DNA from: a virus
Length of the DNA: 40,603 nucleotides
Strand: one strand, 5' to 3'
IMG/VR virus record: IMGVR_UViG_3300047997_000109
Location: 1 to 40,603 of that record
Shown: positions 1-40,603 of the stretch, one piece after another
How positions within the stretch are numbered: position 1 is the stretch's first letter
How the letters are laid out: every line of letters begins with the position of its first letter
The notes under the pieces: model-generated
Told to the model about the DNA's origin: nothing
The model's database searches: none
The model's input: only the letters and a program-made list of their open reading frames with translations
Program-made: the position numbers and the translations under genes

Positions 1-2
1 CA

Positions 3-179
3 GAATGGCATCGATATCGGTACTTGAAAGAAGCGATATACAAGTATATCGATGACTATGTTGACAATGACACAATAATGACTGATATTCTAAATATTGT
101 GTGTGAGCGTCAAGAGACTGCACACGCTGAATACCTCAAATTAGAGGATCTTGAGCTAAAACTAGATTTTAGAGACTAA
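3..179 (+). CDS. C-terminal fragment of a small unknown protein
   Basis: An open frame enters from the left edge and runs 58 codons to TAA at 177-179, so the start codon lies outside the window. The visible part is acidic and probably helical, beginning EWHRYLKEAIYKYIDDYVDN and ending LKLDFRD. No domain is recognised. It sits five bases ahead of the next gene, in the same direction, consistent with a run of small co-transcribed genes. The lack of stops, the acidic soluble composition and the tight junction support a real gene; the function is unknown. Confidence 0.6.
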   Translation, partial: EWHRYRYLKEAIYKYIDDYVDNDTIMTDILNIVCERQETAHAEYLKLEDLELKLDFRD

Positions 180-184
180 ATCTT

Positions 185-499
185 ATGCTTTCTACCGCCT
201 ATCGCCTTCGACTAGAAGGTATTTGTAAAAAGATCGCAAACAAGGAGGAAGTACAATTAGACGATATGATCTGGGCAGAAAAGCTTGCTAAATCTCACAC
301 ACTTGCTAGGGATTGGTTAAAGCAAGCACGACGCCAAGCAGCACAAGACATTGAAGAAGGTAGTACCGACGATTTTCTGAATAGGATGGGTTTAGGAGAC
401 CCCGATCCATCCAATCATAAAACGGGGTTCAACAGTGCTGATGACATTAAAGATTGGTTTCAACGAGACAAACCTGATGATTGGAGGCAGCGAGATTGA
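185..499 (+). CDS. Small conserved-type cyanophage protein, function unknown
   Basis: This 104-residue protein starts at ATG 185, five bases after the preceding stop. It is predicted soluble and helical in the first half (residues 1-55, rich in Lys/Arg/Glu, with a segment around LAKSHTLARDWLKQARRQAA) and acidic with a Trp near the C-terminus (DDWRQRD). It looks like the small proteins that lie just before tail genes in T4-like cyanophages, but I cannot name it. Its stop overlaps the proposed TTG start of the next gene, suggesting translational coupling. Confidence 0.7.
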   Translation: MLSTAYRLRLEGICKKIANKEEVQLDDMIWAEKLAKSHTLARDWLKQARRQAAQDIEEGSTDDFLNRMGLGDPDPSNHKTGFNSADDIKDWFQRDKPDDWRQRD

Positions 500-795
500 G
501 TAGTAAGATGATGTTCTTAGTTGCTAATGGCGACAACAAATGCATCACTCACGATGGATACATTCAACTCGGTAGTTTCTGCCATAGTGTAGATAAACAT
601 CTTGAGCTGTGTCCCGAACAAGAATGGCAAGTTACCTATTGGATGCCTGATCCATTCTATATGAGATATCCGAGACCAAACTATCAGCATACAATGAAGG
701 CGAACGAAGGTTCTCCTAAAACTGATAATGCCACTGATAGTAGACCAAGAGACTTTCCAGATCAAGCTACAAACAGATTAGAAAGAACATTATGA
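496..795 (+). CDS. Small unknown protein, probable TTG start
   Basis: The frame is open from 481, but the best start is TTG at 496: it overlaps the previous stop (497-499) and has GGAGG at 483-487, eight bases upstream, an ideal Shine-Dalgarno spacing. The first ATG (508) would leave that site 20 bases away. The product is then 99 residues. It has a Cys/His-containing N-terminal half (MFLVANGDNKCITHDGY) and a polar, probably disordered C-terminal tail after about residue 65. No known domain is recognised. It ends by overlapping the start of a small membrane protein gene. Confidence 0.65.
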   Translation: MSSKMMFLVANGDNKCITHDGYIQLGSFCHSVDKHLELCPEQEWQVTYWMPDPFYMRYPRPNYQHTMKANEGSPKTDNATDSRPRDFPDQATNRLERTL

Positions 796-1007
796 CAAAT
801 GTGATTGTCCCTATGAGAGTATTGGGCAGTGGTCTCGTGATCATTGCTTATTTTACTATCCTCCATATCAATACAACGTTCGGTGTCGCACTCAATTTCT
901 TGGGTGACTGTGCTACACTCCCTTACTTTGTAATGACAAAATCTTGGGACATCGTTATTATGGTTACATTCCTCTTAGTTATTTCATTGTCCAAATTATT
1001 GTCGTAG
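792..1007 (+). CDS. Small membrane protein with two transmembrane segments
   Basis: A 71-residue protein starts at ATG 792, overlapping the previous stop by four bases. Two hydrophobic stretches, about residues 9-27 (around GSGLVIIAYFTILHI) and 51-70 (around DIVIMVTFLLVISLSKLL), are long enough to cross the membrane. They are joined by a loop containing one Cys and the segment PYFVMTKSWD. Its role is unknown: small phage membrane proteins can be holins, superinfection-exclusion proteins or lysis regulators, but there is no adjacent endolysin here, so a holin call is not justified. Confidence 0.65.
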   Translation: MTNVIVPMRVLGSGLVIIAYFTILHINTTFGVALNFLGDCATLPYFVMTKSWDIVIMVTFLLVISLSKLLS

Positions 1008-1014
1008 AAAAACG

Positions 1015-1242
1015 ATGTTCGATAGTCCAGAAGCACCTATTGAAGGTGAAGTTGATAAGTGGGGGTTTACGATTAAACCCGCTATCAGTGATACAGATTT
1101 AATTATTATGTGTTTGAAGAACGCTCCTTGTGGAGCTGACCGAAAGCAAGTTGACAGATTGGTCAAACATTATGAAAACGGAGAAGATTCAATTCTGAAG
1201 CTGTATCAACACCCTTGGTATGAACAAAATGGAAAGAGTTGA
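1015..1242 (+). CDS. Small unknown acidic protein
   Basis: A 75-residue protein starts at ATG 1015, seven bases after the previous stop. It is soluble, with a WGFTIKPAISDTDLIIM core and a C-terminal helical part (RKQVDRLVKHYENGEDSILK) ending in an aromatic HPWYEQNGKS. No domain is recognised. The next gene overlaps its last 23 bases in another frame, as is common in this compact cluster. Confidence 0.65.
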   Translation: MFDSPEAPIEGEVDKWGFTIKPAISDTDLIIMCLKNAPCGADRKQVDRLVKHYENGEDSILKLYQHPWYEQNGKS

Positions 1243-1462
1243 GATCACTCCTCAAACATATATTGATATGAATAAGGAGTTTGAGGAGGAAGATTATCCC
1301 TTCCGAATTACTGTCCCTACACAGGAAACGATTGATAAGTGGCAATCACAACCATCACCACCTTATCAGACACCCCCACCAATAGATATGGTTGCTGAAA
1401 TGTGGGCAGAGCACAATAGAATAGAAGAAGAACGCAAACTGCAACTTGAGCTTGACTTATGA
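1220..1462 (+). CDS. Small Pro-rich unknown protein
   Basis: An 80-residue protein starts at ATG 1220 within the end of the preceding gene; ATG 1229 is an alternative start. It is very acidic with a Pro-rich middle (SQPSPPYQTPPPIDM, about residues 44-58) and an acidic, helical C-terminus (EHNRIEEERKLQLELDL). It could be a linker-type or regulatory protein; no family is recognised. The next gene starts at ATG 1459, overlapping its stop. Confidence 0.6.
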   Translation: MNKMERVEITPQTYIDMNKEFEEEDYPFRITVPTQETIDKWQSQPSPPYQTPPPIDMVAEMWAEHNRIEEERKLQLELDL

Positions 1463-1605
1463 AAGATGCTGCTAAATTCGCACTCGAAATCCAACTAGAT
1501 AACATATGCAAAATATTGGGTGGTGAAGCAACTCACTATATTTGCACTGATAAAAAGACCCAACATCAGAAAATTGTAATTACCTACGATCACAAGGAGA
1601 AGTAA
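1459..1605 (+). CDS. 48-residue unknown protein
   Basis: A short gene of 48 codons starts at ATG 1459, overlapping the previous stop, and ends in TAA 1603-1605, whose last A begins the next ATG. Both junctions are of the overlapping type that marks translational coupling. The product begins MKDAAKFALEIQLDNICKIL, contains two Cys, and ends in a strand-like segment (HQKIVITYDHKEK). A Shine-Dalgarno-like AAGGAGAAG for the thioredoxin gene lies inside its 3' end. Function unknown. Confidence 0.6.
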   Translation: MKDAAKFALEIQLDNICKILGGEATHYICTDKKTQHQKIVITYDHKEK

Positions 1606-1901
1606 TGAACCGATTTTTGCTGTTTACCAAGGACTCCTGTGGTCCTTGTGGTTTGGTTAAAAAATACATCAAAGCTCTTCACGATGAAAGAGAGAGTCTG
1701 ATTGAACAAATAGAGTTGGAAGACTTCAGTGATACTCCTATTCCAGAAGAAAATCTTGCTCTTGCTAAAAAATATGGCGTAACTGCTACTCCTGTTTTTC
1801 TAGTTATTTCTCCCTCAGGACTATTGCTGGAAAAACGAATTGGTGGTTTGCCAATTACTCAATCTGTTCGTAAACTTTGGGGTCAATATGGTACTAACTA
1901 A
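1605..1901 (+). CDS. Thioredoxin-family protein
   Basis: This 98-residue protein has a thioredoxin fold signature: a first strand (RFLLFTKDS), the redox-active motif Cys12-Gly-Pro-Cys15, a helix, and the cis-proline region VTATPVFLVI (Thr62-Pro63). CGPC is the standard thioredoxin dithiol motif, so it should be a competent disulphide reductase in the host cytoplasm. It may feed ribonucleotide reductase or fold virion proteins; phage thioredoxins and glutaredoxins often serve nucleotide reduction (family knowledge). The start at ATG 1605 overlaps the preceding stop and has AAGGAGAAG just upstream. The glutaredoxin-like gene at 1888 overlaps its end. Confidence 0.85.
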   Translation: MNRFLLFTKDSCGPCGLVKKYIKALHDERESLIEQIELEDFSDTPIPEENLALAKKYGVTATPVFLVISPSGLLLEKRIGGLPITQSVRKLWGQYGTN

Positions 1902-2142
1902 AACCGCAGTTATATACTCTAACAGTAGTCAAGAGTGTGATCGTATGGCACAACTTTTGAAGAAAATTGAAGGTGTTGAAGACTTTCATAGATATGAGCT
2001 AGGAAAAGACTTTGAAGATTATCAATTCAGAAATGAATTTGGAAATGAAGCAACTTATCCTCAATGTGCAATTGGTATGACGCACATTGGCGATATGAAG
2101 ACTACACTTCGATATATGTCAGACAAAGGAATGTTCGTCTGA
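1888..2142 (+). CDS. Glutaredoxin-like protein with SQEC in place of CxxC
   Basis: The frame is open from 1840, but ATG 1888 gives a natural start (MVLTKTAVIYSNSS) and a thioredoxin-fold protein of 84 residues. The glutaredoxin pattern is visible: a first strand (TAVIYS), an active-site loop, a helix, the cis-proline motif TYPQ (Pro58) and a following glycine/helix segment HIGDMKTTLRYM typical of glutaredoxins. The first active-site cysteine is missing: where glutaredoxins have CPYC this protein has Ser14-Gln15-Glu16-Cys17. Only Cys17 and the non-equivalent Cys60 remain, so it may act through one thiol or be a binding or structural variant. It overlaps the thioredoxin gene and ends at the late promoter motif. 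Confidence 0.7.
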   Translation: MVLTKTAVIYSNSSQECDRMAQLLKKIEGVEDFHRYELGKDFEDYQFRNEFGNEATYPQCAIGMTHIGDMKTTLRYMSDKGMFV

Positions 2143-2148
2143 TAAATA
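2141..2148 (+). promoter_or_regulatory. T4-type late promoter motif GATAAATA
   Basis: GATAAATA overlaps the stop of the glutaredoxin-like gene and lies 37 bases ahead of the ATG of the giant 2161-residue structural gene. It matches the NATAAATA/TATAAATA octamer recognised by the T4-type late sigma factor gp55 (known for T4, and reported for cyanophages). No -35 element is expected. Confidence 0.6.
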
Positions 2149-2184
2149 CCAAGACAGGACCACCATCATAATAATTTTTAGGTA

Positions 2185-5100
2185 ATGGCACTTACCAGAC
2201 TAGAGAATCTAATTTCCAGTAAAACTGGGCGTTTTGTTTATGTTTCTCCTGATGACTTTAATGCGTCGGATGATGTGAACAACAGGGGCAACTCCCCAAC
2301 TCGACCATTTAAGAGTATTCAGCGAGCTTTTCTCGAAGTTGCTAGATTTTCGTATAAATCGGGTCCTGATAACGATCGATTTGACGAATTTACAGTCGTG
2401 TTGTCTCCTGGAGACCACTATATTGACAACCGTCCTGGTGTTCTTTCTGTTAACGATATCGCAGATTTCACATCTAATGTGAACTTTGACTTAGGCAACT
2501 CCCAAAACGATCTCTACAAGTTTAACTCAACAACTGGTGGTGTTATTGTTCCTAGAGGTACCTCCTTGGTGGGTATGGACCTCAGGAAGACAAAGATTCG
2601 TCCTCTGTATGTGCCAAACCCAACAGATGTGTCGGTTCCAAAGACATCTATTTTTAATGTAACTGGTGGGTGTTACTTCTGGCAATTCTCTATCTTTGAT
2701 GGTAAGCAGAAGGTATACTTTGATGCTTCTGGAAATAAAGCTGACCCAACTTTTTCTCACCACAAGATTACAAACTTTGAGTTTGCAGATGCTGAAGATC
2801 TGCAACTCTACTACGACAAAATTGGTGACGCATATGAAAATATGGTCGTCGATATTAACGTTGACGGTGCTATTCAAGAGACGGATCTTGAAAACCGTAT
2901 TGTGGGTCCACTCTCTGACAAAAAGGTTATTGAGTCGATCACTCCACAGGCATTGGGTGGTAATGCAACTGAAATTAGAGTTAAAACGAAAGCACCTCAC
3001 GGTTATTTCGTAGCTCAATTTGTTACCATCGATGATACTGGACTAACTAATGATCTGCACGGTTCATTCCTGATTACACGTCTGGATCCCGCAGATAACA
3101 CTCTTTTCTACTATCGTGTCAACCAGTCAATTCCGACATTGATCTCTGGTCAGACATATACGACAGCTTCTCTTCCTCCTAACAGACTGAATGAGAACGC
3201 TGTTGTTCAGGCAGAGATTGATACTGTTGACTCTGCATCTCCTTATATCTTTAACCTGTCGATCCGTTCTACTTGGGGTCTGGCAGGTATGCACGCTGAT
3301 GGATCCAAGGTTACTGGATTCAAGTCGATGGTGTGTGCTCAGTACACGGGCGTTTCGTTGCAGAAAGACGATCGTGCGTTTACTAAGTTCAACGAAGAAA
3401 CTGCGCAGTTTGAATCTGCTTGGAACGGTGTTGCTGTTACTGACCCTGAAGAACTGGCAACTGGTTCGTTTGCTACCACTCCTTATCACACAGATGGTAG
3501 AGCATACTTTAAGAATGAGTGGAGAAACGCTCACGTTAGATTGTCGAATGATGCGTTCATTCAGGCTGTGTCCATCTTCGCGGTGGGTTTTGCAGATCAC
3601 TTCCTGATTGAGTCTGGTGCTGACATTTCAATCACCAACTCTAACTCTAACTTCGGTAACACCGCTCTGGATGCTATCGGATTTAAGGGATTTGCTTTCT
3701 TCCAAGACAAGCACGGTTTCGTTACTGATATTGTTCCTCCACAAACAATTGATCTAGACGATACTACCCAACCTCCATACTACGGTATTGATATTCTTGG
3801 TTCTAAGGAACCAGCTGGTTCTACTCGTGTTTACCTTTCAGGCGAACCTGAGGAAATTGCTGATCCTGATAGCACACCAACTTACATTCTGCAGGATTAT
3901 AAAGTTGGTTCTAAGCGTGAAGATAGAATTTATGCTAAGCTAGATCCTGATATTTCTGCTGGTGAATCTGGTCCTCAGGAAAGGTCAGCACAACTTACTC
4001 CATCTGGTTTCGACACCTTTACGGTGAGCAGTCTGGCAACTGCTACTCAGTCAGTGCAGAATGCTCTGGGTGAGACTATTGTATATCGTGCTACGATCTT
4101 CTCCTGCCCTGAAGCACACGGTCTGTATACAGGCACACCTGTTCGTTTAGTTCCAACACGGGTCAATCCTAATATTGGCAACGAACTAGTCAGACTACCT
4201 AAAGGTCTGGAAGCAAACACTGTTTATTATGTAATTGCTCCTGGTCGCCATACAGCGCCTGTACCGCCCGATCAGACTTTCCCTACAGAAGACCTCAACA
4301 CATTCCTTCTGGCAGCATCTGAGGATGATGCAGCTGCGGGTAACGCAATTAATATCCCCGAGGCATTGAACGCTGGCGTTCAGATCTCGATGCAGCAGTA
4401 CATCTTTGATGTCAACCCAACTCCATTTAAGTACAAGGTCGTCAATGCTGACCCTGCTACTAATGAATTTACTTTAGAATCTTCTCACGTTTTTGATAAA
4501 GGTTTTGCTACTAAAGCAGCAACTCCTGTTTTCTTCCGTGCTAAGCCTGGTTCGCAACTGCCTGGTGGTATTGATGCGAACAAGATGTATTATGCCATTT
4601 ACGATAATACTGCTGGTAATACTAATAAGTTAAAGGTTGCATTGTCATCAGCACTTGCTATTCAAGGTGGTGGTGTTCCATATTCATTTACATCTAGTGG
4701 TACTGTTGGTGTTACCAATCAAGATGAAGTCTTTATCTTCTCCTGTAATACTAGGCATCCTCTAAAATATGACCCTGAGATGACTGCATCTCCTGGTCGT
4801 AATGGTCTGTGGTATCTGAATGTACTAAACACAGCTCAGCAACCAAACCAAATCTATCAACGTGTTTCCACTCTTGCGGAGTATGTTAATGAAGAAGTCA
4901 TCACAACTTCCAACACCTATATCAAGCGTGTCAACGATCGCCGTAGGGAAGATGACCGTATCTATAGACTCAGATACGTTGTACCAAAGGAAATTGACAA
5001 CGTTAGAGAACCCTTGCTCGGTTATGTCCTTAAGGTCAGAACTGACGAGAATAGAAGACTAAGACCTCAGAAGATTGTTCTGGAAGCTGTTGATGCAACT

Positions 5101-8100
5101 ACTGATATTCCCGTCTTCTTTGGTGATTCTCCGACTGTTGATCCTGCTAGTGGAGACAACCTCGCAATTGAAGCAGATTATAATTACGATCCCTATCTGA
5201 CTGGCAACAGCAAGTCTTTGGTGTCTGATTGTGGTATCAAATTTACCATCGAATCTGCCAGACTAAAGAATATTAGTGGTACCGATCGCATTGAATTGAC
5301 GGTCTTCGATCACACAATTAATACTAATATTGCTGCTGGTACAGCTTTAGCATCAGGTACAATTTTAACTGAGGTTAAACTCTCCAGTGTTACAGGTACT
5401 TTCACGCTAGGACTTGCAGTTGCTTGGTCTGGTTTCTCTGATAGCAGTGAGATTAGTGGCAACTTGCCTGTCGTTCATAAAGTTTATATTGAGGGTGGTA
5501 CTACTCGTTTAGTCCTTCGTAGTGATTTCCCTCTACTGCCTACTCTGAAGTATAATGATAGTACCACTACTATTTTTGCTAGTGGTTCTGCAACTGGTAT
5601 TCTCGCTGAGAAACCCAATGGTGGTCGTGACGACTTTAAAGATTACGAATCTGATCTCGGCAAACAGTATGTTATCCGTAATGCCCCTGCTTACACGCTG
5701 ACTCCTGGAGACTTTGTTCGTGATGAAGCTGACGGTAACCAGAAAGATTATAAGATTGTCAGTGTTACTGATGTTGAGGAAGTTGAAAACACTTACTATG
5801 TGTATCGCGTTAAGACTCTGCGCCGCAGAATCTATAACCAACAGGATGGTATTTACTACCTGACTTGTTTACGTGGTGACTTCTCGCCTTCAGTTTCTGA
5901 GTTTAATACATTCAAGTTCGGACATCCTACCGAAAGACTGTATCCTGAGCTATTTGCTGACGATCCTCTGTGGTTTGACCCTGATGGTGATGGATCGCAG
6001 ATTAAAGATGCTCCTGCCAGTAATTCTGTTGCTGATAACTATGTCCACGGTCTCGTGGTTGCTGATGATAACAAGAACAGTGTCACAAAAGAAGCAGTTG
6101 AATCTCTCCTTCTCAACGTAGAGAGAAATACGACTGTTACTCTCAGTGCAATGGATGGTAAGGCGGTTGCTTCTCGCGAAGATCGTCTAATCGGTGTTGA
6201 GGGTACTAGTAGTGCTGTTGCTGATAGACGAATCTATATGGAGCTGCGTCGTCCTTCACAGGCACGTTCTGGCAACCATACTTTTGAATACACTGGTTTC
6301 GGTCCTGGTAACTACTCCACTGCATTCCCCTCTAGACAGGAGTATGTGCTCTCTGACGATGAAGTCCTGTTCTCTCAGGCGAAGCGTCAAGACGGCGGTG
6401 TGGTCTTCTACTCTGGTCTGAACGCTAACGGTGACCTGTTCGTGGGTAACCAGCGTATCAACGCTATCTCTGGTGAAGAGACTAAGATTGATGACTCCGT
6501 GCTGCGAGTCGCTGGTGAGAACCAAGATGAAGAGTCCAACACTAACGATGTCACAGTTGACACTCTAACTGTCAACAACAAAGTTAAGTTTGACTTGATC
6601 AATGACTTCCAGATCTCTGCACCTGGTGGTACATTCTTCTCTACCCCTGTTACGATTGAGGTTGGTGATCAGTTTGCTGACAGCTCCGATGACCCTGGTT
6701 CTCTGACAATTAAGTCAGTTGCTAACACTGGTATTGCTGGTGTTGACCCTGCACTGGTTGAGACTGATATGGTCTTCAACCCTCCATTTAAACCAAACAC
6801 TATTCAGTTCGCTGTTTGGGAACTTAACCCCAGAAACATTTCCTCTGGTCTTAATTATTCGATCAAGACATCGAAAGACAAGACAGTTCCTGCATCCGAA
6901 AGCTTTAAGCAAGAGGGTACAATTGAACTGCGTGGTACTGAAACTGTTGGTGAAGCACATAGAATTGCTAATGTCAACTATAACACCACGGTGGGTTGGA
7001 TCTGGTGTCAGACTGATGGATTCCAGCAAGGTGAGACTCCCTCCTATGGATGGAGAGAGTGGGGTGTTATTGGTGCGGACGCACTAACCACGTACACCAC
7101 TGGCACTGGTTCTACTTCGATTGCTACAGGCAACGATATGCGTCTGGGGGTCAACCTGAAGAATACTCGCGTTACCAACGGTAGCGTGATTCCTCTGCAG
7201 ACTCTGGACGTTGAGGGTTCTGGTATCTTCCGCAACTCTCTATGGGCTGGTGGCGATAACCTTAACCCAACTGGTATCCACACCTTCCGTGCTTTCGATG
7301 ATGATGGCAACGGCGTGGGTCGTGTCTCTATCAACACGGGTGATACAGCTGAAGTTGTTGGATCCATCGGTCTTTGGGTTGGTGGTGATATCATTGCCCG
7401 AGCTGGTGCTGTAGGCAGTGGAGAGAGCGAGGCAGTCGGTGGTGGTCAATCTAGTGGTAGCTTAACTATCGATGGCACATTCACTGCCCTCAGTGGTGGT
7501 CAACACGAGATGGTTGGTGATCTGACAGTCACTAAGGCACTCTATGTAAGAGGCGGTCTTAATAAGATGTACCAGATTGACTCTGGTTCTACTCTTAAGA
7601 GTGACATTGATCAGAGACAAGCAGATGATTCACTAAACTATGTGACATATGCTGGTCAAAACATTGTTGTTGGCGATGCAGTTTGGGGCAATGATCATTT
7701 TGACGATGCTTCTACTGCGAAGCTAGTTGTTAAGGCAGATGGTTCTGCTCGTATCGGTAATGCTAGCGGTGGTATCCAGATGGATGCCAATAGCAATGTG
7801 TCTATCGGTGAAGCAACTCCTAGCGCCACGGAGAAACTATGGGTCAATGGTTCTACTAAAATTGAGATCAGTGCTACTGAAGTCTTCACTATCTTTGATG
7901 ACGGTGATCTTCGACTGAAGGTAACACCTACTGGTCAGGTTGACTTTGTTGGTGATGGTACTGCTAGTGTTCCTAATTCTAGAATTGGTTCTACTGGATC
8001 CCTAACTCTGGGAGATGACTTTACTGTCAAGAAAGCAGATATTTCCACAGACACAACATTCTATATTGATTCTGCAACTGGTAATACCGCTGTTGGTAAC

Positions 8101-8670
8101 GACAGTGATAATACTGGTACACTTAGAGTTCATAGTAATGCAGCGTCATCAAATTCTACTTCTGGAGCTCTGATTGTTGATGGTGGTGCTGGTATCTTCG
8201 GTGACTTAAATGTCGGTGGAAATCAAATTGTCACTGGCAATATTGAACTTGAGGGCGGACAACTAGATGTAAATAGTGGTGGCTCTAATAACTTTAAAGT
8301 TAATACTGATGGTAGTATTGACATAAATCAAGTTACTGGTTACTTTACACCTACTGCTGGTCGTAAGTGGGAAGAAATTGATTCGGACATCACGGTAGTC
8401 AGTAACGTTAATTACTATGTTACTACATTTACTGGAACGCAAGTTGTGGTTACACTTCCTACATCACCTCAAAAAGGTGATCAGATTCGTTTCTTGGATG
8501 TTACTGATGCTTTGACTTACAATAAGCAAATTAAGATTACTACAGGATCTGGCAGCAGCAATCCTATTCAAGGAGATGCTGGTGGAGAATTAATTATTCA
8601 GACACCTGGCGCAGGTTTCGGTCTGCTTTATATCAACTCTGTTATTGGTTGGCGTATAATCGAACTCTAA
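2185..8670 (+). CDS. Giant virion structural/fibre protein, beta-helix N-terminus
   Basis: This 2161-residue protein is the first gene of the late block and has a late promoter motif upstream. Residues about 20-90 carry a pattern typical of right-handed beta-helix proteins (VSPDDFNASDDVNNRG, then SPTRPFKSIQRAFLEVA and VVLSPGDHYIDNR), resembling DUF1565/pectate-lyase-like starts. The long middle is beta-rich and lacks recognised motifs. The last ~380 residues have fibre-type repeats (for example SGALIVDGGAGIFGDLNVGG and NTAVGNDSDNTGTLRV) and end in a compact C-terminal domain (VVVTLPTSPQKGDQIRFLDV ... GWRIIEL), as in phage tail fibres. It should be a tail or baseplate-attached fibre component that contacts the host surface (inference). 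The stop overlaps the next ATG (TAATG). Confidence 0.8.
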   Translation: MALTRLENLISSKTGRFVYVSPDDFNASDDVNNRGNSPTRPFKSIQRAFLEVARFSYKSGPDNDRFDEFTVVLSPGDHYIDNRPGVLSVNDIADFTSNVNFDLGNSQNDLYKFNSTTGGVIVPRGTSLVGMDLRKTKIRPLYVPNPTDVSVPKTSIFNVTGGCYFWQFSIFDGKQKVYFDASGNKADPTFSHHKITNFEFADAEDLQLYYDKIGDAYENMVVDINVDGAIQETDLENRIVGPLSDKKVIESITPQALGGNATEIRVKTKAPHGYFVAQFVTIDDTGLTNDLHGSFLITRLDPADNTLFYYRVNQSIPTLISGQTYTTASLPPNRLNENAVVQAEIDTVDSASPYIFNLSIRSTWGLAGMHADGSKVTGFKSMVCAQYTGVSLQKDDRAFTKFNEETAQFESAWNGVAVTDPEELATGSFATTPYHTDGRAYFKNEWRNAHVRLSNDAFIQAVSIFAVGFADHFLIESGADISITNSNSNFGNTALDAIGFKGFAFFQDKHGFVTDIVPPQTIDLDDTTQPPYYGIDILGSKEPAGSTRVYLSGEPEEIADPDSTPTYILQDYKVGSKREDRIYAKLDPDISAGESGPQERSAQLTPSGFDTFTVSSLATATQSVQNALGETIVYRATIFSCPEAHGLYTGTPVRLVPTRVNPNIGNELVRLPKGLEANTVYYVIAPGRHTAPVPPDQTFPTEDLNTFLLAASEDDAAAGNAINIPEALNAGVQISMQQYIFDVNPTPFKYKVVNADPATNEFTLESSHVFDKGFATKAATPVFFRAKPGSQLPGGIDANKMYYAIYDNTAGNTNKLKVALSSALAIQGGGVPYSFTSSGTVGVTNQDEVFIFSCNTRHPLKYDPEMTASPGRNGLWYLNVLNTAQQPNQIYQRVSTLAEYVNEEVITTSNTYIKRVNDRRREDDRIYRLRYVVPKEIDNVREPLLGYVLKVRTDENRRLRPQKIVLEAVDATTDIPVFFGDSPTVDPASGDNLAIEADYNYDPYLTGNSKSLVSDCGIKFTIESARLKNISGTDRIELTVFDHTINTNIAAGTALASGTILTEVKLSSVTGTFTLGLAVAWSGFSDSSEISGNLPVVHKVYIEGGTTRLVLRSDFPLLPTLKYNDSTTTIFASGSATGILAEKPNGGRDDFKDYESDLGKQYVIRNAPAYTLTPGDFVRDEADGNQKDYKIVSVTDVEEVENTYYVYRVKTLRRRIYNQQDGIYYLTCLRGDFSPSVSEFNTFKFGHPTERLYPELFADDPLWFDPDGDGSQIKDAPASNSVADNYVHGLVVADDNKNSVTKEAVESLLLNVERNTTVTLSAMDGKAVASREDRLIGVEGTSSAVADRRIYMELRRPSQARSGNHTFEYTGFGPGNYSTAFPSRQEYVLSDDEVLFSQAKRQDGGVVFYSGLNANGDLFVGNQRINAISGEETKIDDSVLRVAGENQDEESNTNDVTVDTLTVNNKVKFDLINDFQISAPGGTFFSTPVTIEVGDQFADSSDDPGSLTIKSVANTGIAGVDPALVETDMVFNPPFKPNTIQFAVWELNPRNISSGLNYSIKTSKDKTVPASESFKQEGTIELRGTETVGEAHRIANVNYNTTVGWIWCQTDGFQQGETPSYGWREWGVIGADALTTYTTGTGSTSIATGNDMRLGVNLKNTRVTNGSVIPLQTLDVEGSGIFRNSLWAGGDNLNPTGIHTFRAFDDDGNGVGRVSINTGDTAEVVGSIGLWVGGDIIARAGAVGSGESEAVGGGQSSGSLTIDGTFTALSGGQHEMVGDLTVTKALYVRGGLNKMYQIDSGSTLKSDIDQRQADDSLNYVTYAGQNIVVGDAVWGNDHFDDASTAKLVVKADGSARIGNASGGIQMDANSNVSIGEATPSATEKLWVNGSTKIEISATEVFTIFDDGDLRLKVTPTGQVDFVGDGTASVPNSRIGSTGSLTLGDDFTVKKADISTDTTFYIDSATGNTAVGNDSDNTGTLRVHSNAASSNSTSGALIVDGGAGIFGDLNVGGNQIVTGNIELEGGQLDVNSGGSNNFKVNTDGSIDINQVTGYFTPTAGRKWEEIDSDITVVSNVNYYVTTFTGTQVVVTLPTSPQKGDQIRFLDVTDALTYNKQIKITTGSGSSNPIQGDAGGELIIQTPGAGFGLLYINSVIGWRIIEL

Positions 8671-9482
8671 TGTCAAAAAATCTAGAAGAAATTCGCGGCT
8701 TCAAAAATGCCGCGATCGGTACAATTATGGCGTGGGGTGGAGGTAGTTCAGATCTTCCTCCTGGATGGTTGGCGTGTGATGGTGGTGCCAACGCCAATGA
8801 TGATTATCCTTTACTTAAAGCTGTTATTGGATACACTTATGGTGGTTCTGATGCATCAGGTCAATTTCAAGTCCCTGATTTAAACAATGGTAAGATACCT
8901 TTCCATAAGGGATCTACTTACGTTGGCGATTCAAATAATAATAGCGGAAATGTGAGTTTGAATGCAGATTGGTCTATTAATGGTAGACCCAATAAAGTAA
9001 TTCAATATAGTTCATCGACCTTAACTGGAAATGCTACTGGTCAGATGACAAGTTCTAATTCGATTTTTAGAAAACAAATTCATTATCAAAGTAGGATGAT
9101 GAGTCTCGAAAACCTTCCTGGTCACGGGCATAATCCTAATATTAAAGCGTTAAATTCTCAGCATACTGGAAACCCTTCTGGTGAAAGTGGTAGTGATATT
9201 ACATTTCAAACTGCTAGATCTATTATCAACAGACAGGGTGCTGGTGTTAAAATTGGTGGTCCTAATGATTTTGAAAATAATAGAATGACTAAACCACCCC
9301 AAGCTCACGGTCACGAGTCAATGCAGATTGTAATTGATAAGGGAAGTATGGCAATTAATTCGTACTCTGATACTTATAATTCTGATAATATGTCGGTTAA
9401 TAATTATGATAGTATGGGTAATGCCGTTTTGGACTTTACTCAACCGCATCAAACAGCAGTTTATATGATTAAAGCTTACTAA
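8670..9482 (+). CDS. Tail-collar-domain fibre protein 1
   Basis: The frame is open from TTG 8649, but ATG 8670 overlaps the preceding stop (TAATG) and is the likely start, giving 270 residues. Residues about 14-75 fit the phage tail collar domain (PF07484 type): GTIMAWGG, then PPGWLACDGG, YPLLKAVIGYTYGG and FQVPDLNNGKIP. The C-terminal half is Asn/Ser/Gly-rich with His-containing turns (GHGHNPN, AHGHES) that may bind metal as in short-tail-fibre tips, and it ends QTAVYMIKAY. It is the first of three collar-domain genes in a row. It probably forms part of a tail fibre or short-tail-fibre-like assembly that adheres to the host. Confidence 0.8.
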   Translation: MSKNLEEIRGFKNAAIGTIMAWGGGSSDLPPGWLACDGGANANDDYPLLKAVIGYTYGGSDASGQFQVPDLNNGKIPFHKGSTYVGDSNNNSGNVSLNADWSINGRPNKVIQYSSSTLTGNATGQMTSSNSIFRKQIHYQSRMMSLENLPGHGHNPNIKALNSQHTGNPSGESGSDITFQTARSIINRQGAGVKIGGPNDFENNRMTKPPQAHGHESMQIVIDKGSMAINSYSDTYNSDNMSVNNYDSMGNAVLDFTQPHQTAVYMIKAY

Positions 9483-9504
9483 ATATCTTAGGGCATCACA
9501 ACCA

Positions 9505-10386
9505 ATGGCGAAAGTATATGCTAATATTAGAGGAGCTCAAGGTGTTGCACCTGGAGTGATTGTTCCTTTTTCAAAGGAATGTCAATCTGATGCAAACTTA
9601 TTAGAACGTGTCCCTGGTGGATACTTACGTTGCGATGGCAAAGTTTATCAAGCTCAAGATTTTCCTGGTTTAGCTAGAGTTATTGGGGTTGGTCCATCAG
9701 GAGGATCTGGTGTTCCTGGATGTGCTTTTAATCCTGGAATAGATTCTTCAGTTTTGATTAACCCTACGTTTGATTCGGATGGCAACTTTACTGGAGGTAG
9801 TTTTGCAGTTCCTAATCTAGGTGCTAAAGTCTTAGTTCCTAACAGTTCAGCTGGGCAGGAATTTATGGGCAACAATGTTTCTGGCGGCATTTATGAAAGA
9901 GCTGGTATAGGATATGTTGCTAGCATAGCATCAGTGGTTACTACAACAATGAGCGGAACCATTGAAGATAGTGTTTATACAGCTAATATTTCTGGGCAAC
10001 CAACTTTTGCCATTGAAAATAACGGGACATCGACAACAAATACAATTGATATTGGAAAAACTGCTGCTCACACTCACAATGACGTGTGGTATGAATCTGA
10101 TATGAGAGATGAAGGTTTTGATAATGACCTTCAGGATAGTACTTCAATTGACATTGTGAAGTATCAAACTAGTACAACTACGGTCACTCACAGTGGTGCA
10201 AATATTACACATAATCATACAGTCACTGGCGGTTCTGTAGAGAACAACTTACAGTATACTAGAGCTGCGACTACCATTAATTATAACGGATCTAGTGCAA
10301 CTGCTAACATCCAGGCAGATGCTAGAAAATCTTTAGATCATTTAACAACACCATACTTAATTTTAGAGTATATCATTAAAATCTGA
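9505..10386 (+). CDS. Tail-collar-domain fibre protein 2
   Basis: A 293-residue protein starts at ATG 9505. It has a divergent collar domain: APGVIVPFSKE, VPGGYLRCDGKVYQ, DFPGLARVIG and FAVPNLGAKVLVPN (about residues 16-115). His-rich segments (AAHTHNDVW near residue 190; THNHTV near residue 235) resemble the metal-binding His repeats found in trimeric tail-fibre tips, and it ends LTTPYLILEYIIKI. It is clearly related in layout to its two neighbours. Its stop TGA overlaps the next ATG (ATGTCA at 10386), suggesting coupled translation of a fibre set. Confidence 0.8.
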   Translation: MAKVYANIRGAQGVAPGVIVPFSKECQSDANLLERVPGGYLRCDGKVYQAQDFPGLARVIGVGPSGGSGVPGCAFNPGIDSSVLINPTFDSDGNFTGGSFAVPNLGAKVLVPNSSAGQEFMGNNVSGGIYERAGIGYVASIASVVTTTMSGTIEDSVYTANISGQPTFAIENNGTSTTNTIDIGKTAAHTHNDVWYESDMRDEGFDNDLQDSTSIDIVKYQTSTTTVTHSGANITHNHTVTGGSVENNLQYTRAATTINYNGSSATANIQADARKSLDHLTTPYLILEYIIKI

Positions 10387-13277
10387 TGTCAAAGTATTAC
10401 TCTCAAACACAAGCATCTTGGACTGGAGTTCAAGTAGGCACCATTTGTATGATGCCGAAAGATAGCAATGGAGATTATTTTGCTCCTGCAGGATGGCAAG
10501 AATGTAATGGCAGAGAATTAGATCCTAATGAGTTTTATGGATTGTATCAAATTATTGGTAATACCTATGGTGGCACTGCTAGTGGTACGATTTATGGACA
10601 ACTTAGTGGAAAGTATAAAGTACCAGACCTGAGAGATAAAAAAGCTATTGGTACAGGTAGACTTAGACCAGAAGTTAGTTCATCTCCACAATTGGAAGCT
10701 CACTTAGGTGGTCCGAGTGGTTATGGTACGAATGTATGTGGAACGTATGGCGGTAAAAACGTTATGCGTATTTCTGATGTTGCCGCTAGAGTGCAAGTTA
10801 TTGGCAACCCTAGCATTACTTTAAATAAAACATCGCCTACTATTGCCACCTCTTTGGTTGCAAACAGTATCTTGAAGGTGAATAGTGGACATACTTCTAA
10901 TCACACGGCGCAAAACTATCCATCTCATAGTCACGACCCTACGGGAAAAGCAATTGTAACTAATACTGGAAGTGGTAATAGTAAAACTCTTGATAGAACC
11001 AGTCCTGGAAATGGTGAAACTGGGGTTAAAAGTAATTCCAACGTTGCGCACACTTCAAATTTTCAAGATCTAGCTGCAGCTACTGCAGGTAATAGAGCTT
11101 TTACATCACAACCTCACGCGCATTGGATAGCTTTTAGCGGTACTATATGGGCTACTACTTCTTATCATAGAAGTTTTGGCGATTCGATCGGAGCCAATGC
11201 TGGTAACGCTCACTTGGGCACAGCTTGGGAAGCACAACGAGGCGGTATTGATGCGTGGAGAGCTGCATTCCTTAACGGAGATATTAACAACATAGGTCAA
11301 TGCCAAGAAAACACTGGAGATTGCATTCTTGAAGCTAAAGCTGGTGGTGGATCTGTAGGACTTACTACTGGTTCGCAACAGGCAAATGCTGATAATGTAT
11401 CATTTACTTTAGGTGTCAGTGTTGGTTTGAATGCTGACCCTACGATTACTCCTTCCTATCAAGAAACAGCTTATATGATTTTCTTGGGCGTAAGTGCTGC
11501 AGCATATGTTGCACCTGCACCACCAGCTGATACTGGAGATAACGTTCCTGGTGATTTTGGACCTCTAGATGAAACAGTTGCCACTGCATCTGGAACTGTT
11601 GCAACATCTTTCCAGATTACAGATTGTGATGGTGTTTATAGTTTTACCGTCCTTGTCAAGAAGACTAGTGGAGCTGATGTTGGTGCCACACCAATTAATG
11701 TGCAGGGCACAGGTACCAATACTAAGAGTGGATATATTGTTGGTGATACTGTATCGATGGTACTTGAAGGTCCTGCATTAGGTGGGACAGCTGCTAATTA
11801 TACGATTGAAATTTATGATGGTACTAACTTAGTTAAAACAGGAACTGCCAGCGTAACATATGCTGTTGCTCCAGTAGTTACGATATCGGCACTACCTTCT
11901 CTTGTCGAACCTGGAAGCGCCACAAGCATTACTTATGCTGCTCCTGGTGCAACATCTCTTGTCGGATCTAACTTTGGTGCTACTGTCCCGACAGGTGAAA
12001 CAATTTCTATTATTCCAACTGCTGATATAACATATTCAGTTACTGTTAGTAATGCATATGGTCAGACAACAGCAACTATTCCCGTTACACTTAATATTGG
12101 TGCAGCACCAACGATCGCTCTTACAGCGACACCACAGACAATTGATTATAATGGATTTACACGTGTTCAATACGCTTCTCCAGATTCTGATACATTTGTT
12201 GGCAGTGACATTCCTGGAGTCAATGATCCTAAAGAAGCTTTTGCAGACGTTCAACTTACGGCAGACACTTCGTACTACGTTACGTTGAGTAATGCGAATG
12301 GATCTACTACAGAGAATATAACTGTTACGGTCAATCCTCTTGCTCAACCAGTAGTAACGATGACATCTGATATTAATTCTATTAATATAGGTGCTGATCC
12401 TGGCGCACAAATTGAACTTACGATTAGTGGAGCTGATAGTGTTACGTACTCTTCCGTTCCTGCAAATACAATATGGAATTCTTTGACATCTCTGGGTGGA
12501 ACTACCATCAGTATATCGCCAGATGTTAGTACACAATTTATTATTGCTGCTACAAATGCTGCTGGTACTACTACGGAAAATGTTACTATATCCGTAACTC
12601 AACTACCTACAGTTGTCCTATCTGCTGTACCAGCTGTCCTTGAGATTGGCACTGGAGCAACAAATCCTGTTTCCACGTCTACTTTGACTTGGACATCTAC
12701 AGATGCTACTACTGTTGTAAGTTCTAGTTTCGGTGCATCTACTGTTAGTGGTACTACTACTGTTTCTCCGACAGAGACTACACTCTATGATATCGATGTG
12801 TCTGGTCCTGCAGGAGTTGCTGATGCTGAAGTAACAGTGACCGTGAATTGCACCACTGGTACGGGTACAAGTGCTGCAGGTTATGGTGACACATTCTTTG
12901 GTTATCTCAAGTATAATGATGGTACCCTTAACGCATTTAACGCTGGTCAGAATCGATACTTTGTTCAGACTACCAATTCTTCATATGCAAATACTACAGC
13001 TGTAGGTACATTTACATACGGTCAGATTGGTACGCAAATTCTCGGTAGTTATCAGGTTATTCTTGATAGAAGACCTGATGCTGTTGCCTTTGATGGTTGG
13101 ATGAACAACTTCATCAATAATTTCGGTACCACATACAATAACTTGACAGATCTGAACACTGCGATCTATAATGATGCTAATGGTATCGGAGTTGGTACCA
13201 GCAATGAAATTGCTCTCAGGGCAACCTATGGTGGTCTTGAGGGTAACTACACAGAATGCGGACTTAAAATCGTTTAA
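10386..13277 (+). CDS. Collar-domain protein 3 with Ig-like repeats and a DUF4214-like end
   Basis: The N-terminal ~370 residues repeat the collar layout: VQVGTICMMPKDSNG, APAGWQECNGRELD, YGLYQIIGNTYGGTASG and KYKVPDLRDKKAIGTG, closing with QETAYMIFLGVSAAAYV and a Pro-rich linker (APAPPADTGDN). From about residue 496 come four similar Ig-like units of roughly 80 residues, each opening like PVVTISALPS or PTIALTATPQ and closing in a VSNAYGQTTATIPVTL-like strand. The last ~125 residues include YQVILDRRPDAVAFDGWMNN, which resembles DUF4214 (LGR.PD..G..YW). The architecture suits an adhesin: a collar for attachment to the fibre, Ig modules as a stalk, and a terminal host-binding domain (inference). 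Total length is 963 residues. Confidence 0.75.
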   Translation: MSKYYSQTQASWTGVQVGTICMMPKDSNGDYFAPAGWQECNGRELDPNEFYGLYQIIGNTYGGTASGTIYGQLSGKYKVPDLRDKKAIGTGRLRPEVSSSPQLEAHLGGPSGYGTNVCGTYGGKNVMRISDVAARVQVIGNPSITLNKTSPTIATSLVANSILKVNSGHTSNHTAQNYPSHSHDPTGKAIVTNTGSGNSKTLDRTSPGNGETGVKSNSNVAHTSNFQDLAAATAGNRAFTSQPHAHWIAFSGTIWATTSYHRSFGDSIGANAGNAHLGTAWEAQRGGIDAWRAAFLNGDINNIGQCQENTGDCILEAKAGGGSVGLTTGSQQANADNVSFTLGVSVGLNADPTITPSYQETAYMIFLGVSAAAYVAPAPPADTGDNVPGDFGPLDETVATASGTVATSFQITDCDGVYSFTVLVKKTSGADVGATPINVQGTGTNTKSGYIVGDTVSMVLEGPALGGTAANYTIEIYDGTNLVKTGTASVTYAVAPVVTISALPSLVEPGSATSITYAAPGATSLVGSNFGATVPTGETISIIPTADITYSVTVSNAYGQTTATIPVTLNIGAAPTIALTATPQTIDYNGFTRVQYASPDSDTFVGSDIPGVNDPKEAFADVQLTADTSYYVTLSNANGSTTENITVTVNPLAQPVVTMTSDINSINIGADPGAQIELTISGADSVTYSSVPANTIWNSLTSLGGTTISISPDVSTQFIIAATNAAGTTTENVTISVTQLPTVVLSAVPAVLEIGTGATNPVSTSTLTWTSTDATTVVSSSFGASTVSGTTTVSPTETTLYDIDVSGPAGVADAEVTVTVNCTTGTGTSAAGYGDTFFGYLKYNDGTLNAFNAGQNRYFVQTTNSSYANTTAVGTFTYGQIGTQILGSYQVILDRRPDAVAFDGWMNNFINNFGTTYNNLTDLNTAIYNDANGIGVGTSNEIALRATYGGLEGNYTECGLKIV

Positions 13278-13280
13278 TTA

Positions 13281-13928
13281 ATGGACATTACACCTATTCG
13301 TCCTCTAGAGCTGATGCTCGATGAGAACTTGACTAAATCAAACTTTGATGATTTTATTGGTGTTTGGGATAGTTTTATGCCCAAATCCGAGTGTCAGAAA
13401 TATATTGATTGGTTTGATGATCTAGAATCTCACGCTAGTGTTATCGGATCCTCAATGGATAACGGTGATATTGCTGACGGTAGATTTCAGTTTCCTCAAG
13501 GGAAGCAGGGTAGATATGATAAACAAACCCTGATTACTCATCAAAATCTTGAGTTGCAGCAATGCACTAATCAATATTTGGCATCAACTGTTGAACATTA
13601 CATTGGTGAGTTTCCACAGCTTGCAGGCGAATCACTGATTAGTAGTTGCATCAAGTTGCAAAAAACAGAGGAAGGTGGTGGATATCACGTCTGGCATTAT
13701 GAGGCTATGGGTCTTAACCATTCTTCTCGGTGTTTAGTGTGGGCGATATATTTGAATGATGATTATGAAGCTGGTGAGACTGAGTTTTTGATGCAAAAAC
13801 GTCGGGTTAAACCTCCTGCAGGAACTGTTGTAGTTTGGCCAGCTGGTTTTACGCATCCCCACAGAGGAAATACAGTATTAAAAGGCAATAAATATATCTT
13901 GACTGGTTGGTACTATCACAACGCATAA
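13281..13928 (+). CDS. 2OG-Fe(II) oxygenase, HxE variant
   Basis: A 215-residue protein of the prolyl-4-hydroxylase-like 2OG-Fe(II) oxygenase superfamily. The double-stranded beta-helix core runs from about residue 120 to the end. The proximal iron motif appears as GGGYHVWHYE, with His139 and Glu141 in the HxD/E position. The distal His lies in AGFTHPHRGN (His194), and Lys204 in GNKYILTGW is placed to bind 2-oxoglutarate. The family usually uses HxD, so Glu141 is an uncommon but known type of substitution. It is a paralogue of the minus-strand gene at 38087-38776, which keeps HYD. It lies three bases after the collar/Ig gene and next to the fibre chaperone, so fibre residues are one possible substrate (inference). 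Confidence 0.85.
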   Translation: MDITPIRPLELMLDENLTKSNFDDFIGVWDSFMPKSECQKYIDWFDDLESHASVIGSSMDNGDIADGRFQFPQGKQGRYDKQTLITHQNLELQQCTNQYLASTVEHYIGEFPQLAGESLISSCIKLQKTEEGGGYHVWHYEAMGLNHSSRCLVWAIYLNDDYEAGETEFLMQKRRVKPPAGTVVVWPAGFTHPHRGNTVLKGNKYILTGWYYHNA

Positions 13929-13929
13929 A

Positions 13930-14580
13930 ATGGCAAGAGATTTTGGAAAAGCAGCATTAGTTATTAACAATATTCAGAAGGTGATTGGTACGTACCACGC
14001 TCCTTTTGGAACTACTCTCTTCTTTGATATTGGCGAAGAATATAATACATTAGTGGCACCTCTTTTGGTTGGCATTTGGGATGTTCCTGGTGTTGATCAA
14101 TTTGAGATGATGTACTATTGGTTATCTTCAGATGATGGGGACGGAATTATCTCACCATCTTTTTATATCACAGAGAACACAGAGTGTTCTGGAGAGATTC
14201 CTAGTAACTATAATAAAACGCCTCTGAATGGTGGTCCTAGTACGGCAGAAGCAGATAAGATTTACAATGCTCTTAGGACTAGACTAGAAGAACTTACGGC
14301 AGAGCATATTGCAGCTGAGGCGGCAGTTGTAGAAGAACAATTTGATGCTCACAGATACCTTACCGAAGGTGTTCCTGAGAATATGAAAACATTGAAGCAC
14401 GCGAGACACACTCGTCTACTTGATTGTGATTGGACCCAGATGGCTGATTCTCCTCTTACTGATGAGAAAAAAGCTGAATGGGCAGCATATCGTACATTAC
14501 TTAGAGATCTTCCTGCTGCTCAAACAGATGATCCCTACGATCCTGAAAACTTTACTGGTTGGCCTACTAAACCCTCTTAA
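13930..14580 (+). CDS. Phage tail (fibre) assembly chaperone
   Basis: A 216-residue protein starts at ATG 13930, one base after the oxygenase stop. The C-terminal third matches the Phage_tail_APC-type chaperone signature: ARHTRLLDCDWTQMADSPLT, then KKAEWAAYRTLLRDLP and a closing ENFTGWPTKPS. This pattern (RD.LL..CDWT...D..L...K..WA.YR..LRD.P ... WP..P) is found in tail-fibre assembly proteins encoded next to fibre genes. The N-terminal part (residues 1-110) is beta-rich and variable, as expected for a fibre-specific region. It probably helps fold or trimerise a neighbouring fibre protein and need not be part of the virion. Confidence 0.8.
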   Translation: MARDFGKAALVINNIQKVIGTYHAPFGTTLFFDIGEEYNTLVAPLLVGIWDVPGVDQFEMMYYWLSSDDGDGIISPSFYITENTECSGEIPSNYNKTPLNGGPSTAEADKIYNALRTRLEELTAEHIAAEAAVVEEQFDAHRYLTEGVPENMKTLKHARHTRLLDCDWTQMADSPLTDEKKAEWAAYRTLLRDLPAAQTDDPYDPENFTGWPTKPS

Positions 14581-14582
14581 TT

Positions 14583-15248
14583 ATGTTTTATCGTTATGAA
14601 CTTTTGAATTCCGTCCAAGTCGGGCATATATTAAATCTTTGTGATGCTGGTACCTGGGAGGATGGTAAAGAATCTGGCAGTAGCGATAAACGAGTAAAGA
14701 ATAATTTCCAAATAGACAAACAGTCTGCATATGCGTGCTGGAGTATATTGGAAGGTTCTATGGATAATTGCGATGTTGTACGCGACTCAATGCTGAGCTG
14801 TGCTTATACGTTACCACATTTTTGTAAGTATGGTGTAGGATGCCATTATGATTGGCATACCGATCACGCACATATGGGTTCTAATCAAGATTTACGATCT
14901 GATGTTAGTACCACAGTTTTTTTAAATGAAGACTATGAAGGTGGGGAATTGGAGATTAAACTTGGCACTGAACTGATTAGTGTTAAGTTACCAGCAGGGT
15001 GGGCATTTAGTTACCCTACTGGAATACCACATAGAGTTAAACCTGTAACTGCTGGTGAAAGGAAAGTAGCAGTGCTTTGGGCTCAGTCTAGACTCAAAGA
15101 TCCTATGGATCGTCTGGCATTTGCAAGAATGCAAGAATGTATTACTAATACAGAATACAGTCCAGATTCTCCTGAATGGGAAATGGTTAGAATCATAGAC
15201 GAACAGAAAATGCATTTACTACGAACTAAAGGCGATCTGAGATCATAA
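14583..15248 (+). CDS. PiuC/YbiX-like PKHD-type 2OG-Fe(II) hydroxylase
   Basis: A 221-residue protein with the PKHD-type hydroxylase layout: an N-terminal segment RVKNNFQIDK, a central HxD pair in YDWHTDHAHMG (His92, Asp94), STTVFLNEDYEGGELEI, a distal His in YPTGIPHRVKPV (His150) and Arg160 in TAGERKVAVLWAQS. This is the standard set for Fe(II) and 2-oxoglutarate binding, so an active enzyme is expected. Homologues in bacteria are linked to iron-limited growth and are frequent in cyanophages (family knowledge); the substrate is unknown. It is distinct from the HxE/HYD pair of oxygenases elsewhere in the window. The next gene begins after a late promoter motif. Confidence 0.88.
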   Translation: MFYRYELLNSVQVGHILNLCDAGTWEDGKESGSSDKRVKNNFQIDKQSAYACWSILEGSMDNCDVVRDSMLSCAYTLPHFCKYGVGCHYDWHTDHAHMGSNQDLRSDVSTTVFLNEDYEGGELEIKLGTELISVKLPAGWAFSYPTGIPHRVKPVTAGERKVAVLWAQSRLKDPMDRLAFARMQECITNTEYSPDSPEWEMVRIIDEQKMHLLRTKGDLRS

Positions 15249-15251
15249 ATA
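15244..15251 (+). promoter_or_regulatory. T4-type late promoter motif CATAAATA
   Basis: CATAAATA overlaps the stop of the PiuC-like gene and lies 35 bases before the ATG of the 3229-residue protein. It fits the T4-like late octamer, and AGGGAAAG follows downstream in the leader. It implies late, virion-stage expression of the giant protease/copper protein. Confidence 0.6.
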
Positions 15252-15285
15252 ACTTTCAGGGAAAGTACTGTATTCAATTCGTGCA

Positions 15286-18200
15286 ATGAGCAATAGAATT
15301 ATTGCGAGAATTTCTAAGGAAAATCAAGCCAGCGCTGTCATCGAAAGAGCGAAACAGCGTTTTACATCACTTCAGAACACCGAAGATCTGAGTCGTCTTA
15401 AGACTTTATTCTTAGATTTCGACGTAAAAGACGATAACTTTGTACAAATATTAAAGGGAGATGAATTCCCTGAGGTTATTGGAGCTGTTTGGGATAGAGA
15501 AATTTACCTAACGGGGGTAGAAACTGATGATTCACAGACATATGGATTAGAAGAAGTTGATGTGCAAGGTGGTTCTTTTGATAGAAGAGCAATTGCAGAG
15601 TCTTTATCAACTGACAACGAAGACATTGATGCGCTAGCACGTCAAATTAAACCTAGCGATTACGGCAACGTTATTCCTTATAACGTTGGTTCTGGTACTC
15701 AGTATTCAATCGCTGCTACTGTTGTTAATACTACTAGTGGTCCTAAGTTATACATCAACGGATCACAAGCTCCTGACCTGACATATGTTTTTCCTGGACA
15801 CGAATTAGTTATTGATGTTTCTGATAACTCTAACTTTGGTTATACTTTAGCTTTCTCTGAGACTCCTGATGGTACTCATAATGGCGGTACTAACTATGTG
15901 GTTGGTGTCTCCAGAACTGCTACTCCTGGTACCACTGGTGCTGAAGTAACACTAACTGTTTCGCAGACAACTCCGCAGCAGCTTTATCTTTATGCTAACG
16001 AAACCTCAAGAGTTGGTTTGCGTGGCGGTGGATTCTTAAATGCTACCGATCATTGTAAAGTCGCAATCTTTAGTAAGTGGTATCTTGCACGTATCACTCA
16101 GCAACAAAATTCACTGAATTATGGTCTGTACTCTTACACCGAGCACGGTGAGGGTGTTGACTGTTATGTTATTGATACTGGTATTCGTGGTGCATCACGT
16201 CCTACTAACGTTACTGGTGCTAACTTGCACCCTGAACTATTCCACCCTGATTATGCTGATGACTACAATACTGCTATTAATCAGGCTGAATATCGTGTCT
16301 ATGAAGTTCCTGGATACAATTCAGGATACACTGTAAATGGTGAGGCAAACTCTAACGAAGATGACAATGGTCACGGTAGTCAATGTGCCATTCTAATTGG
16401 TGGTCTGGAGCACGGTGTTGCACGTAAGACTAGATTCTATGCACTGAAATGTCAGAACAGCGCTGGTAGTGGTCTATTGTCCACATATGTGTTTGCTCTA
16501 CTAGCAATCATCAACCATAACGATCCTGCTCATCCTAACTATAAAGGAAGTACTAGACCAGCTATTATCAATGCTTCTCTGGGTGTTGGTACTATTCCGT
16601 CTGAAGTCTATCGTTACGTTCCTCAGAACGAACCTGGATTCGATAGTGGTTCATATGAAGCAGACACTGCTATGGACGACTATGAAAATCTTTGTGTAGA
16701 AAACGGAATCGTATTCGTTCGCTCTGCTGGTAACGGTTACGGTTATAACTTTAAGTACGGTGGATTCCAAGCTAAGTTTAATCCTGGTCCTCGTACTGCT
16801 GGTCCTCAGGACTACAGATATAATATGGAGGGTATTAGCGACAAGATTTCTGTCGGTGCTACGGCATATAATAATACATTCTCAGGATTCTCAAACTATG
16901 GTACTGGTGTTACCACCAGTGGTCCTGGAGAATCAATTTACTGCCCTCAGTATTATTGGAACACCAACAGTTCTTACAGCTCTGTTGGTTCCATTTATTA
17001 TGCTTATATTCGTGGTACTTCATTCTCTGGTCCTCTGACTGCTGGCGTTATCGCGCAGTATTTGGGCAAGAAAGGATATGAGAACAGAGCAACATATGAA
17101 GGCAAATCTGTTCCTAAACTTGCTAAAGAGTGGATTCGTAGAGAAATTGATTGGGATTACGAGAGAACGCAATCCGCTGTTGGTGAAGAATATGGTGGTG
17201 GTAGTGTAAACGTTTATCCTACTAATGACATCGATGAGATTACTCTCGATGGCATCAATACTTACATTGCTGTTGGTGCTGGCACCAATGAAATGTCTAT
17301 CACATTGGGTAGTGAATTCTCTAGATTCGATGCTACTGTTGGTGATAAGATGCAGTTCCGTATCCCTGAGGCAGTTCCTTCAGTGGATATCATCACTGAC
17401 GTTTGGGTTAGTAGTGATGGATCACCGACAGCAGCATATTATCAAGCTGGCGGATTGTTGAATCTTGTCACTGATAACGATCCTGCTCCTGGTCTTGCTG
17501 GTGTATTCCCTTCTGGTGGTACTACTGGTTATGTTTCTACCTTGTCTATCCAGAATCAAGGTTCTGGTTATACTATTGTCCCATCTGTTGCATTTACTGG
17601 TGGTGGCGGTACTGGTGCAACTGCAACCGCAGACATCACACTGACTGGTGGTAATATTACAAGCATCAACGTTGATCAAAGTGGTGCTGGATATACCGAA
17701 GCTCCTACTGTTGATATCGCTGGTGATGGTACTGGCGCAACTGCAACAGCTGTTATCTCTCTAACTGGTGGTGGTATTGATTCTGTTACGGTTACTAATG
17801 GTGGTTCTGGTTATAATCCTCTAAACCTTCCTGCAGTTACATTTACTGGTGGTGGTGGATCTGGTGCTACTGCTGTAGCTGTCATTACTGATGGTATCGT
17901 TAGTGCGGTTAATATTTCTAATCCTGGATCAGGATATTCTGAGGCACCTACTGTTGGCATTGCAATCTCTGCTGCAGCTAATCAAGGTAACACTATCCAC
18001 GCTCCTGATAGTTCTTTCGTGTCTGGCGGTGGTTCTACTACCTCTTCGTCACTGAATCAGACTACAAGATTGCTAACGGTTATTGCAGATAACCTGCCTC
18101 AACCTGCATTGTATGGAGCTTTCCCAAATAGCAATAACTCCAATACTATTACAGGTCAGTCTTACAACCATACCTGGGTTTATCGTGGTGGTAGAAATAT

Positions 18201-21200
18201 TTCCGATGAATCTCCTACATCTACTTTAGCTCAACCTTCTATTGGTATGGCGCTGAATGGTGTACAACTGCGTCATCTTTCGCACGGTTTGAATGTTGAT
18301 TTGCCTGATGGTACTGGTTGTCCTGATGGATATACCTTCAACAAAATTTTCAACTCTACTGCATTTGGCGCTGATAATGGTAGCGGTGTTGTAGATGGTT
18401 CTGGTATGTATCACTACATTACAGGTAATTTCTTAGTTAATACTTGGAAAGGTTCTTCTACAACCTATACTGTAACCATTAATGATCCTGGTGGTGGTAA
18501 CAAGTACTACCTTAACAATGGTCTGACACCTAATATCATTCTCACTGAAGGTAATACTTATTACTTTGATCAGAGTGATGTAAGTAACGCTGGTTATCCT
18601 TTCAGAATCTCTGAAACTCAGGATGGTGTGCATACTCAAGGCGGTGTTGCATACGAGATTGGATATCGTTATCAAGGTACACCTGGTGACGGTGTATCTG
18701 GTACAGGTTTATATCTTCAAGTTCAACCTGACACCCCTAATCTCTACTACTACTGCTCATTGTATTCTGGATACGGCAATGCTGCATCTGTGACTACAAC
18801 TACAAACACTGCAGCTCTTCCTTCGCATACAACTGCAGATATTATTAATGCAACTCATCACTCTCCTGTGATTGGTTATGCATACGATGGTTATCCAATC
18901 TACGGTCCTATTGGTTATTCAAGTCCTGGTTCACCCACCACACTTTCAAGAATGCAAAGTTCTTGGGGTGTTAAGGGAGAGCGTGATGGGACACAATATA
19001 GTGGATCTACGTACACCTGGGGTGTTACTGCTGATGATAGCTTAGACTTTGATTTTACTGGAGAAGCAATTGGTAGTGATATTGCAATCGCTGCTAACAT
19101 TGGCGACAACCTTGTGTTCAACGTCAATGCTTCTTATACTACTGGTGGTGGCGGTGGTAGTACACCTGCAACTTATAACTTAGTTGTTACTGCAAGTGGT
19201 TTTAGCGATTACACTGTCTCTGGTTCTGATAGAACTGGCAACGTTAGTGGATCTGATCCTAGTCTGACATTCTATGAAGGTGATACTATTAACTTCACGG
19301 TGTCTGCATCTGGTCACCCATTCTATCTAAAAACTGCAGCTGGTACTGGTACTGGCAATCAAATCTCTGGTGTTAGTAATCAAGGTACTCAGTCTGGTAC
19401 TGTCGCTTGGACTCCAGGTATTGGTTCTGCTGGTACTTACTATTATCAGTGTGAGTATCACGGCGGTATGGTCGGTACTATCACTATCCAGTCTGCTGGT
19501 GGTGGCGGTGGAACTACAATTACTCATCCTTTCTGGATTCAGAAAGTTCCTGCACCTTATAACCCTGCACAAGTTGTTGCTGGTGTTGTTAACAATGGTA
19601 GCTACAATGCTACGTTGTTGTGGAGTACTACAACTACAGCCCCTGGAACTTATTATTACGTCTGCGAAAATCATCAGGCAATGACAGGTACGATTACTCT
19701 GACTGAACCAGTTGGTTATGCTCCGTCTACTACGGCATATCCGATGGGTTCATTTGTGGAAGACTATCAGTACCTTGGTGGTGGCAACTTAGATCGTTGC
19801 AATGGTCGCTACTGTGTCACTCCTGAATTCCCTGGCGGCACATATGCATACTTCACTACATTCGATGCTTCTGCTAATCCTGCATTCCCATATATTCTAG
19901 GAGATAGGTACTACGGCGAACCAGTCACTGAAGCTGACACTGCACCGCAAAACCCAATCTTTGAGCAACCTGCATCTTCTGTGTGTACGATTGGTACACA
20001 AATTGGTGTAGTTGATACTATTAATGTAACTGATCAAGGTGTTGGTTATACTTACGCTAACATCACATTTAGTGGTGGCGGCGGTGTTGGTACAGTAGCA
20101 TCTCCTAATATCTCAGTGCTAGATGGTTATGTTTCTGGTCTTAACTTGATTGAACAGGGTTCTGGATACACAACTTCTCCTACTGTTACTATTAATCCTC
20201 CAAACGTTAGTGGTGGTGTGCAAGCAACATCTGTTGCACAGATTGCTATTACTGCAGGTAACCCAAATAGTATTGATAAGCAATCCTTTAACCAGAACTT
20301 TAACTGGAGAGGTGGTACTAACTATGCATCTGCCAGCTTGGTAGAGATGAAGCCTTTACGCAGTGTAAATGCTTTCGGTATTACTACTACTGGTACATTC
20401 CTGTACCACTATTCCTTCGAGAATGGTCCTACTCCTGGTTGGACATACAATACAGTTACTAATGGTAACCTCGTGGGTGAAGACTCTTATGGTGGTTATC
20501 CAAGTGCTGCTAACGTTTATGGTTATAACTCAAGCAAACTGTTGAGTGCATACGGCACCGTTGCTGTTTCTGGTTCTAACTATCTGTCTCAATCTTACTA
20601 CGATCTAGGATATCGTACTGTTAACTATATTATTACCACTGATACTAAGTCAGCATCAGCTCCTTACTACAATCAAGGTAGTCTTAATAACTATGTACTC
20701 CGTGGTGATACGTACACCGTTAACGTTGAAGCTCCACAACTGGACTTCACTAGAGGTAACACTTACATCTTTGATCTAAGTGATTCTTCTAATGATAATC
20801 ACCCGATGTACTTCTCCACCACTGATGATGGTATTCATAATGGTGGTGTTCGTTATAGCGATGGTGTTACTTACAGATTGGATGGTGCTGCAGTTGATGC
20901 TGTTACTTTCAGCAATAGCTTCAATAGTGCTACTACTCGTACGGTTACAATCGTTGTTCCTCAAAACTCTCCTGCATTGCTGTATTATGTCTGTGTGAAT
21001 CATCCACGTATGGGTAATCAATCTGTCGTGAACAGCAATGTTCAGGGTGATTACAAGCGTCATACTAACGGTCACTCCAAGATTCTTGGTATGACATTTG
21101 ACGGTTATCCAATCTATGGTCCTTACGGTTATTCTGATCGTGATGACAATAGCAGTGCGGTTATTCGTATGAAGCCTGCATATCTGCCGAAACTAGAGAA

Positions 21201-24200
21201 TAGAGTTCCTGATATGTTTGGATCACGTCCAGACAAAACAACCTATCCTATTGGATCTTTTAACGAAGACTTTGAATTCCAAGGCGGTAGCGAAGAAGAT
21301 AATATTACTGACATTACTTACAATGTTCAAGCTGCAGCTGCTACTGTTAGTGGTAGTGGTGGTCGCTATTATATCTCTGGTGGAACATTAAGTGGTTCTG
21401 CTGAGAAACCATCATTTAACTTTAAGAAAGGTAGAAAGTATACCTTTAACCTTTCTGATAGTTCAAATACCAGCCATATGATGCTGCTATCAACTAATGG
21501 TGATGCTCAAGCACAAGGTTGGCACGTTGCAGGATCGTCTCCTGGTGATGTTAACGCTGTTTATACAATCGGTGTTGTGTACAAGTTGGAAGATGTTGTA
21601 GTAACATATTCTGAATATGTCGCAGGATTTGACACTGCTACTTTGAGAAGCATTGAGTATACTCCTGCATCAAATGCTCCCCACGTGTTGTACTACTTCT
21701 GCTACAATCACTCTAATATGGGTGAGCGTATTATCATCGGTGACGTTGATAGCAGAAATGGTCGCTACTGTGTGACACCTGACTATCCGAATGGAACCTA
21801 TGCTTACTTCATCACTGAAGATCAGAATGGAGCTCCTGCATATCCTTACATAATGGGTGACTACTTCTACTCAGATCCTGTCTATCCTGGTGGTAATGCT
21901 GTAGAAGGATCCTCCTATGTCTATGACATTGGTGGTGTGCAATTCAACGTGCTTCAGAGATACTGGCAAACCATTACTGATGTTGATACTGCTAACAGCA
22001 GAATTACAATTGAACCTGATGCTGCTCAGTTTACTGGTGTTCAGTCTGAAACTGGTGGCAATCTGATCAAGATTGCTAATTTGAACGGTACTCATCAACG
22101 TGCTGATGGTATCCAACGCTGGATGGATGAAAATCCTGTTGGCAACAAACTATATTTCCAGACTGAAGCTCAAGAAGATGCTGGAAATGGTGAAGGTGAT
22201 GAGATCGTTTACCTTCCTACAGATAAGGGTGTTGATGGCGGTTATGTTCGCGGTCTGTTCTCTCCTTATATCAACCTGTTGACCACGTGGTACACACCTG
22301 CAGGTGCTTTGGGTACATTTAACATCGGTGATGTTATCAACCTTCAGCTTGGTGTTTCTTTCTTAAGAACATATGCTGCAGAGACAATTCTCGATAGAGA
22401 TTATTCACTGACTGGTGATTCTATTGTTGGTACTGGTCTTGCATTCGATACCGAAACTGGTGTCTTGAGTGGTACGTTGATCAACAACACAACCCTTGAC
22501 TTGACACTGACTGTAGAAGAAAATATTTCTGGTCAGACTCAAGAGTATACTATTCAGCTTACTAACACTACTGTTACAGTACAGAATGTTGCGCTGAAGA
22601 CTGGTGGTGCTTCGAGAACAATTGATTACTTGACTGTCACTAAGAAAGACGGACAACCTAATGATGATCTTATCTGGGAAGAGAATAAGTGGTATTCACG
22701 TCCTCTGAGCTATAAGTCATTCAGTGTTCTTGCATATCAAACTGGTTATGAAAATACTCAATTTGATTATCTTCCTCAGTGGCAAATTTGGGGAGATAAA
22801 GGTGCAGGTTTCATATGGCATAACATTAACGAGTATTCTACTGGTCCTGTTGCTGCTGGTCAATCTTGTCAGATTGAAGAAGGCGATTGGTTCGAGAATA
22901 ATTTGGCAGCGAGAGATCAATTCTACTCTTACAATGAGACTTTTGAAGATGTCACAGGACACGAAATTGCAATCTCTTTCCTCATTGTTAACAAATGGTG
23001 GAATTATGATCAAGATTTCTTCCGCCTCAAGATGCGTTATCGCTTGACATTCAATCTAGTTGCTACTGGTAATGACTATGCTACTGTCATTAACGAGTCT
23101 GGTTCTACTGTGTTTGAAGTACCCAAAGGTGCTACGTATCGCTTTGATATTAGCGATGCTTCCTGGGTTGGTAAGAACCTAGAACTGAGAGAATCTGCTA
23201 CTGGTAGTGCATACATTGGCACTAACGTTAGACGTTACGGTACTCCTGGCACACCAGGTGCTTGGGTCGATCTTATCGTTGATGAAGCTCAAGCTGGTTC
23301 TGTCTTCTACTTCGGTCAGGCAGGTGGTACTACATTTGCTACACAGCACCTTGATTTCACCAGCGTATTCAATGCATTGCTTTCCAATACGTTACAGCTT
23401 GGTCTTACTAATATCCCTGCAGTTCCTGCACAACCTCTGCTGACAATGGAATCTGGCGCTACATCAATCACTTCGAGTTCTTACTCTGTTGTGACTGAGT
23501 ATGGTGCTTTAACACACTTCCCTAACACGTTACCGTATCAGTCTAGTAACAAATCCCCTAAGGATGGTCGTTACCCAGTGAATCTTGTTTGTACTGACCA
23601 AAACATCGAGTTCAACTGGTACAGAAAGCTTTATAGTTATGATACTTCTACTGGCGTTAAGTCCTATAACTGGGACACTGTTGCTAACACCAGTTCTACT
23701 TATGTTCCTCTCAAGTCACCACATTATAGATCCAGGAGAGATTACGGTAACAATACTACTGCATATCATTCTTCTTGTGTTCTCGATGGTGCTAGCATCT
23801 ACGAAGCGAACTACGTTTCATTCGATGAAGACTTCCCACTTCGTGTGAACTATGGTGGTCCTCAGATTGAAATTCCTGTTCAATCTTCTTCACAACTACA
23901 GCCTCCGTTGGCAAACGATGGTACTGTGCTTCGTGTTACTGACCTTCCTTGTAAGGGCATCCCAAGTGGTGTAAATGACCCGTATGCTTATCAAGTTGTG
24001 GTTGGTAATGGCGATGCATTATCTTCTGTGTCGAACGAAATCAGTGCTATTGCTAACCCACCTGAAATGGGTATGTGGTGGTATGAGTATGCTAATGGTT
24101 GGACTGGTACCGTTTCTAATGGTTATCTGCGTCACGATCAAGGCTTCGTTGATACTACTCTGACTTGTGGCGATTACTTTGGTAACGTCTTAGTTCGCTC

Positions 24201-24975
24201 TTTCGTTATTGACGTGGGTCCTGCACCTTTGAGTGCACTGCCTTACATTGACATCAACACCTTGCAAGTACAAGATTACTACAAAGGTGCACAGAATCTG
24301 ACTGTGAGTAACAACCAGTCACAAGATGTGACGGTCTCTTACACAATCGATGCTGGTCAGTTTACCTGGAGATTGCGTCTGATCAATGAGTTCCCTTATA
24401 TGGAAAACGTTGATAGTGGTACTAGAACTGTTTACACTACAAATAATCCTGCCCACGCTAACGCTCCTACGATTGTTAATACTGGCGACTTCTCTACTTA
24501 TAGTGGTCAATTGGCCGCGGCAACTGGAGTACTTCGCGAGTGTCCTTTCCGTGGTGACACTAACGTCAACCTTCCTGTTGACTTCTCTGTTAAGAATGAC
24601 ATTCAACCTGCTATCTTCCCTGCACGTGGTACTCAAAAGGTCTACACATTGTGGGTGGAGCTGGTTGAGTCTCCATTCGATTTGGTTGACTTGATTAACC
24701 TTGTGGCAGTTGCTGATCCTTGCCAGGACCACACTTATGATTTTGCATACACCTCTAACGGTGCTTGCATTACACCATCTAATGATTACTTCTGTAACTT
24801 CATTAAACCCCTCCGCGACCGTGGTCACGGTGAACAACCGATCATCGGTATGGAAGGTGTTGCACAAATTAAGGTAACTGATGGAATTGCACCTAGAGCA
24901 TTGGACTTCCAGATCCCTGCTCCGTGGCCAGTTCTGTTCTCTTACCTAGGCGATTGTAACCCCACTTGCGCATAA
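15286..24975 (+). CDS. Giant subtilase / cupredoxin / YHYH virion protein
   Basis: The product is 3229 residues. Residues 1-80 resemble a subtilase I9-type propeptide (RIIARISKEN ... EFPEVIGAVWDREIYL). A complete S8 protease follows: Asp297 (YVIDTGIRG), His363 (DNGHGSQCA), oxyanion Asn483 (RSAGNG) and Ser579 (RGTSFSGPLTAGV). Four 40-41-residue GSGY/GAGY repeats follow (residues 759-884). Then come two split YHYH-type modules (MYHYI 1041 with YDGYPIYGP 1200; LYHYS 1706 with FDGYPIYGP 1938), each ending in NGRYCVTP (1506, 2158). Cupredoxin-like units lie before, within and after these; four have full copper ligands, for example His1344, Cys1389, His1392, Met1395, spaced Cys-x2-His-x2-Met as in amicyanin. 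The C-terminal ~700 residues are unrecognised. It is presumably a late virion protein; self-cleavage and copper binding are predictions. Confidence 0.85.
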   Translation: MSNRIIARISKENQASAVIERAKQRFTSLQNTEDLSRLKTLFLDFDVKDDNFVQILKGDEFPEVIGAVWDREIYLTGVETDDSQTYGLEEVDVQGGSFDRRAIAESLSTDNEDIDALARQIKPSDYGNVIPYNVGSGTQYSIAATVVNTTSGPKLYINGSQAPDLTYVFPGHELVIDVSDNSNFGYTLAFSETPDGTHNGGTNYVVGVSRTATPGTTGAEVTLTVSQTTPQQLYLYANETSRVGLRGGGFLNATDHCKVAIFSKWYLARITQQQNSLNYGLYSYTEHGEGVDCYVIDTGIRGASRPTNVTGANLHPELFHPDYADDYNTAINQAEYRVYEVPGYNSGYTVNGEANSNEDDNGHGSQCAILIGGLEHGVARKTRFYALKCQNSAGSGLLSTYVFALLAIINHNDPAHPNYKGSTRPAIINASLGVGTIPSEVYRYVPQNEPGFDSGSYEADTAMDDYENLCVENGIVFVRSAGNGYGYNFKYGGFQAKFNPGPRTAGPQDYRYNMEGISDKISVGATAYNNTFSGFSNYGTGVTTSGPGESIYCPQYYWNTNSSYSSVGSIYYAYIRGTSFSGPLTAGVIAQYLGKKGYENRATYEGKSVPKLAKEWIRREIDWDYERTQSAVGEEYGGGSVNVYPTNDIDEITLDGINTYIAVGAGTNEMSITLGSEFSRFDATVGDKMQFRIPEAVPSVDIITDVWVSSDGSPTAAYYQAGGLLNLVTDNDPAPGLAGVFPSGGTTGYVSTLSIQNQGSGYTIVPSVAFTGGGGTGATATADITLTGGNITSINVDQSGAGYTEAPTVDIAGDGTGATATAVISLTGGGIDSVTVTNGGSGYNPLNLPAVTFTGGGGSGATAVAVITDGIVSAVNISNPGSGYSEAPTVGIAISAAANQGNTIHAPDSSFVSGGGSTTSSSLNQTTRLLTVIADNLPQPALYGAFPNSNNSNTITGQSYNHTWVYRGGRNISDESPTSTLAQPSIGMALNGVQLRHLSHGLNVDLPDGTGCPDGYTFNKIFNSTAFGADNGSGVVDGSGMYHYITGNFLVNTWKGSSTTYTVTINDPGGGNKYYLNNGLTPNIILTEGNTYYFDQSDVSNAGYPFRISETQDGVHTQGGVAYEIGYRYQGTPGDGVSGTGLYLQVQPDTPNLYYYCSLYSGYGNAASVTTTTNTAALPSHTTADIINATHHSPVIGYAYDGYPIYGPIGYSSPGSPTTLSRMQSSWGVKGERDGTQYSGSTYTWGVTADDSLDFDFTGEAIGSDIAIAANIGDNLVFNVNASYTTGGGGGSTPATYNLVVTASGFSDYTVSGSDRTGNVSGSDPSLTFYEGDTINFTVSASGHPFYLKTAAGTGTGNQISGVSNQGTQSGTVAWTPGIGSAGTYYYQCEYHGGMVGTITIQSAGGGGGTTITHPFWIQKVPAPYNPAQVVAGVVNNGSYNATLLWSTTTTAPGTYYYVCENHQAMTGTITLTEPVGYAPSTTAYPMGSFVEDYQYLGGGNLDRCNGRYCVTPEFPGGTYAYFTTFDASANPAFPYILGDRYYGEPVTEADTAPQNPIFEQPASSVCTIGTQIGVVDTINVTDQGVGYTYANITFSGGGGVGTVASPNISVLDGYVSGLNLIEQGSGYTTSPTVTINPPNVSGGVQATSVAQIAITAGNPNSIDKQSFNQNFNWRGGTNYASASLVEMKPLRSVNAFGITTTGTFLYHYSFENGPTPGWTYNTVTNGNLVGEDSYGGYPSAANVYGYNSSKLLSAYGTVAVSGSNYLSQSYYDLGYRTVNYIITTDTKSASAPYYNQGSLNNYVLRGDTYTVNVEAPQLDFTRGNTYIFDLSDSSNDNHPMYFSTTDDGIHNGGVRYSDGVTYRLDGAAVDAVTFSNSFNSATTRTVTIVVPQNSPALLYYVCVNHPRMGNQSVVNSNVQGDYKRHTNGHSKILGMTFDGYPIYGPYGYSDRDDNSSAVIRMKPAYLPKLENRVPDMFGSRPDKTTYPIGSFNEDFEFQGGSEEDNITDITYNVQAAAATVSGSGGRYYISGGTLSGSAEKPSFNFKKGRKYTFNLSDSSNTSHMMLLSTNGDAQAQGWHVAGSSPGDVNAVYTIGVVYKLEDVVVTYSEYVAGFDTATLRSIEYTPASNAPHVLYYFCYNHSNMGERIIIGDVDSRNGRYCVTPDYPNGTYAYFITEDQNGAPAYPYIMGDYFYSDPVYPGGNAVEGSSYVYDIGGVQFNVLQRYWQTITDVDTANSRITIEPDAAQFTGVQSETGGNLIKIANLNGTHQRADGIQRWMDENPVGNKLYFQTEAQEDAGNGEGDEIVYLPTDKGVDGGYVRGLFSPYINLLTTWYTPAGALGTFNIGDVINLQLGVSFLRTYAAETILDRDYSLTGDSIVGTGLAFDTETGVLSGTLINNTTLDLTLTVEENISGQTQEYTIQLTNTTVTVQNVALKTGGASRTIDYLTVTKKDGQPNDDLIWEENKWYSRPLSYKSFSVLAYQTGYENTQFDYLPQWQIWGDKGAGFIWHNINEYSTGPVAAGQSCQIEEGDWFENNLAARDQFYSYNETFEDVTGHEIAISFLIVNKWWNYDQDFFRLKMRYRLTFNLVATGNDYATVINESGSTVFEVPKGATYRFDISDASWVGKNLELRESATGSAYIGTNVRRYGTPGTPGAWVDLIVDEAQAGSVFYFGQAGGTTFATQHLDFTSVFNALLSNTLQLGLTNIPAVPAQPLLTMESGATSITSSSYSVVTEYGALTHFPNTLPYQSSNKSPKDGRYPVNLVCTDQNIEFNWYRKLYSYDTSTGVKSYNWDTVANTSSTYVPLKSPHYRSRRDYGNNTTAYHSSCVLDGASIYEANYVSFDEDFPLRVNYGGPQIEIPVQSSSQLQPPLANDGTVLRVTDLPCKGIPSGVNDPYAYQVVVGNGDALSSVSNEISAIANPPEMGMWWYEYANGWTGTVSNGYLRHDQGFVDTTLTCGDYFGNVLVRSFVIDVGPAPLSALPYIDINTLQVQDYYKGAQNLTVSNNQSQDVTVSYTIDAGQFTWRLRLINEFPYMENVDSGTRTVYTTNNPAHANAPTIVNTGDFSTYSGQLAAATGVLRECPFRGDTNVNLPVDFSVKNDIQPAIFPARGTQKVYTLWVELVESPFDLVDLINLVAVADPCQDHTYDFAYTSNGACITPSNDYFCNFIKPLRDRGHGEQPIIGMEGVAQIKVTDGIAPRALDFQIPAPWPVLFSYLGDCNPTCA
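17560..17980 (+). repeat. Coding tandem repeats, GSGY/GGGGxGATA units of about 41 codons
   Basis: Within the giant protein, units opening with GSGY, GAGY, GSGY and GSGY start at residues 759, 800, 840 and 881, each followed by a GGGGTGATATA- or GDGTGATATA-like stretch. Two further units (GVGY 1585, GSGY 1625) occur later with the same 40-residue step. Such repeats form beta-solenoid or fibre-like stalks in phage proteins and probably space the protease from the copper modules. Confidence 0.75.
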
Positions 24976-24978
24976 ATT
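24971..24978 (+). promoter_or_regulatory. Possible late promoter motif CATAAATT
   Basis: CATAAATT matches seven of eight positions of the late octamer. It overlaps the stop of the giant gene and lies 21 bases before the next ATG, the same placement as the better motifs at 15244 and 28838. It is weaker because of the final T. Confidence 0.35.
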
Positions 24979-24999
24979 AAAGTATAGCAAACAAGCAAA

Positions 25000-26946
25000 A
25001 TGGCATTAATTTACCCACCAGCGTTGGGAAGCATTCCGTCACCATCTTCCCTAACTCCCACATTGAACGCTACAACGTTCTTTGGGGAAGCTGGAGTTGG
25101 TACTCACGACTCGACAGACTGGCAAGTCGCCACATCGGATACCTTCTCATCAGCATCATTAGTTTACAATCAGAATGATACTGTCAACTTAAATAGTCTG
25201 ACAATTCCAGCTGCTACGTTAGTATCTGACACGTTCTATTATGTTCGTGTTAGACATCGCGATGATGCATCTGAGATTTCTAACTGGTCACAGGTAGCAG
25301 AATTTAACACGGGTCTTCCAATTGAAACACCTGTTGTTACTATCTCTTCTCCAACCCCATTGATTCCTGTTATTACATCATCTGCATTTGTTGGTGGTAA
25401 TACTCACACTAGAACTGATTGGCAGATCGCTAGCGATCTTCTCTTTACTACTATAGTTGAGGAGCTGATCGATTCACCCTCAAGTCTGACGCAATATACT
25501 CCACAAACTCTTTCATATAATAATCTATATTATGTGAGAATAAGATATAAGGATAACCTGGGTACGTACTCAAGTTATAGTAGTCCAGTATCATTCTATA
25601 CTGACACTCAGATTAATGTTAACCCTAAGATTAATCGTCCTGCTATTCTTTCTCCTGTAGCTGATGCTTCTAATGTAATCATTACACCTACAATTACATC
25701 CAGTGGATTTACTGGTAGTAATGGTGCTACTCACGTATCAAGTACCTGGGAAGTTGCATTTTCTCCTACATTTGGTAGCAGCTCAGGCAGTGCACCTGGA
25801 GCATCTGGTGCACCATCACCACAGATTGATAATACTAGTGGTCTTGTACATAGAGCACAGAATGACATTAACAATAAGACAAGTCTCACTCTTTCTTTAG
25901 GTATCCTAGAAGAAGCTAAGACATACTTTGTACGTGTTCGTTACGAGTATGTTGACTTGCAGGCACAGTATTGGTATTCTGAATGGTCAGAACCTGTACA
26001 GTTTAATACTGTTGCTGTTCCTGGAGAAATACAGTGTCCGTTTGTTAGTAGTGTTATCGAATCTACTATCTACGATAGACTAGACGTGGTTACATCACCA
26101 TTTGTTGCTACACAATCAACGACACAATCACACATTAATAGTGACTGGCAAGTTGCAACTGATGCAGCTTTCGCCAATCTAGTGATCGTTGCAACAGAAG
26201 ATAATACAAACAAAACTACATTCCCAATTCCTCTTGACTCTATTCGTCCTTCCACTAACTATTACGTTAGGGTTCGTTATTATAATAGCAGCATCTACTC
26301 TGCTTATTCAGCAGGGTATGTATTCCAGTCGCCTTCAACCGCAACTGGTACGCTGCAAGACTTCACAAGAGTCCAGACAGACACACTAGATGATCTTTCG
26401 GTGTCAACCAATAAGATCATTAACCTAAGTGTAACGACACCAAAACTTGCAGATGATGCTGTCACTGCAGCTAAAATTGCTCAGGGTGGTATTATTACAG
26501 ATAACCTCCAAAATGGAGCTGTAACTGAACCTAAATTGAATCAAACCCCTGGATCTCAAGCAGTTACTGCAGCTACAATGCGTGACAGTGCTGTAGAGAC
26601 ATCTAAACTTGATAATGGCGCTGTAACATCACCTAAGATTGATATCAGTGGTGCTGTTGATCCTGCAGCACCCACAGTGGGTCAAGTATTCTATAATACT
26701 GCTCAAAGTACATTCAAGACTTATAACGGTGCAAACTGGAAAGAGTCTGGTGATGCTGGTGATTATTACATCATTCGCAAACCTCAACCAGGTGATACAA
26801 ACTTAACAATTGTATATGCTGGTAGACAAACAAACGTTTCTTATGCCGAATATTCATCTAATTTGAATACACACCAGTTCTTCGCACCAAGCGGTCTGGA
26901 ATTCAATATAGATAGTAGTGGGCATCTTGTCGTCACAGTAAGATAA
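25000..26946 (+). CDS. Tail fibre protein with Fn3-like domains and KL-repeat region
   Basis: A 648-residue protein. About residues 12-445 hold four fibronectin-III-like units, each with STDWQVATSDTF or RTDWQIASDLLF near the start and FYYVRVRHRDD, LYYVRIRYKD or NYYVRVRYYNS near the end. About residues 455-560 carry fibre-type repeats such as KLADDAVTAAKIAQGG and GAVTEPKLNQTP, known in phage fibres as a flexible trimeric shaft. The last ~85 residues form a terminal domain (VGQVFYNTAQSTFKTYNGAN). It is likely a host-contact or fibre-shaft protein. The stop TAA is directly followed by the ATG of the next gene. Confidence 0.75.
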   Translation: MALIYPPALGSIPSPSSLTPTLNATTFFGEAGVGTHDSTDWQVATSDTFSSASLVYNQNDTVNLNSLTIPAATLVSDTFYYVRVRHRDDASEISNWSQVAEFNTGLPIETPVVTISSPTPLIPVITSSAFVGGNTHTRTDWQIASDLLFTTIVEELIDSPSSLTQYTPQTLSYNNLYYVRIRYKDNLGTYSSYSSPVSFYTDTQINVNPKINRPAILSPVADASNVIITPTITSSGFTGSNGATHVSSTWEVAFSPTFGSSSGSAPGASGAPSPQIDNTSGLVHRAQNDINNKTSLTLSLGILEEAKTYFVRVRYEYVDLQAQYWYSEWSEPVQFNTVAVPGEIQCPFVSSVIESTIYDRLDVVTSPFVATQSTTQSHINSDWQVATDAAFANLVIVATEDNTNKTTFPIPLDSIRPSTNYYVRVRYYNSSIYSAYSAGYVFQSPSTATGTLQDFTRVQTDTLDDLSVSTNKIINLSVTTPKLADDAVTAAKIAQGGIITDNLQNGAVTEPKLNQTPGSQAVTAATMRDSAVETSKLDNGAVTSPKIDISGAVDPAAPTVGQVFYNTAQSTFKTYNGANWKESGDAGDYYIIRKPQPGDTNLTIVYAGRQTNVSYAEYSSNLNTHQFFAPSGLEFNIDSSGHLVVTVR

Positions 26947-28206
26947 ATGGCAGAATTTTTCATCGACGTTGGTAAGATTAAACTTACTTGGCAAGGCAAC
27001 TGGTCATCTTCCACAGACTATGTGGTTGATGATCTAGTATGGTATGACGACGGAAGTACCGTTAGTACTTACATTTGCGTTGCTGCACATACAAATCAAG
27101 GACCATCAGTCACTGGTACAGTAAACACTGGTTACTGGAATCTATTTGCTGGTGGTGGTCTCGCTGGTGGTTTGCAACCTGGTGGTACCACATCTAATCA
27201 GGTTCAGTATCGATCTGGTTTAGCACTGGGTGCTGAAGCTGGATTTACATTTGATCCTGCTACTGATCTTCTCTCAGTTCCTTCGATTGCAGTGACTGGT
27301 AGTGCTGCAGGATCTCCTGCATATGATCTGGATGTTACGGGAACGTTCCGTGCTAGTAGTATCTGGGAAGGTGCTAATCAGCTCACATATAATATTAGTG
27401 GACCTCAAATCACTAGTGGCACTATTGATAACGCAAGATTGCCTGCTACTATCACTGCCACTACTATAGCTTCTAGTACAGGATTTTCTGTTAAAACTAG
27501 TGGTTTGATGTTTGATTCAACCAATGATCGTGTTGGTGTTGGTACATCTGTGCCTGCTGTACGATTGGACGTTAAATCAATTGCAACTGCAACTGCAGAT
27601 GATGTAGTCGCTCGCTTTAGATCTGATCATACCAATGCATTTGGTACGTTCATTGAGGTGATGCCAAACACATCACAGGCACAAAAATCTGGTGTTCATT
27701 TACATAAAAACTCACTAAGAAATGAACCAGTTTCCTTGGTTAATGACGGTGGTGTCTTTACTTTATCTAATGCAGATACTAGTGCTCCTACGGTCAATAT
27801 GGATCTGGGTGGTACTAACAAGTTTATGCTGACCTCTGCTTTATTGCAAGTCAATACTCCAATTAGAATTAATGGTTGCTTTGATGAAGCTGTAAGTAAT
27901 GTTACTATCGCTTCTGGAGTAGTCGATCTTGATGCAACAACTGCTTCTGTGTTTACTATTACACGGACAGAGATCATCAGTTCTATGACTGTTACTCTAC
28001 CTGAAAACTCTCGTGCTGTCTCTATTACATTGGTAATGACATCTAACGGTAGTTACAGTGTAGCTTGGCCAACCAATACTAAATGGGCAAGTGGTACAAT
28101 TCCTACGATGTCCACAACTTCAGGTAGAATTGATGTTGTTACTCTATCTACTACTAACAATGGTCTTTCTTGGCTTGGTTTTGTTGGAGGATTAGATTTC
28201 CAATGA
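26947..28206 (+). CDS. Tail fibre protein with carbohydrate-binding-like N-terminus
   Basis: A 419-residue protein that begins directly after the previous stop. Residues 1-70 (VGKIKLTWQGNWSSSTDY, VVDDLVWYDDGS, STYICVAAHTN, TGYWNLFAGG) look like a small CBM5/12-type aromatic-rich module common at the start of cyanophage fibre proteins. The middle has fibre repeats: LDVTGTFRASSIWEGANQLT, DRVGVGTSVPAVRLDVKS. The end is a beta-rich domain (TITRTEIISSMTVTLPENSR ... WLGFVGGLDFQ). The paralogous N-terminus of the gene at 28875 suggests a shared attachment unit. It overlaps the next gene by four bases (ATGA). Confidence 0.75.
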   Translation: MAEFFIDVGKIKLTWQGNWSSSTDYVVDDLVWYDDGSTVSTYICVAAHTNQGPSVTGTVNTGYWNLFAGGGLAGGLQPGGTTSNQVQYRSGLALGAEAGFTFDPATDLLSVPSIAVTGSAAGSPAYDLDVTGTFRASSIWEGANQLTYNISGPQITSGTIDNARLPATITATTIASSTGFSVKTSGLMFDSTNDRVGVGTSVPAVRLDVKSIATATADDVVARFRSDHTNAFGTFIEVMPNTSQAQKSGVHLHKNSLRNEPVSLVNDGGVFTLSNADTSAPTVNMDLGGTNKFMLTSALLQVNTPIRINGCFDEAVSNVTIASGVVDLDATTASVFTITRTEIISSMTVTLPENSRAVSITLVMTSNGSYSVAWPTNTKWASGTIPTMSTTSGRIDVVTLSTTNNGLSWLGFVGGLDFQ

Positions 28207-28832
28207 GTCCTCCGATTGGTTTTTCAAAAGGTGTTATTTTTGCAGCAGGATCTGGTGGTGGTGGAGCTAATTTGGGTCCACTTTCTTGGAATTATGCTAA
28301 TAATGCGGCACTTCCTCAACAATCAACTGGATCTATAGTATCTTTTGTTATAGCAGAGAATGTTGATGTATATCGTTTAGATGGCAATCTCTTACCTGGA
28401 TTGTCATTAGGGACAAATGGAGCTTATGAGTTAGTTCTTTCTGGAACTACCTCAGCATTTGGATATGCAGGAAACCAGGTGAATGAGGGTAATAATTATA
28501 CTTTAAGAGCTTCAGATTTTGGGTCAACATTTAGTTTCACTATTACTATTGATGGTGAAACTAGAGACTTCACTCAAAGACAGATTGGTTCTACTCTAAT
28601 TGCTAAACAATTTGAATCGTATGGCACACCTAATGCAAGTTGGAGTGGATTAACATCGCAGCAGCAAGATGCAACTCAGACCATAACTGCATCCACTGGT
28701 GGATGTAATTCTGGATCACAATTACTATCTAATGGTGGTGTATCTGAAGTTACTGTAAATTCTAACAATGGTTCTTATGGCGACCCTTGTCAAGGCACGT
28801 ACAAACGTTGTTTTGTCTACTATACAATCTAA
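28203..28832 (+). CDS. Gly-rich small virion/fibre protein
   Basis: The frame is open from 28170, but ATG 28203 overlaps the preceding stop (ATGA) and is preferred, giving 209 residues. It starts with a hydrophobic/Gly segment (GFSKGVIFAAGSGGGGAN) that resembles the start of the 1391-residue protein downstream (FAAKGMMSSGGGG). The middle is beta-rich (IAENVDVYRLDGNLLPG ... FSFTITIDGETRDF), and the C-terminus carries three Cys (GGCNSG, DPCQG, KRCF) that could form disulphides. It is probably a fibre-tip or decoration protein; no specific family is recognised. Confidence 0.65.
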   Translation: MSPPIGFSKGVIFAAGSGGGGANLGPLSWNYANNAALPQQSTGSIVSFVIAENVDVYRLDGNLLPGLSLGTNGAYELVLSGTTSAFGYAGNQVNEGNNYTLRASDFGSTFSFTITIDGETRDFTQRQIGSTLIAKQFESYGTPNASWSGLTSQQQDATQTITASTGGCNSGSQLLSNGGVSEVTVNSNNGSYGDPCQGTYKRCFVYYTI

Positions 28833-28837
28833 TAGCC

Positions 28838-28845
28838 CATAAATA
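28838..28845 (+). promoter_or_regulatory. T4-type late promoter motif CATAAATA
   Basis: CATAAATA lies six bases after the previous stop and 29 bases before the ATG at 28875. It is identical to the motif before the giant protease gene, so these late genes probably share the gp55-type sigma factor. Confidence 0.6.
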
Positions 28846-28874
28846 AACTAAGAGAACAAGTATCCTTGAGTTAG

Positions 28875-29792
28875 ATGGCTCTCACAATCGATGTTGGCAA
28901 GATTAAAATTAAGTGGAGAGGTACTTACGCTGGTGCCACCGCTTATGAGATAGATGATGCCGTTAGTTATTATGACGGTGCTACTACCTCTGCATATATT
29001 TGTGTCACGGACACTACTGGAAACGTACCATCTACAAACAATGCGGTTGATTCGCACTGGGAATACTTAGCACGTGGTACTGAGTCTGCTTCAGGTGGTG
29101 ATGCAGATGGTCAAGTACAATATAAATCTGGCACTGGGTTTGGTGGAGAAACAGGATTCAGTTATGATGCTGCGACTGATACACTTACAGCACCCAATGC
29201 CACTATTACAGGTAATCTCACTGTCAGTGGAACAACTACAACAGTTGATACCACTAACACAACAATTGCAGACAACACAATTGTTCTGAACAGTGGTGAG
29301 ACTGGAGCTGGTGTTACTCACGCTGATGGTGTTGCTGGTGTCGAAGTTGAGCGAGGCACGTCACTAAACTCTAAAGTAGTATGGGATGAAAGTGCTGATT
29401 ACTTCACTCATTTGGTTGGATCAAATCCTGCTAGAGTTCACGTCGCATCTTATTCTGAAACTGTCGTTCTAGATTCAATTGGCACAGGCAATGTTTCTAT
29501 TGACCTGTCTCAGTCTGCTATCCATACAGTTAGTCTTACTGAGGATATTACCACTTTCCAGGTTACTGGAGAGCAAGCAGGTGCATCTACCAGCTTTGTT
29601 CTTGTGTTGACACAAGATAGTACTGGCGGTAGAACTGTTGATCTAAGTACATTTGTTGGCAGAACTGTTAAATGGGCAGGTGCAGTGGTTCCTACTGTTT
29701 CATCTAACCCTAACGCGACTGACATTTTCCTCTTTACCACATTTAACGGCGGTACTGTTTACTACGGGTTCACATCTGGTCAGGAGTTCTGA
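28875..29792 (+). CDS. Tail fibre protein, paralogous N-terminus
   Basis: A 305-residue protein. Residues 1-67 repeat the aromatic module of the gene at 26947: IDVGKIKIKWRGTYAGATAY, EIDDAVSYYDGATTSAYIC and a closing SHWEYLARG. A Ser/Thr-rich fibre segment follows (ATITGNLTVSGTTTTVDT, DNTIVLNSGETGAGV). The C-terminal ~110 residues form a beta-sandwich-like domain (TVSLTEDITTFQVTGEQAG ... TVYYGFTSGQEF), similar in style to the end of the 26947 protein. It is probably a fibre subunit attached by the shared N-terminal module. It precedes the 1391-residue gene by three bases. Confidence 0.75.
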   Translation: MALTIDVGKIKIKWRGTYAGATAYEIDDAVSYYDGATTSAYICVTDTTGNVPSTNNAVDSHWEYLARGTESASGGDADGQVQYKSGTGFGGETGFSYDAATDTLTAPNATITGNLTVSGTTTTVDTTNTTIADNTIVLNSGETGAGVTHADGVAGVEVERGTSLNSKVVWDESADYFTHLVGSNPARVHVASYSETVVLDSIGTGNVSIDLSQSAIHTVSLTEDITTFQVTGEQAGASTSFVLVLTQDSTGGRTVDLSTFVGRTVKWAGAVVPTVSSNPNATDIFLFTTFNGGTVYYGFTSGQEF

Positions 29793-29795
29793 TAA

Positions 29796-32700
29796 ATGCC
29801 TTTATTCGCAGCTAAAGGGATGATGTCGTCTGGTGGCGGCGGAAATTTCTATACCCTTGTAGAAGCAAAGCGCGACACACACGATAATTCCAGTTATAGA
29901 CAACCATCTGGAATGTATGATGTCGCCACCTCATCATCTGGTGAGGTGTACACTGTTAATGGAGAAAGAAATACTCTTACTGGTTTATACAACACTGTAG
30001 TTGCCAAGATTGGTGCTATTGGTGCTGTTTCTTGGCAGTATACATTTTCATCTGCCAATAATGTATATCCCTGTGCTTTAGCTTGTAACACAACAGACAA
30101 TAGTATCTTTGTCTGTTTTATGGTGACCACAAATGAGAACGGTGTCAATAACTATAACTTAAAGCGTTTTAATTATTCCAACGTTGGGTGGAATGACTCC
30201 ACCAATGATGCGACCTATCATATTATGAAGATCAGCTCTGCTGGTAACAGAGTATGGGAGAACATCTGGAATTCATCTAACTCTGCAACATATCCTGCAT
30301 CAATCAATAATCTCAACGTATCAAATAATTTTGAACACGCTAATGTGTTTGAGAATAGAAATGATACTAGCAGTGAGATGTGTACTGCCAAGATGGGTGC
30401 ACCTGATCTTAAGATTACTAAGGTAAGATCATATCGTGGTACTGGATTTGAATCAAGCGAACCTCGTCATCCTCAACAGGATACGATGCACGACTCTCAG
30501 AGTAACTTTGTTAATCCTACAACTGATAACCTAGTTAATCTTGGATATGCATTTGGTGGTGAAGAAAGCTATGAAGCATTCTCACTTGACGGTCCTGCAT
30601 TTGGTGGGCGTCCACAATCAACATCAAACATTGCAATTGATATTGCCAATGAGAAATTTTATATCCTAGTAGCAGGTAATGCTACCACTACAGATCTATC
30701 AAAGTCTCGTAGTACATTGCAAGCACTTCAGATTCCCTTCAATGGGGTAGCTGTGCAAGCGAAAGAATTAGTGTATCCTGGTGGGTGGGATCAGAATGCA
30801 AAGATCACCCTTGATAAAGATGGTAAGTTGTTGATTCCTTGGACTGGAACTAACAAAGAAGAATTATATAAGAACCAAACTGCTTCTAATTATCTCGGAC
30901 TATTTGATACTGGTACTACCACTGATAACATTAACACTGGCAACACTGGCGCATTTATGCGTGTTGACTGGGATAATGATGACTTTGATTTTACTTGGTA
31001 TGCTAAGGATGGTACTGCACCAGTCAAAGTTTGTAAGGTTGAACCAGAGCCTACATCAGAAGGTACAGTTTACGAATATGTTTCCACTGGTGGTCTAACT
31101 CCAGCACCAAACGTTATTCTTGGTAGATATACCGCTAGTAGAGATAATCAACCACAGTCTACTCGTGTACAGATAGGTCGTCACTCTAACCTTATTCAGC
31201 TGAATAAGAAGAACATTGGCACCAATGCAATTGATTGGGTAAGAACATTCTTTGCAGTTCCTAATTCTAGCATTAGGGATATGAACAACTACTTTAACAA
31301 TGGTAGTACTAATGATAGAGGCACTGCATTCACTGCAGATATCCACTTTGCTGATAGTAAGGTTTTTGCAAATGGTATCTATTACGTAGGAAACGTAGTT
31401 TTATCAAACCACGGTCCTTCAGGAAGTACATATACTAACAAACTTAGTTACTTTGGATTTGTTGCAAAAATCAAATTTGATGGAACTATTGATTACATCA
31501 GAGAAGTTAGAGGGCTGAAAGATGTAGTCTCAAGTCCAACTGAGAAACCTAAGTATGAGTACGAACCACTAACTGATGGTGGTGTGTTGTTGGATAGCAT
31601 TAACTTTGATGCGTTCAACAATATGATTCTCACTGCTCGTACGTTCAGTGATAGAATGATAGGTACAGTTGGTAACTACATTGATAATGTAATCCTCAAG
31701 CTGCCTCACAATGGTGACCTGATTGGTCCTATCCTTGTCGAAGATGCGGAGCATAATGTAACTAGAAGATTCTCATATACTCCTGCTAGTACTGTTAGAT
31801 GTTGGGAAGAAACAAAGTATGATACTACCATCACTAATGCTACTAACCTTGAAACATATAAGCTGCTAAGATGTTGTGCTCTGTGGAATACACACGCAAG
31901 CAATGCAACTAACCCCACAAGTCTTGGCAACGTAAGTACACAAGGAAATTACAATGCTTGGATGGCATCTGGTGCTAGATTAGTGACATTGGATAATGGT
32001 ACATATGCTGGTAGATTCTTATGGCAGGGACCAACAACTAACCTGCAGATTGATAGCACTTCCAATAGACAATGGGATCGTGCTGATCGTAGAAGCTCTT
32101 CTAACATCTTCTTACAAACATATGAAGAGACTACAGAGACTAGTGCAATTGAAGTACAGAAGTCTTGTGGTGCATATGTTTATGTTGACCAGACAGTTAA
32201 CACTGACAATGCAAAGACAGACTTCGATGTTTCTAGTTACGCCAAGTCTAATGCTGCTGGTGTTCTAGGTGATATACAAGAGATATCTAAGCAAGAGAAT
32301 TTCAATGCAATGGTATCTGTATCTCAGTATTGGGATGGTAACACTGGACTGCGCAAGCAATTGCTAACTCGTCACACTCCTACTGGTGGTGTTGAGTCTC
32401 GTATCTATGACACGGGCTTTAACACTTACCCTAAAGATGTATGTGTGGATGAAGTTGGTAACATCTATACAGTTGGTTGGACTGCTGATACAACTAACAG
32501 CAACAACTTTGGTTGTGGTTATATCACTTGTTACAATAAGGATATGACATTCCAGTGGGATTATCAGTATGTCAATTCTGATGCTACCACACTCGACACA
32601 GCAACAGAGAACTTCCAGATCCACGCTTGTGCTGTCACTTTAGATACATCTAATACTGCAGTATTGTTTATTGGTGGTCATTACTCACGAACCTCTAGTG

Positions 32701-33971
32701 GTACTAATACACAGTATGGAGCTATAGCTTCTATTCCTCTCAGTATTACTGGTTCAGGTGGTGCTACTGTTGTTGGTATGGGTAACAGCAGTGGAACTAT
32801 TCTACTGGGTGGTGCTCAATCAGGTAACGCTGTTGATGGTGTGTTTGGCATCGATGTTACTCAAGTCAATAGTACTGATGGCAACCGCTTGTATGTTGGT
32901 TACGCAGGTAAGACTTACGACAGTACAGGTACAACCACACGTGGTATGTACGGTGTAACTAAATGGAATGGAATTACTCCTGTTACAACTGCTAGTGAGA
33001 ACTGGGCATACATTGTTGGTGATGATCTAAGACTCTCGACATTTGCATTCAGCAAGGGTGTTGATGATTATGATAAACAGCTCAATGATTTCGGTCTTAA
33101 GTTTGCTGTTGGTGGTGATGAAACTCAAGCAGGTGACACCAATGCTGTTGTGATTGTTGGTAATATTAGAAGACGCGCTGGTGGTTCTAAGTCACATAAT
33201 GATGGTCCTCACAGCTCAACATCGTTTGTTATTAACAATGGTAATGGTGCTGACATCGTTAAAGACTTGCGCTTTGGATTTGTGGAAACTCCTGGAATCC
33301 AGCAATTGGATGATAACAGTGGTTCACGTGATGACAAGAGAGATAGTGAGTCTACTATCCAGACTGATGCTGTTAGCACGTTCTACACTAGAGGTTCGTA
33401 TCAAGATAGATTGTTTGCAGCATTGTCTGTCACCAATCAGTTCTCTCAGCTTGACTCATATGTGTTGGAGTTAACTACTGCATCACTGCCTGAGCGTACT
33501 AATGGATACAGAAGAACACCTGATGCTGCTAACATCACACGAGCAGGTAAGATCAGTACGTCTGGTATCACTCAACCAGGTGGTATTGCTGTACTTGGAC
33601 CACAATATGGTACATTGATGGTTGCATCAACCTGTGCTAACTCTGGTACTCCCAATGATCGTCAGATCTTGACTGCTAAGTTGCCCTTGGATATGTCTAA
33701 TAAAGATAGTGCATACACCGAGGTTGGTTCGCAGTTTGTATATTGGGATGCAACTGACTTCTCACTCACAATCACAGGTAAAGCTCTGTTTTCTATCGAA
33801 CTGGATCAACTTGGCACAGCATCATACTATGATGGGACTAGATTCTACTGGGGTAGCACCAGTGCAAATGGATCGTGGTCAACGTATGCTGGTAACACCG
33901 TAGCTAATGTGGATAACGAAGGAACATTCACGGTTCGCACAAAAGACTTGCAACAATACAAGCAGTCGTGA
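29796..33971 (+). CDS. Large virion protein, beta-propeller-like
   Basis: A 1391-residue protein. It begins FAAKGMMSSGGGGNFYTLVE and contains blade-like segments such as SSSGEVYTVNGERN ... GAVSWQYTF and EVGNIYTVGWTADTTNSNN ... KDMTFQWDYQY, which recall SBBP/beta-propeller repeats. Beta-rich, Gly/Asn-rich sequence with few charged runs is typical of large exposed virion proteins. The C-terminus ends SYYDGTRFYWGST ... TKDLQQYKQS. No enzyme motif is recognised. It closes the late structural block; the next gene is 28 bases downstream behind a sigma70-like promoter. Confidence 0.7.
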   Translation: MPLFAAKGMMSSGGGGNFYTLVEAKRDTHDNSSYRQPSGMYDVATSSSGEVYTVNGERNTLTGLYNTVVAKIGAIGAVSWQYTFSSANNVYPCALACNTTDNSIFVCFMVTTNENGVNNYNLKRFNYSNVGWNDSTNDATYHIMKISSAGNRVWENIWNSSNSATYPASINNLNVSNNFEHANVFENRNDTSSEMCTAKMGAPDLKITKVRSYRGTGFESSEPRHPQQDTMHDSQSNFVNPTTDNLVNLGYAFGGEESYEAFSLDGPAFGGRPQSTSNIAIDIANEKFYILVAGNATTTDLSKSRSTLQALQIPFNGVAVQAKELVYPGGWDQNAKITLDKDGKLLIPWTGTNKEELYKNQTASNYLGLFDTGTTTDNINTGNTGAFMRVDWDNDDFDFTWYAKDGTAPVKVCKVEPEPTSEGTVYEYVSTGGLTPAPNVILGRYTASRDNQPQSTRVQIGRHSNLIQLNKKNIGTNAIDWVRTFFAVPNSSIRDMNNYFNNGSTNDRGTAFTADIHFADSKVFANGIYYVGNVVLSNHGPSGSTYTNKLSYFGFVAKIKFDGTIDYIREVRGLKDVVSSPTEKPKYEYEPLTDGGVLLDSINFDAFNNMILTARTFSDRMIGTVGNYIDNVILKLPHNGDLIGPILVEDAEHNVTRRFSYTPASTVRCWEETKYDTTITNATNLETYKLLRCCALWNTHASNATNPTSLGNVSTQGNYNAWMASGARLVTLDNGTYAGRFLWQGPTTNLQIDSTSNRQWDRADRRSSSNIFLQTYEETTETSAIEVQKSCGAYVYVDQTVNTDNAKTDFDVSSYAKSNAAGVLGDIQEISKQENFNAMVSVSQYWDGNTGLRKQLLTRHTPTGGVESRIYDTGFNTYPKDVCVDEVGNIYTVGWTADTTNSNNFGCGYITCYNKDMTFQWDYQYVNSDATTLDTATENFQIHACAVTLDTSNTAVLFIGGHYSRTSSGTNTQYGAIASIPLSITGSGGATVVGMGNSSGTILLGGAQSGNAVDGVFGIDVTQVNSTDGNRLYVGYAGKTYDSTGTTTRGMYGVTKWNGITPVTTASENWAYIVGDDLRLSTFAFSKGVDDYDKQLNDFGLKFAVGGDETQAGDTNAVVIVGNIRRRAGGSKSHNDGPHSSTSFVINNGNGADIVKDLRFGFVETPGIQQLDDNSGSRDDKRDSESTIQTDAVSTFYTRGSYQDRLFAALSVTNQFSQLDSYVLELTTASLPERTNGYRRTPDAANITRAGKISTSGITQPGGIAVLGPQYGTLMVASTCANSGTPNDRQILTAKLPLDMSNKDSAYTEVGSQFVYWDATDFSLTITGKALFSIELDQLGTASYYDGTRFYWGSTSANGSWSTYAGNTVANVDNEGTFTVRTKDLQQYKQS

Positions 33972-33977
33972 TATAAT
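33948..33977 (+). promoter_or_regulatory. Sigma70-like promoter TTGCAA-18-TATAAT
   Basis: TTGCAA at 33948-33953 and TATAAT at 33972-33977 are separated by 18 bases. The -10 box lies 28 bases before the ATG of the next gene, the usual distance in this right-hand gene cluster. It probably starts an early transcript at the end of the late block. Confidence 0.6.
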
Positions 33978-33999
33978 GTGTGCGTTGCTAAAAAAGTAA

Positions 34000-34245
34000 A
34001 TGGGCGCACATTCTATTCCTCAACCAACCGAAGATATGATGCAATGTCGTGAGATTTCTCTCACGTTGGAGGAGCGGGGTCATCTTAAAGAGATGATCCG
34101 AACCTATCGTACTATGTTCTCTGAACAGATGGTTGCATTGAAGTTTAGTGAATCTACTGATATGCAAAAGCGTGAGGTGTTTCGTACAGTTCAACTACGA
34201 TACAGCGATTCCATCCTAAACAAATTAATTAGTGCCGATTCGTGA
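34000..34245 (+). CDS. Small unknown helical protein
   Basis: An 81-residue protein starts at ATG 34000, 28 bases after a TATAAT box. It is predicted mostly helical and charged (SLTLEERGHLKEMIRTYRTM, KFSESTDMQKREVFRTVQLR). No domain is recognised; a small regulator or inhibitor is possible. It is followed within ten bases by a strong intrinsic terminator, so it looks like a single-gene transcription unit. Confidence 0.7.
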   Translation: MGAHSIPQPTEDMMQCREISLTLEERGHLKEMIRTYRTMFSEQMVALKFSESTDMQKREVFRTVQLRYSDSILNKLISADS

Positions 34246-34253
34246 ACTGTCCA

Positions 34254-34278
34254 CCCCTGCCACTGGCGGGGGTTTTTT
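34254..34278 (+). terminator. Rho-independent terminator
   Basis: An eight-pair GC-rich stem (34254-34261 with 34265-34272; one G-T pair) with a three-base ACT loop is followed directly by six T (34273-34278). It is the clearest terminator in the window and sits just after the 34000 gene. Confidence 0.9.
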
Positions 34279-34282
34279 GTTG

Positions 34283-34288
34283 TATACT
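34283..34288 (+). promoter_or_regulatory. -10-like box TATACT
   Basis: TATACT follows the terminator by four bases and lies 27 bases before the GTG start at 34310, matching the distance seen for its neighbours. No good -35 box is visible, since the terminator occupies that region. Confidence 0.4.
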
Positions 34289-34309
34289 ATGATCATTCGC
34301 AATTGACCT

Positions 34310-34567
34310 GTGACACAAGGCACCCTCCCTCCTCGCCACACACTCAGCGTCAAGGATGCTGCTGCTCTTGAACCCTTCTACCGTGCTCAGCGTGCTCACA
34401 AACCTGCACAGACGTGGAGACAGCTCCGTAAGCGTGGTGCTGTACCAAAACCACAAGAGGATCCCTCACTCAAGTTTTTGTGTGATGCATTCAATTCTGC
34501 CTACGATGCTGAGCTAGACTACGGCAAGGTGACCAGTTCAGAAGGTGGCACAGACACCGATGACTGA
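34310..34567 (+). CDS. Small basic unknown protein, GTG start
   Basis: An 85-residue protein starts at GTG 34310 (first residues MTQGTLPPRHTLSVKDAA). The start is supported by a -10-like box 27 bases upstream. The first 60 residues are basic (RAQRAHKPAQTWRQLRKRGA), which could suit nucleic-acid or protein binding, and the tail is acidic (SSEGGTDTDD). No family is recognised. Codons are more C/G-rich than in the fibre genes, like the rest of this right-hand cluster. Confidence 0.6.
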   Translation: MTQGTLPPRHTLSVKDAAALEPFYRAQRAHKPAQTWRQLRKRGAVPKPQEDPSLKFLCDAFNSAYDAELDYGKVTSSEGGTDTDD

Positions 34568-34581
34568 CCACCCATCAGCTG

Positions 34582-34587
34582 TATAAT
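34582..34587 (+). promoter_or_regulatory. -10 box TATAAT
   Basis: A perfect TATAAT lies 31 bases before the ATG at 34613, just after the previous stop. No clear -35 is visible. GAGGG in the leader provides a Shine-Dalgarno site. Confidence 0.5.
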
Positions 34588-34612
34588 ACAAAGGTAATCG
34601 AGGGACAACGCA

Positions 34613-34981
34613 ATGACCACTGACTTCGCTACATACTGCGCAGCACAAGATGCTCGCAACACCAACCAACTCAACGTCACTAAGTATGGTTTGATGTTGT
34701 GCGATGCACTGCAACAGTCTCATCAGCGTTCACATCCTAATGGTCAGAACTATTCTTATGCGTTGATCTCTTCTGGTCGTAAGTATCACAAAGTGATGCA
34801 GTGCGTCAATGGTCAAACTGAATCAGTGCACGCATTCATTGACAAGAAGACAGGTGAAGTATACAAGCCAGCATCATACAAAGCACCTGCTAAGGGTGTG
34901 CGCTTTAATCTCTTAATCATCACCGAGCGTGAGTGGTTGTTTGAGAATTGTGACTGGGCAGGTGGTTACCTGTATCGTTGA
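34613..34981 (+). CDS. Unknown protein of the cyanophage small-gene cluster
   Basis: A 122-residue protein starts at ATG 34613, 31 bases after a TATAAT box and behind a GAGGG ribosome-binding site. The central part is conserved-looking: SGRKYHKVMQCVNGQTESVH then AFIDKKTGEVYKPASYKAP, a strand-rich unit with a KKTGEVYKP hairpin. I recognise the general type from T4-like cyanophages but not a function. Its stop overlaps the TTGACA -35 box of the next promoter. Confidence 0.7.
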   Translation: MTTDFATYCAAQDARNTNQLNVTKYGLMLCDALQQSHQRSHPNGQNYSYALISSGRKYHKVMQCVNGQTESVHAFIDKKTGEVYKPASYKAPAKGVRFNLLIITEREWLFENCDWAGGYLYR

Positions 34982-35006
34982 CATTCAAACTATTTTCTAT
35001 TAAACT
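34978..35006 (+). promoter_or_regulatory. Sigma70-like promoter TTGACA-17-TAAACT
   Basis: A perfect TTGACA (34978-34983) is separated by 17 bases from TAAACT (35001-35006). The TTG of the -35 box also opens the reading frame of the next gene and could be mistaken for its start codon. The promoter reading places the start at ATG 35020, leaving a very short leader. Confidence 0.55.
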
Positions 35007-35019
35007 ATCCCTTGATCCA

Positions 35020-35277
35020 ATGATTGCACGTATTGTGACCAAAACCATCCTTGAGCGTGACGGTTTCCGCTTTGTCTCGTGTGGCACACTAGAGAATGGT
35101 GAGCCTGACTATCGTCTGCAAGAGAAGAGAGAATATAGTAACCATTGGCACGATGTATACTATTTTGACAATCAGATGCAATGTCTACTTGCAATGGAAG
35201 ATGCAGAGTATCCTAAATGGTTGACAGGTAAGAGCTGTTATGTCAAAGATACTATCACTGCACCTATTCACAGCTGA
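35020..35277 (+). CDS. Small unknown protein
   Basis: The frame is open from TTG 34978, but that TTG lies in a -35 box, so ATG 35020 is preferred (85 residues, MIARIVTKTILERDGFRFVS). The sequence alternates strands and charged turns (CGTLENGEPDYRLQEKREYS) and has a Trp/His/Tyr patch (NHWHDVYYFDN). No domain is recognised. Its stop overlaps the next ATG (TGATG), indicating coupled translation. Confidence 0.6.
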   Translation: MIARIVTKTILERDGFRFVSCGTLENGEPDYRLQEKREYSNHWHDVYYFDNQMQCLLAMEDAEYPKWLTGKSCYVKDTITAPIHS

Positions 35278-35564
35278 TGTTTGAGATTGGAGACTGGTTA
35301 GATGTCCCCCACTGTAACATCAGTGGTATGGTATGGTTTGTGGATGATGATTACATCACCGTCACCATCAAATGTGAGCTCCAAGATGAATTTGCACGCT
35401 GTCCCTATAACATTACGTGTGTAGTCGTACCACGTTATAAATGGAAGGAATGCGTGGTACATCCCGAAAAAAAGATCACTTCACTTACACAATTGCACAA
35501 GGTCTATGTTGGTACCTCAGAAGAACGAACTCTTGCATCTCAAGATACAAGCTGTAATGCGTGA
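35277..35564 (+). CDS. Small unknown Cys-containing protein
   Basis: A 95-residue protein starts at ATG 35277, overlapping the previous stop. It is beta-rich (GMVWFVDDDYITVTIKCEL, YNITCVVVPRYKWKECVV) with five Cys. The SH3-like pattern of short strands is suggestive only. The last 59 bases overlap the next reading frame if that gene starts at 35506. Confidence 0.6.
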   Translation: MFEIGDWLDVPHCNISGMVWFVDDDYITVTIKCELQDEFARCPYNITCVVVPRYKWKECVVHPEKKITSLTQLHKVYVGTSEERTLASQDTSCNA

Positions 35565-35703
35565 GCACAACTTTGAAGACTCTGAACTCAAGTATCTTGG
35601 TATACAAGAGCAAGAGAATGGCACCCCTAATCATTATTATATGATTGCTGGTGAGCATCGTGTGAGTGTAGATCAGATTGAAGACTTCGAGCAGGTCTCG
35701 TGA
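35506..35703 (+). CDS. Small unknown protein, overlapping start
   Basis: ATG 35506 gives 65 residues with a natural helical start (VPQKNELLHLKIQAVMREHN); ATG 35557, which overlaps the previous stop region more tightly, would give 48 residues. The rest reads FEDSELKYLGIQEQENG ... YYMIAGEHRVSVDQIEDFEQ, plausible for a small soluble domain. Function unknown. A perfect inverted repeat (GGTCTC/GAGACC) spans its stop codon. Confidence 0.5.
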   Translation: MLVPQKNELLHLKIQAVMREHNFEDSELKYLGIQEQENGTPNHYYMIAGEHRVSVDQIEDFEQVS

Positions 35704-35717
35704 GACCCCTCTATAAT
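35694..35717 (+). promoter_or_regulatory. Inverted repeat next to a TATAAT -10 box
   Basis: GGTCTC-GT-GAGACC (35694-35707) is a perfect six-pair palindrome, followed after four bases by TATAAT (35712-35717). The -10 box is 29 bases before the lysozyme ATG. The palindrome sits in the usual -15 to -30 region and could be an operator; no -35 box is visible. Its stem is too short and lacks the T-run needed for a terminator. Confidence 0.45.
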
Positions 35718-35740
35718 CCCCTACAACACCCCTAGAACCT

Positions 35741-36304
35741 ATGACTAGTCCCCTTGCACCAATTGCCCTTGTTTGTGCCCTTTGCAGTCCTGTTGAAAAC
35801 ACCGTTTTAAATGTCCTACAAGAAGATGGCGTCACAGATAAAAATGCAGCTGCTGTTATTCTTGGTAACATTAAACAAGAATCACAATTCAACCCGCTAG
35901 CGTGTGAGGGTTACTTTCCTACGCTAGCAGTATCCTATATGGACTGCTATAAGAACACGAGCGGAGGATTTGGTCTTCTTCAGTGGACATCTGCGGGACG
36001 TATCAAGGGTCTTGGTACATTCTGTAGCAATTATGGGTGTGATCCCAGCACTGTTGAAGGACAAATGCGCTACCTAGTCAATGAATATGACTATACGTTA
36101 GTGCGTTCCGTGTTCAACACACCAGGACTTCCGCTCCAACAGTATCAAGACGCATCTTTTTCGTGGATTCGTTGGGGTACGACAGGTCAGAGGTGGTCCT
36201 ATACAAACAATTACATCACTAAAATCAATGAAGTGGAGCGTACAGTGGAGACAACCGAAGAAAAAAAGTGGATTTACCGCTCGCCAATCAGTGGTATTAT
36301 ATGA
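35741..36304 (+). CDS. Phage lysozyme-type peptidoglycan hydrolase
   Basis: A 187-residue protein with the phage tail lysozyme (Phage_lysozyme2-like) pattern: KNAAAVILGNIKQESQFNP with the likely catalytic Glu47, then SGGFGLLQWTSAGRIKGL and an aromatic C-terminal part (SFSWIRWGTTGQRWSYTNNY). The N-terminus is hydrophobic (PLAPIALVCALCS, residues 4-16) but has no basic residue before it, so export or SAR-type anchoring is possible but not clear. It should cleave host peptidoglycan at lysis, or at entry if virion-bound. It lies among early-type small genes, not beside a holin or baseplate gene. The start is supported by TATAAT 29 bases upstream. Confidence 0.8.
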   Translation: MTSPLAPIALVCALCSPVENTVLNVLQEDGVTDKNAAAVILGNIKQESQFNPLACEGYFPTLAVSYMDCYKNTSGGFGLLQWTSAGRIKGLGTFCSNYGCDPSTVEGQMRYLVNEYDYTLVRSVFNTPGLPLQQYQDASFSWIRWGTTGQRWSYTNNYITKINEVERTVETTEEKKWIYRSPISGII

Positions 36305-36389
36305 TCTTGAGTCTGTTGAGCACCTTATGGAGAACCTTGCTAAGGATCCCACTATAACGTGCATCGATGTCCTACCAGTGTTCAGTTAA
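36228..36389 (+). CDS. Small overlapping unknown ORF
   Basis: A 53-codon frame starts at ATG 36228 inside the lysozyme gene and ends at TAA 36389, overlapping it by 77 bases. The region past the lysozyme stop encodes a protein-like segment (YDLESVEHLMENLAKDPTIT, then CIDVLPVFS), which is the reason to call it. The N-terminal part (KWSVQWRQPKKKSG) is only a shadow-type composition, so the true start may be different. Without this ORF, 36305-36389 would be unexplained. Confidence 0.45.
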   Translation: MKWSVQWRQPKKKSGFTARQSVVLYDLESVEHLMENLAKDPTITCIDVLPVFS

Positions 36390-36403
36390 AGAGCTGGCAC
36401 AGA

Positions 36404-36428
36404 GCCCCTGTCACTTCGTGATGGGGGC
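36404..36428 (+). terminator. Strong hairpin without a T-run
   Basis: An 11-pair stem (36404-36414 with 36418-36428; two G-T pairs) closes on a three-base TTC loop. It is followed by ATTATAATA, so there is no proper T-run; instead the next promoter's TATAAT begins three bases later. It may be a weak terminator, an RNA-processing hairpin or an operator for the next gene. Confidence 0.5.
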
Positions 36429-36430
36429 AT

Positions 36431-36436
36431 TATAAT
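36431..36436 (+). promoter_or_regulatory. -10 box TATAAT with GTACAT downstream
   Basis: TATAATAGGTACAT begins 31 bases before ATG 36462. The downstream part is shared with the promoters at 36790 and 37068. It lies directly after a long hairpin, which fills the -35 region. Confidence 0.55.
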
Positions 36437-36461
36437 AGGTACATACGCAAGAAACCCACTG

Positions 36462-36614
36462 ATGCGCAAATCTTGGTTGCTATCAACCTTCATCTGCGGT
36501 CTCGGTCTGCTCTATGTCACCGCACTGCCAGCAGATGCGCAAGGTGAGATGGTTCAGACTATTGTGGAGATTGTGCATTCCTTCCCCAAAGCTAAAGACG
36601 GAGAACTCTACTGA
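36462..36614 (+). CDS. Small exported or periplasmic peptide
   Basis: A 50-residue protein has a classic signal peptide: basic start (MRKSW), a hydrophobic core (LLSTFICGLGLLYVTALP) and a cleavage-like PADA-QG site at about residue 27. The mature peptide would be only about 23 residues (GEMVQTIVEIVHSFPKAKDG). TATAAT stands 31 bases upstream. Possible roles include envelope modification, superinfection exclusion or lysis control; none can be chosen from sequence. Its stop overlaps the next ATG (TGATG). Confidence 0.65.
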   Translation: MRKSWLLSTFICGLGLLYVTALPADAQGEMVQTIVEIVHSFPKAKDGELY

Positions 36615-36775
36615 TGATCGGTTCCTACTATCAGATCAATGCTGTCACTCCTGAAGAGGGTGAAGTGTGCTACGAGACGCTTGACCAGCAGTTGGCACGT
36701 AGCATACATTCCGAATTGCTCTGCCGTCAGCTGGATAAGGACGGTACTCATAGTGTCACAGTCCGTATGGTCTGA
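36614..36775 (+). CDS. 53-residue unknown protein
   Basis: ATG 36614 overlaps the stop of the signal-peptide gene (CTGATG), so the two are probably co-translated. The product starts MIGSYYQINAVTPEEGEVCY and ends in a strand-like DKDGTHSVTVRMV. It contains two Cys and no membrane segment. No family recognised. Confidence 0.6.
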   Translation: MIGSYYQINAVTPEEGEVCYETLDQQLARSIHSELLCRQLDKDGTHSVTVRMV

Positions 36776-36789
36776 TCCACTCCACACGC

Positions 36790-36795
36790 TATAAT
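36790..36795 (+). promoter_or_regulatory. -10 box TATAAT with GTACAT downstream
   Basis: TATAATAAGTACAT begins 28 bases before ATG 36818. It is nearly identical to the boxes at 36431 and 37068, and is also preceded by CGC. The leader contains AAGG as a weak ribosome-binding site. Confidence 0.6.
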
Positions 36796-36817
36796 AAGTA
36801 CATCAGCAAGGCACCCA

Positions 36818-37054
36818 ATGGCAGTCACCCAAGTCAAGCACACACACTACCACATCTTCATCACCAACGAAGACAGCACTGTGAGCGAACTGTTCCGCAA
36901 GTGTGGCAAGTGCACCACTGTCAAGGGTCGTGAGCGTCAACTGGAGCGTGTTGTGAGCGAGATGATCGAAGGCATTCGCGACGTGCGTGGATGGAAGCGT
37001 CTCACTGTCCAGGCTATGACACCTGTCGAAGTGTCCCAACACGGGCTGCGCTGA
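36818..37054 (+). CDS. Small basic unknown protein
   Basis: A 78-residue protein starts at ATG 36818, 28 bases after TATAATAAGTACAT. It begins with a strand (QVKHTHYHIFITNED), continues with a basic helical part (FRKCGKCTTVKGRERQLERV) that has a CGKC pair, and ends with a second strand region (GWKRLTVQAMTPVEVSQHG). A small nucleic-acid-binding fold is conceivable, but the single CxxC is not enough for a zinc finger. Single-gene unit with its own promoter. Confidence 0.65.
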   Translation: MAVTQVKHTHYHIFITNEDSTVSELFRKCGKCTTVKGRERQLERVVSEMIEGIRDVRGWKRLTVQAMTPVEVSQHGLR

Positions 37055-37067
37055 CCCGCTGACCCGC

Positions 37068-37073
37068 TATAAT
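37068..37073 (+). promoter_or_regulatory. -10 box TATAAT with GTACAT downstream
   Basis: TATAATAAGTACAT lies 33 bases before ATG 37101, just after a duplicated TGACCCGC (37052-37067). The leader downstream is C/A-rich and has no Shine-Dalgarno sequence. Confidence 0.6.
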
Positions 37074-37100
37074 AAGTACATACCAAACAACCCCACTCAA

Positions 37101-37355
37101 ATGCAAATCTCCAACAACGTCTGCACAGTTGATTTCTTCCCTGAGGCATTCATCGCTGAAGGTGATGACGTGATCGTCAAGCGTTTCCAGAAGCGTGTCA
37201 CCTGGAATGCTAACGGTCTCAAGTCCTACAGCACAGTGACATCACTCACAGCACGTAACGAGTGGGAGACACGCATCGCTAACGGTGCTACAGTTAATGG
37301 ATACAATATGTCTCAGATGCCTCGCTCTGAGTACACTCCAATGGCAGTGGGTTGA
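37101..37355 (+). CDS. Small unknown beta-rich protein
   Basis: An 84-residue protein starts at ATG 37101, 33 bases after a TATAATAAGTACAT promoter and with no visible ribosome-binding site. The sequence reads as alternating strands (NNVCTVDFFPEAFIAEGDDV, KRFQKRVTWNANGLKSYSTV) followed by a polar tail with MSQMPRSEYTPM. No family recognised. Its stop overlaps the next ATG (TTGATGG). Confidence 0.65.
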   Translation: MQISNNVCTVDFFPEAFIAEGDDVIVKRFQKRVTWNANGLKSYSTVTSLTARNEWETRIANGATVNGYNMSQMPRSEYTPMAVG

Positions 37356-37495
37356 TGGAATATACTATCACACTAACTAAGGTCCAGATGGAAATCCTCG
37401 CTGATGCAGTTGAGGATTATGCAGTGTTAGCTGATGAGGACACTGCTGATGAGTGTGGAGAGATGTTAGACATTATAGAAGCTTCTATGTTATAA
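37355..37495 (+). CDS. 46-residue acidic unknown protein
   Basis: ATG 37355 overlaps the previous stop. The 46-residue product is acidic and helical (TLTKVQMEILADAVEDYAVL, DEDTADECGEMLDIIEASML). Its stop lies within the next TATAAT box (37491-37496), so the last codons double as promoter. Function unknown; phage proteins of this size and charge can be DNA mimics or host-enzyme inhibitors, but there is no direct evidence. Confidence 0.6.
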   Translation: MEYTITLTKVQMEILADAVEDYAVLADEDTADECGEMLDIIEASML

Positions 37496-37496
37496 T
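37491..37496 (+). promoter_or_regulatory. -10 box TATAAT overlapping a stop codon
   Basis: TATAAT overlaps the TAA stop of the 37355 gene and is 26 bases before ATG 37517. No strong -35 box is visible; TTAGAC at 37466 lies at a poor 19-base spacing. Confidence 0.5.
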
Positions 37497-37516
37497 GTCA
37501 TTGACTTATTATTGTT

Positions 37517-37690
37517 ATGCGTCAACCAGTCCTTCTTTCCTCCAATGAAATTAAAGTCCTCACAGATGCCCTCCAGTTCCTCTCAAAGTCCCAACAAAAA
37601 ACCATCGAGCGTAGTCATCACACCAAGTGTGGAGACCTCTACCTCTACCTTGGACACGAACTCGGACGAATCAGTAACACCGAAGGATAA
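37517..37690 (+). CDS. 57-residue unknown protein
   Basis: ATG 37517 lies 26 bases after TATAAT. The product reads as a soluble helical protein (RQPVLLSSNEIKVLTDALQF, KTIERSHHTKCGDLYLYLGH) and ends in GRISNTEG. Another frame is open over the same bases from 37512, but its N-terminal part is Ser/Pro/Lys-rich low complexity, so this frame is preferred here. Its stop TAA lies in a GATAAATA motif. Confidence 0.6.
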   Translation: MRQPVLLSSNEIKVLTDALQFLSKSQQKTIERSHHTKCGDLYLYLGHELGRISNTEG

Positions 37691-37693
37691 ATA
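37686..37693 (+). promoter_or_regulatory. Possible late promoter motif GATAAATA
   Basis: GATAAATA overlaps the end of the 37517 gene and is 13 bases before ATG 37707. The octamer is perfect, but the spacing leaves almost no leader, so it may be chance. Confidence 0.35.
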
Positions 37694-37706
37694 TCGTGAG
37701 CACCTG

Positions 37707-37907
37707 ATGGGTTCACTGGATGACATACTGTTGGAGTACATTACAAACGATACAGAGTTTACTCCATACGACTTCGTGTCGGATCTCAGGACAAGATTGT
37801 ACAGTTTACAGGATTACTTTCAGGATCACTTAAATCGCACCAATGCTATCTTAGCTTATCTTGATGGCGAGCAATCAATACACTTATTTGACAAGAGGAA
37901 ATCGTAA
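37707..37907 (+). CDS. Small unknown acidic helical protein
   Basis: The frame is open from TTG 37512, but the upstream part is low complexity and covered by the 37517 gene. ATG 37707 (after CACCTG) gives 66 residues with a natural start: MGSLDDILLEYITNDTEFTP, then YDFVSDLRTRLYSLQDYFQD. It ends in a charged SIHLFDKRKS. Predicted as an all-helical, soluble protein. The next gene starts at the base after its stop. Confidence 0.6.
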   Translation: MGSLDDILLEYITNDTEFTPYDFVSDLRTRLYSLQDYFQDHLNRTNAILAYLDGEQSIHLFDKRKS

Positions 37908-38090
37908 ATGACTGATGAATGTAAGGAAGATAAACGTAGACGTGCATTGGGTTTGTTTATTGAATCAGTATACAAACCAGATTCTGCACTTCGTCAATGT
38001 GCACACAACCAAGTGTGTTATAACGAGTTACTAGAATATAGAGATGAGGTGCTAGCTTATCTCTATAGTAAATATGATACGGATTTCTAA
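37908..38090 (+). CDS. 60-residue unknown protein
   Basis: ATG 37908 follows the previous stop directly. The product is helical, with a basic patch (KEDKRRRALGLFIESVYKPD), two Cys and an aromatic end (EVLAYLYSKYDTDF). Its stop overlaps by four bases the stop of the oxygenase gene that runs the other way (tail-to-tail). Function unknown. Confidence 0.6.
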   Translation: MTDECKEDKRRRALGLFIESVYKPDSALRQCAHNQVCYNELLEYRDEVLAYLYSKYDTDF

Positions 38091-38776
38091 CCGTATCCAC
38101 CAGCACCATACTGATCAATGATATGATCAGCAGGACGGATATAATGACCCATACTTGGGTCTTCTGTTCTATCATCAATGCGAGGAATTCTATTCCCCCA
38201 CGTTGTTGCAATGTATTTTGTACCACCGATTGGGGGATTTCCTCTATGCATATGTGTATAACCAGCTGGAAATACTACGGTCTTTCCCTTCTCTGGTTTC
38301 ACACGTACACCTTGATAAAGAAACTCTGTCTCTCCACCATTATGTACATCATTAAGGTATGAAGTAATGACAAACTCACGTTCCATTACTACAAATCCAT
38401 TGTTATCATAGTGCCAACGATGAAATCCACCACCAGCATATGTCTTCTGAATCTTAACTGCACTCATCCAGAAATCATTCAATCCAAGCTGTGTAAACTC
38501 ATTTAGATATTGATTCTTCATTAGTTTACCCCATCCTTTCAGTATACTATTACGTAACCGTGGATTGCAATCTTCAGTCATCCAATACTGGATATCTTTA
38601 CGGATGAAGGTATCATTATCTCGATGGATATCACCAAGCTCCTGACCTGCTTCAATGCGATCAGTGTAGTCACAAATCATATCACACACTTGTGGTGGTA
38701 TATGATTAGGATACTCTCTAATTAATGTATCGTGCTCAGTACGATGTTCTATTACTTCTCTAGCGTAATCCGCCAT
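38087..38776 (-). CDS. 2OG-Fe(II) oxygenase, HxD type
   Basis: ATG at 38776 (minus) gives 229 residues; GGAG lies 11 bases upstream. The core shows GGGFHRWHYD with His122 and Asp124 as iron ligands, the sandwich strand EREFVITSYLND, the distal His in AGYTHMHRGN (His177) and Lys187 in GTKYIATTW for 2-oxoglutarate. It is the paralogue of the gene at 13281 but keeps the normal HxD, and it has ~30 extra C-terminal residues ending GAGGYG. It should be an active hydroxylase of the P4H-like family; the substrate is unknown. It forms a two-gene minus-strand unit with the 58-residue gene upstream, overlapping it by 17 bases. Confidence 0.85.
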   Translation of the reverse strand: MADYAREVIEHRTEHDTLIREYPNHIPPQVCDMICDYTDRIEAGQELGDIHRDNDTFIRKDIQYWMTEDCNPRLRNSILKGWGKLMKNQYLNEFTQLGLNDFWMSAVKIQKTYAGGGFHRWHYDNNGFVVMEREFVITSYLNDVHNGGETEFLYQGVRVKPEKGKTVVFPAGYTHMHRGNPPIGGTKYIATTWGNRIPRIDDRTEDPSMGHYIRPADHIIDQYGAGGYG

Positions 38777-38936
38777 CAAAAATAAACTCCTTTGCTTCCG
38801 CAAAACTATCGAAGATAATGATTGTACCATCATCTAGCTTCACTGTAAAGCCTTCTTCCATTTCTGTTATCAAATGAGCAAACATCTGATCTTCAAGATC
38901 ATCCAGGTCAACCTCTTGGCAATTTCGACAACTCAT
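38760..38936 (-). CDS. Small unknown protein preceding the oxygenase
   Basis: ATG at 38936 (minus) opens a 58-residue frame that ends inside the start of the oxygenase gene, a 17-base overlap that suggests translational coupling. It has a CRNC pair at residues 3-6, an acidic helix (QEVDLDDLEDQMFAHLITEM) and a beta-hairpin-like part (EEGFTVKLDDGTIIIFDSFA). It may bind a metal through CxxC or partner the oxygenase, but neither can be shown from sequence. Confidence 0.6.
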   Translation of the reverse strand: MSCRNCQEVDLDDLEDQMFAHLITEMEEGFTVKLDDGTIIIFDSFAEAKEFIFDGGLR

Positions 38937-38973
38937 AGTAGAATACGTTCAATTACATCTATTTAACTAGGCA

Positions 38974-39246
38974 ATGATTGATGTCACGCAAAACGAAGAC
39001 GGAAGCTTCAACATCGACTGGGATGAAACAGACCCGAAAGAAAGCATCCTCAACACCTACACCAAAGAAGACTTTAAAGCCCTCATCAAAAACTACCTCG
39101 AACAAAACCAAACCAGCACCCAAGGTAAAAACACAGCAGTCCTTAAACCAAAACCTATCAACCCTAACATCACCACAGCAACAGAAAAAGACAAAGAAGA
39201 GTTCTGGTACAACTCGGAAAGCGAAGGTAAAGAAACTAGAGTTTAA
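38974..39246 (+). CDS. Small unknown acidic protein (frame 1 of an overlapping pair)
   Basis: ATG 38974 starts a 90-residue protein with a typical cyanophage look: MIDVTQNEDGSFNIDWDETD then PKESILNTYTKEDFKALIKN. Downstream it is Lys/Pro/Gln-rich and ends SESEGKETRV. The whole gene is T-poor and uses many C-ending codons (AAC, ATC, ACC), unlike its neighbours. A second frame is open over nearly all of it and continues beyond, so either both are translated or the two are joined by frameshifting. Confidence 0.7.
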   Translation: MIDVTQNEDGSFNIDWDETDPKESILNTYTKEDFKALIKNYLEQNQTSTQGKNTAVLKPKPINPNITTATEKDKEEFWYNSESEGKETRV

Positions 39247-39433
39247 ACCTACTAGATCACGGGAACTTAAACTATTCCCTCATCCTACCTTCCCTTATAG
39301 AGTTGAACTTAAGTCTGAAAAACGTATAGCTTGGTTTCAATGTGAAGAACACGCTATTAAGTTCCTAACCTTACATCACCCTAAACCTTTCACCCATTAC
39401 AAATACTATGTCTTCCCAACAACTGAAAGCTGA
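38981..39433 (+). CDS. Overlapping ORF with well-formed C-terminal domain (frame 2)
   Basis: The frame starts at ATG 38981, seven bases after the ATG of the frame-1 gene, and gives 150 residues. The first ~85 residues are low-complexity basic (TPTPKKTLKPSSKTTSNKTK), as expected if that part is overprinted or a shadow. The C-terminal ~65 residues look like a real small domain: FPHPTFPYRVELKSEKRIAW, then FQCEEHAIKFLTLHHPKP. There is no internal ATG, GTG or TTG in frame close to that domain, so it needs the 38981 start or a +1 shift from frame 1. The next gene starts 26 bases before its stop. Confidence 0.5.
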   Translation: MSRKTKTEASTSTGMKQTRKKASSTPTPKKTLKPSSKTTSNKTKPAPKVKTQQSLNQNLSTLTSPQQQKKTKKSSGTTRKAKVKKLEFKPTRSRELKLFPHPTFPYRVELKSEKRIAWFQCEEHAIKFLTLHHPKPFTHYKYYVFPTTES

Positions 39434-39662
39434 ACTACAAATTATCCTAGATGCATACATCTGTGATCCCCTATCAACATCAACTGAAATGTATGATGAT
39501 ATCAATGAGTGCATCACTAGATCTATTAACGCAATGGATAATAACATTAAAAAGGCGAAGGTCGTACAGTCTCTCATCTTAGGTCAACGCCCTACTGATC
39601 TAGACAACACTGTGACACAAGAACAAGTGACACAATCTAAGAATATCCCTACTAGATACTAG
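39408..39662 (+). CDS. Small unknown helical protein
   Basis: An 84-residue protein starts at ATG 39408, overlapping the end of the previous frame by 26 bases. It is acidic and helical (SSQQLKAELQIILDAYICDP, MYDDINECITRSINAMDNNI, KKAKVVQSLILGQRP). No domain recognised. It ends one base pair before a consensus sigma70 promoter. Confidence 0.65.
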   Translation: MSSQQLKAELQIILDAYICDPLSTSTEMYDDINECITRSINAMDNNIKKAKVVQSLILGQRPTDLDNTVTQEQVTQSKNIPTRY

Positions 39663-39691
39663 TTGACACTCACCCCCATCTCCTGTATAAT
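39663..39691 (+). promoter_or_regulatory. Consensus sigma70 promoter TTGACA-17-TATAAT
   Basis: TTGACA (39663-39668) and TATAAT (39686-39691) are both perfect and separated by 17 bases, the optimum. The -10 box is 28 bases from ATG 39714. This is the best promoter in the window and should be read strongly by host RNA polymerase. Its TTG also opens the following frame and should not be taken as the start codon. Confidence 0.9.
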
Positions 39692-39713
39692 GACACCATC
39701 AACCTATAAGGCA

Positions 39714-39887
39714 ATGACTCACGAAGAAATGCTCGCTGTTGCACACTACCGTGAAACGTTAAACAATAGACTAACTGTTGATGATGCACTAGAAGAACTA
39801 GCATACATCGTACAAGGTGGACAAGATGCTGAAGAGTTTCAAGAGTCTATTAAAATCATTGCTCAAGTGTTAGATCAATACAAATGA
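39714..39887 (+). CDS. Small unknown acidic protein behind the strongest promoter
   Basis: The frame is open from TTG 39663, but that codon is the -35 box and ATG 39690 lies in the -10 box, so translation should start at ATG 39714 (57 residues). The product reads MTHEEMLAVAHYRETLNNRL then TVDDALEELAYIVQGGQDAE and EFQESIKIIAQVLDQYK: acidic and all-helical. Strong early expression is predicted; function unknown, with a host-takeover role possible (inference). Its stop overlaps the next ATG (ATGA). Confidence 0.65.
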   Translation: MTHEEMLAVAHYRETLNNRLTVDDALEELAYIVQGGQDAEEFQESIKIIAQVLDQYK

Positions 39888-40075
39888 TACTAACAGCTTA
39901 TACACTACTCTTCGCTTACTGTAGATGGGGTAAACTATCCACTAATGACATACGTATCATTAAAACTACTACATTCAAACAACTATTTGTCTCACCTTAC
40001 ATACAAACCAAATACTCTAACATTAACCAATCATTAGAACAATATACTGTAGTGCTCCGCACAGCAGCTCCCTAG
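39884..40075 (+). CDS. Small unknown protein
   Basis: ATG 39884 overlaps the previous stop. The 63-residue product has a short hydrophobic start (MILTAYTLLFAYCRW) followed by a basic, polar region (LSTNDIRIIKTTTFKQLFVS, PYIQTKYSNINQSLEQYTVV). The start could be a weak membrane anchor. No family recognised. It is the last gene before the iteron-bearing gap. Confidence 0.5.
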   Translation: MILTAYTLLFAYCRWGKLSTNDIRIIKTTTFKQLFVSPYIQTKYSNINQSLEQYTVVLRTAAP

Positions 40076-40112
40076 TCACCACCTAGTGTCTCCACAGTTA
40101 CTATACAGTGCC

Positions 40113-40145
40113 TGTGGAAAAGGTTGTGGAAAAACCTGTGGAAAA
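40113..40145 (-). repeat. Three 12-base iterons containing DnaA-box-like TTTTCCACA
   Basis: TGTGGAAAA occurs at 40113-40121, 40125-40133 and 40137-40145, an exact 12-base period. On the minus strand each reads TTTTCCACA, which fits the DnaA-box consensus TTWTNCACA and, as I recall, the form typical of cyanobacterial origins. All three point the same way, and the block is bracketed by direct ACCTAGTGT repeats. Confidence 0.85.
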
Positions 40146-40248
40146 CTAAATGGTTAAATAAACATACCTAGTGTGTTCTATTCTTCGTATACTATGAGTT
40201 ATCTACGGTTAGCTGCGGGACTGTTGGGGTCTTAGCACGCAATCTACC

Positions 40249-40340
40249 GAAAGTCAAGAAACTCAGAAAGTTCAAAATCCCAAAAAGTCAAAAAACTCAA
40301 AAAGATAAGAAATTAAGAAAGTTCAAAAAGTTAAAATCTT
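40249..40340 (+). repeat. A-tract tandem repeats, unit 8-10 bases
   Basis: About eleven degenerate units such as AAGAAACTC, AGAAAGTTC, AAAAAGTC, AAAAAACTC and AAAAAGTT follow one another without interruption, with nearly all A-tracts on the plus strand. Strand-biased, near helix-phased A-tracts favour bending and easy melting. There is no open reading frame that explains the pattern. Confidence 0.75.
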
Positions 40341-40389
40341 ACTTTTTAAACTTTAACCACACTACACGTATACTGTACCTATAGTATGG

Positions 40390-40395
40390 TATAAT
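40390..40395 (+). promoter_or_regulatory. -10 box TATAAT within an inverted repeat
   Basis: TATAAT lies 27 bases before ATG 40417. TAGTAT (40382-40387) and ATACTA (40394-40399) form a six-base inverted repeat that overlaps the box and could bind a repressor. No -35 box is clear. Confidence 0.5.
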
Positions 40396-40416
40396 ACTAC
40401 TATAACTAAGACTACT

Positions 40417-40603
40417 ATGACTACTAAGTACGAAGAACTACCTAGTTCAGCTATTGAATATATGGAACTAGACTACGATAGTTCTGTTGTTAAACTAGTA
40501 TACAAAAGCAATACTAGTAAGCAATATGGATATAAATGTGAAGACTTAGATGAATTTCAGTCAGCTTTTATGCAACTCTGTGGTAAACTAGAAGCTGAAC
40601 AAG
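40417..40603 (+). CDS. KTSC-like small protein, cut by the window edge
   Basis: An open frame starts at ATG 40417, 27 bases after TATAAT, and runs off the right edge (62 residues visible). The start (MTTKYEELPSSAIEYMELDY, then DSSVVKLVYKSN, QYGYKCEDLDEFQSAFM) fits the small KTSC-type domain: a Ser-Ser motif followed by two strands and a helix, usually about 60 residues. KTSC proteins are of unknown function and frequent in phages. The C-terminus is not seen. Confidence 0.65.
   Translation, partial: MTTKYEELPSSAIEYMELDYDSSVVKLVYKSNTSKQYGYKCEDLDEFQSAFMQLCGKLEAEQ

Follow-up and report, generated by a model that had tools for sequence, protein, structure and literature searches.

A giant phage protein in which a subtilisin-type protease domain is joined to nested cupredoxin modules with conserved type-1 copper ligands

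Why would a phage embed cupredoxins, which in their plastocyanin, amicyanin and rusticyanin forms are free periplasmic or lumenal proteins, in a giant protein that also carries a protease domain? The question is raised by one gene of a viral fragment of 40.6 kb (40,603 nucleotides, analyzed in full and called the window below), for which orthologs were drawn from IMG/VR. The original prediction, made from the sequence alone, had described a probable late virion protein in which an S8 protease is combined with four cupredoxin modules with complete type-1 copper ligands and three that have lost them. It had also offered two hypotheses, namely an action on host-surface proteins and copper capture. 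The gene and the features of its first part are as follows.

15244–15251, + strand: T4-type late-promoter-like motif CATAAATA, 34 bases upstream of the ATG
15286–24975, + strand: whole gene, 3229 aa, reading frame open throughout
15286–15495, + strand: N-terminal beta-alpha-beta-beta-alpha-beta domain of subtilisin-propeptide (I9-like) shape (residues 1–70, pLDDT 62–85)
16069–17205, + strand: S8 subtilase domain with D297, H363, N483 and S579 (Pfam, PDB match, relatives' alignment)
17518–18000, + strand: Gly-rich SGYT-type beta repeats, common to phage virion structural proteins (phrog_701 and other stretches; sequence)

The genomic setting agrees with a late gene in a T4-like cyanophage, as indicated by tail-fibre homologues in cyanophages, photosystem genes and the CATAAATA motif. 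Homologues of the tail fibre encoded at 2185–8670 occur in 461 phage records, almost all of them from cyanophages, and photosystem reaction-centre genes are present in the records of six of eight relatives. The late promoter postulated ahead of the gene is motif-like and regularly placed: all five NATAAATA sites in the window lie on the + strand, and four of them stand 29–36 bases before a gene start, the 5–70-base zone before gene starts making up about 5% of the window. These four sites, at 2141, 13887, 15244 and 28838, suggest late transcription units. The protease gene is surrounded by tail-fibre, collar, tail-assembly-chaperone and 2OG-Fe(II) oxygenase genes, and several of the neighbouring tail proteins are giants. 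Together with the promoter motif and with homologous modules on annotated baseplate and tail-fibre proteins, these neighbours make a tail protein likely, and we infer a location in the virion. Among the genes of the window we recognised neither a redox partner nor a gene for copper handling, and searching phage records for near-identical copies of the protease gene gave no match. Two 2OG-Fe(II) oxygenase genes (13281–13928 and 14583–15248) flank the tail-assembly chaperone among the tail genes, and a 1391-aa ORF at 29796–33971 is without PHROG match at E 0.01.

The protease assignment is well supported. Residues 250–648 alone match PF00082 (Peptidase_S8) with 81.9 bits (cut-off 21.8; E 6.3e-23), and aqualysin-1 in the PDB is matched at E 3.9e-15 with the D, H and S blocks aligned. 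All four catalytic residues occupy the positions originally given for them; they are invariant in every phage homologue that has the respective column (84–92 of 99 aligned stretches) and kept throughout the ~25 orthologs. Foldseek with the S8 model returned subtilases, the best at 1.3e-3 for what is a low-confidence model. Owing to shallow alignments, confidence was low in the predicted folds of both the S8 and the YHYH regions, and only the model of the first two intact cupredoxins and the N-terminal secondary-structure order were used. The latter resembles that of an I9-type propeptide, in a shallow-alignment model and without a Pfam I9 match. The S8 domain is of proteinase-K type and is predicted to be a working protease.

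The core of the protein turned out to be more intricate than the row of modules first described. It consists of two YHYH domains into which the cupredoxins are inserted, a scaffold that the original prediction had overlooked, as it had the nesting of modules and the wide family to which they belong. Below, m1–m4 denote modules with intact ligands and d1–d3 the degenerate ones, the percentages being probabilities from profile–profile comparison.

15697–16035, + strand: d1, degenerate cupredoxin, ligands lost here and intact in P-HM1 and relatives (93%)
18157–18453, + strand: YHYH domain 1, first part (PF14240 positions 14–93)
18463–18801, + strand: d2, degenerate cupredoxin in YHYH 1, still with Cys but no longer with His and Met (97%)
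18817–19014, + strand: YHYH domain 1, second part, with DGYPIYGP (PF14240 positions 83–145)
19009–19137, + strand: m2 cupredoxin, N-terminal half (profile positions 4–47, predicted structure)
19162–19491, + strand: m1 cupredoxin, full type-1 set H1344/C1389/H1392/M1395, inside m2 between Gly-rich linkers (profile, fold)
19495–19710, + strand: m2 cupredoxin, C-terminal half, H1414/C1460/H1463/M1466 (profile)
19681–19935, + strand: YHYH domain 1, third part (PF14240 positions 125–185)
20353–20685, + strand: YHYH domain 2, probable first part, YHY around H1708 (sequence; H1708 in 21 of 23 orthologs)
20689–21039, + strand: m3 cupredoxin, H1839/C1903/H1906/M1909, inserted in YHYH 2 (99%)
21058–21294, + strand: YHYH domain 2, second part (PF14240 positions 90–155)
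21343–21750, + strand: m4 cupredoxin, H2064/C2139/H2142/M2145, inserted in YHYH 2 (97%)
21733–21885, + strand: YHYH domain 2, last part (PF14240 positions 154–185)
23047–23400, + strand: d3, possible degenerate cupredoxin, uncertain (47%)

YHYH (PF14240) is the strongest Pfam family in the protein, with 139.5 bits against a cut-off of 25. Its matches are collinear but broken: profile positions 14–93, 83–145 and 125–185 fall at 18217–18465, 18829–19014 and 19681–19872 in YHYH 1, and positions 90–155 and 154–185 at 21064–21291 and 21733–21828 in YHYH 2. The gaps are filled by d2 and m1/m2 in the first domain and by m3 and m4 in the second. Known YHYH proteins (PF14240; phage YHYH, PMC7824862; pelagimyophage structural operons, PMC7029224) share the domain and the tail-region gene with our protein, in which, however, each of the two YHYH domains is split by cupredoxins. 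The histidines of the proposed Zn site of YHYH 2 are largely kept in the orthologs (H1708 in 21 of 23, H1926 and H1930 in 21 of 21), while Tyr replaces the motif His at H1043 of YHYH 1 in 19 of 25; judging from these residues, YHYH 1 looks weakened. Since YHYH domains are predicted to be tail-associated metal-dependent hydrolases (PMC7824862), two hydrolytic activities may be joined in one protein.

A second level of insertion lies within the cupredoxins themselves. The phage cupredoxin profile is matched from position 4 to 47 before m1, completely over m1, and from 47 to 105 behind m1; a Gly-rich linker marks each of the two joins, and the two halves of m2 joined in silico match uninterrupted modules elsewhere (L051, E 4.7e-20). 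All four predicted modules are thus present, m2 not as a contiguous unit but split by m1. Their 16 ligand residues stand exactly where they had been assigned, and the protein contains exactly four C-x2-H-x2-M motifs, those of m1–m4; conservation and fold rule out a chance origin of these motifs.

The cupredoxin fold, a Greek-key beta-sandwich, is supported most directly for m1 and m2, as the predicted structure of residues about 1236–1480 has pLDDT values mostly of 80–94. The m1 model superimposes on the cupredoxin domain of the Hyphomicrobium nitrite reductase NirK (2dv6; Z 10.9, rmsd 2.5 over 97 residues) and on rusticyanin (2cal; Z 10.5, rmsd 2.2 over 95 residues), and laccase as well as nitrite reductase domains are among the best structural neighbours. 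PF00127 (plastocyanin/azurin family) scores 23.3 bits over the whole protein (cut-off 21.2), and m1 alone matches solved plastocyanins weakly (8.7e-4). Since Pfam searches with isolated m3, m4 and d1–d3 gave no meaningful family, these were compared with an independent phage cupredoxin profile, against which three control segments scored 0–3%. On this profile evidence m3 and m4 are assigned the cupredoxin fold. The same comparison identifies two of the three supposed ligand-less modules, d1 and d2, as real degenerate copies and leaves d3 doubtful. The modules share fold and His/Cys/His/Met ligands with plastocyanin, amicyanin and rusticyanin, and their Cys-x2-His-x2-Met spacing is that of amicyanin, as had been pointed out. 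They are, however, not amicyanins (TIGR02657, 19.8 bits against a cut-off of 110.2). Plastocyanin membership is likewise rejected (TIGR02656, 26.8 against 87.85 bits), and so is a multicopper oxidase or laccase, the H-x-H of the trinuclear centre being absent from the whole protein.

Conservation analysis was based on about 25 distinct orthologous ORFs from IMG/VR, which share 59–83% identity apart from near-copies. One ortholog (L027) is divided into two overlapping ORFs in different frames (5998–8650 and 8570 onward; 884 and 2414 aa), reflecting a frameshift or an assembly error. The ligands of m1 are invariant in 25 of 25 orthologs and those of m4 in 21 of 21, whereas their His and Cys codons vary silently (CAC/CAT, TGT/TGC), which points to purifying selection on these residues. 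In m2, Cys and His are lost together in five orthologs; ligand loss affects m3 in eight, which read HSGE in six cases, NG-M in one and HCHQ in one, and d1 and d2 have lost ligands throughout the lineage of this protein. Copper thus appears dispensable in single modules. In decayed sites, Cys and the adjoining His mostly vanish jointly (HSAM, HSGE, NG-M), the behaviour expected of a metal site; the sole exception, HCHQ, loses only Met.

Divergent modules show the same pattern. A second-pass search yielded 184 S8 relatives and 342 module relatives, of which 80 each were kept. Among 38 phage modules with less than 60% identity, the His, Cys and His ligands are conserved to 100% and Met to 97%, and the four are among the seven most conserved of 103 columns; these values are somewhat inflated because intact modules had served to make the module profile and the Cys formed part of one scan pattern; neither the two His nor the Met entered the patterns of that scan. 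Fusion with a protease is frequent: of 93 S8 ORFs collected, 59 also encode a cupredoxin, which in 58 cases has C-x2-H-x2-M. By the module profile, 20 of 63 full-length S8 ORFs lack one, including L097, where a module is visible by eye.

Fusions of S8 and cupredoxin also occur in the cultured cyanophages P-HM1 of Prochlorococcus (PHM1_104) and, from Synechococcus, S-BM3 ('peptidase S8', WDS61281.1) and S-H9-1 (gp171, 'subtilisin-like serine protease'), whose annotations mention neither copper nor cupredoxin. These homologues lie in the tail or structural region and their modules are ligand-complete, but they are shorter (668–2648 versus 3229 aa) and carry the module elsewhere: before and after S8 in P-HM1, inside it in S-BM3 and at the C-terminus in S-H9-1. 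Among further records, the module precedes S8 in L101 and L173 and follows it in L154. In S-BM3 (L002, 13737–21683), the protease is interrupted by the module between positions 191 and 196 of the S8 profile, and further along the protein has another intact module with C-x2-H-x2-M. The S8-like protein SXBG_00005 of S-CAM1 (L207, 2341–4596) contains a circularly permuted module, with profile positions 85–106 before 2–85, that keeps all four ligands; LESGS stands where the usual S8 Asp motif is expected. Intact modules are further present in Bellamy gp29 and in the gp9-like baseplate connector of S-RS29, which ends with one. S8, YHYH and cupredoxin domains are thus each known, and the S8–cupredoxin fusion is already contained in deposited cyanophage genomes, unremarked in the open-access papers searched. 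There we found no paper on cupredoxins in cyanophages, virions or phage virion proteins, an absence of little weight.

Outside phages, close relatives of the modules come mostly from genomes of marine Bacteroidetes, including Flavobacteria. They are either small proteins of about 125–155 aa with apparent signal or lipoprotein peptides or C-terminal modules of larger surface-type proteins, one with Ig-like and InlB-type repeats. Flavobacterial cupredoxins of both kinds (e.g., L255, 3941–4315, and L221, 776–4315) share the ligands and reach 71% identity to m1; neither S8 nor YHYH was seen in the same ORF. A module tree, built on few columns and weakly resolved, did not cleanly separate phage from bacterial modules, the phage label requiring six changes of which only two are forced.

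Taken together, we give an even chance to the following model. The gene product would be made late and would face outward from the tail or baseplate of a T4-like cyanophage. In it, a propeptide-shaped domain precedes an S8 domain that most likely clips proteins; its targets would be host-envelope proteins at the time of adsorption or, during maturation, large fibre proteins of the phage itself. Surface loops of the YHYH domains would have taken in cupredoxin modules by repeated domain insertion. Ig-like decoration domains are small beta-sandwich modules that occur at many sites of phage virion proteins, and the cupredoxins would serve as similar decoration; by analogy, their placement is comparable, whereas they belong to a different family and retain metal ligands. 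The decoration reading is supported by the range of module sites: on either side of S8 and within it, within YHYH or another cupredoxin, and on a baseplate connector. Because such decorations keep type-1 sites, copper would most likely be loaded once the virion is outside the reducing cytoplasm, and bound copper would most likely rigidify the module and aid engagement of the host surface. The long-kept ligand residues suggest that the surface of some virus particles bears copper.

If the modules were pure structural spacers with the copper site an ancestral leftover, the losses of ligands in d1, d2, m2 and m3 would be readily tolerated, and the modules do behave like interchangeable decorations. 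We nevertheless consider this improbable, as conservation across the family is highest at the ligands, which persist in m1 and m4 through silent codon change and survive circular permutation in S-CAM1. An equally modest likelihood attaches to a protease that acts as a maturation enzyme on the phage's own giant tail proteins, with the copper modules as unrelated passengers. The propeptide-shaped N-terminus, the adjoining giant tail proteins and the fully conserved S8 residues agree with such a role, which leaves the retained copper ligands unexplained. Copper piracy, in which the virion loads copper and docks as a Trojan horse on copper-uptake or copper-binding surface proteins of the host, seems rather unlikely to us. 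It would profit from several independent predicted sites per chain, conserved ligands and an outward-facing protein region, and an iron counterpart for phage tails (Ferrojan Horse) is already in the literature; for a tail fibre of an Alteromonas phage, six potential iron-binding domains are described (PMC11705849). Against it, single modules lose their ligands and the nearest bacterial modules belong to ordinary surface-type proteins. A virion redox enzyme that passes electrons, e.g., so that reactive oxygen is quenched or produced at the cell surface, or that carries out laccase-like oxidation, would suit the intact type-1 sets and the laccase and nitrite reductase neighbours in structure, but is very unlikely, as no electron-transfer partner domain was seen and the missing H-x-H argues against a laccase-type centre.

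Within the favoured model of copper-binding decorations, a broader generalisation is tentative: marine phage virions might widely carry unrecognised blue-copper (type-1) decorations, mobile cupredoxins, of a kind also present in marine Flavobacteria, that are inserted in proteases, YHYH domains and each other, loaded with copper outside the cell and put to use when the host is recognised or entered. Should the sites indeed bind copper, each copy of the protein would bring several copper ions into the virions of phages that are abundant in the ocean. The Ferrojan Horse idea would then have its equivalent for copper, and a new factor would come into play in adsorption and in the traffic of trace metals. 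The fusions in P-HM1, S-BM3 and S-H9-1 make this directly testable in cultured cyanophages. Moreover, cupredoxins that act as mobile insertion modules, nested, intra-protease or permuted, are relevant to domain evolution.

Two further observations concern gene neighbourhoods. In a marine Bacteroidetes record (L242, 3386–4315), a single exported cupredoxin is encoded directly downstream of a DUF411 gene. In the window, phrog_27200 is the family with the best coverage of the protease protein; its C-terminal part recurs in the N-terminal part of the gene that follows the protease gene, at 25000–26946, pointing to a possible gene fission or fusion.

Follow-up and report, generated by a model that had tools for sequence, protein, structure and literature searches.

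The window, 40,603 nucleotides in length, is IMG/VR virus record IMGVR_UViG_3300047997_000109 (positions 1 to 40,603), a cyanophage-like contig from a marine cyanobacterial virus. All features described here lie on its plus strand. The open reading frame at 15286..24975 encodes a giant tail/baseplate-type protein of 3229 amino acid residues with matches to phrog_27200 (7e-174) and phrog_708 (2e-153); the first base of residue r is at position 15286+3(r-1). Upstream of it lie short tail fibre/collar genes and downstream of it tail-fibre-like genes, and the neighbourhood also includes a tail-fibre assembly protein. Genes of the psbA/psbD type are present on six of the eight contigs of relatives, and a megablast search of the reading frame against phages gave no match. 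By full-length family match and gene position, the protein does not qualify as a member of phrog_708, the T4-like baseplate wedge subunit: the profile matches are partial, the best stretch being 490-757 of 1383, and the gene adjoins fibre and collar genes rather than occupying the gp9-gp8 position.

The N-terminal region contains a degenerate cupredoxin-like unit (residues 128-240; 15667..16005), which scores 136 with C1 and 116 with D1, two of the units described below, and has a tyrosine (Tyr 186) instead of a histidine at the first ligand site. A subtilisin-like (S8) domain extends from residue 264 to 630 (16075..17175), with matches to aqualysin in the PDB (2.4e-10) and to phrog_3677. Its Asp 297, His 363, Asn 482, and Ser 579 are retained in 9/9 aligned relatives.

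The central portion of the protein consists of two blocks, each with a YHYH core (PF14240) in three pieces. In block 1, core piece a (928-1057; 18067..18456; PF14240 profile 14-77) carries YHYI at 1042-1045 and is followed by the inserted cupredoxin C1 (1058-1171; 18457..18798), whose copper ligands are lost. Core piece b (1172-1240; 18799..19005; profile 84-133, 1.1e-9) contains DGYPIYGP. Next come the N-terminal half of an outer cupredoxin (1241-1286; 19006..19143), a GGGGG linker (1287-1291; 19144..19158), the inner cupredoxin C2 (1292-1404; 19159..19497) with its Copper-bind/plastocyanin matches and residues His 1344, Cys 1389, His 1392, and Met 1395, a second GGGGG linker (1405-1409; 19498..19512), and the C-terminal half of the outer cupredoxin (1410-1476; 19513..19713) with His 1414, Cys 1460, His 1463, and Met 1466. 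Core piece c (1478-1548; 19717..19929; profile 137-185, 3e-12), containing YPMGSFVEDY and NGRYCVTP, completes the block. Block 2 begins with core piece a (1640-1768; 20203..20589), assigned by alignment with the comparators and by its PF14240 match after insert removal, and continues with the inserted cupredoxin D1 (1769-1915; 20590..21030), core piece b (1916-2001; 21031..21288; profile 90-155, 2.2e-12) with DGYPIYGP and YPIGSFNEDFEF, the inserted cupredoxin D2 (2002-2150; 21289..21735) with His 2064, Cys 2139, His 2142, and Met 2145, and core piece c (2151-2212; 21736..21921; profile 154-185, 3.1e-8) with NGRYCVTP.

The landmarks are located where the original prediction had placed them, namely YHY at 1042 and 1707, GYPIYG at 1202 and 1940, and NGRYC at 1506 and 2158. 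The blocks are indeed homologous, as it had proposed, and align along their whole lengths with a block-versus-block blastp E value of 3e-41; a self blastp of the whole protein gave no off-diagonal rows. Scores for the YHYH pieces alone against their counterparts were 57, 90, and 178, each above all 500 shuffles. The proposed nesting was likewise borne out. Upon removal of the inserts, block 1 matches PF14240 continuously from profile position 14 to 185 with 111.2 bits, as compared with 88.8 bits in three stretches when uncut, and block 2 from 16 to 185 with 89.7 bits, as compared with 73.3 bits in two stretches. One continuous match per block argues for nested rather than sequential units. The reading frame passes the PF14240 gathering score (139.5 bits versus 25), with two interruptions in each block instead of a continuous domain, and both cores can be aligned over their full extent with uninterrupted cyanophage homologs. 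The YHYH cores were poorly predicted, with pLDDT values mostly below 50 (model means of 53.5 and 50.7), and thus nesting within the YHYH fold is deduced from sequence and not from structure. No PDB entry was matched at E values up to 10 when solo YHYH proteins were used as queries in a sequence search, so that no YHYH structure was available for comparison. It might be argued from the low-confidence prediction of the cores and the loss of their metal residues that the protein is a string of cupredoxins and decayed YHYH fragments that no longer form one domain. This arrangement is very improbable, however, given that both cores retain their three pieces in 18 (block 1) and 16 (block 2) relatives, with many invariant columns, and that the full-length PF14240 match returns once the inserts are removed.

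The inserts had been thought to occupy the same two loops in both blocks, but only the first loop is common. The second insert precedes the YPxGSFxEDY strand in block 1 and follows it in block 2, corresponding to PF14240 profile positions 133/137 and 155/154, respectively, or to residues about 211-220 and 237 in solo-protein numbering.

On the basis of the sequence and, in part, of the predicted model, the two plastocyanin-like units in block 1 form a cupredoxin within a cupredoxin, itself within a YHYH domain, resulting in three levels of nesting. Where one or two successive units had been envisaged, two are present in the second loop of block 1, one of them inside the other. The inner C2 unit sits in a loop of the outer unit just before the first copper-ligand histidine, with a poly-Gly linker on each side. 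Both linkers are found in 19/19 distinct sequences, the second with four or five glycines. The outer halves match the inner-unit HMM up to position 51 and from 52 to 111 in 19/19 rows (5-51 for the N-terminal half here), with one N-terminal half ending at 50. When the halves are joined, the score increases from 53.8 bits to 68.0, a value reached by none of 200 shuffles of the N-terminal half. The block 1 model shows pLDDT values mostly of about 70-93 over residues 1240-1474, falling to 52-57 at the linkers. The inner C2 model matches copper nitrite reductase with a Z score of 10.7 (98 aligned residues, 2.8 Å). Laccase 3cg8_B aligns with model residues 335..573, the span of the outer unit, over 102 residues (Z 9.5, rmsd 2.8); it is the one row among the 50 VIA rows listed that spans the outer cupredoxin, and its range denotes the first and last aligned residues only. 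Foldseek with the whole block 1 model returned cupredoxin proteins with rmsd values of ∼20 or more among the rows listed, and consequently the VIA ranges were used alone. The four half-cupredoxins might instead be arranged in a swapped pairing.

The Pfam cupredoxin family (PF00127 and kin) is matched by the whole protein at 23.3 bits versus 21.2 and by block 1 at 28.6 bits; pieces of C2 alone reach 17-18 bits, below the cut-off. C1, D1, and D2 gave no Pfam cupredoxin match and were assigned by similarity to the other units. The models of C2 and D1 display the cupredoxin fold (for D1, Z 8.2, 109 aligned residues, 3.3 Å; the first VIA row of block 2, with Z 9.3 and rmsd 19.6, was left out). The type-1 ligand set His, Cys, His, Met is complete in 19/19 sequences for C2, 17/17 for D2, 14/19 for the outer unit, and 10/17 for D1, such that it is invariant in two of the five inserted units. 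With 0/19, C1 does not qualify as a type-1 copper site. Note that 55 of the 118 columns of the inner-unit alignment are invariant among the 19 close relatives, and hence ligand invariance within this set alone is a weak indicator. The same ligands are found in 12/12 distinct gp9-type cupredoxins and in 14/15 baseplate-gene cupredoxins.

Neither an intact YHYH motif nor the conserved histidine of the proposed Zn site is present in the blocks. The original prediction of a degenerate motif holds for both, and the final histidine is indeed replaced in the YHYI of block 1. The motif of block 2 was misplaced, however, in that YHY 1707 aligns with the NGVxLFN segment, and the YHYH column reads YGYN (1745-1748) rather than YHYS; both motif histidines are therefore gone in block 2, and one in block 1. 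Among the aligned sequences, the GGH histidine and the second YHYH histidine are lost in 19/19 block 1 and 17/17 block 2 rows, the first YHYH histidine still being found in 3/19 block 1 rows. In the solo rows the GGH and YHYH histidines are invariant (7/7, 5/5). Canonical YHYH occurs in 0/65 interrupted versus 36/37 uninterrupted domains, as counted in the reading frames of 76 loci, which include near-duplicates and few lineages; four more motifs had no downstream partner. Loci L077-L079 (L080 repeats L077) encode uninterrupted domains without YHYH, so the motif can be lost in the absence of an insertion. In one report (PMC7824862), the YHYH family is predicted to comprise metal-dependent hydrolases. 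Retention of Asp 1030, His 1192, and Asp 1201 in block 1, and of Asp 1733, His 1926, His 1930, and Asp 1939 in block 2, would accord with continued hydrolase function, but the nearly complete loss of the GGH and YHYH histidines makes such activity extremely unlikely.

Nesting of cupredoxins in YHYH domains is also seen, in simpler form, in known cyanophages; no description of it was found in the titles and abstract openings surveyed. A Kyanoviridae gene encoding 1154-1187 residues lies between gp9 and gp8 and is assigned to phrog_708, 'baseplate wedge subunit' (S-SSM2 CPLG_00204, ACG-2014d Syn7803US116_74). Like the giant protein, it has a YHYH core cut by a cupredoxin, here 40-49% identical to D2 (46-49% for S-SSM2 and locus L032). 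Unlike the giant, it encodes a smaller, separate protein with one YHYH block and a single insert, positioned at the second site of block 1 and not that of block 2, and it shows no S8 match among PHROG matches at E values up to 1e-10. The 1396-residue 'neck protein' of Synechococcus phage S-RS29 (OQ504981) also has cupredoxins in two YHYH loops, but no nested cupredoxin was seen in it, and its second unit is without ligands (YAFAYSNTGY). The solo YHYH proteins of cyanophages (phrog_2576 type, 283-596 residues) share the core of the giant but are uninterrupted, with 65-66 residues from DGYPIYG to NGRY. The order of kin along the giant protein fits an in-order fusion of a solo YHYH gene, gp9, and the 1186-residue gene; no such fusion is claimed.

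In the best core trees, a split at 98/91 separates block 2, together with the Kyanoviridae baseplate gene, from block 1 and the solo YHYH proteins, with long-branch warnings. The baseplate group was represented by eight rows in the first tree (identical and pattern-missed rows left out) and by 11 in the second (L004, L058, identical rows, and three g4064 rows left out); identical sequences were dropped throughout. The trees are unrooted, since the cellular outgroup amounted to one of 96 candidate stretches (L081), too few for rooting. With the blocks constrained as sisters, the AU test gave p values of 0.143 and 0.195 and thus no rejection. The closest kin of D2 is the cupredoxin of the baseplate gene (scores of 331 for S-SSM2 and 361 for L032, versus 208 for D1), and those of the inner block 1 unit are its own outer unit (172) and the gp9 C-terminal cupredoxin (167). 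The original prediction envisaged an internal duplication in which cupredoxins had split a YHYH block before it was copied, the copies diverging thereafter. The homology of the modules stands, and the end-to-end alignment, the common first loop, and the AU test would all allow sister blocks. Copying of a pre-interrupted block is not supported, however: the second inserts lie in different loops and represent distinct cupredoxin subtypes, each with its own nearest relatives, and the unconstrained trees separate the blocks. Accordingly, we regard such a duplication as rather unlikely, and lean toward modules derived from different baseplate paralogues as likelier than a recent duplication of one block.

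Taken as a whole, the protein is probably best explained as a giant structural component of the cyanophage tail/baseplate region, its two YHYH domains having a dismantled metal site of their own and perhaps separate baseplate origins. Their surface loops would take the inserts: in block 1, a single cupredoxin in the first loop and the nested pair in the second; in block 2, a single unit in each of the first and third loops. Anchored in the tail, the YHYH domains would probably act as scaffolds from which the cupredoxins are displayed outward, either to contact the host surface or to brace the structure. Copper or a related ion is probably still bound by the inner C2 unit and by D2; the other units would be filler folds. 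A more active role, in which redox-active or host-sensing copper centres are needed for adsorption beyond mere display, would agree with the ligands retained in C2, D2, and most distant tail cupredoxins, but they are lost in C1 and variable in the outer unit and D1, and no partner redox protein was identified; we consider this role unlikely. Somewhat less doubtful, and offered tentatively, is the idea that working type-1 copper centres are present in cyanophage tails and piled up here by repeated domain-in-domain insertion while YHYH gave up its own site, with the result that the inserted units took over from the surrounding domain whatever metal chemistry or metal-stabilised binding takes place at the phage tip.

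Domain nesting at two levels is known. What is new here is the cupredoxin-in-cupredoxin pair of block 1, flanked by poly-Gly linkers and giving, as judged from sequence and partly from modelling, three nesting levels. A fold within another copy of the same fold within a third domain provides a clean natural example of insertion tolerance, with proteins built into one another to an unusual depth. The findings also point to a broad trait of marine cyanophages, namely ligand-intact cupredoxins in gp9, baseplate, and protease proteins, of which the titles and abstract openings surveyed likewise gave no description. The gp9 C-terminal cupredoxin (phrog_677) is single, unsplit, and akin to C2, and the S8 proteases of S-CAM4 and S-H9-1, which share the S8 domain type, carry an unsplit C2-like cupredoxin; in both cases the unit is terminal rather than inserted.

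The feature resides in a giant open reading frame of 3229 amino acids (window positions 15286-24975, + strand) in G000, a 40,603-base virus record. Tblastn searches with the region matched 471 named-phage records, nearly all from phages of Synechococcus or Prochlorococcus and all at identities of 60% or less. Among eight long contigs holding close relatives, psbA/psbD-type genes are found on six and YHYH matches on all eight. The giant gene is preceded by short tail fibre/collar genes and followed by tail-fibre-like genes. Immediately before it, a gene for a tail-fibre assembly protein lies between two 2OG-Fe(II) oxygenase genes (window positions 13281-13928 and 14583-15248). Given the cyanophage matches, the psbA/psbD-type genes in relatives and the tail genes on both sides, the sequence most likely belongs to the tail region of a cyanophage.

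Alignment of block 1 (residues 895-1570) with block 2 (1640-2230) gave an E-value of 3e-41, and each YHYH piece scored above all 500 shuffles with its counterpart in the other block. The sole non-counterpart pair to do so was piece c of block 1 with piece b of block 2 (57 versus a shuffle maximum of 47). The blocks are thus homologous, as the original prediction held, and the landmark positions it listed were all exact. The pieces cover Pfam profile positions 14-77, 84-133 and 137-185 in block 1, and 90-155 and 154-185 in block 2. Upon excision of the cupredoxins, each block yields one continuous YHYH match (14-185 and 16-185, respectively), and therefore, at the level of the primary sequence, the cupredoxins are nested within the YHYH blocks rather than sequential to them.

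The insertion sites were mapped by alignment with uninterrupted ("solo") cyanophage YHYH proteins (loci L002, L003, L032 and others). The first insert occupies a common loop between FLxNxW and GHSK in both blocks, at solo residue 155 in block 2 and no earlier than 146 in block 1. The second lies N-terminal to YPMGSFVEDY in block 1 (solo residues about 211-220) and C-terminal to YPIGSFNEDFEF in block 2 (solo residue 237). Of the two loops originally thought to be shared, only the first is common.

In block 1, one cupredoxin (outer C2) is itself split by another. With a 19-row HMM of the inner unit, built from the window plus 18 relatives, the stretch preceding the inner unit matches positions 5-51 and that following it 52-111, with a full inner unit between. 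The split at 51/52 is common to 19/19 rows, one N half stopping at 50. Joining the halves gives 68.0 bits, compared with 53.8 for the C half and 11.8 for the N half; no shuffled N half reached 68 bits (0/200). The only poly-Gly runs of at least four residues in block 1 are the two flanking the inner unit, in all 19 rows. The nested stretch is predicted with confidence, and in that model 102 residues of 3cg8_B align across positions 335 to 573 (Z 9.5), a span as would be expected of a domain folded around the inner cupredoxin. Single unsplit copies occur at the ends of the S-H9-1 and S-CAM4 S8 proteases and of gp9 proteins.

The complete H,C,H,M ligand set is found in C2 (19/19), outer C2 (14/19), D1 (10/17) and D2 (17/17), and never in C1 (0/19). 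Among distinct cupredoxins elsewhere it is complete in 14/15 of the 1186-type (a separate baseplate gene of Kyanoviridae, encoding 1154-1187 residues), 4/4 in 430-600-residue proteins and 15/22 in larger ones. Retention across diverged sequences, such as C2 and the S-RS29 gp9 cupredoxin (41% identity), suggests selection for a copper-type site, and C1, which has lost its ligands, shows that the fold serves also without one. The cyanophage gp9 proteins (L002, L003, L004 and other loci) carry their cupredoxin C-terminally, with full ligands in 12/12 distinct sequences.

The YHY at residue 1707, previously taken as the block 2 landmark, aligns with the NGVxLFN segment of the solo proteins; at the true YHYH columns G and N replace both histidines (17/17 rows). 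The second YHYH histidine and that of GGH are absent from 19/19 block 1 and 17/17 block 2 rows, and the first is retained in 3/19 and 0/17, respectively. The HS and DGYP segments keep their Asp and His. PMC7824862 predicts for YHYH domains a tail-associated hydrolase role and a Zn site formed by one Asp and three His. If the lost histidines belong to that predicted site, both blocks would be inactive.

The blocks may have arisen by duplication, and AU tests did not reject them as sisters (p-values of 0.143 and 0.195). The core trees, however, place block 2 with the 1186-type and block 1 with the solo proteins (98/91 in both builds, each with a long-branch warning). As for the inserts, D2 is closest to the 1186-type insert (331 with S-SSM2, 361 with L032, 231 with ACG-2014d), and D1 scores similarly with D2 (208) and that insert (210-215). 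C1 scores 139 with D1 and 136 with the N-terminal unit; inner C2 scores 172 with outer C2 and 167 with S-RS29 gp9.

Window positions 16075-17175 encode a protease-like domain within the tail protein. It is subtilisin-like (S8), with D297, H363, N482 and S579 retained in 9/9 aligned relatives, yet a Pfam search to an E-value of 1 gave no S8 hit. Repeats resembling GxGYTxxPTVxIxGGG (17533-17970 and about 20005-20230) precede both YHYH blocks; such repeats recur in several families of cyanophage virion proteins (phrog_701, 460, 22827). YHYH is one of the domains that PMC7029224 lists for putative tail or baseplate proteins. The giant protein would be tail-anchored, with the protease-like domain, the repeats and YHYH scaffolds carrying cupredoxins on their loops, and the displayed cupredoxins may serve in host-surface contact or bracing. 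Literature searches, with subscription journals and bioRxiv mostly outside their reach, returned no paper that, by its title, dealt with cupredoxin in phage baseplates or cyanophages, or with copper binding in cyanophage baseplates.

Relatives (loci L077, L078, L079 and L080, the last repeating L077) possess a second giant open reading frame, of up to 4064 residues, in which the YHYH domain is uninterrupted yet lacks the YHYH motif. Other phage proteins (L033 and L037-L040) display a partial-full-partial pattern of cupredoxin HMM matches (about 58-114, 6-113 and 30-80), which might represent further nested or tandem cupredoxins.

Follow-up and report, generated by a model that had tools for sequence, protein, structure and literature searches.

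Clustered DnaA boxes beside an AT-rich tract suggest that T4-like cyanophages recruit host DnaA at a conserved non-coding element

The window (the whole stretch of DNA that was analysed, 40.6 kb) is a genome fragment of a T4-like cyanophage, in agreement with the initial annotation. Three copies of TGTGGAAAA start at 40113, 40125 and 40137, without mismatch and with a period of 12 bp, just as had been annotated. Read on the minus strand each copy is TTTTCCACA, and the array at 40113-40145 holds the sole exact TTTTCCACA sites of the window. Three scattered copies of TGTGGAAAA were reached in 3 of 100 shuffles of the window, so three copies by themselves are weak evidence. The pair spaced at 12 bp occurs twice in the window with no mismatch, and two such pairs were found in none of the 100 shuffles when up to 3 mismatches were allowed; the 12-bp tandem of boxes is not due to chance. 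The direct repeats described earlier as flanking the block are both present (ACCTAGTGT at 40081-40089 and 40166-40174), but they proved to be a minor feature: the left copy is the counterpart of CTCCCTAGTGT, a motif common to relatives, whereas the right copy is missing in most relatives (contig L500 has a near-identical stretch).

The other parts of the element in the window are listed with the boxes in Table 1. A second, poorer match to the core elsewhere in the window was at chance level. No part of the window has a less stable duplex than the AT-rich tract, which is a candidate DNA-unwinding element. In the window approximately 100 bp separate the tract from the boxes, which it adjoins directly in D-type relatives, where the boxes lie just before it. 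The dyad and promoter found between core and AT tract are absent from the window, whereas relatives have a promoter 5′ of the tract. The homologue of the small downstream ORF in Sf-FR1 is annotated as a KTSC domain-containing protein. Elsewhere in the window, a perfect consensus sigma-70 promoter (TTGACA-N17-TATAAT, 39663-39691) lies ahead of a small ORF, and the 2OG-Fe(II) oxygenase gene is on the minus strand (38087-38833), whereas near the element in relatives it is on the plus strand.

Table 1. Positions of the boxes and of the other parts of the element in the window
Feature	Position	Strand	Remark
DnaA box 1, TTTTCCACA	40113..40121	-	Exact match; kept in either orientation in relatives
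DnaA box 2, TTTTCCACA	40125..40133	-	Exact match; nearly invariant among array-bearing isolates
DnaA box 3, TTTTCCACA	40137..40145	-	Exact match; nearly invariant among array-bearing isolates
Short AT-rich module AAATGGTTAAATAAACATA, directly beside boxes	40148..40166		AAATGGTTAAAAAAATATAGG-like in most relatives, with or without boxes
Conserved core GTTGKYTTAGC-N11-CGANNGTCAA, 2 mismatches in the window	40226..40257	+	One match per genome in six marine relatives tested
AT-rich tract, short repeats and terminal hairpin (arms 40318-40331, 40341-40354)	40249..40354		Tandem-repeat and inverted-repeat calls
-10 hexamer TATAAT, 5′ of next ORF, 3′ of AT tract	40390..40395	+	Sequence
Small conserved ORF after element, runs off record end	40417..40602	+	Syntenic in marine relatives

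The array is the best-conserved DNA of its neighbourhood. In a blastn search with the final 1.4 kb of the window, the array and its downstream flank matched 29 phage records, and a second short match further downstream was found in Sf-CH11 and Sf-CH1a only. A query derived from the element reached further genera, including S-PM2, S-RSM4, S-CAM4, S-WAM2, S-H38, S-CREM1 and DSL-LC03. Conservation of the boxes at the same locus in related cyanophages had been proposed as a check, and they are kept there: approximately 17 cultured species of Kyanoviridae carry, at the same place, a unique non-coding element of 300-450 bp, which is conserved at one locus across genera whereas the surrounding DNA is not. 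In marine members the element occupies a non-coding gap of approximately 270-575 bp between small genes, frequently with a 2OG-Fe(II) oxygenase gene just before it and a conserved small ORF after it. As locus markers both were rejected: the oxygenase is too widespread, and the downstream small protein was too divergent for an alignment search (a narrower alignment gave 25 loci). The order of parts in relatives, on the plus strand, is boxes, AAATGGTTAAAAAAATATAGG AT module, core, dyad TGTGMCA-N10-TGKCACA, -10 hexamer, long AT tract with hairpins, and ORF. S-H38 and DSL-LC03, which come from freshwater or estuaries, carry the array, yet neither the core nor an extreme AT tract near the array was found in them.

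In some records the array is overlain by hypothetical ORFs or tRNAs (Syn1_073; tRNA-Asn and tRNA-Leu in S-PM2), and these annotations look spurious. The two S-PM2 tRNAs (AJ630128, 19177-19333), probably spurious as they are, would be the evidence for a structured RNA or tRNA at the array. Such an RNA is very improbable: no Rfam match was found and no tRNA in the window, 40 elements gave no consensus structure on either strand, and the dyad arms lack covariation. A structured RNA, a riboswitch and a tRNA were rejected on these results.

IMG/VR was scanned with the exact core only, the boxes being left unused, and after merging of near-copies, together with the isolates, 75 distinct elements were obtained. 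At least two exact boxes were present in 25 of the 71 elements with enough upstream DNA (upstream side only), and none of the other 1,259 letter permutations of the box occurs twice in any of these 71 upstream regions. When both sides of the core were counted, 34 of the 70 complete elements had at least two boxes and 31 had no exact box. The boxes are arranged as direct repeats at 12 bp or in pairs that stand head to head, 13-14 or 21-24 bp apart; box 1 is flipped in S-CAM3, S-RIM32 and S-PM2. They occupy two non-homologous places, the second being directly before the AT tract and past an inserted ORF in several contigs. On the tree of the core, which is weakly resolved, box state changes at least 16 times. 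Such turnover around an unchanged 9-mer is the pattern expected from binding-site selection.

As to the binding protein, the word TTTTCCACA has been published as the DnaA box of cyanobacteria (PMC4674748). In electrophoretic mobility shift and footprinting assays DnaA binds cyanobacterial oriCs, described as three boxes and an AT-rich stretch, and DnaA domain IV binds box-carrying oriCs in vitro (PMC4674748). With several exact copies of TTTTCCACA close together, the phage array is by its sequence a cyanobacterial DnaA box cluster. It resembles the oriCs of Synechococcus elongatus, Anabaena and Cyanothece, which have the same TTTTCCACA, approximately three boxes in a cluster and an AT-rich tract nearby (PMC4674748), and it shares its 12-bp box spacing with the oriC of some Cyanobiaceae. 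In contrast to these oriCs, the array is found in a lytic phage, without adjoining dnaA or dnaN, together with a phage promoter and without a skew inflection. Exact boxes were present at approximately half of 27 Cyanobiaceae dnaN loci, for which the reversed control word gave one match. Of 201 host genomes only 4 have the 12-bp spaced pair, directly beside dnaN in 3 of the 4; the arrangement is thus common to host and phage, but so rare among hosts that the phage array was not recently copied from a widespread host oriC. No phage-encoded DnaA was found in the cyanophages tested. A weak Bac_DnaA match in Sf-CH11 was rejected as DnaA because it is below the cut-off and coincides with a weak DnaB_C match to a 341-aa frame; it is probably another ATPase, UvsX by position and size.

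At the place of the boxes, box-less elements often show a different repeated motif, TTGAGAATCAATAA, as though DnaA had given way to another factor. In L235, L438, L459, L489, L513 and other box-less elements it forms an inverted pair, TTCTCAATA ... TTGAGAATCAATAA, where boxes would be. That different factors may serve one slot leaves some room for a protein other than DnaA, of phage or host, which prefers TTTTCCACA-like sites and binds the array itself. We consider this improbable: the word and the host DnaA box are identical, and the word recurs in free orientation and spacing as no permutation of it does. Separately, the stretch from the AT module to the core holds a second short iteron-like repeat (AAAGATACTGT, or AAGGTGCGGTAGAG at a period of approximately 20 bp) in L440, L504, L506 and L521.

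In Syn1, S-RIM32, S-CAM4 and S-WAM2 no other 150-bp stretch of the ~190-kb genome is as unstable as the AT tract, and in S-PM2, S-RSM4, S-CAM1, Sf-FR1 and ACG-2014e the tract is within approximately the 0.1% least stable of the genome. An AT-rich tract of the unwinding type therefore lies near the boxes, as in an oriC. Cumulative GC skew had no extremum at the element in 8 whole genomes of relatives, and the skew change anticipated around the array was not found. GC skew was accordingly rejected as proof of an origin; it may say little about a phage whose replication becomes recombination-dependent.

The T4 origins oriF and oriG consist of a promoter and an AT-rich unwinding element and are opened by an R-loop (PMC3016281). 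The element of the relatives is like them in that a putative promoter, marked by a -10-like hexamer, lies directly 5′ of the candidate AT-rich unwinding element, and in the phages having their own gp41, a helicase present in all cyanophages searched. It differs in that the promoters of oriF and oriG need MotA, for which no match was found in 13 cyanophages (T4 control positive), and the window is without the upstream promoter. Likewise, gp59 was not detected in 10 marine cyanophages (T4 control positive). DnaA is not mentioned in a review of T4 origins (PMC3016281). A step done in T4 by the phage's own factors might here be served by host DnaA.

Two further systems bear some likeness to the array. 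T4 oriE is an origin with evenly spaced iterons, and their period of 12 nt is that of the cyanophage array. Homology was rejected, since the repeats detected in this T4 region, a 24-nt family, lie within the coding sequence of gene 5, are unrelated and contain no DnaA box, whereas the cyanophage array is non-coding. Near oriE in T4 (L320, NC_000866, 5403-5570) the 24-nt repeats are regular and lie inside gene 5, and the 12-nt iterons may reflect protein repeats. Phage-plasmids of the P1 type have host DnaA boxes inside a phage-encoded origin, but, in contrast to a lytic T4-type genome, they replicate in a plasmid-like manner with a Rep protein of the phage.

Taken together, the conserved locus, the identity of the word with the DnaA box, the extreme AT tract alongside and the 12-bp spacing of some host oriCs favour the reading that the array is a host-DnaA binding site and belongs to an origin from which T4-like cyanophages replicate, a reading to which we assign a probability of roughly 60%. 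This suggests that these phages recruit host DnaA to start the copying of their own DNA. DnaA binding, opening of the tract and use as an origin are all read from sequence comparisons, and the course of events would be as follows. Host DnaA-ATP would form a short oligomer on the two or three boxes; the oligomer would bend and stress the adjoining DNA and help to open the AT-rich tract, at which phage gp41 helicase, primase and polymerase would then assemble. In most relatives the promoter just 5′ of the tract could add an R-loop primer, as in T4 oriF and oriG.

Of the two functions offered by the initial annotation, the DnaA-dependent origin is thus partly supported, by conservation, box identity, the AT tract and the host-like spacing, and weakened by the skew result and by the elements without boxes. 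Counted against it are the lack of a skew extremum in the 8 genomes, the 31 box-less elements among 70, a window without the dyad-promoter module, and the exceptions S-H38 and DSL-LC03. With 31 of the 70 elements devoid of an exact box, many of the phages have an element that functions without DnaA, and DnaA dependence cannot hold for the whole family; DnaA is at most a lineage-specific component of the element. A more specific proposal, which we make tentatively and give somewhat less than an even chance, is a hybrid origin in which host DnaA, and not MotA or gp59, would mark and open the AT element for the phage replisome, the DnaA module having been repeatedly swapped for a factor reading TTGAGAATCAATAA. 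If so, the origin-recognition step would be exchangeable within one phage family.

The other function, a decoy that titrates host DnaA and so halts initiation on the host chromosome, fared poorly. Exact clustered boxes in every genome copy would be expected to compete for DnaA as copy number rises, but most genomes have two or three boxes at one site, counts elsewhere are not significantly above those of permuted words, and a decoy needs neither a fixed locus nor coupling to an extreme AT tract. Genome-wide, box enrichment in array-bearing phages was not significant, and neither was box depletion in box-less phages. We regard a decoy as highly improbable.

DnaA is also a transcription factor in bacteria, and DnaA bound upstream might tune the phage promoter that serves the small genes clustered behind the element, without taking part in replication. 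All 75 elements indeed have a -10-like hexamer at a nearly fixed distance, approximately 60 nt downstream of the core, and in 61 of the 75 the dyad precedes this hexamer. The boxes, in contrast to this rigid promoter, vary in position and orientation, being upstream, or downstream near the AT tract and sometimes past an inserted ORF; such freedom argues against direct contact with RNA polymerase. Moreover, the window retains the boxes and the AT tract, but not that promoter. A purely transcriptional switch is therefore unlikely, although it ranks above the decoy and above binding by another protein.

A search of titles and abstracts for cyanophages together with DnaA found no relevant paper describing such an element, and within the literature searched no origin seems to have been described for the abundant marine T4-like cyanophages. 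With the element, a test of initiation can be aimed at one precise place in approximately 17 cultured phage species, Syn1 and S-PM2 among them, and related phages with boxes (such as S-PM2 and Syn1) and without boxes (such as S-RSM4 and S-WAM2) offer a ready natural comparison. Should DnaA prove necessary, replication of the phage would be coupled to a cell-cycle protein of the host.

Additional copies of the motifs were observed downstream of the array in a few phages. DSL-LC03 has a second cluster of five exact boxes approximately 0.4 kb after the first array (OR003938, 80507-80579), and S-RIM32 and S-CREM1 have a second inverted box pair 0.6-1 kb downstream. In S-PM2 the 24-bp dyad recurs approximately 0.9-1.4 kb downstream (at about +865, +1146 and +1403 from the array), and it is possibly the operator of a set of early promoters.
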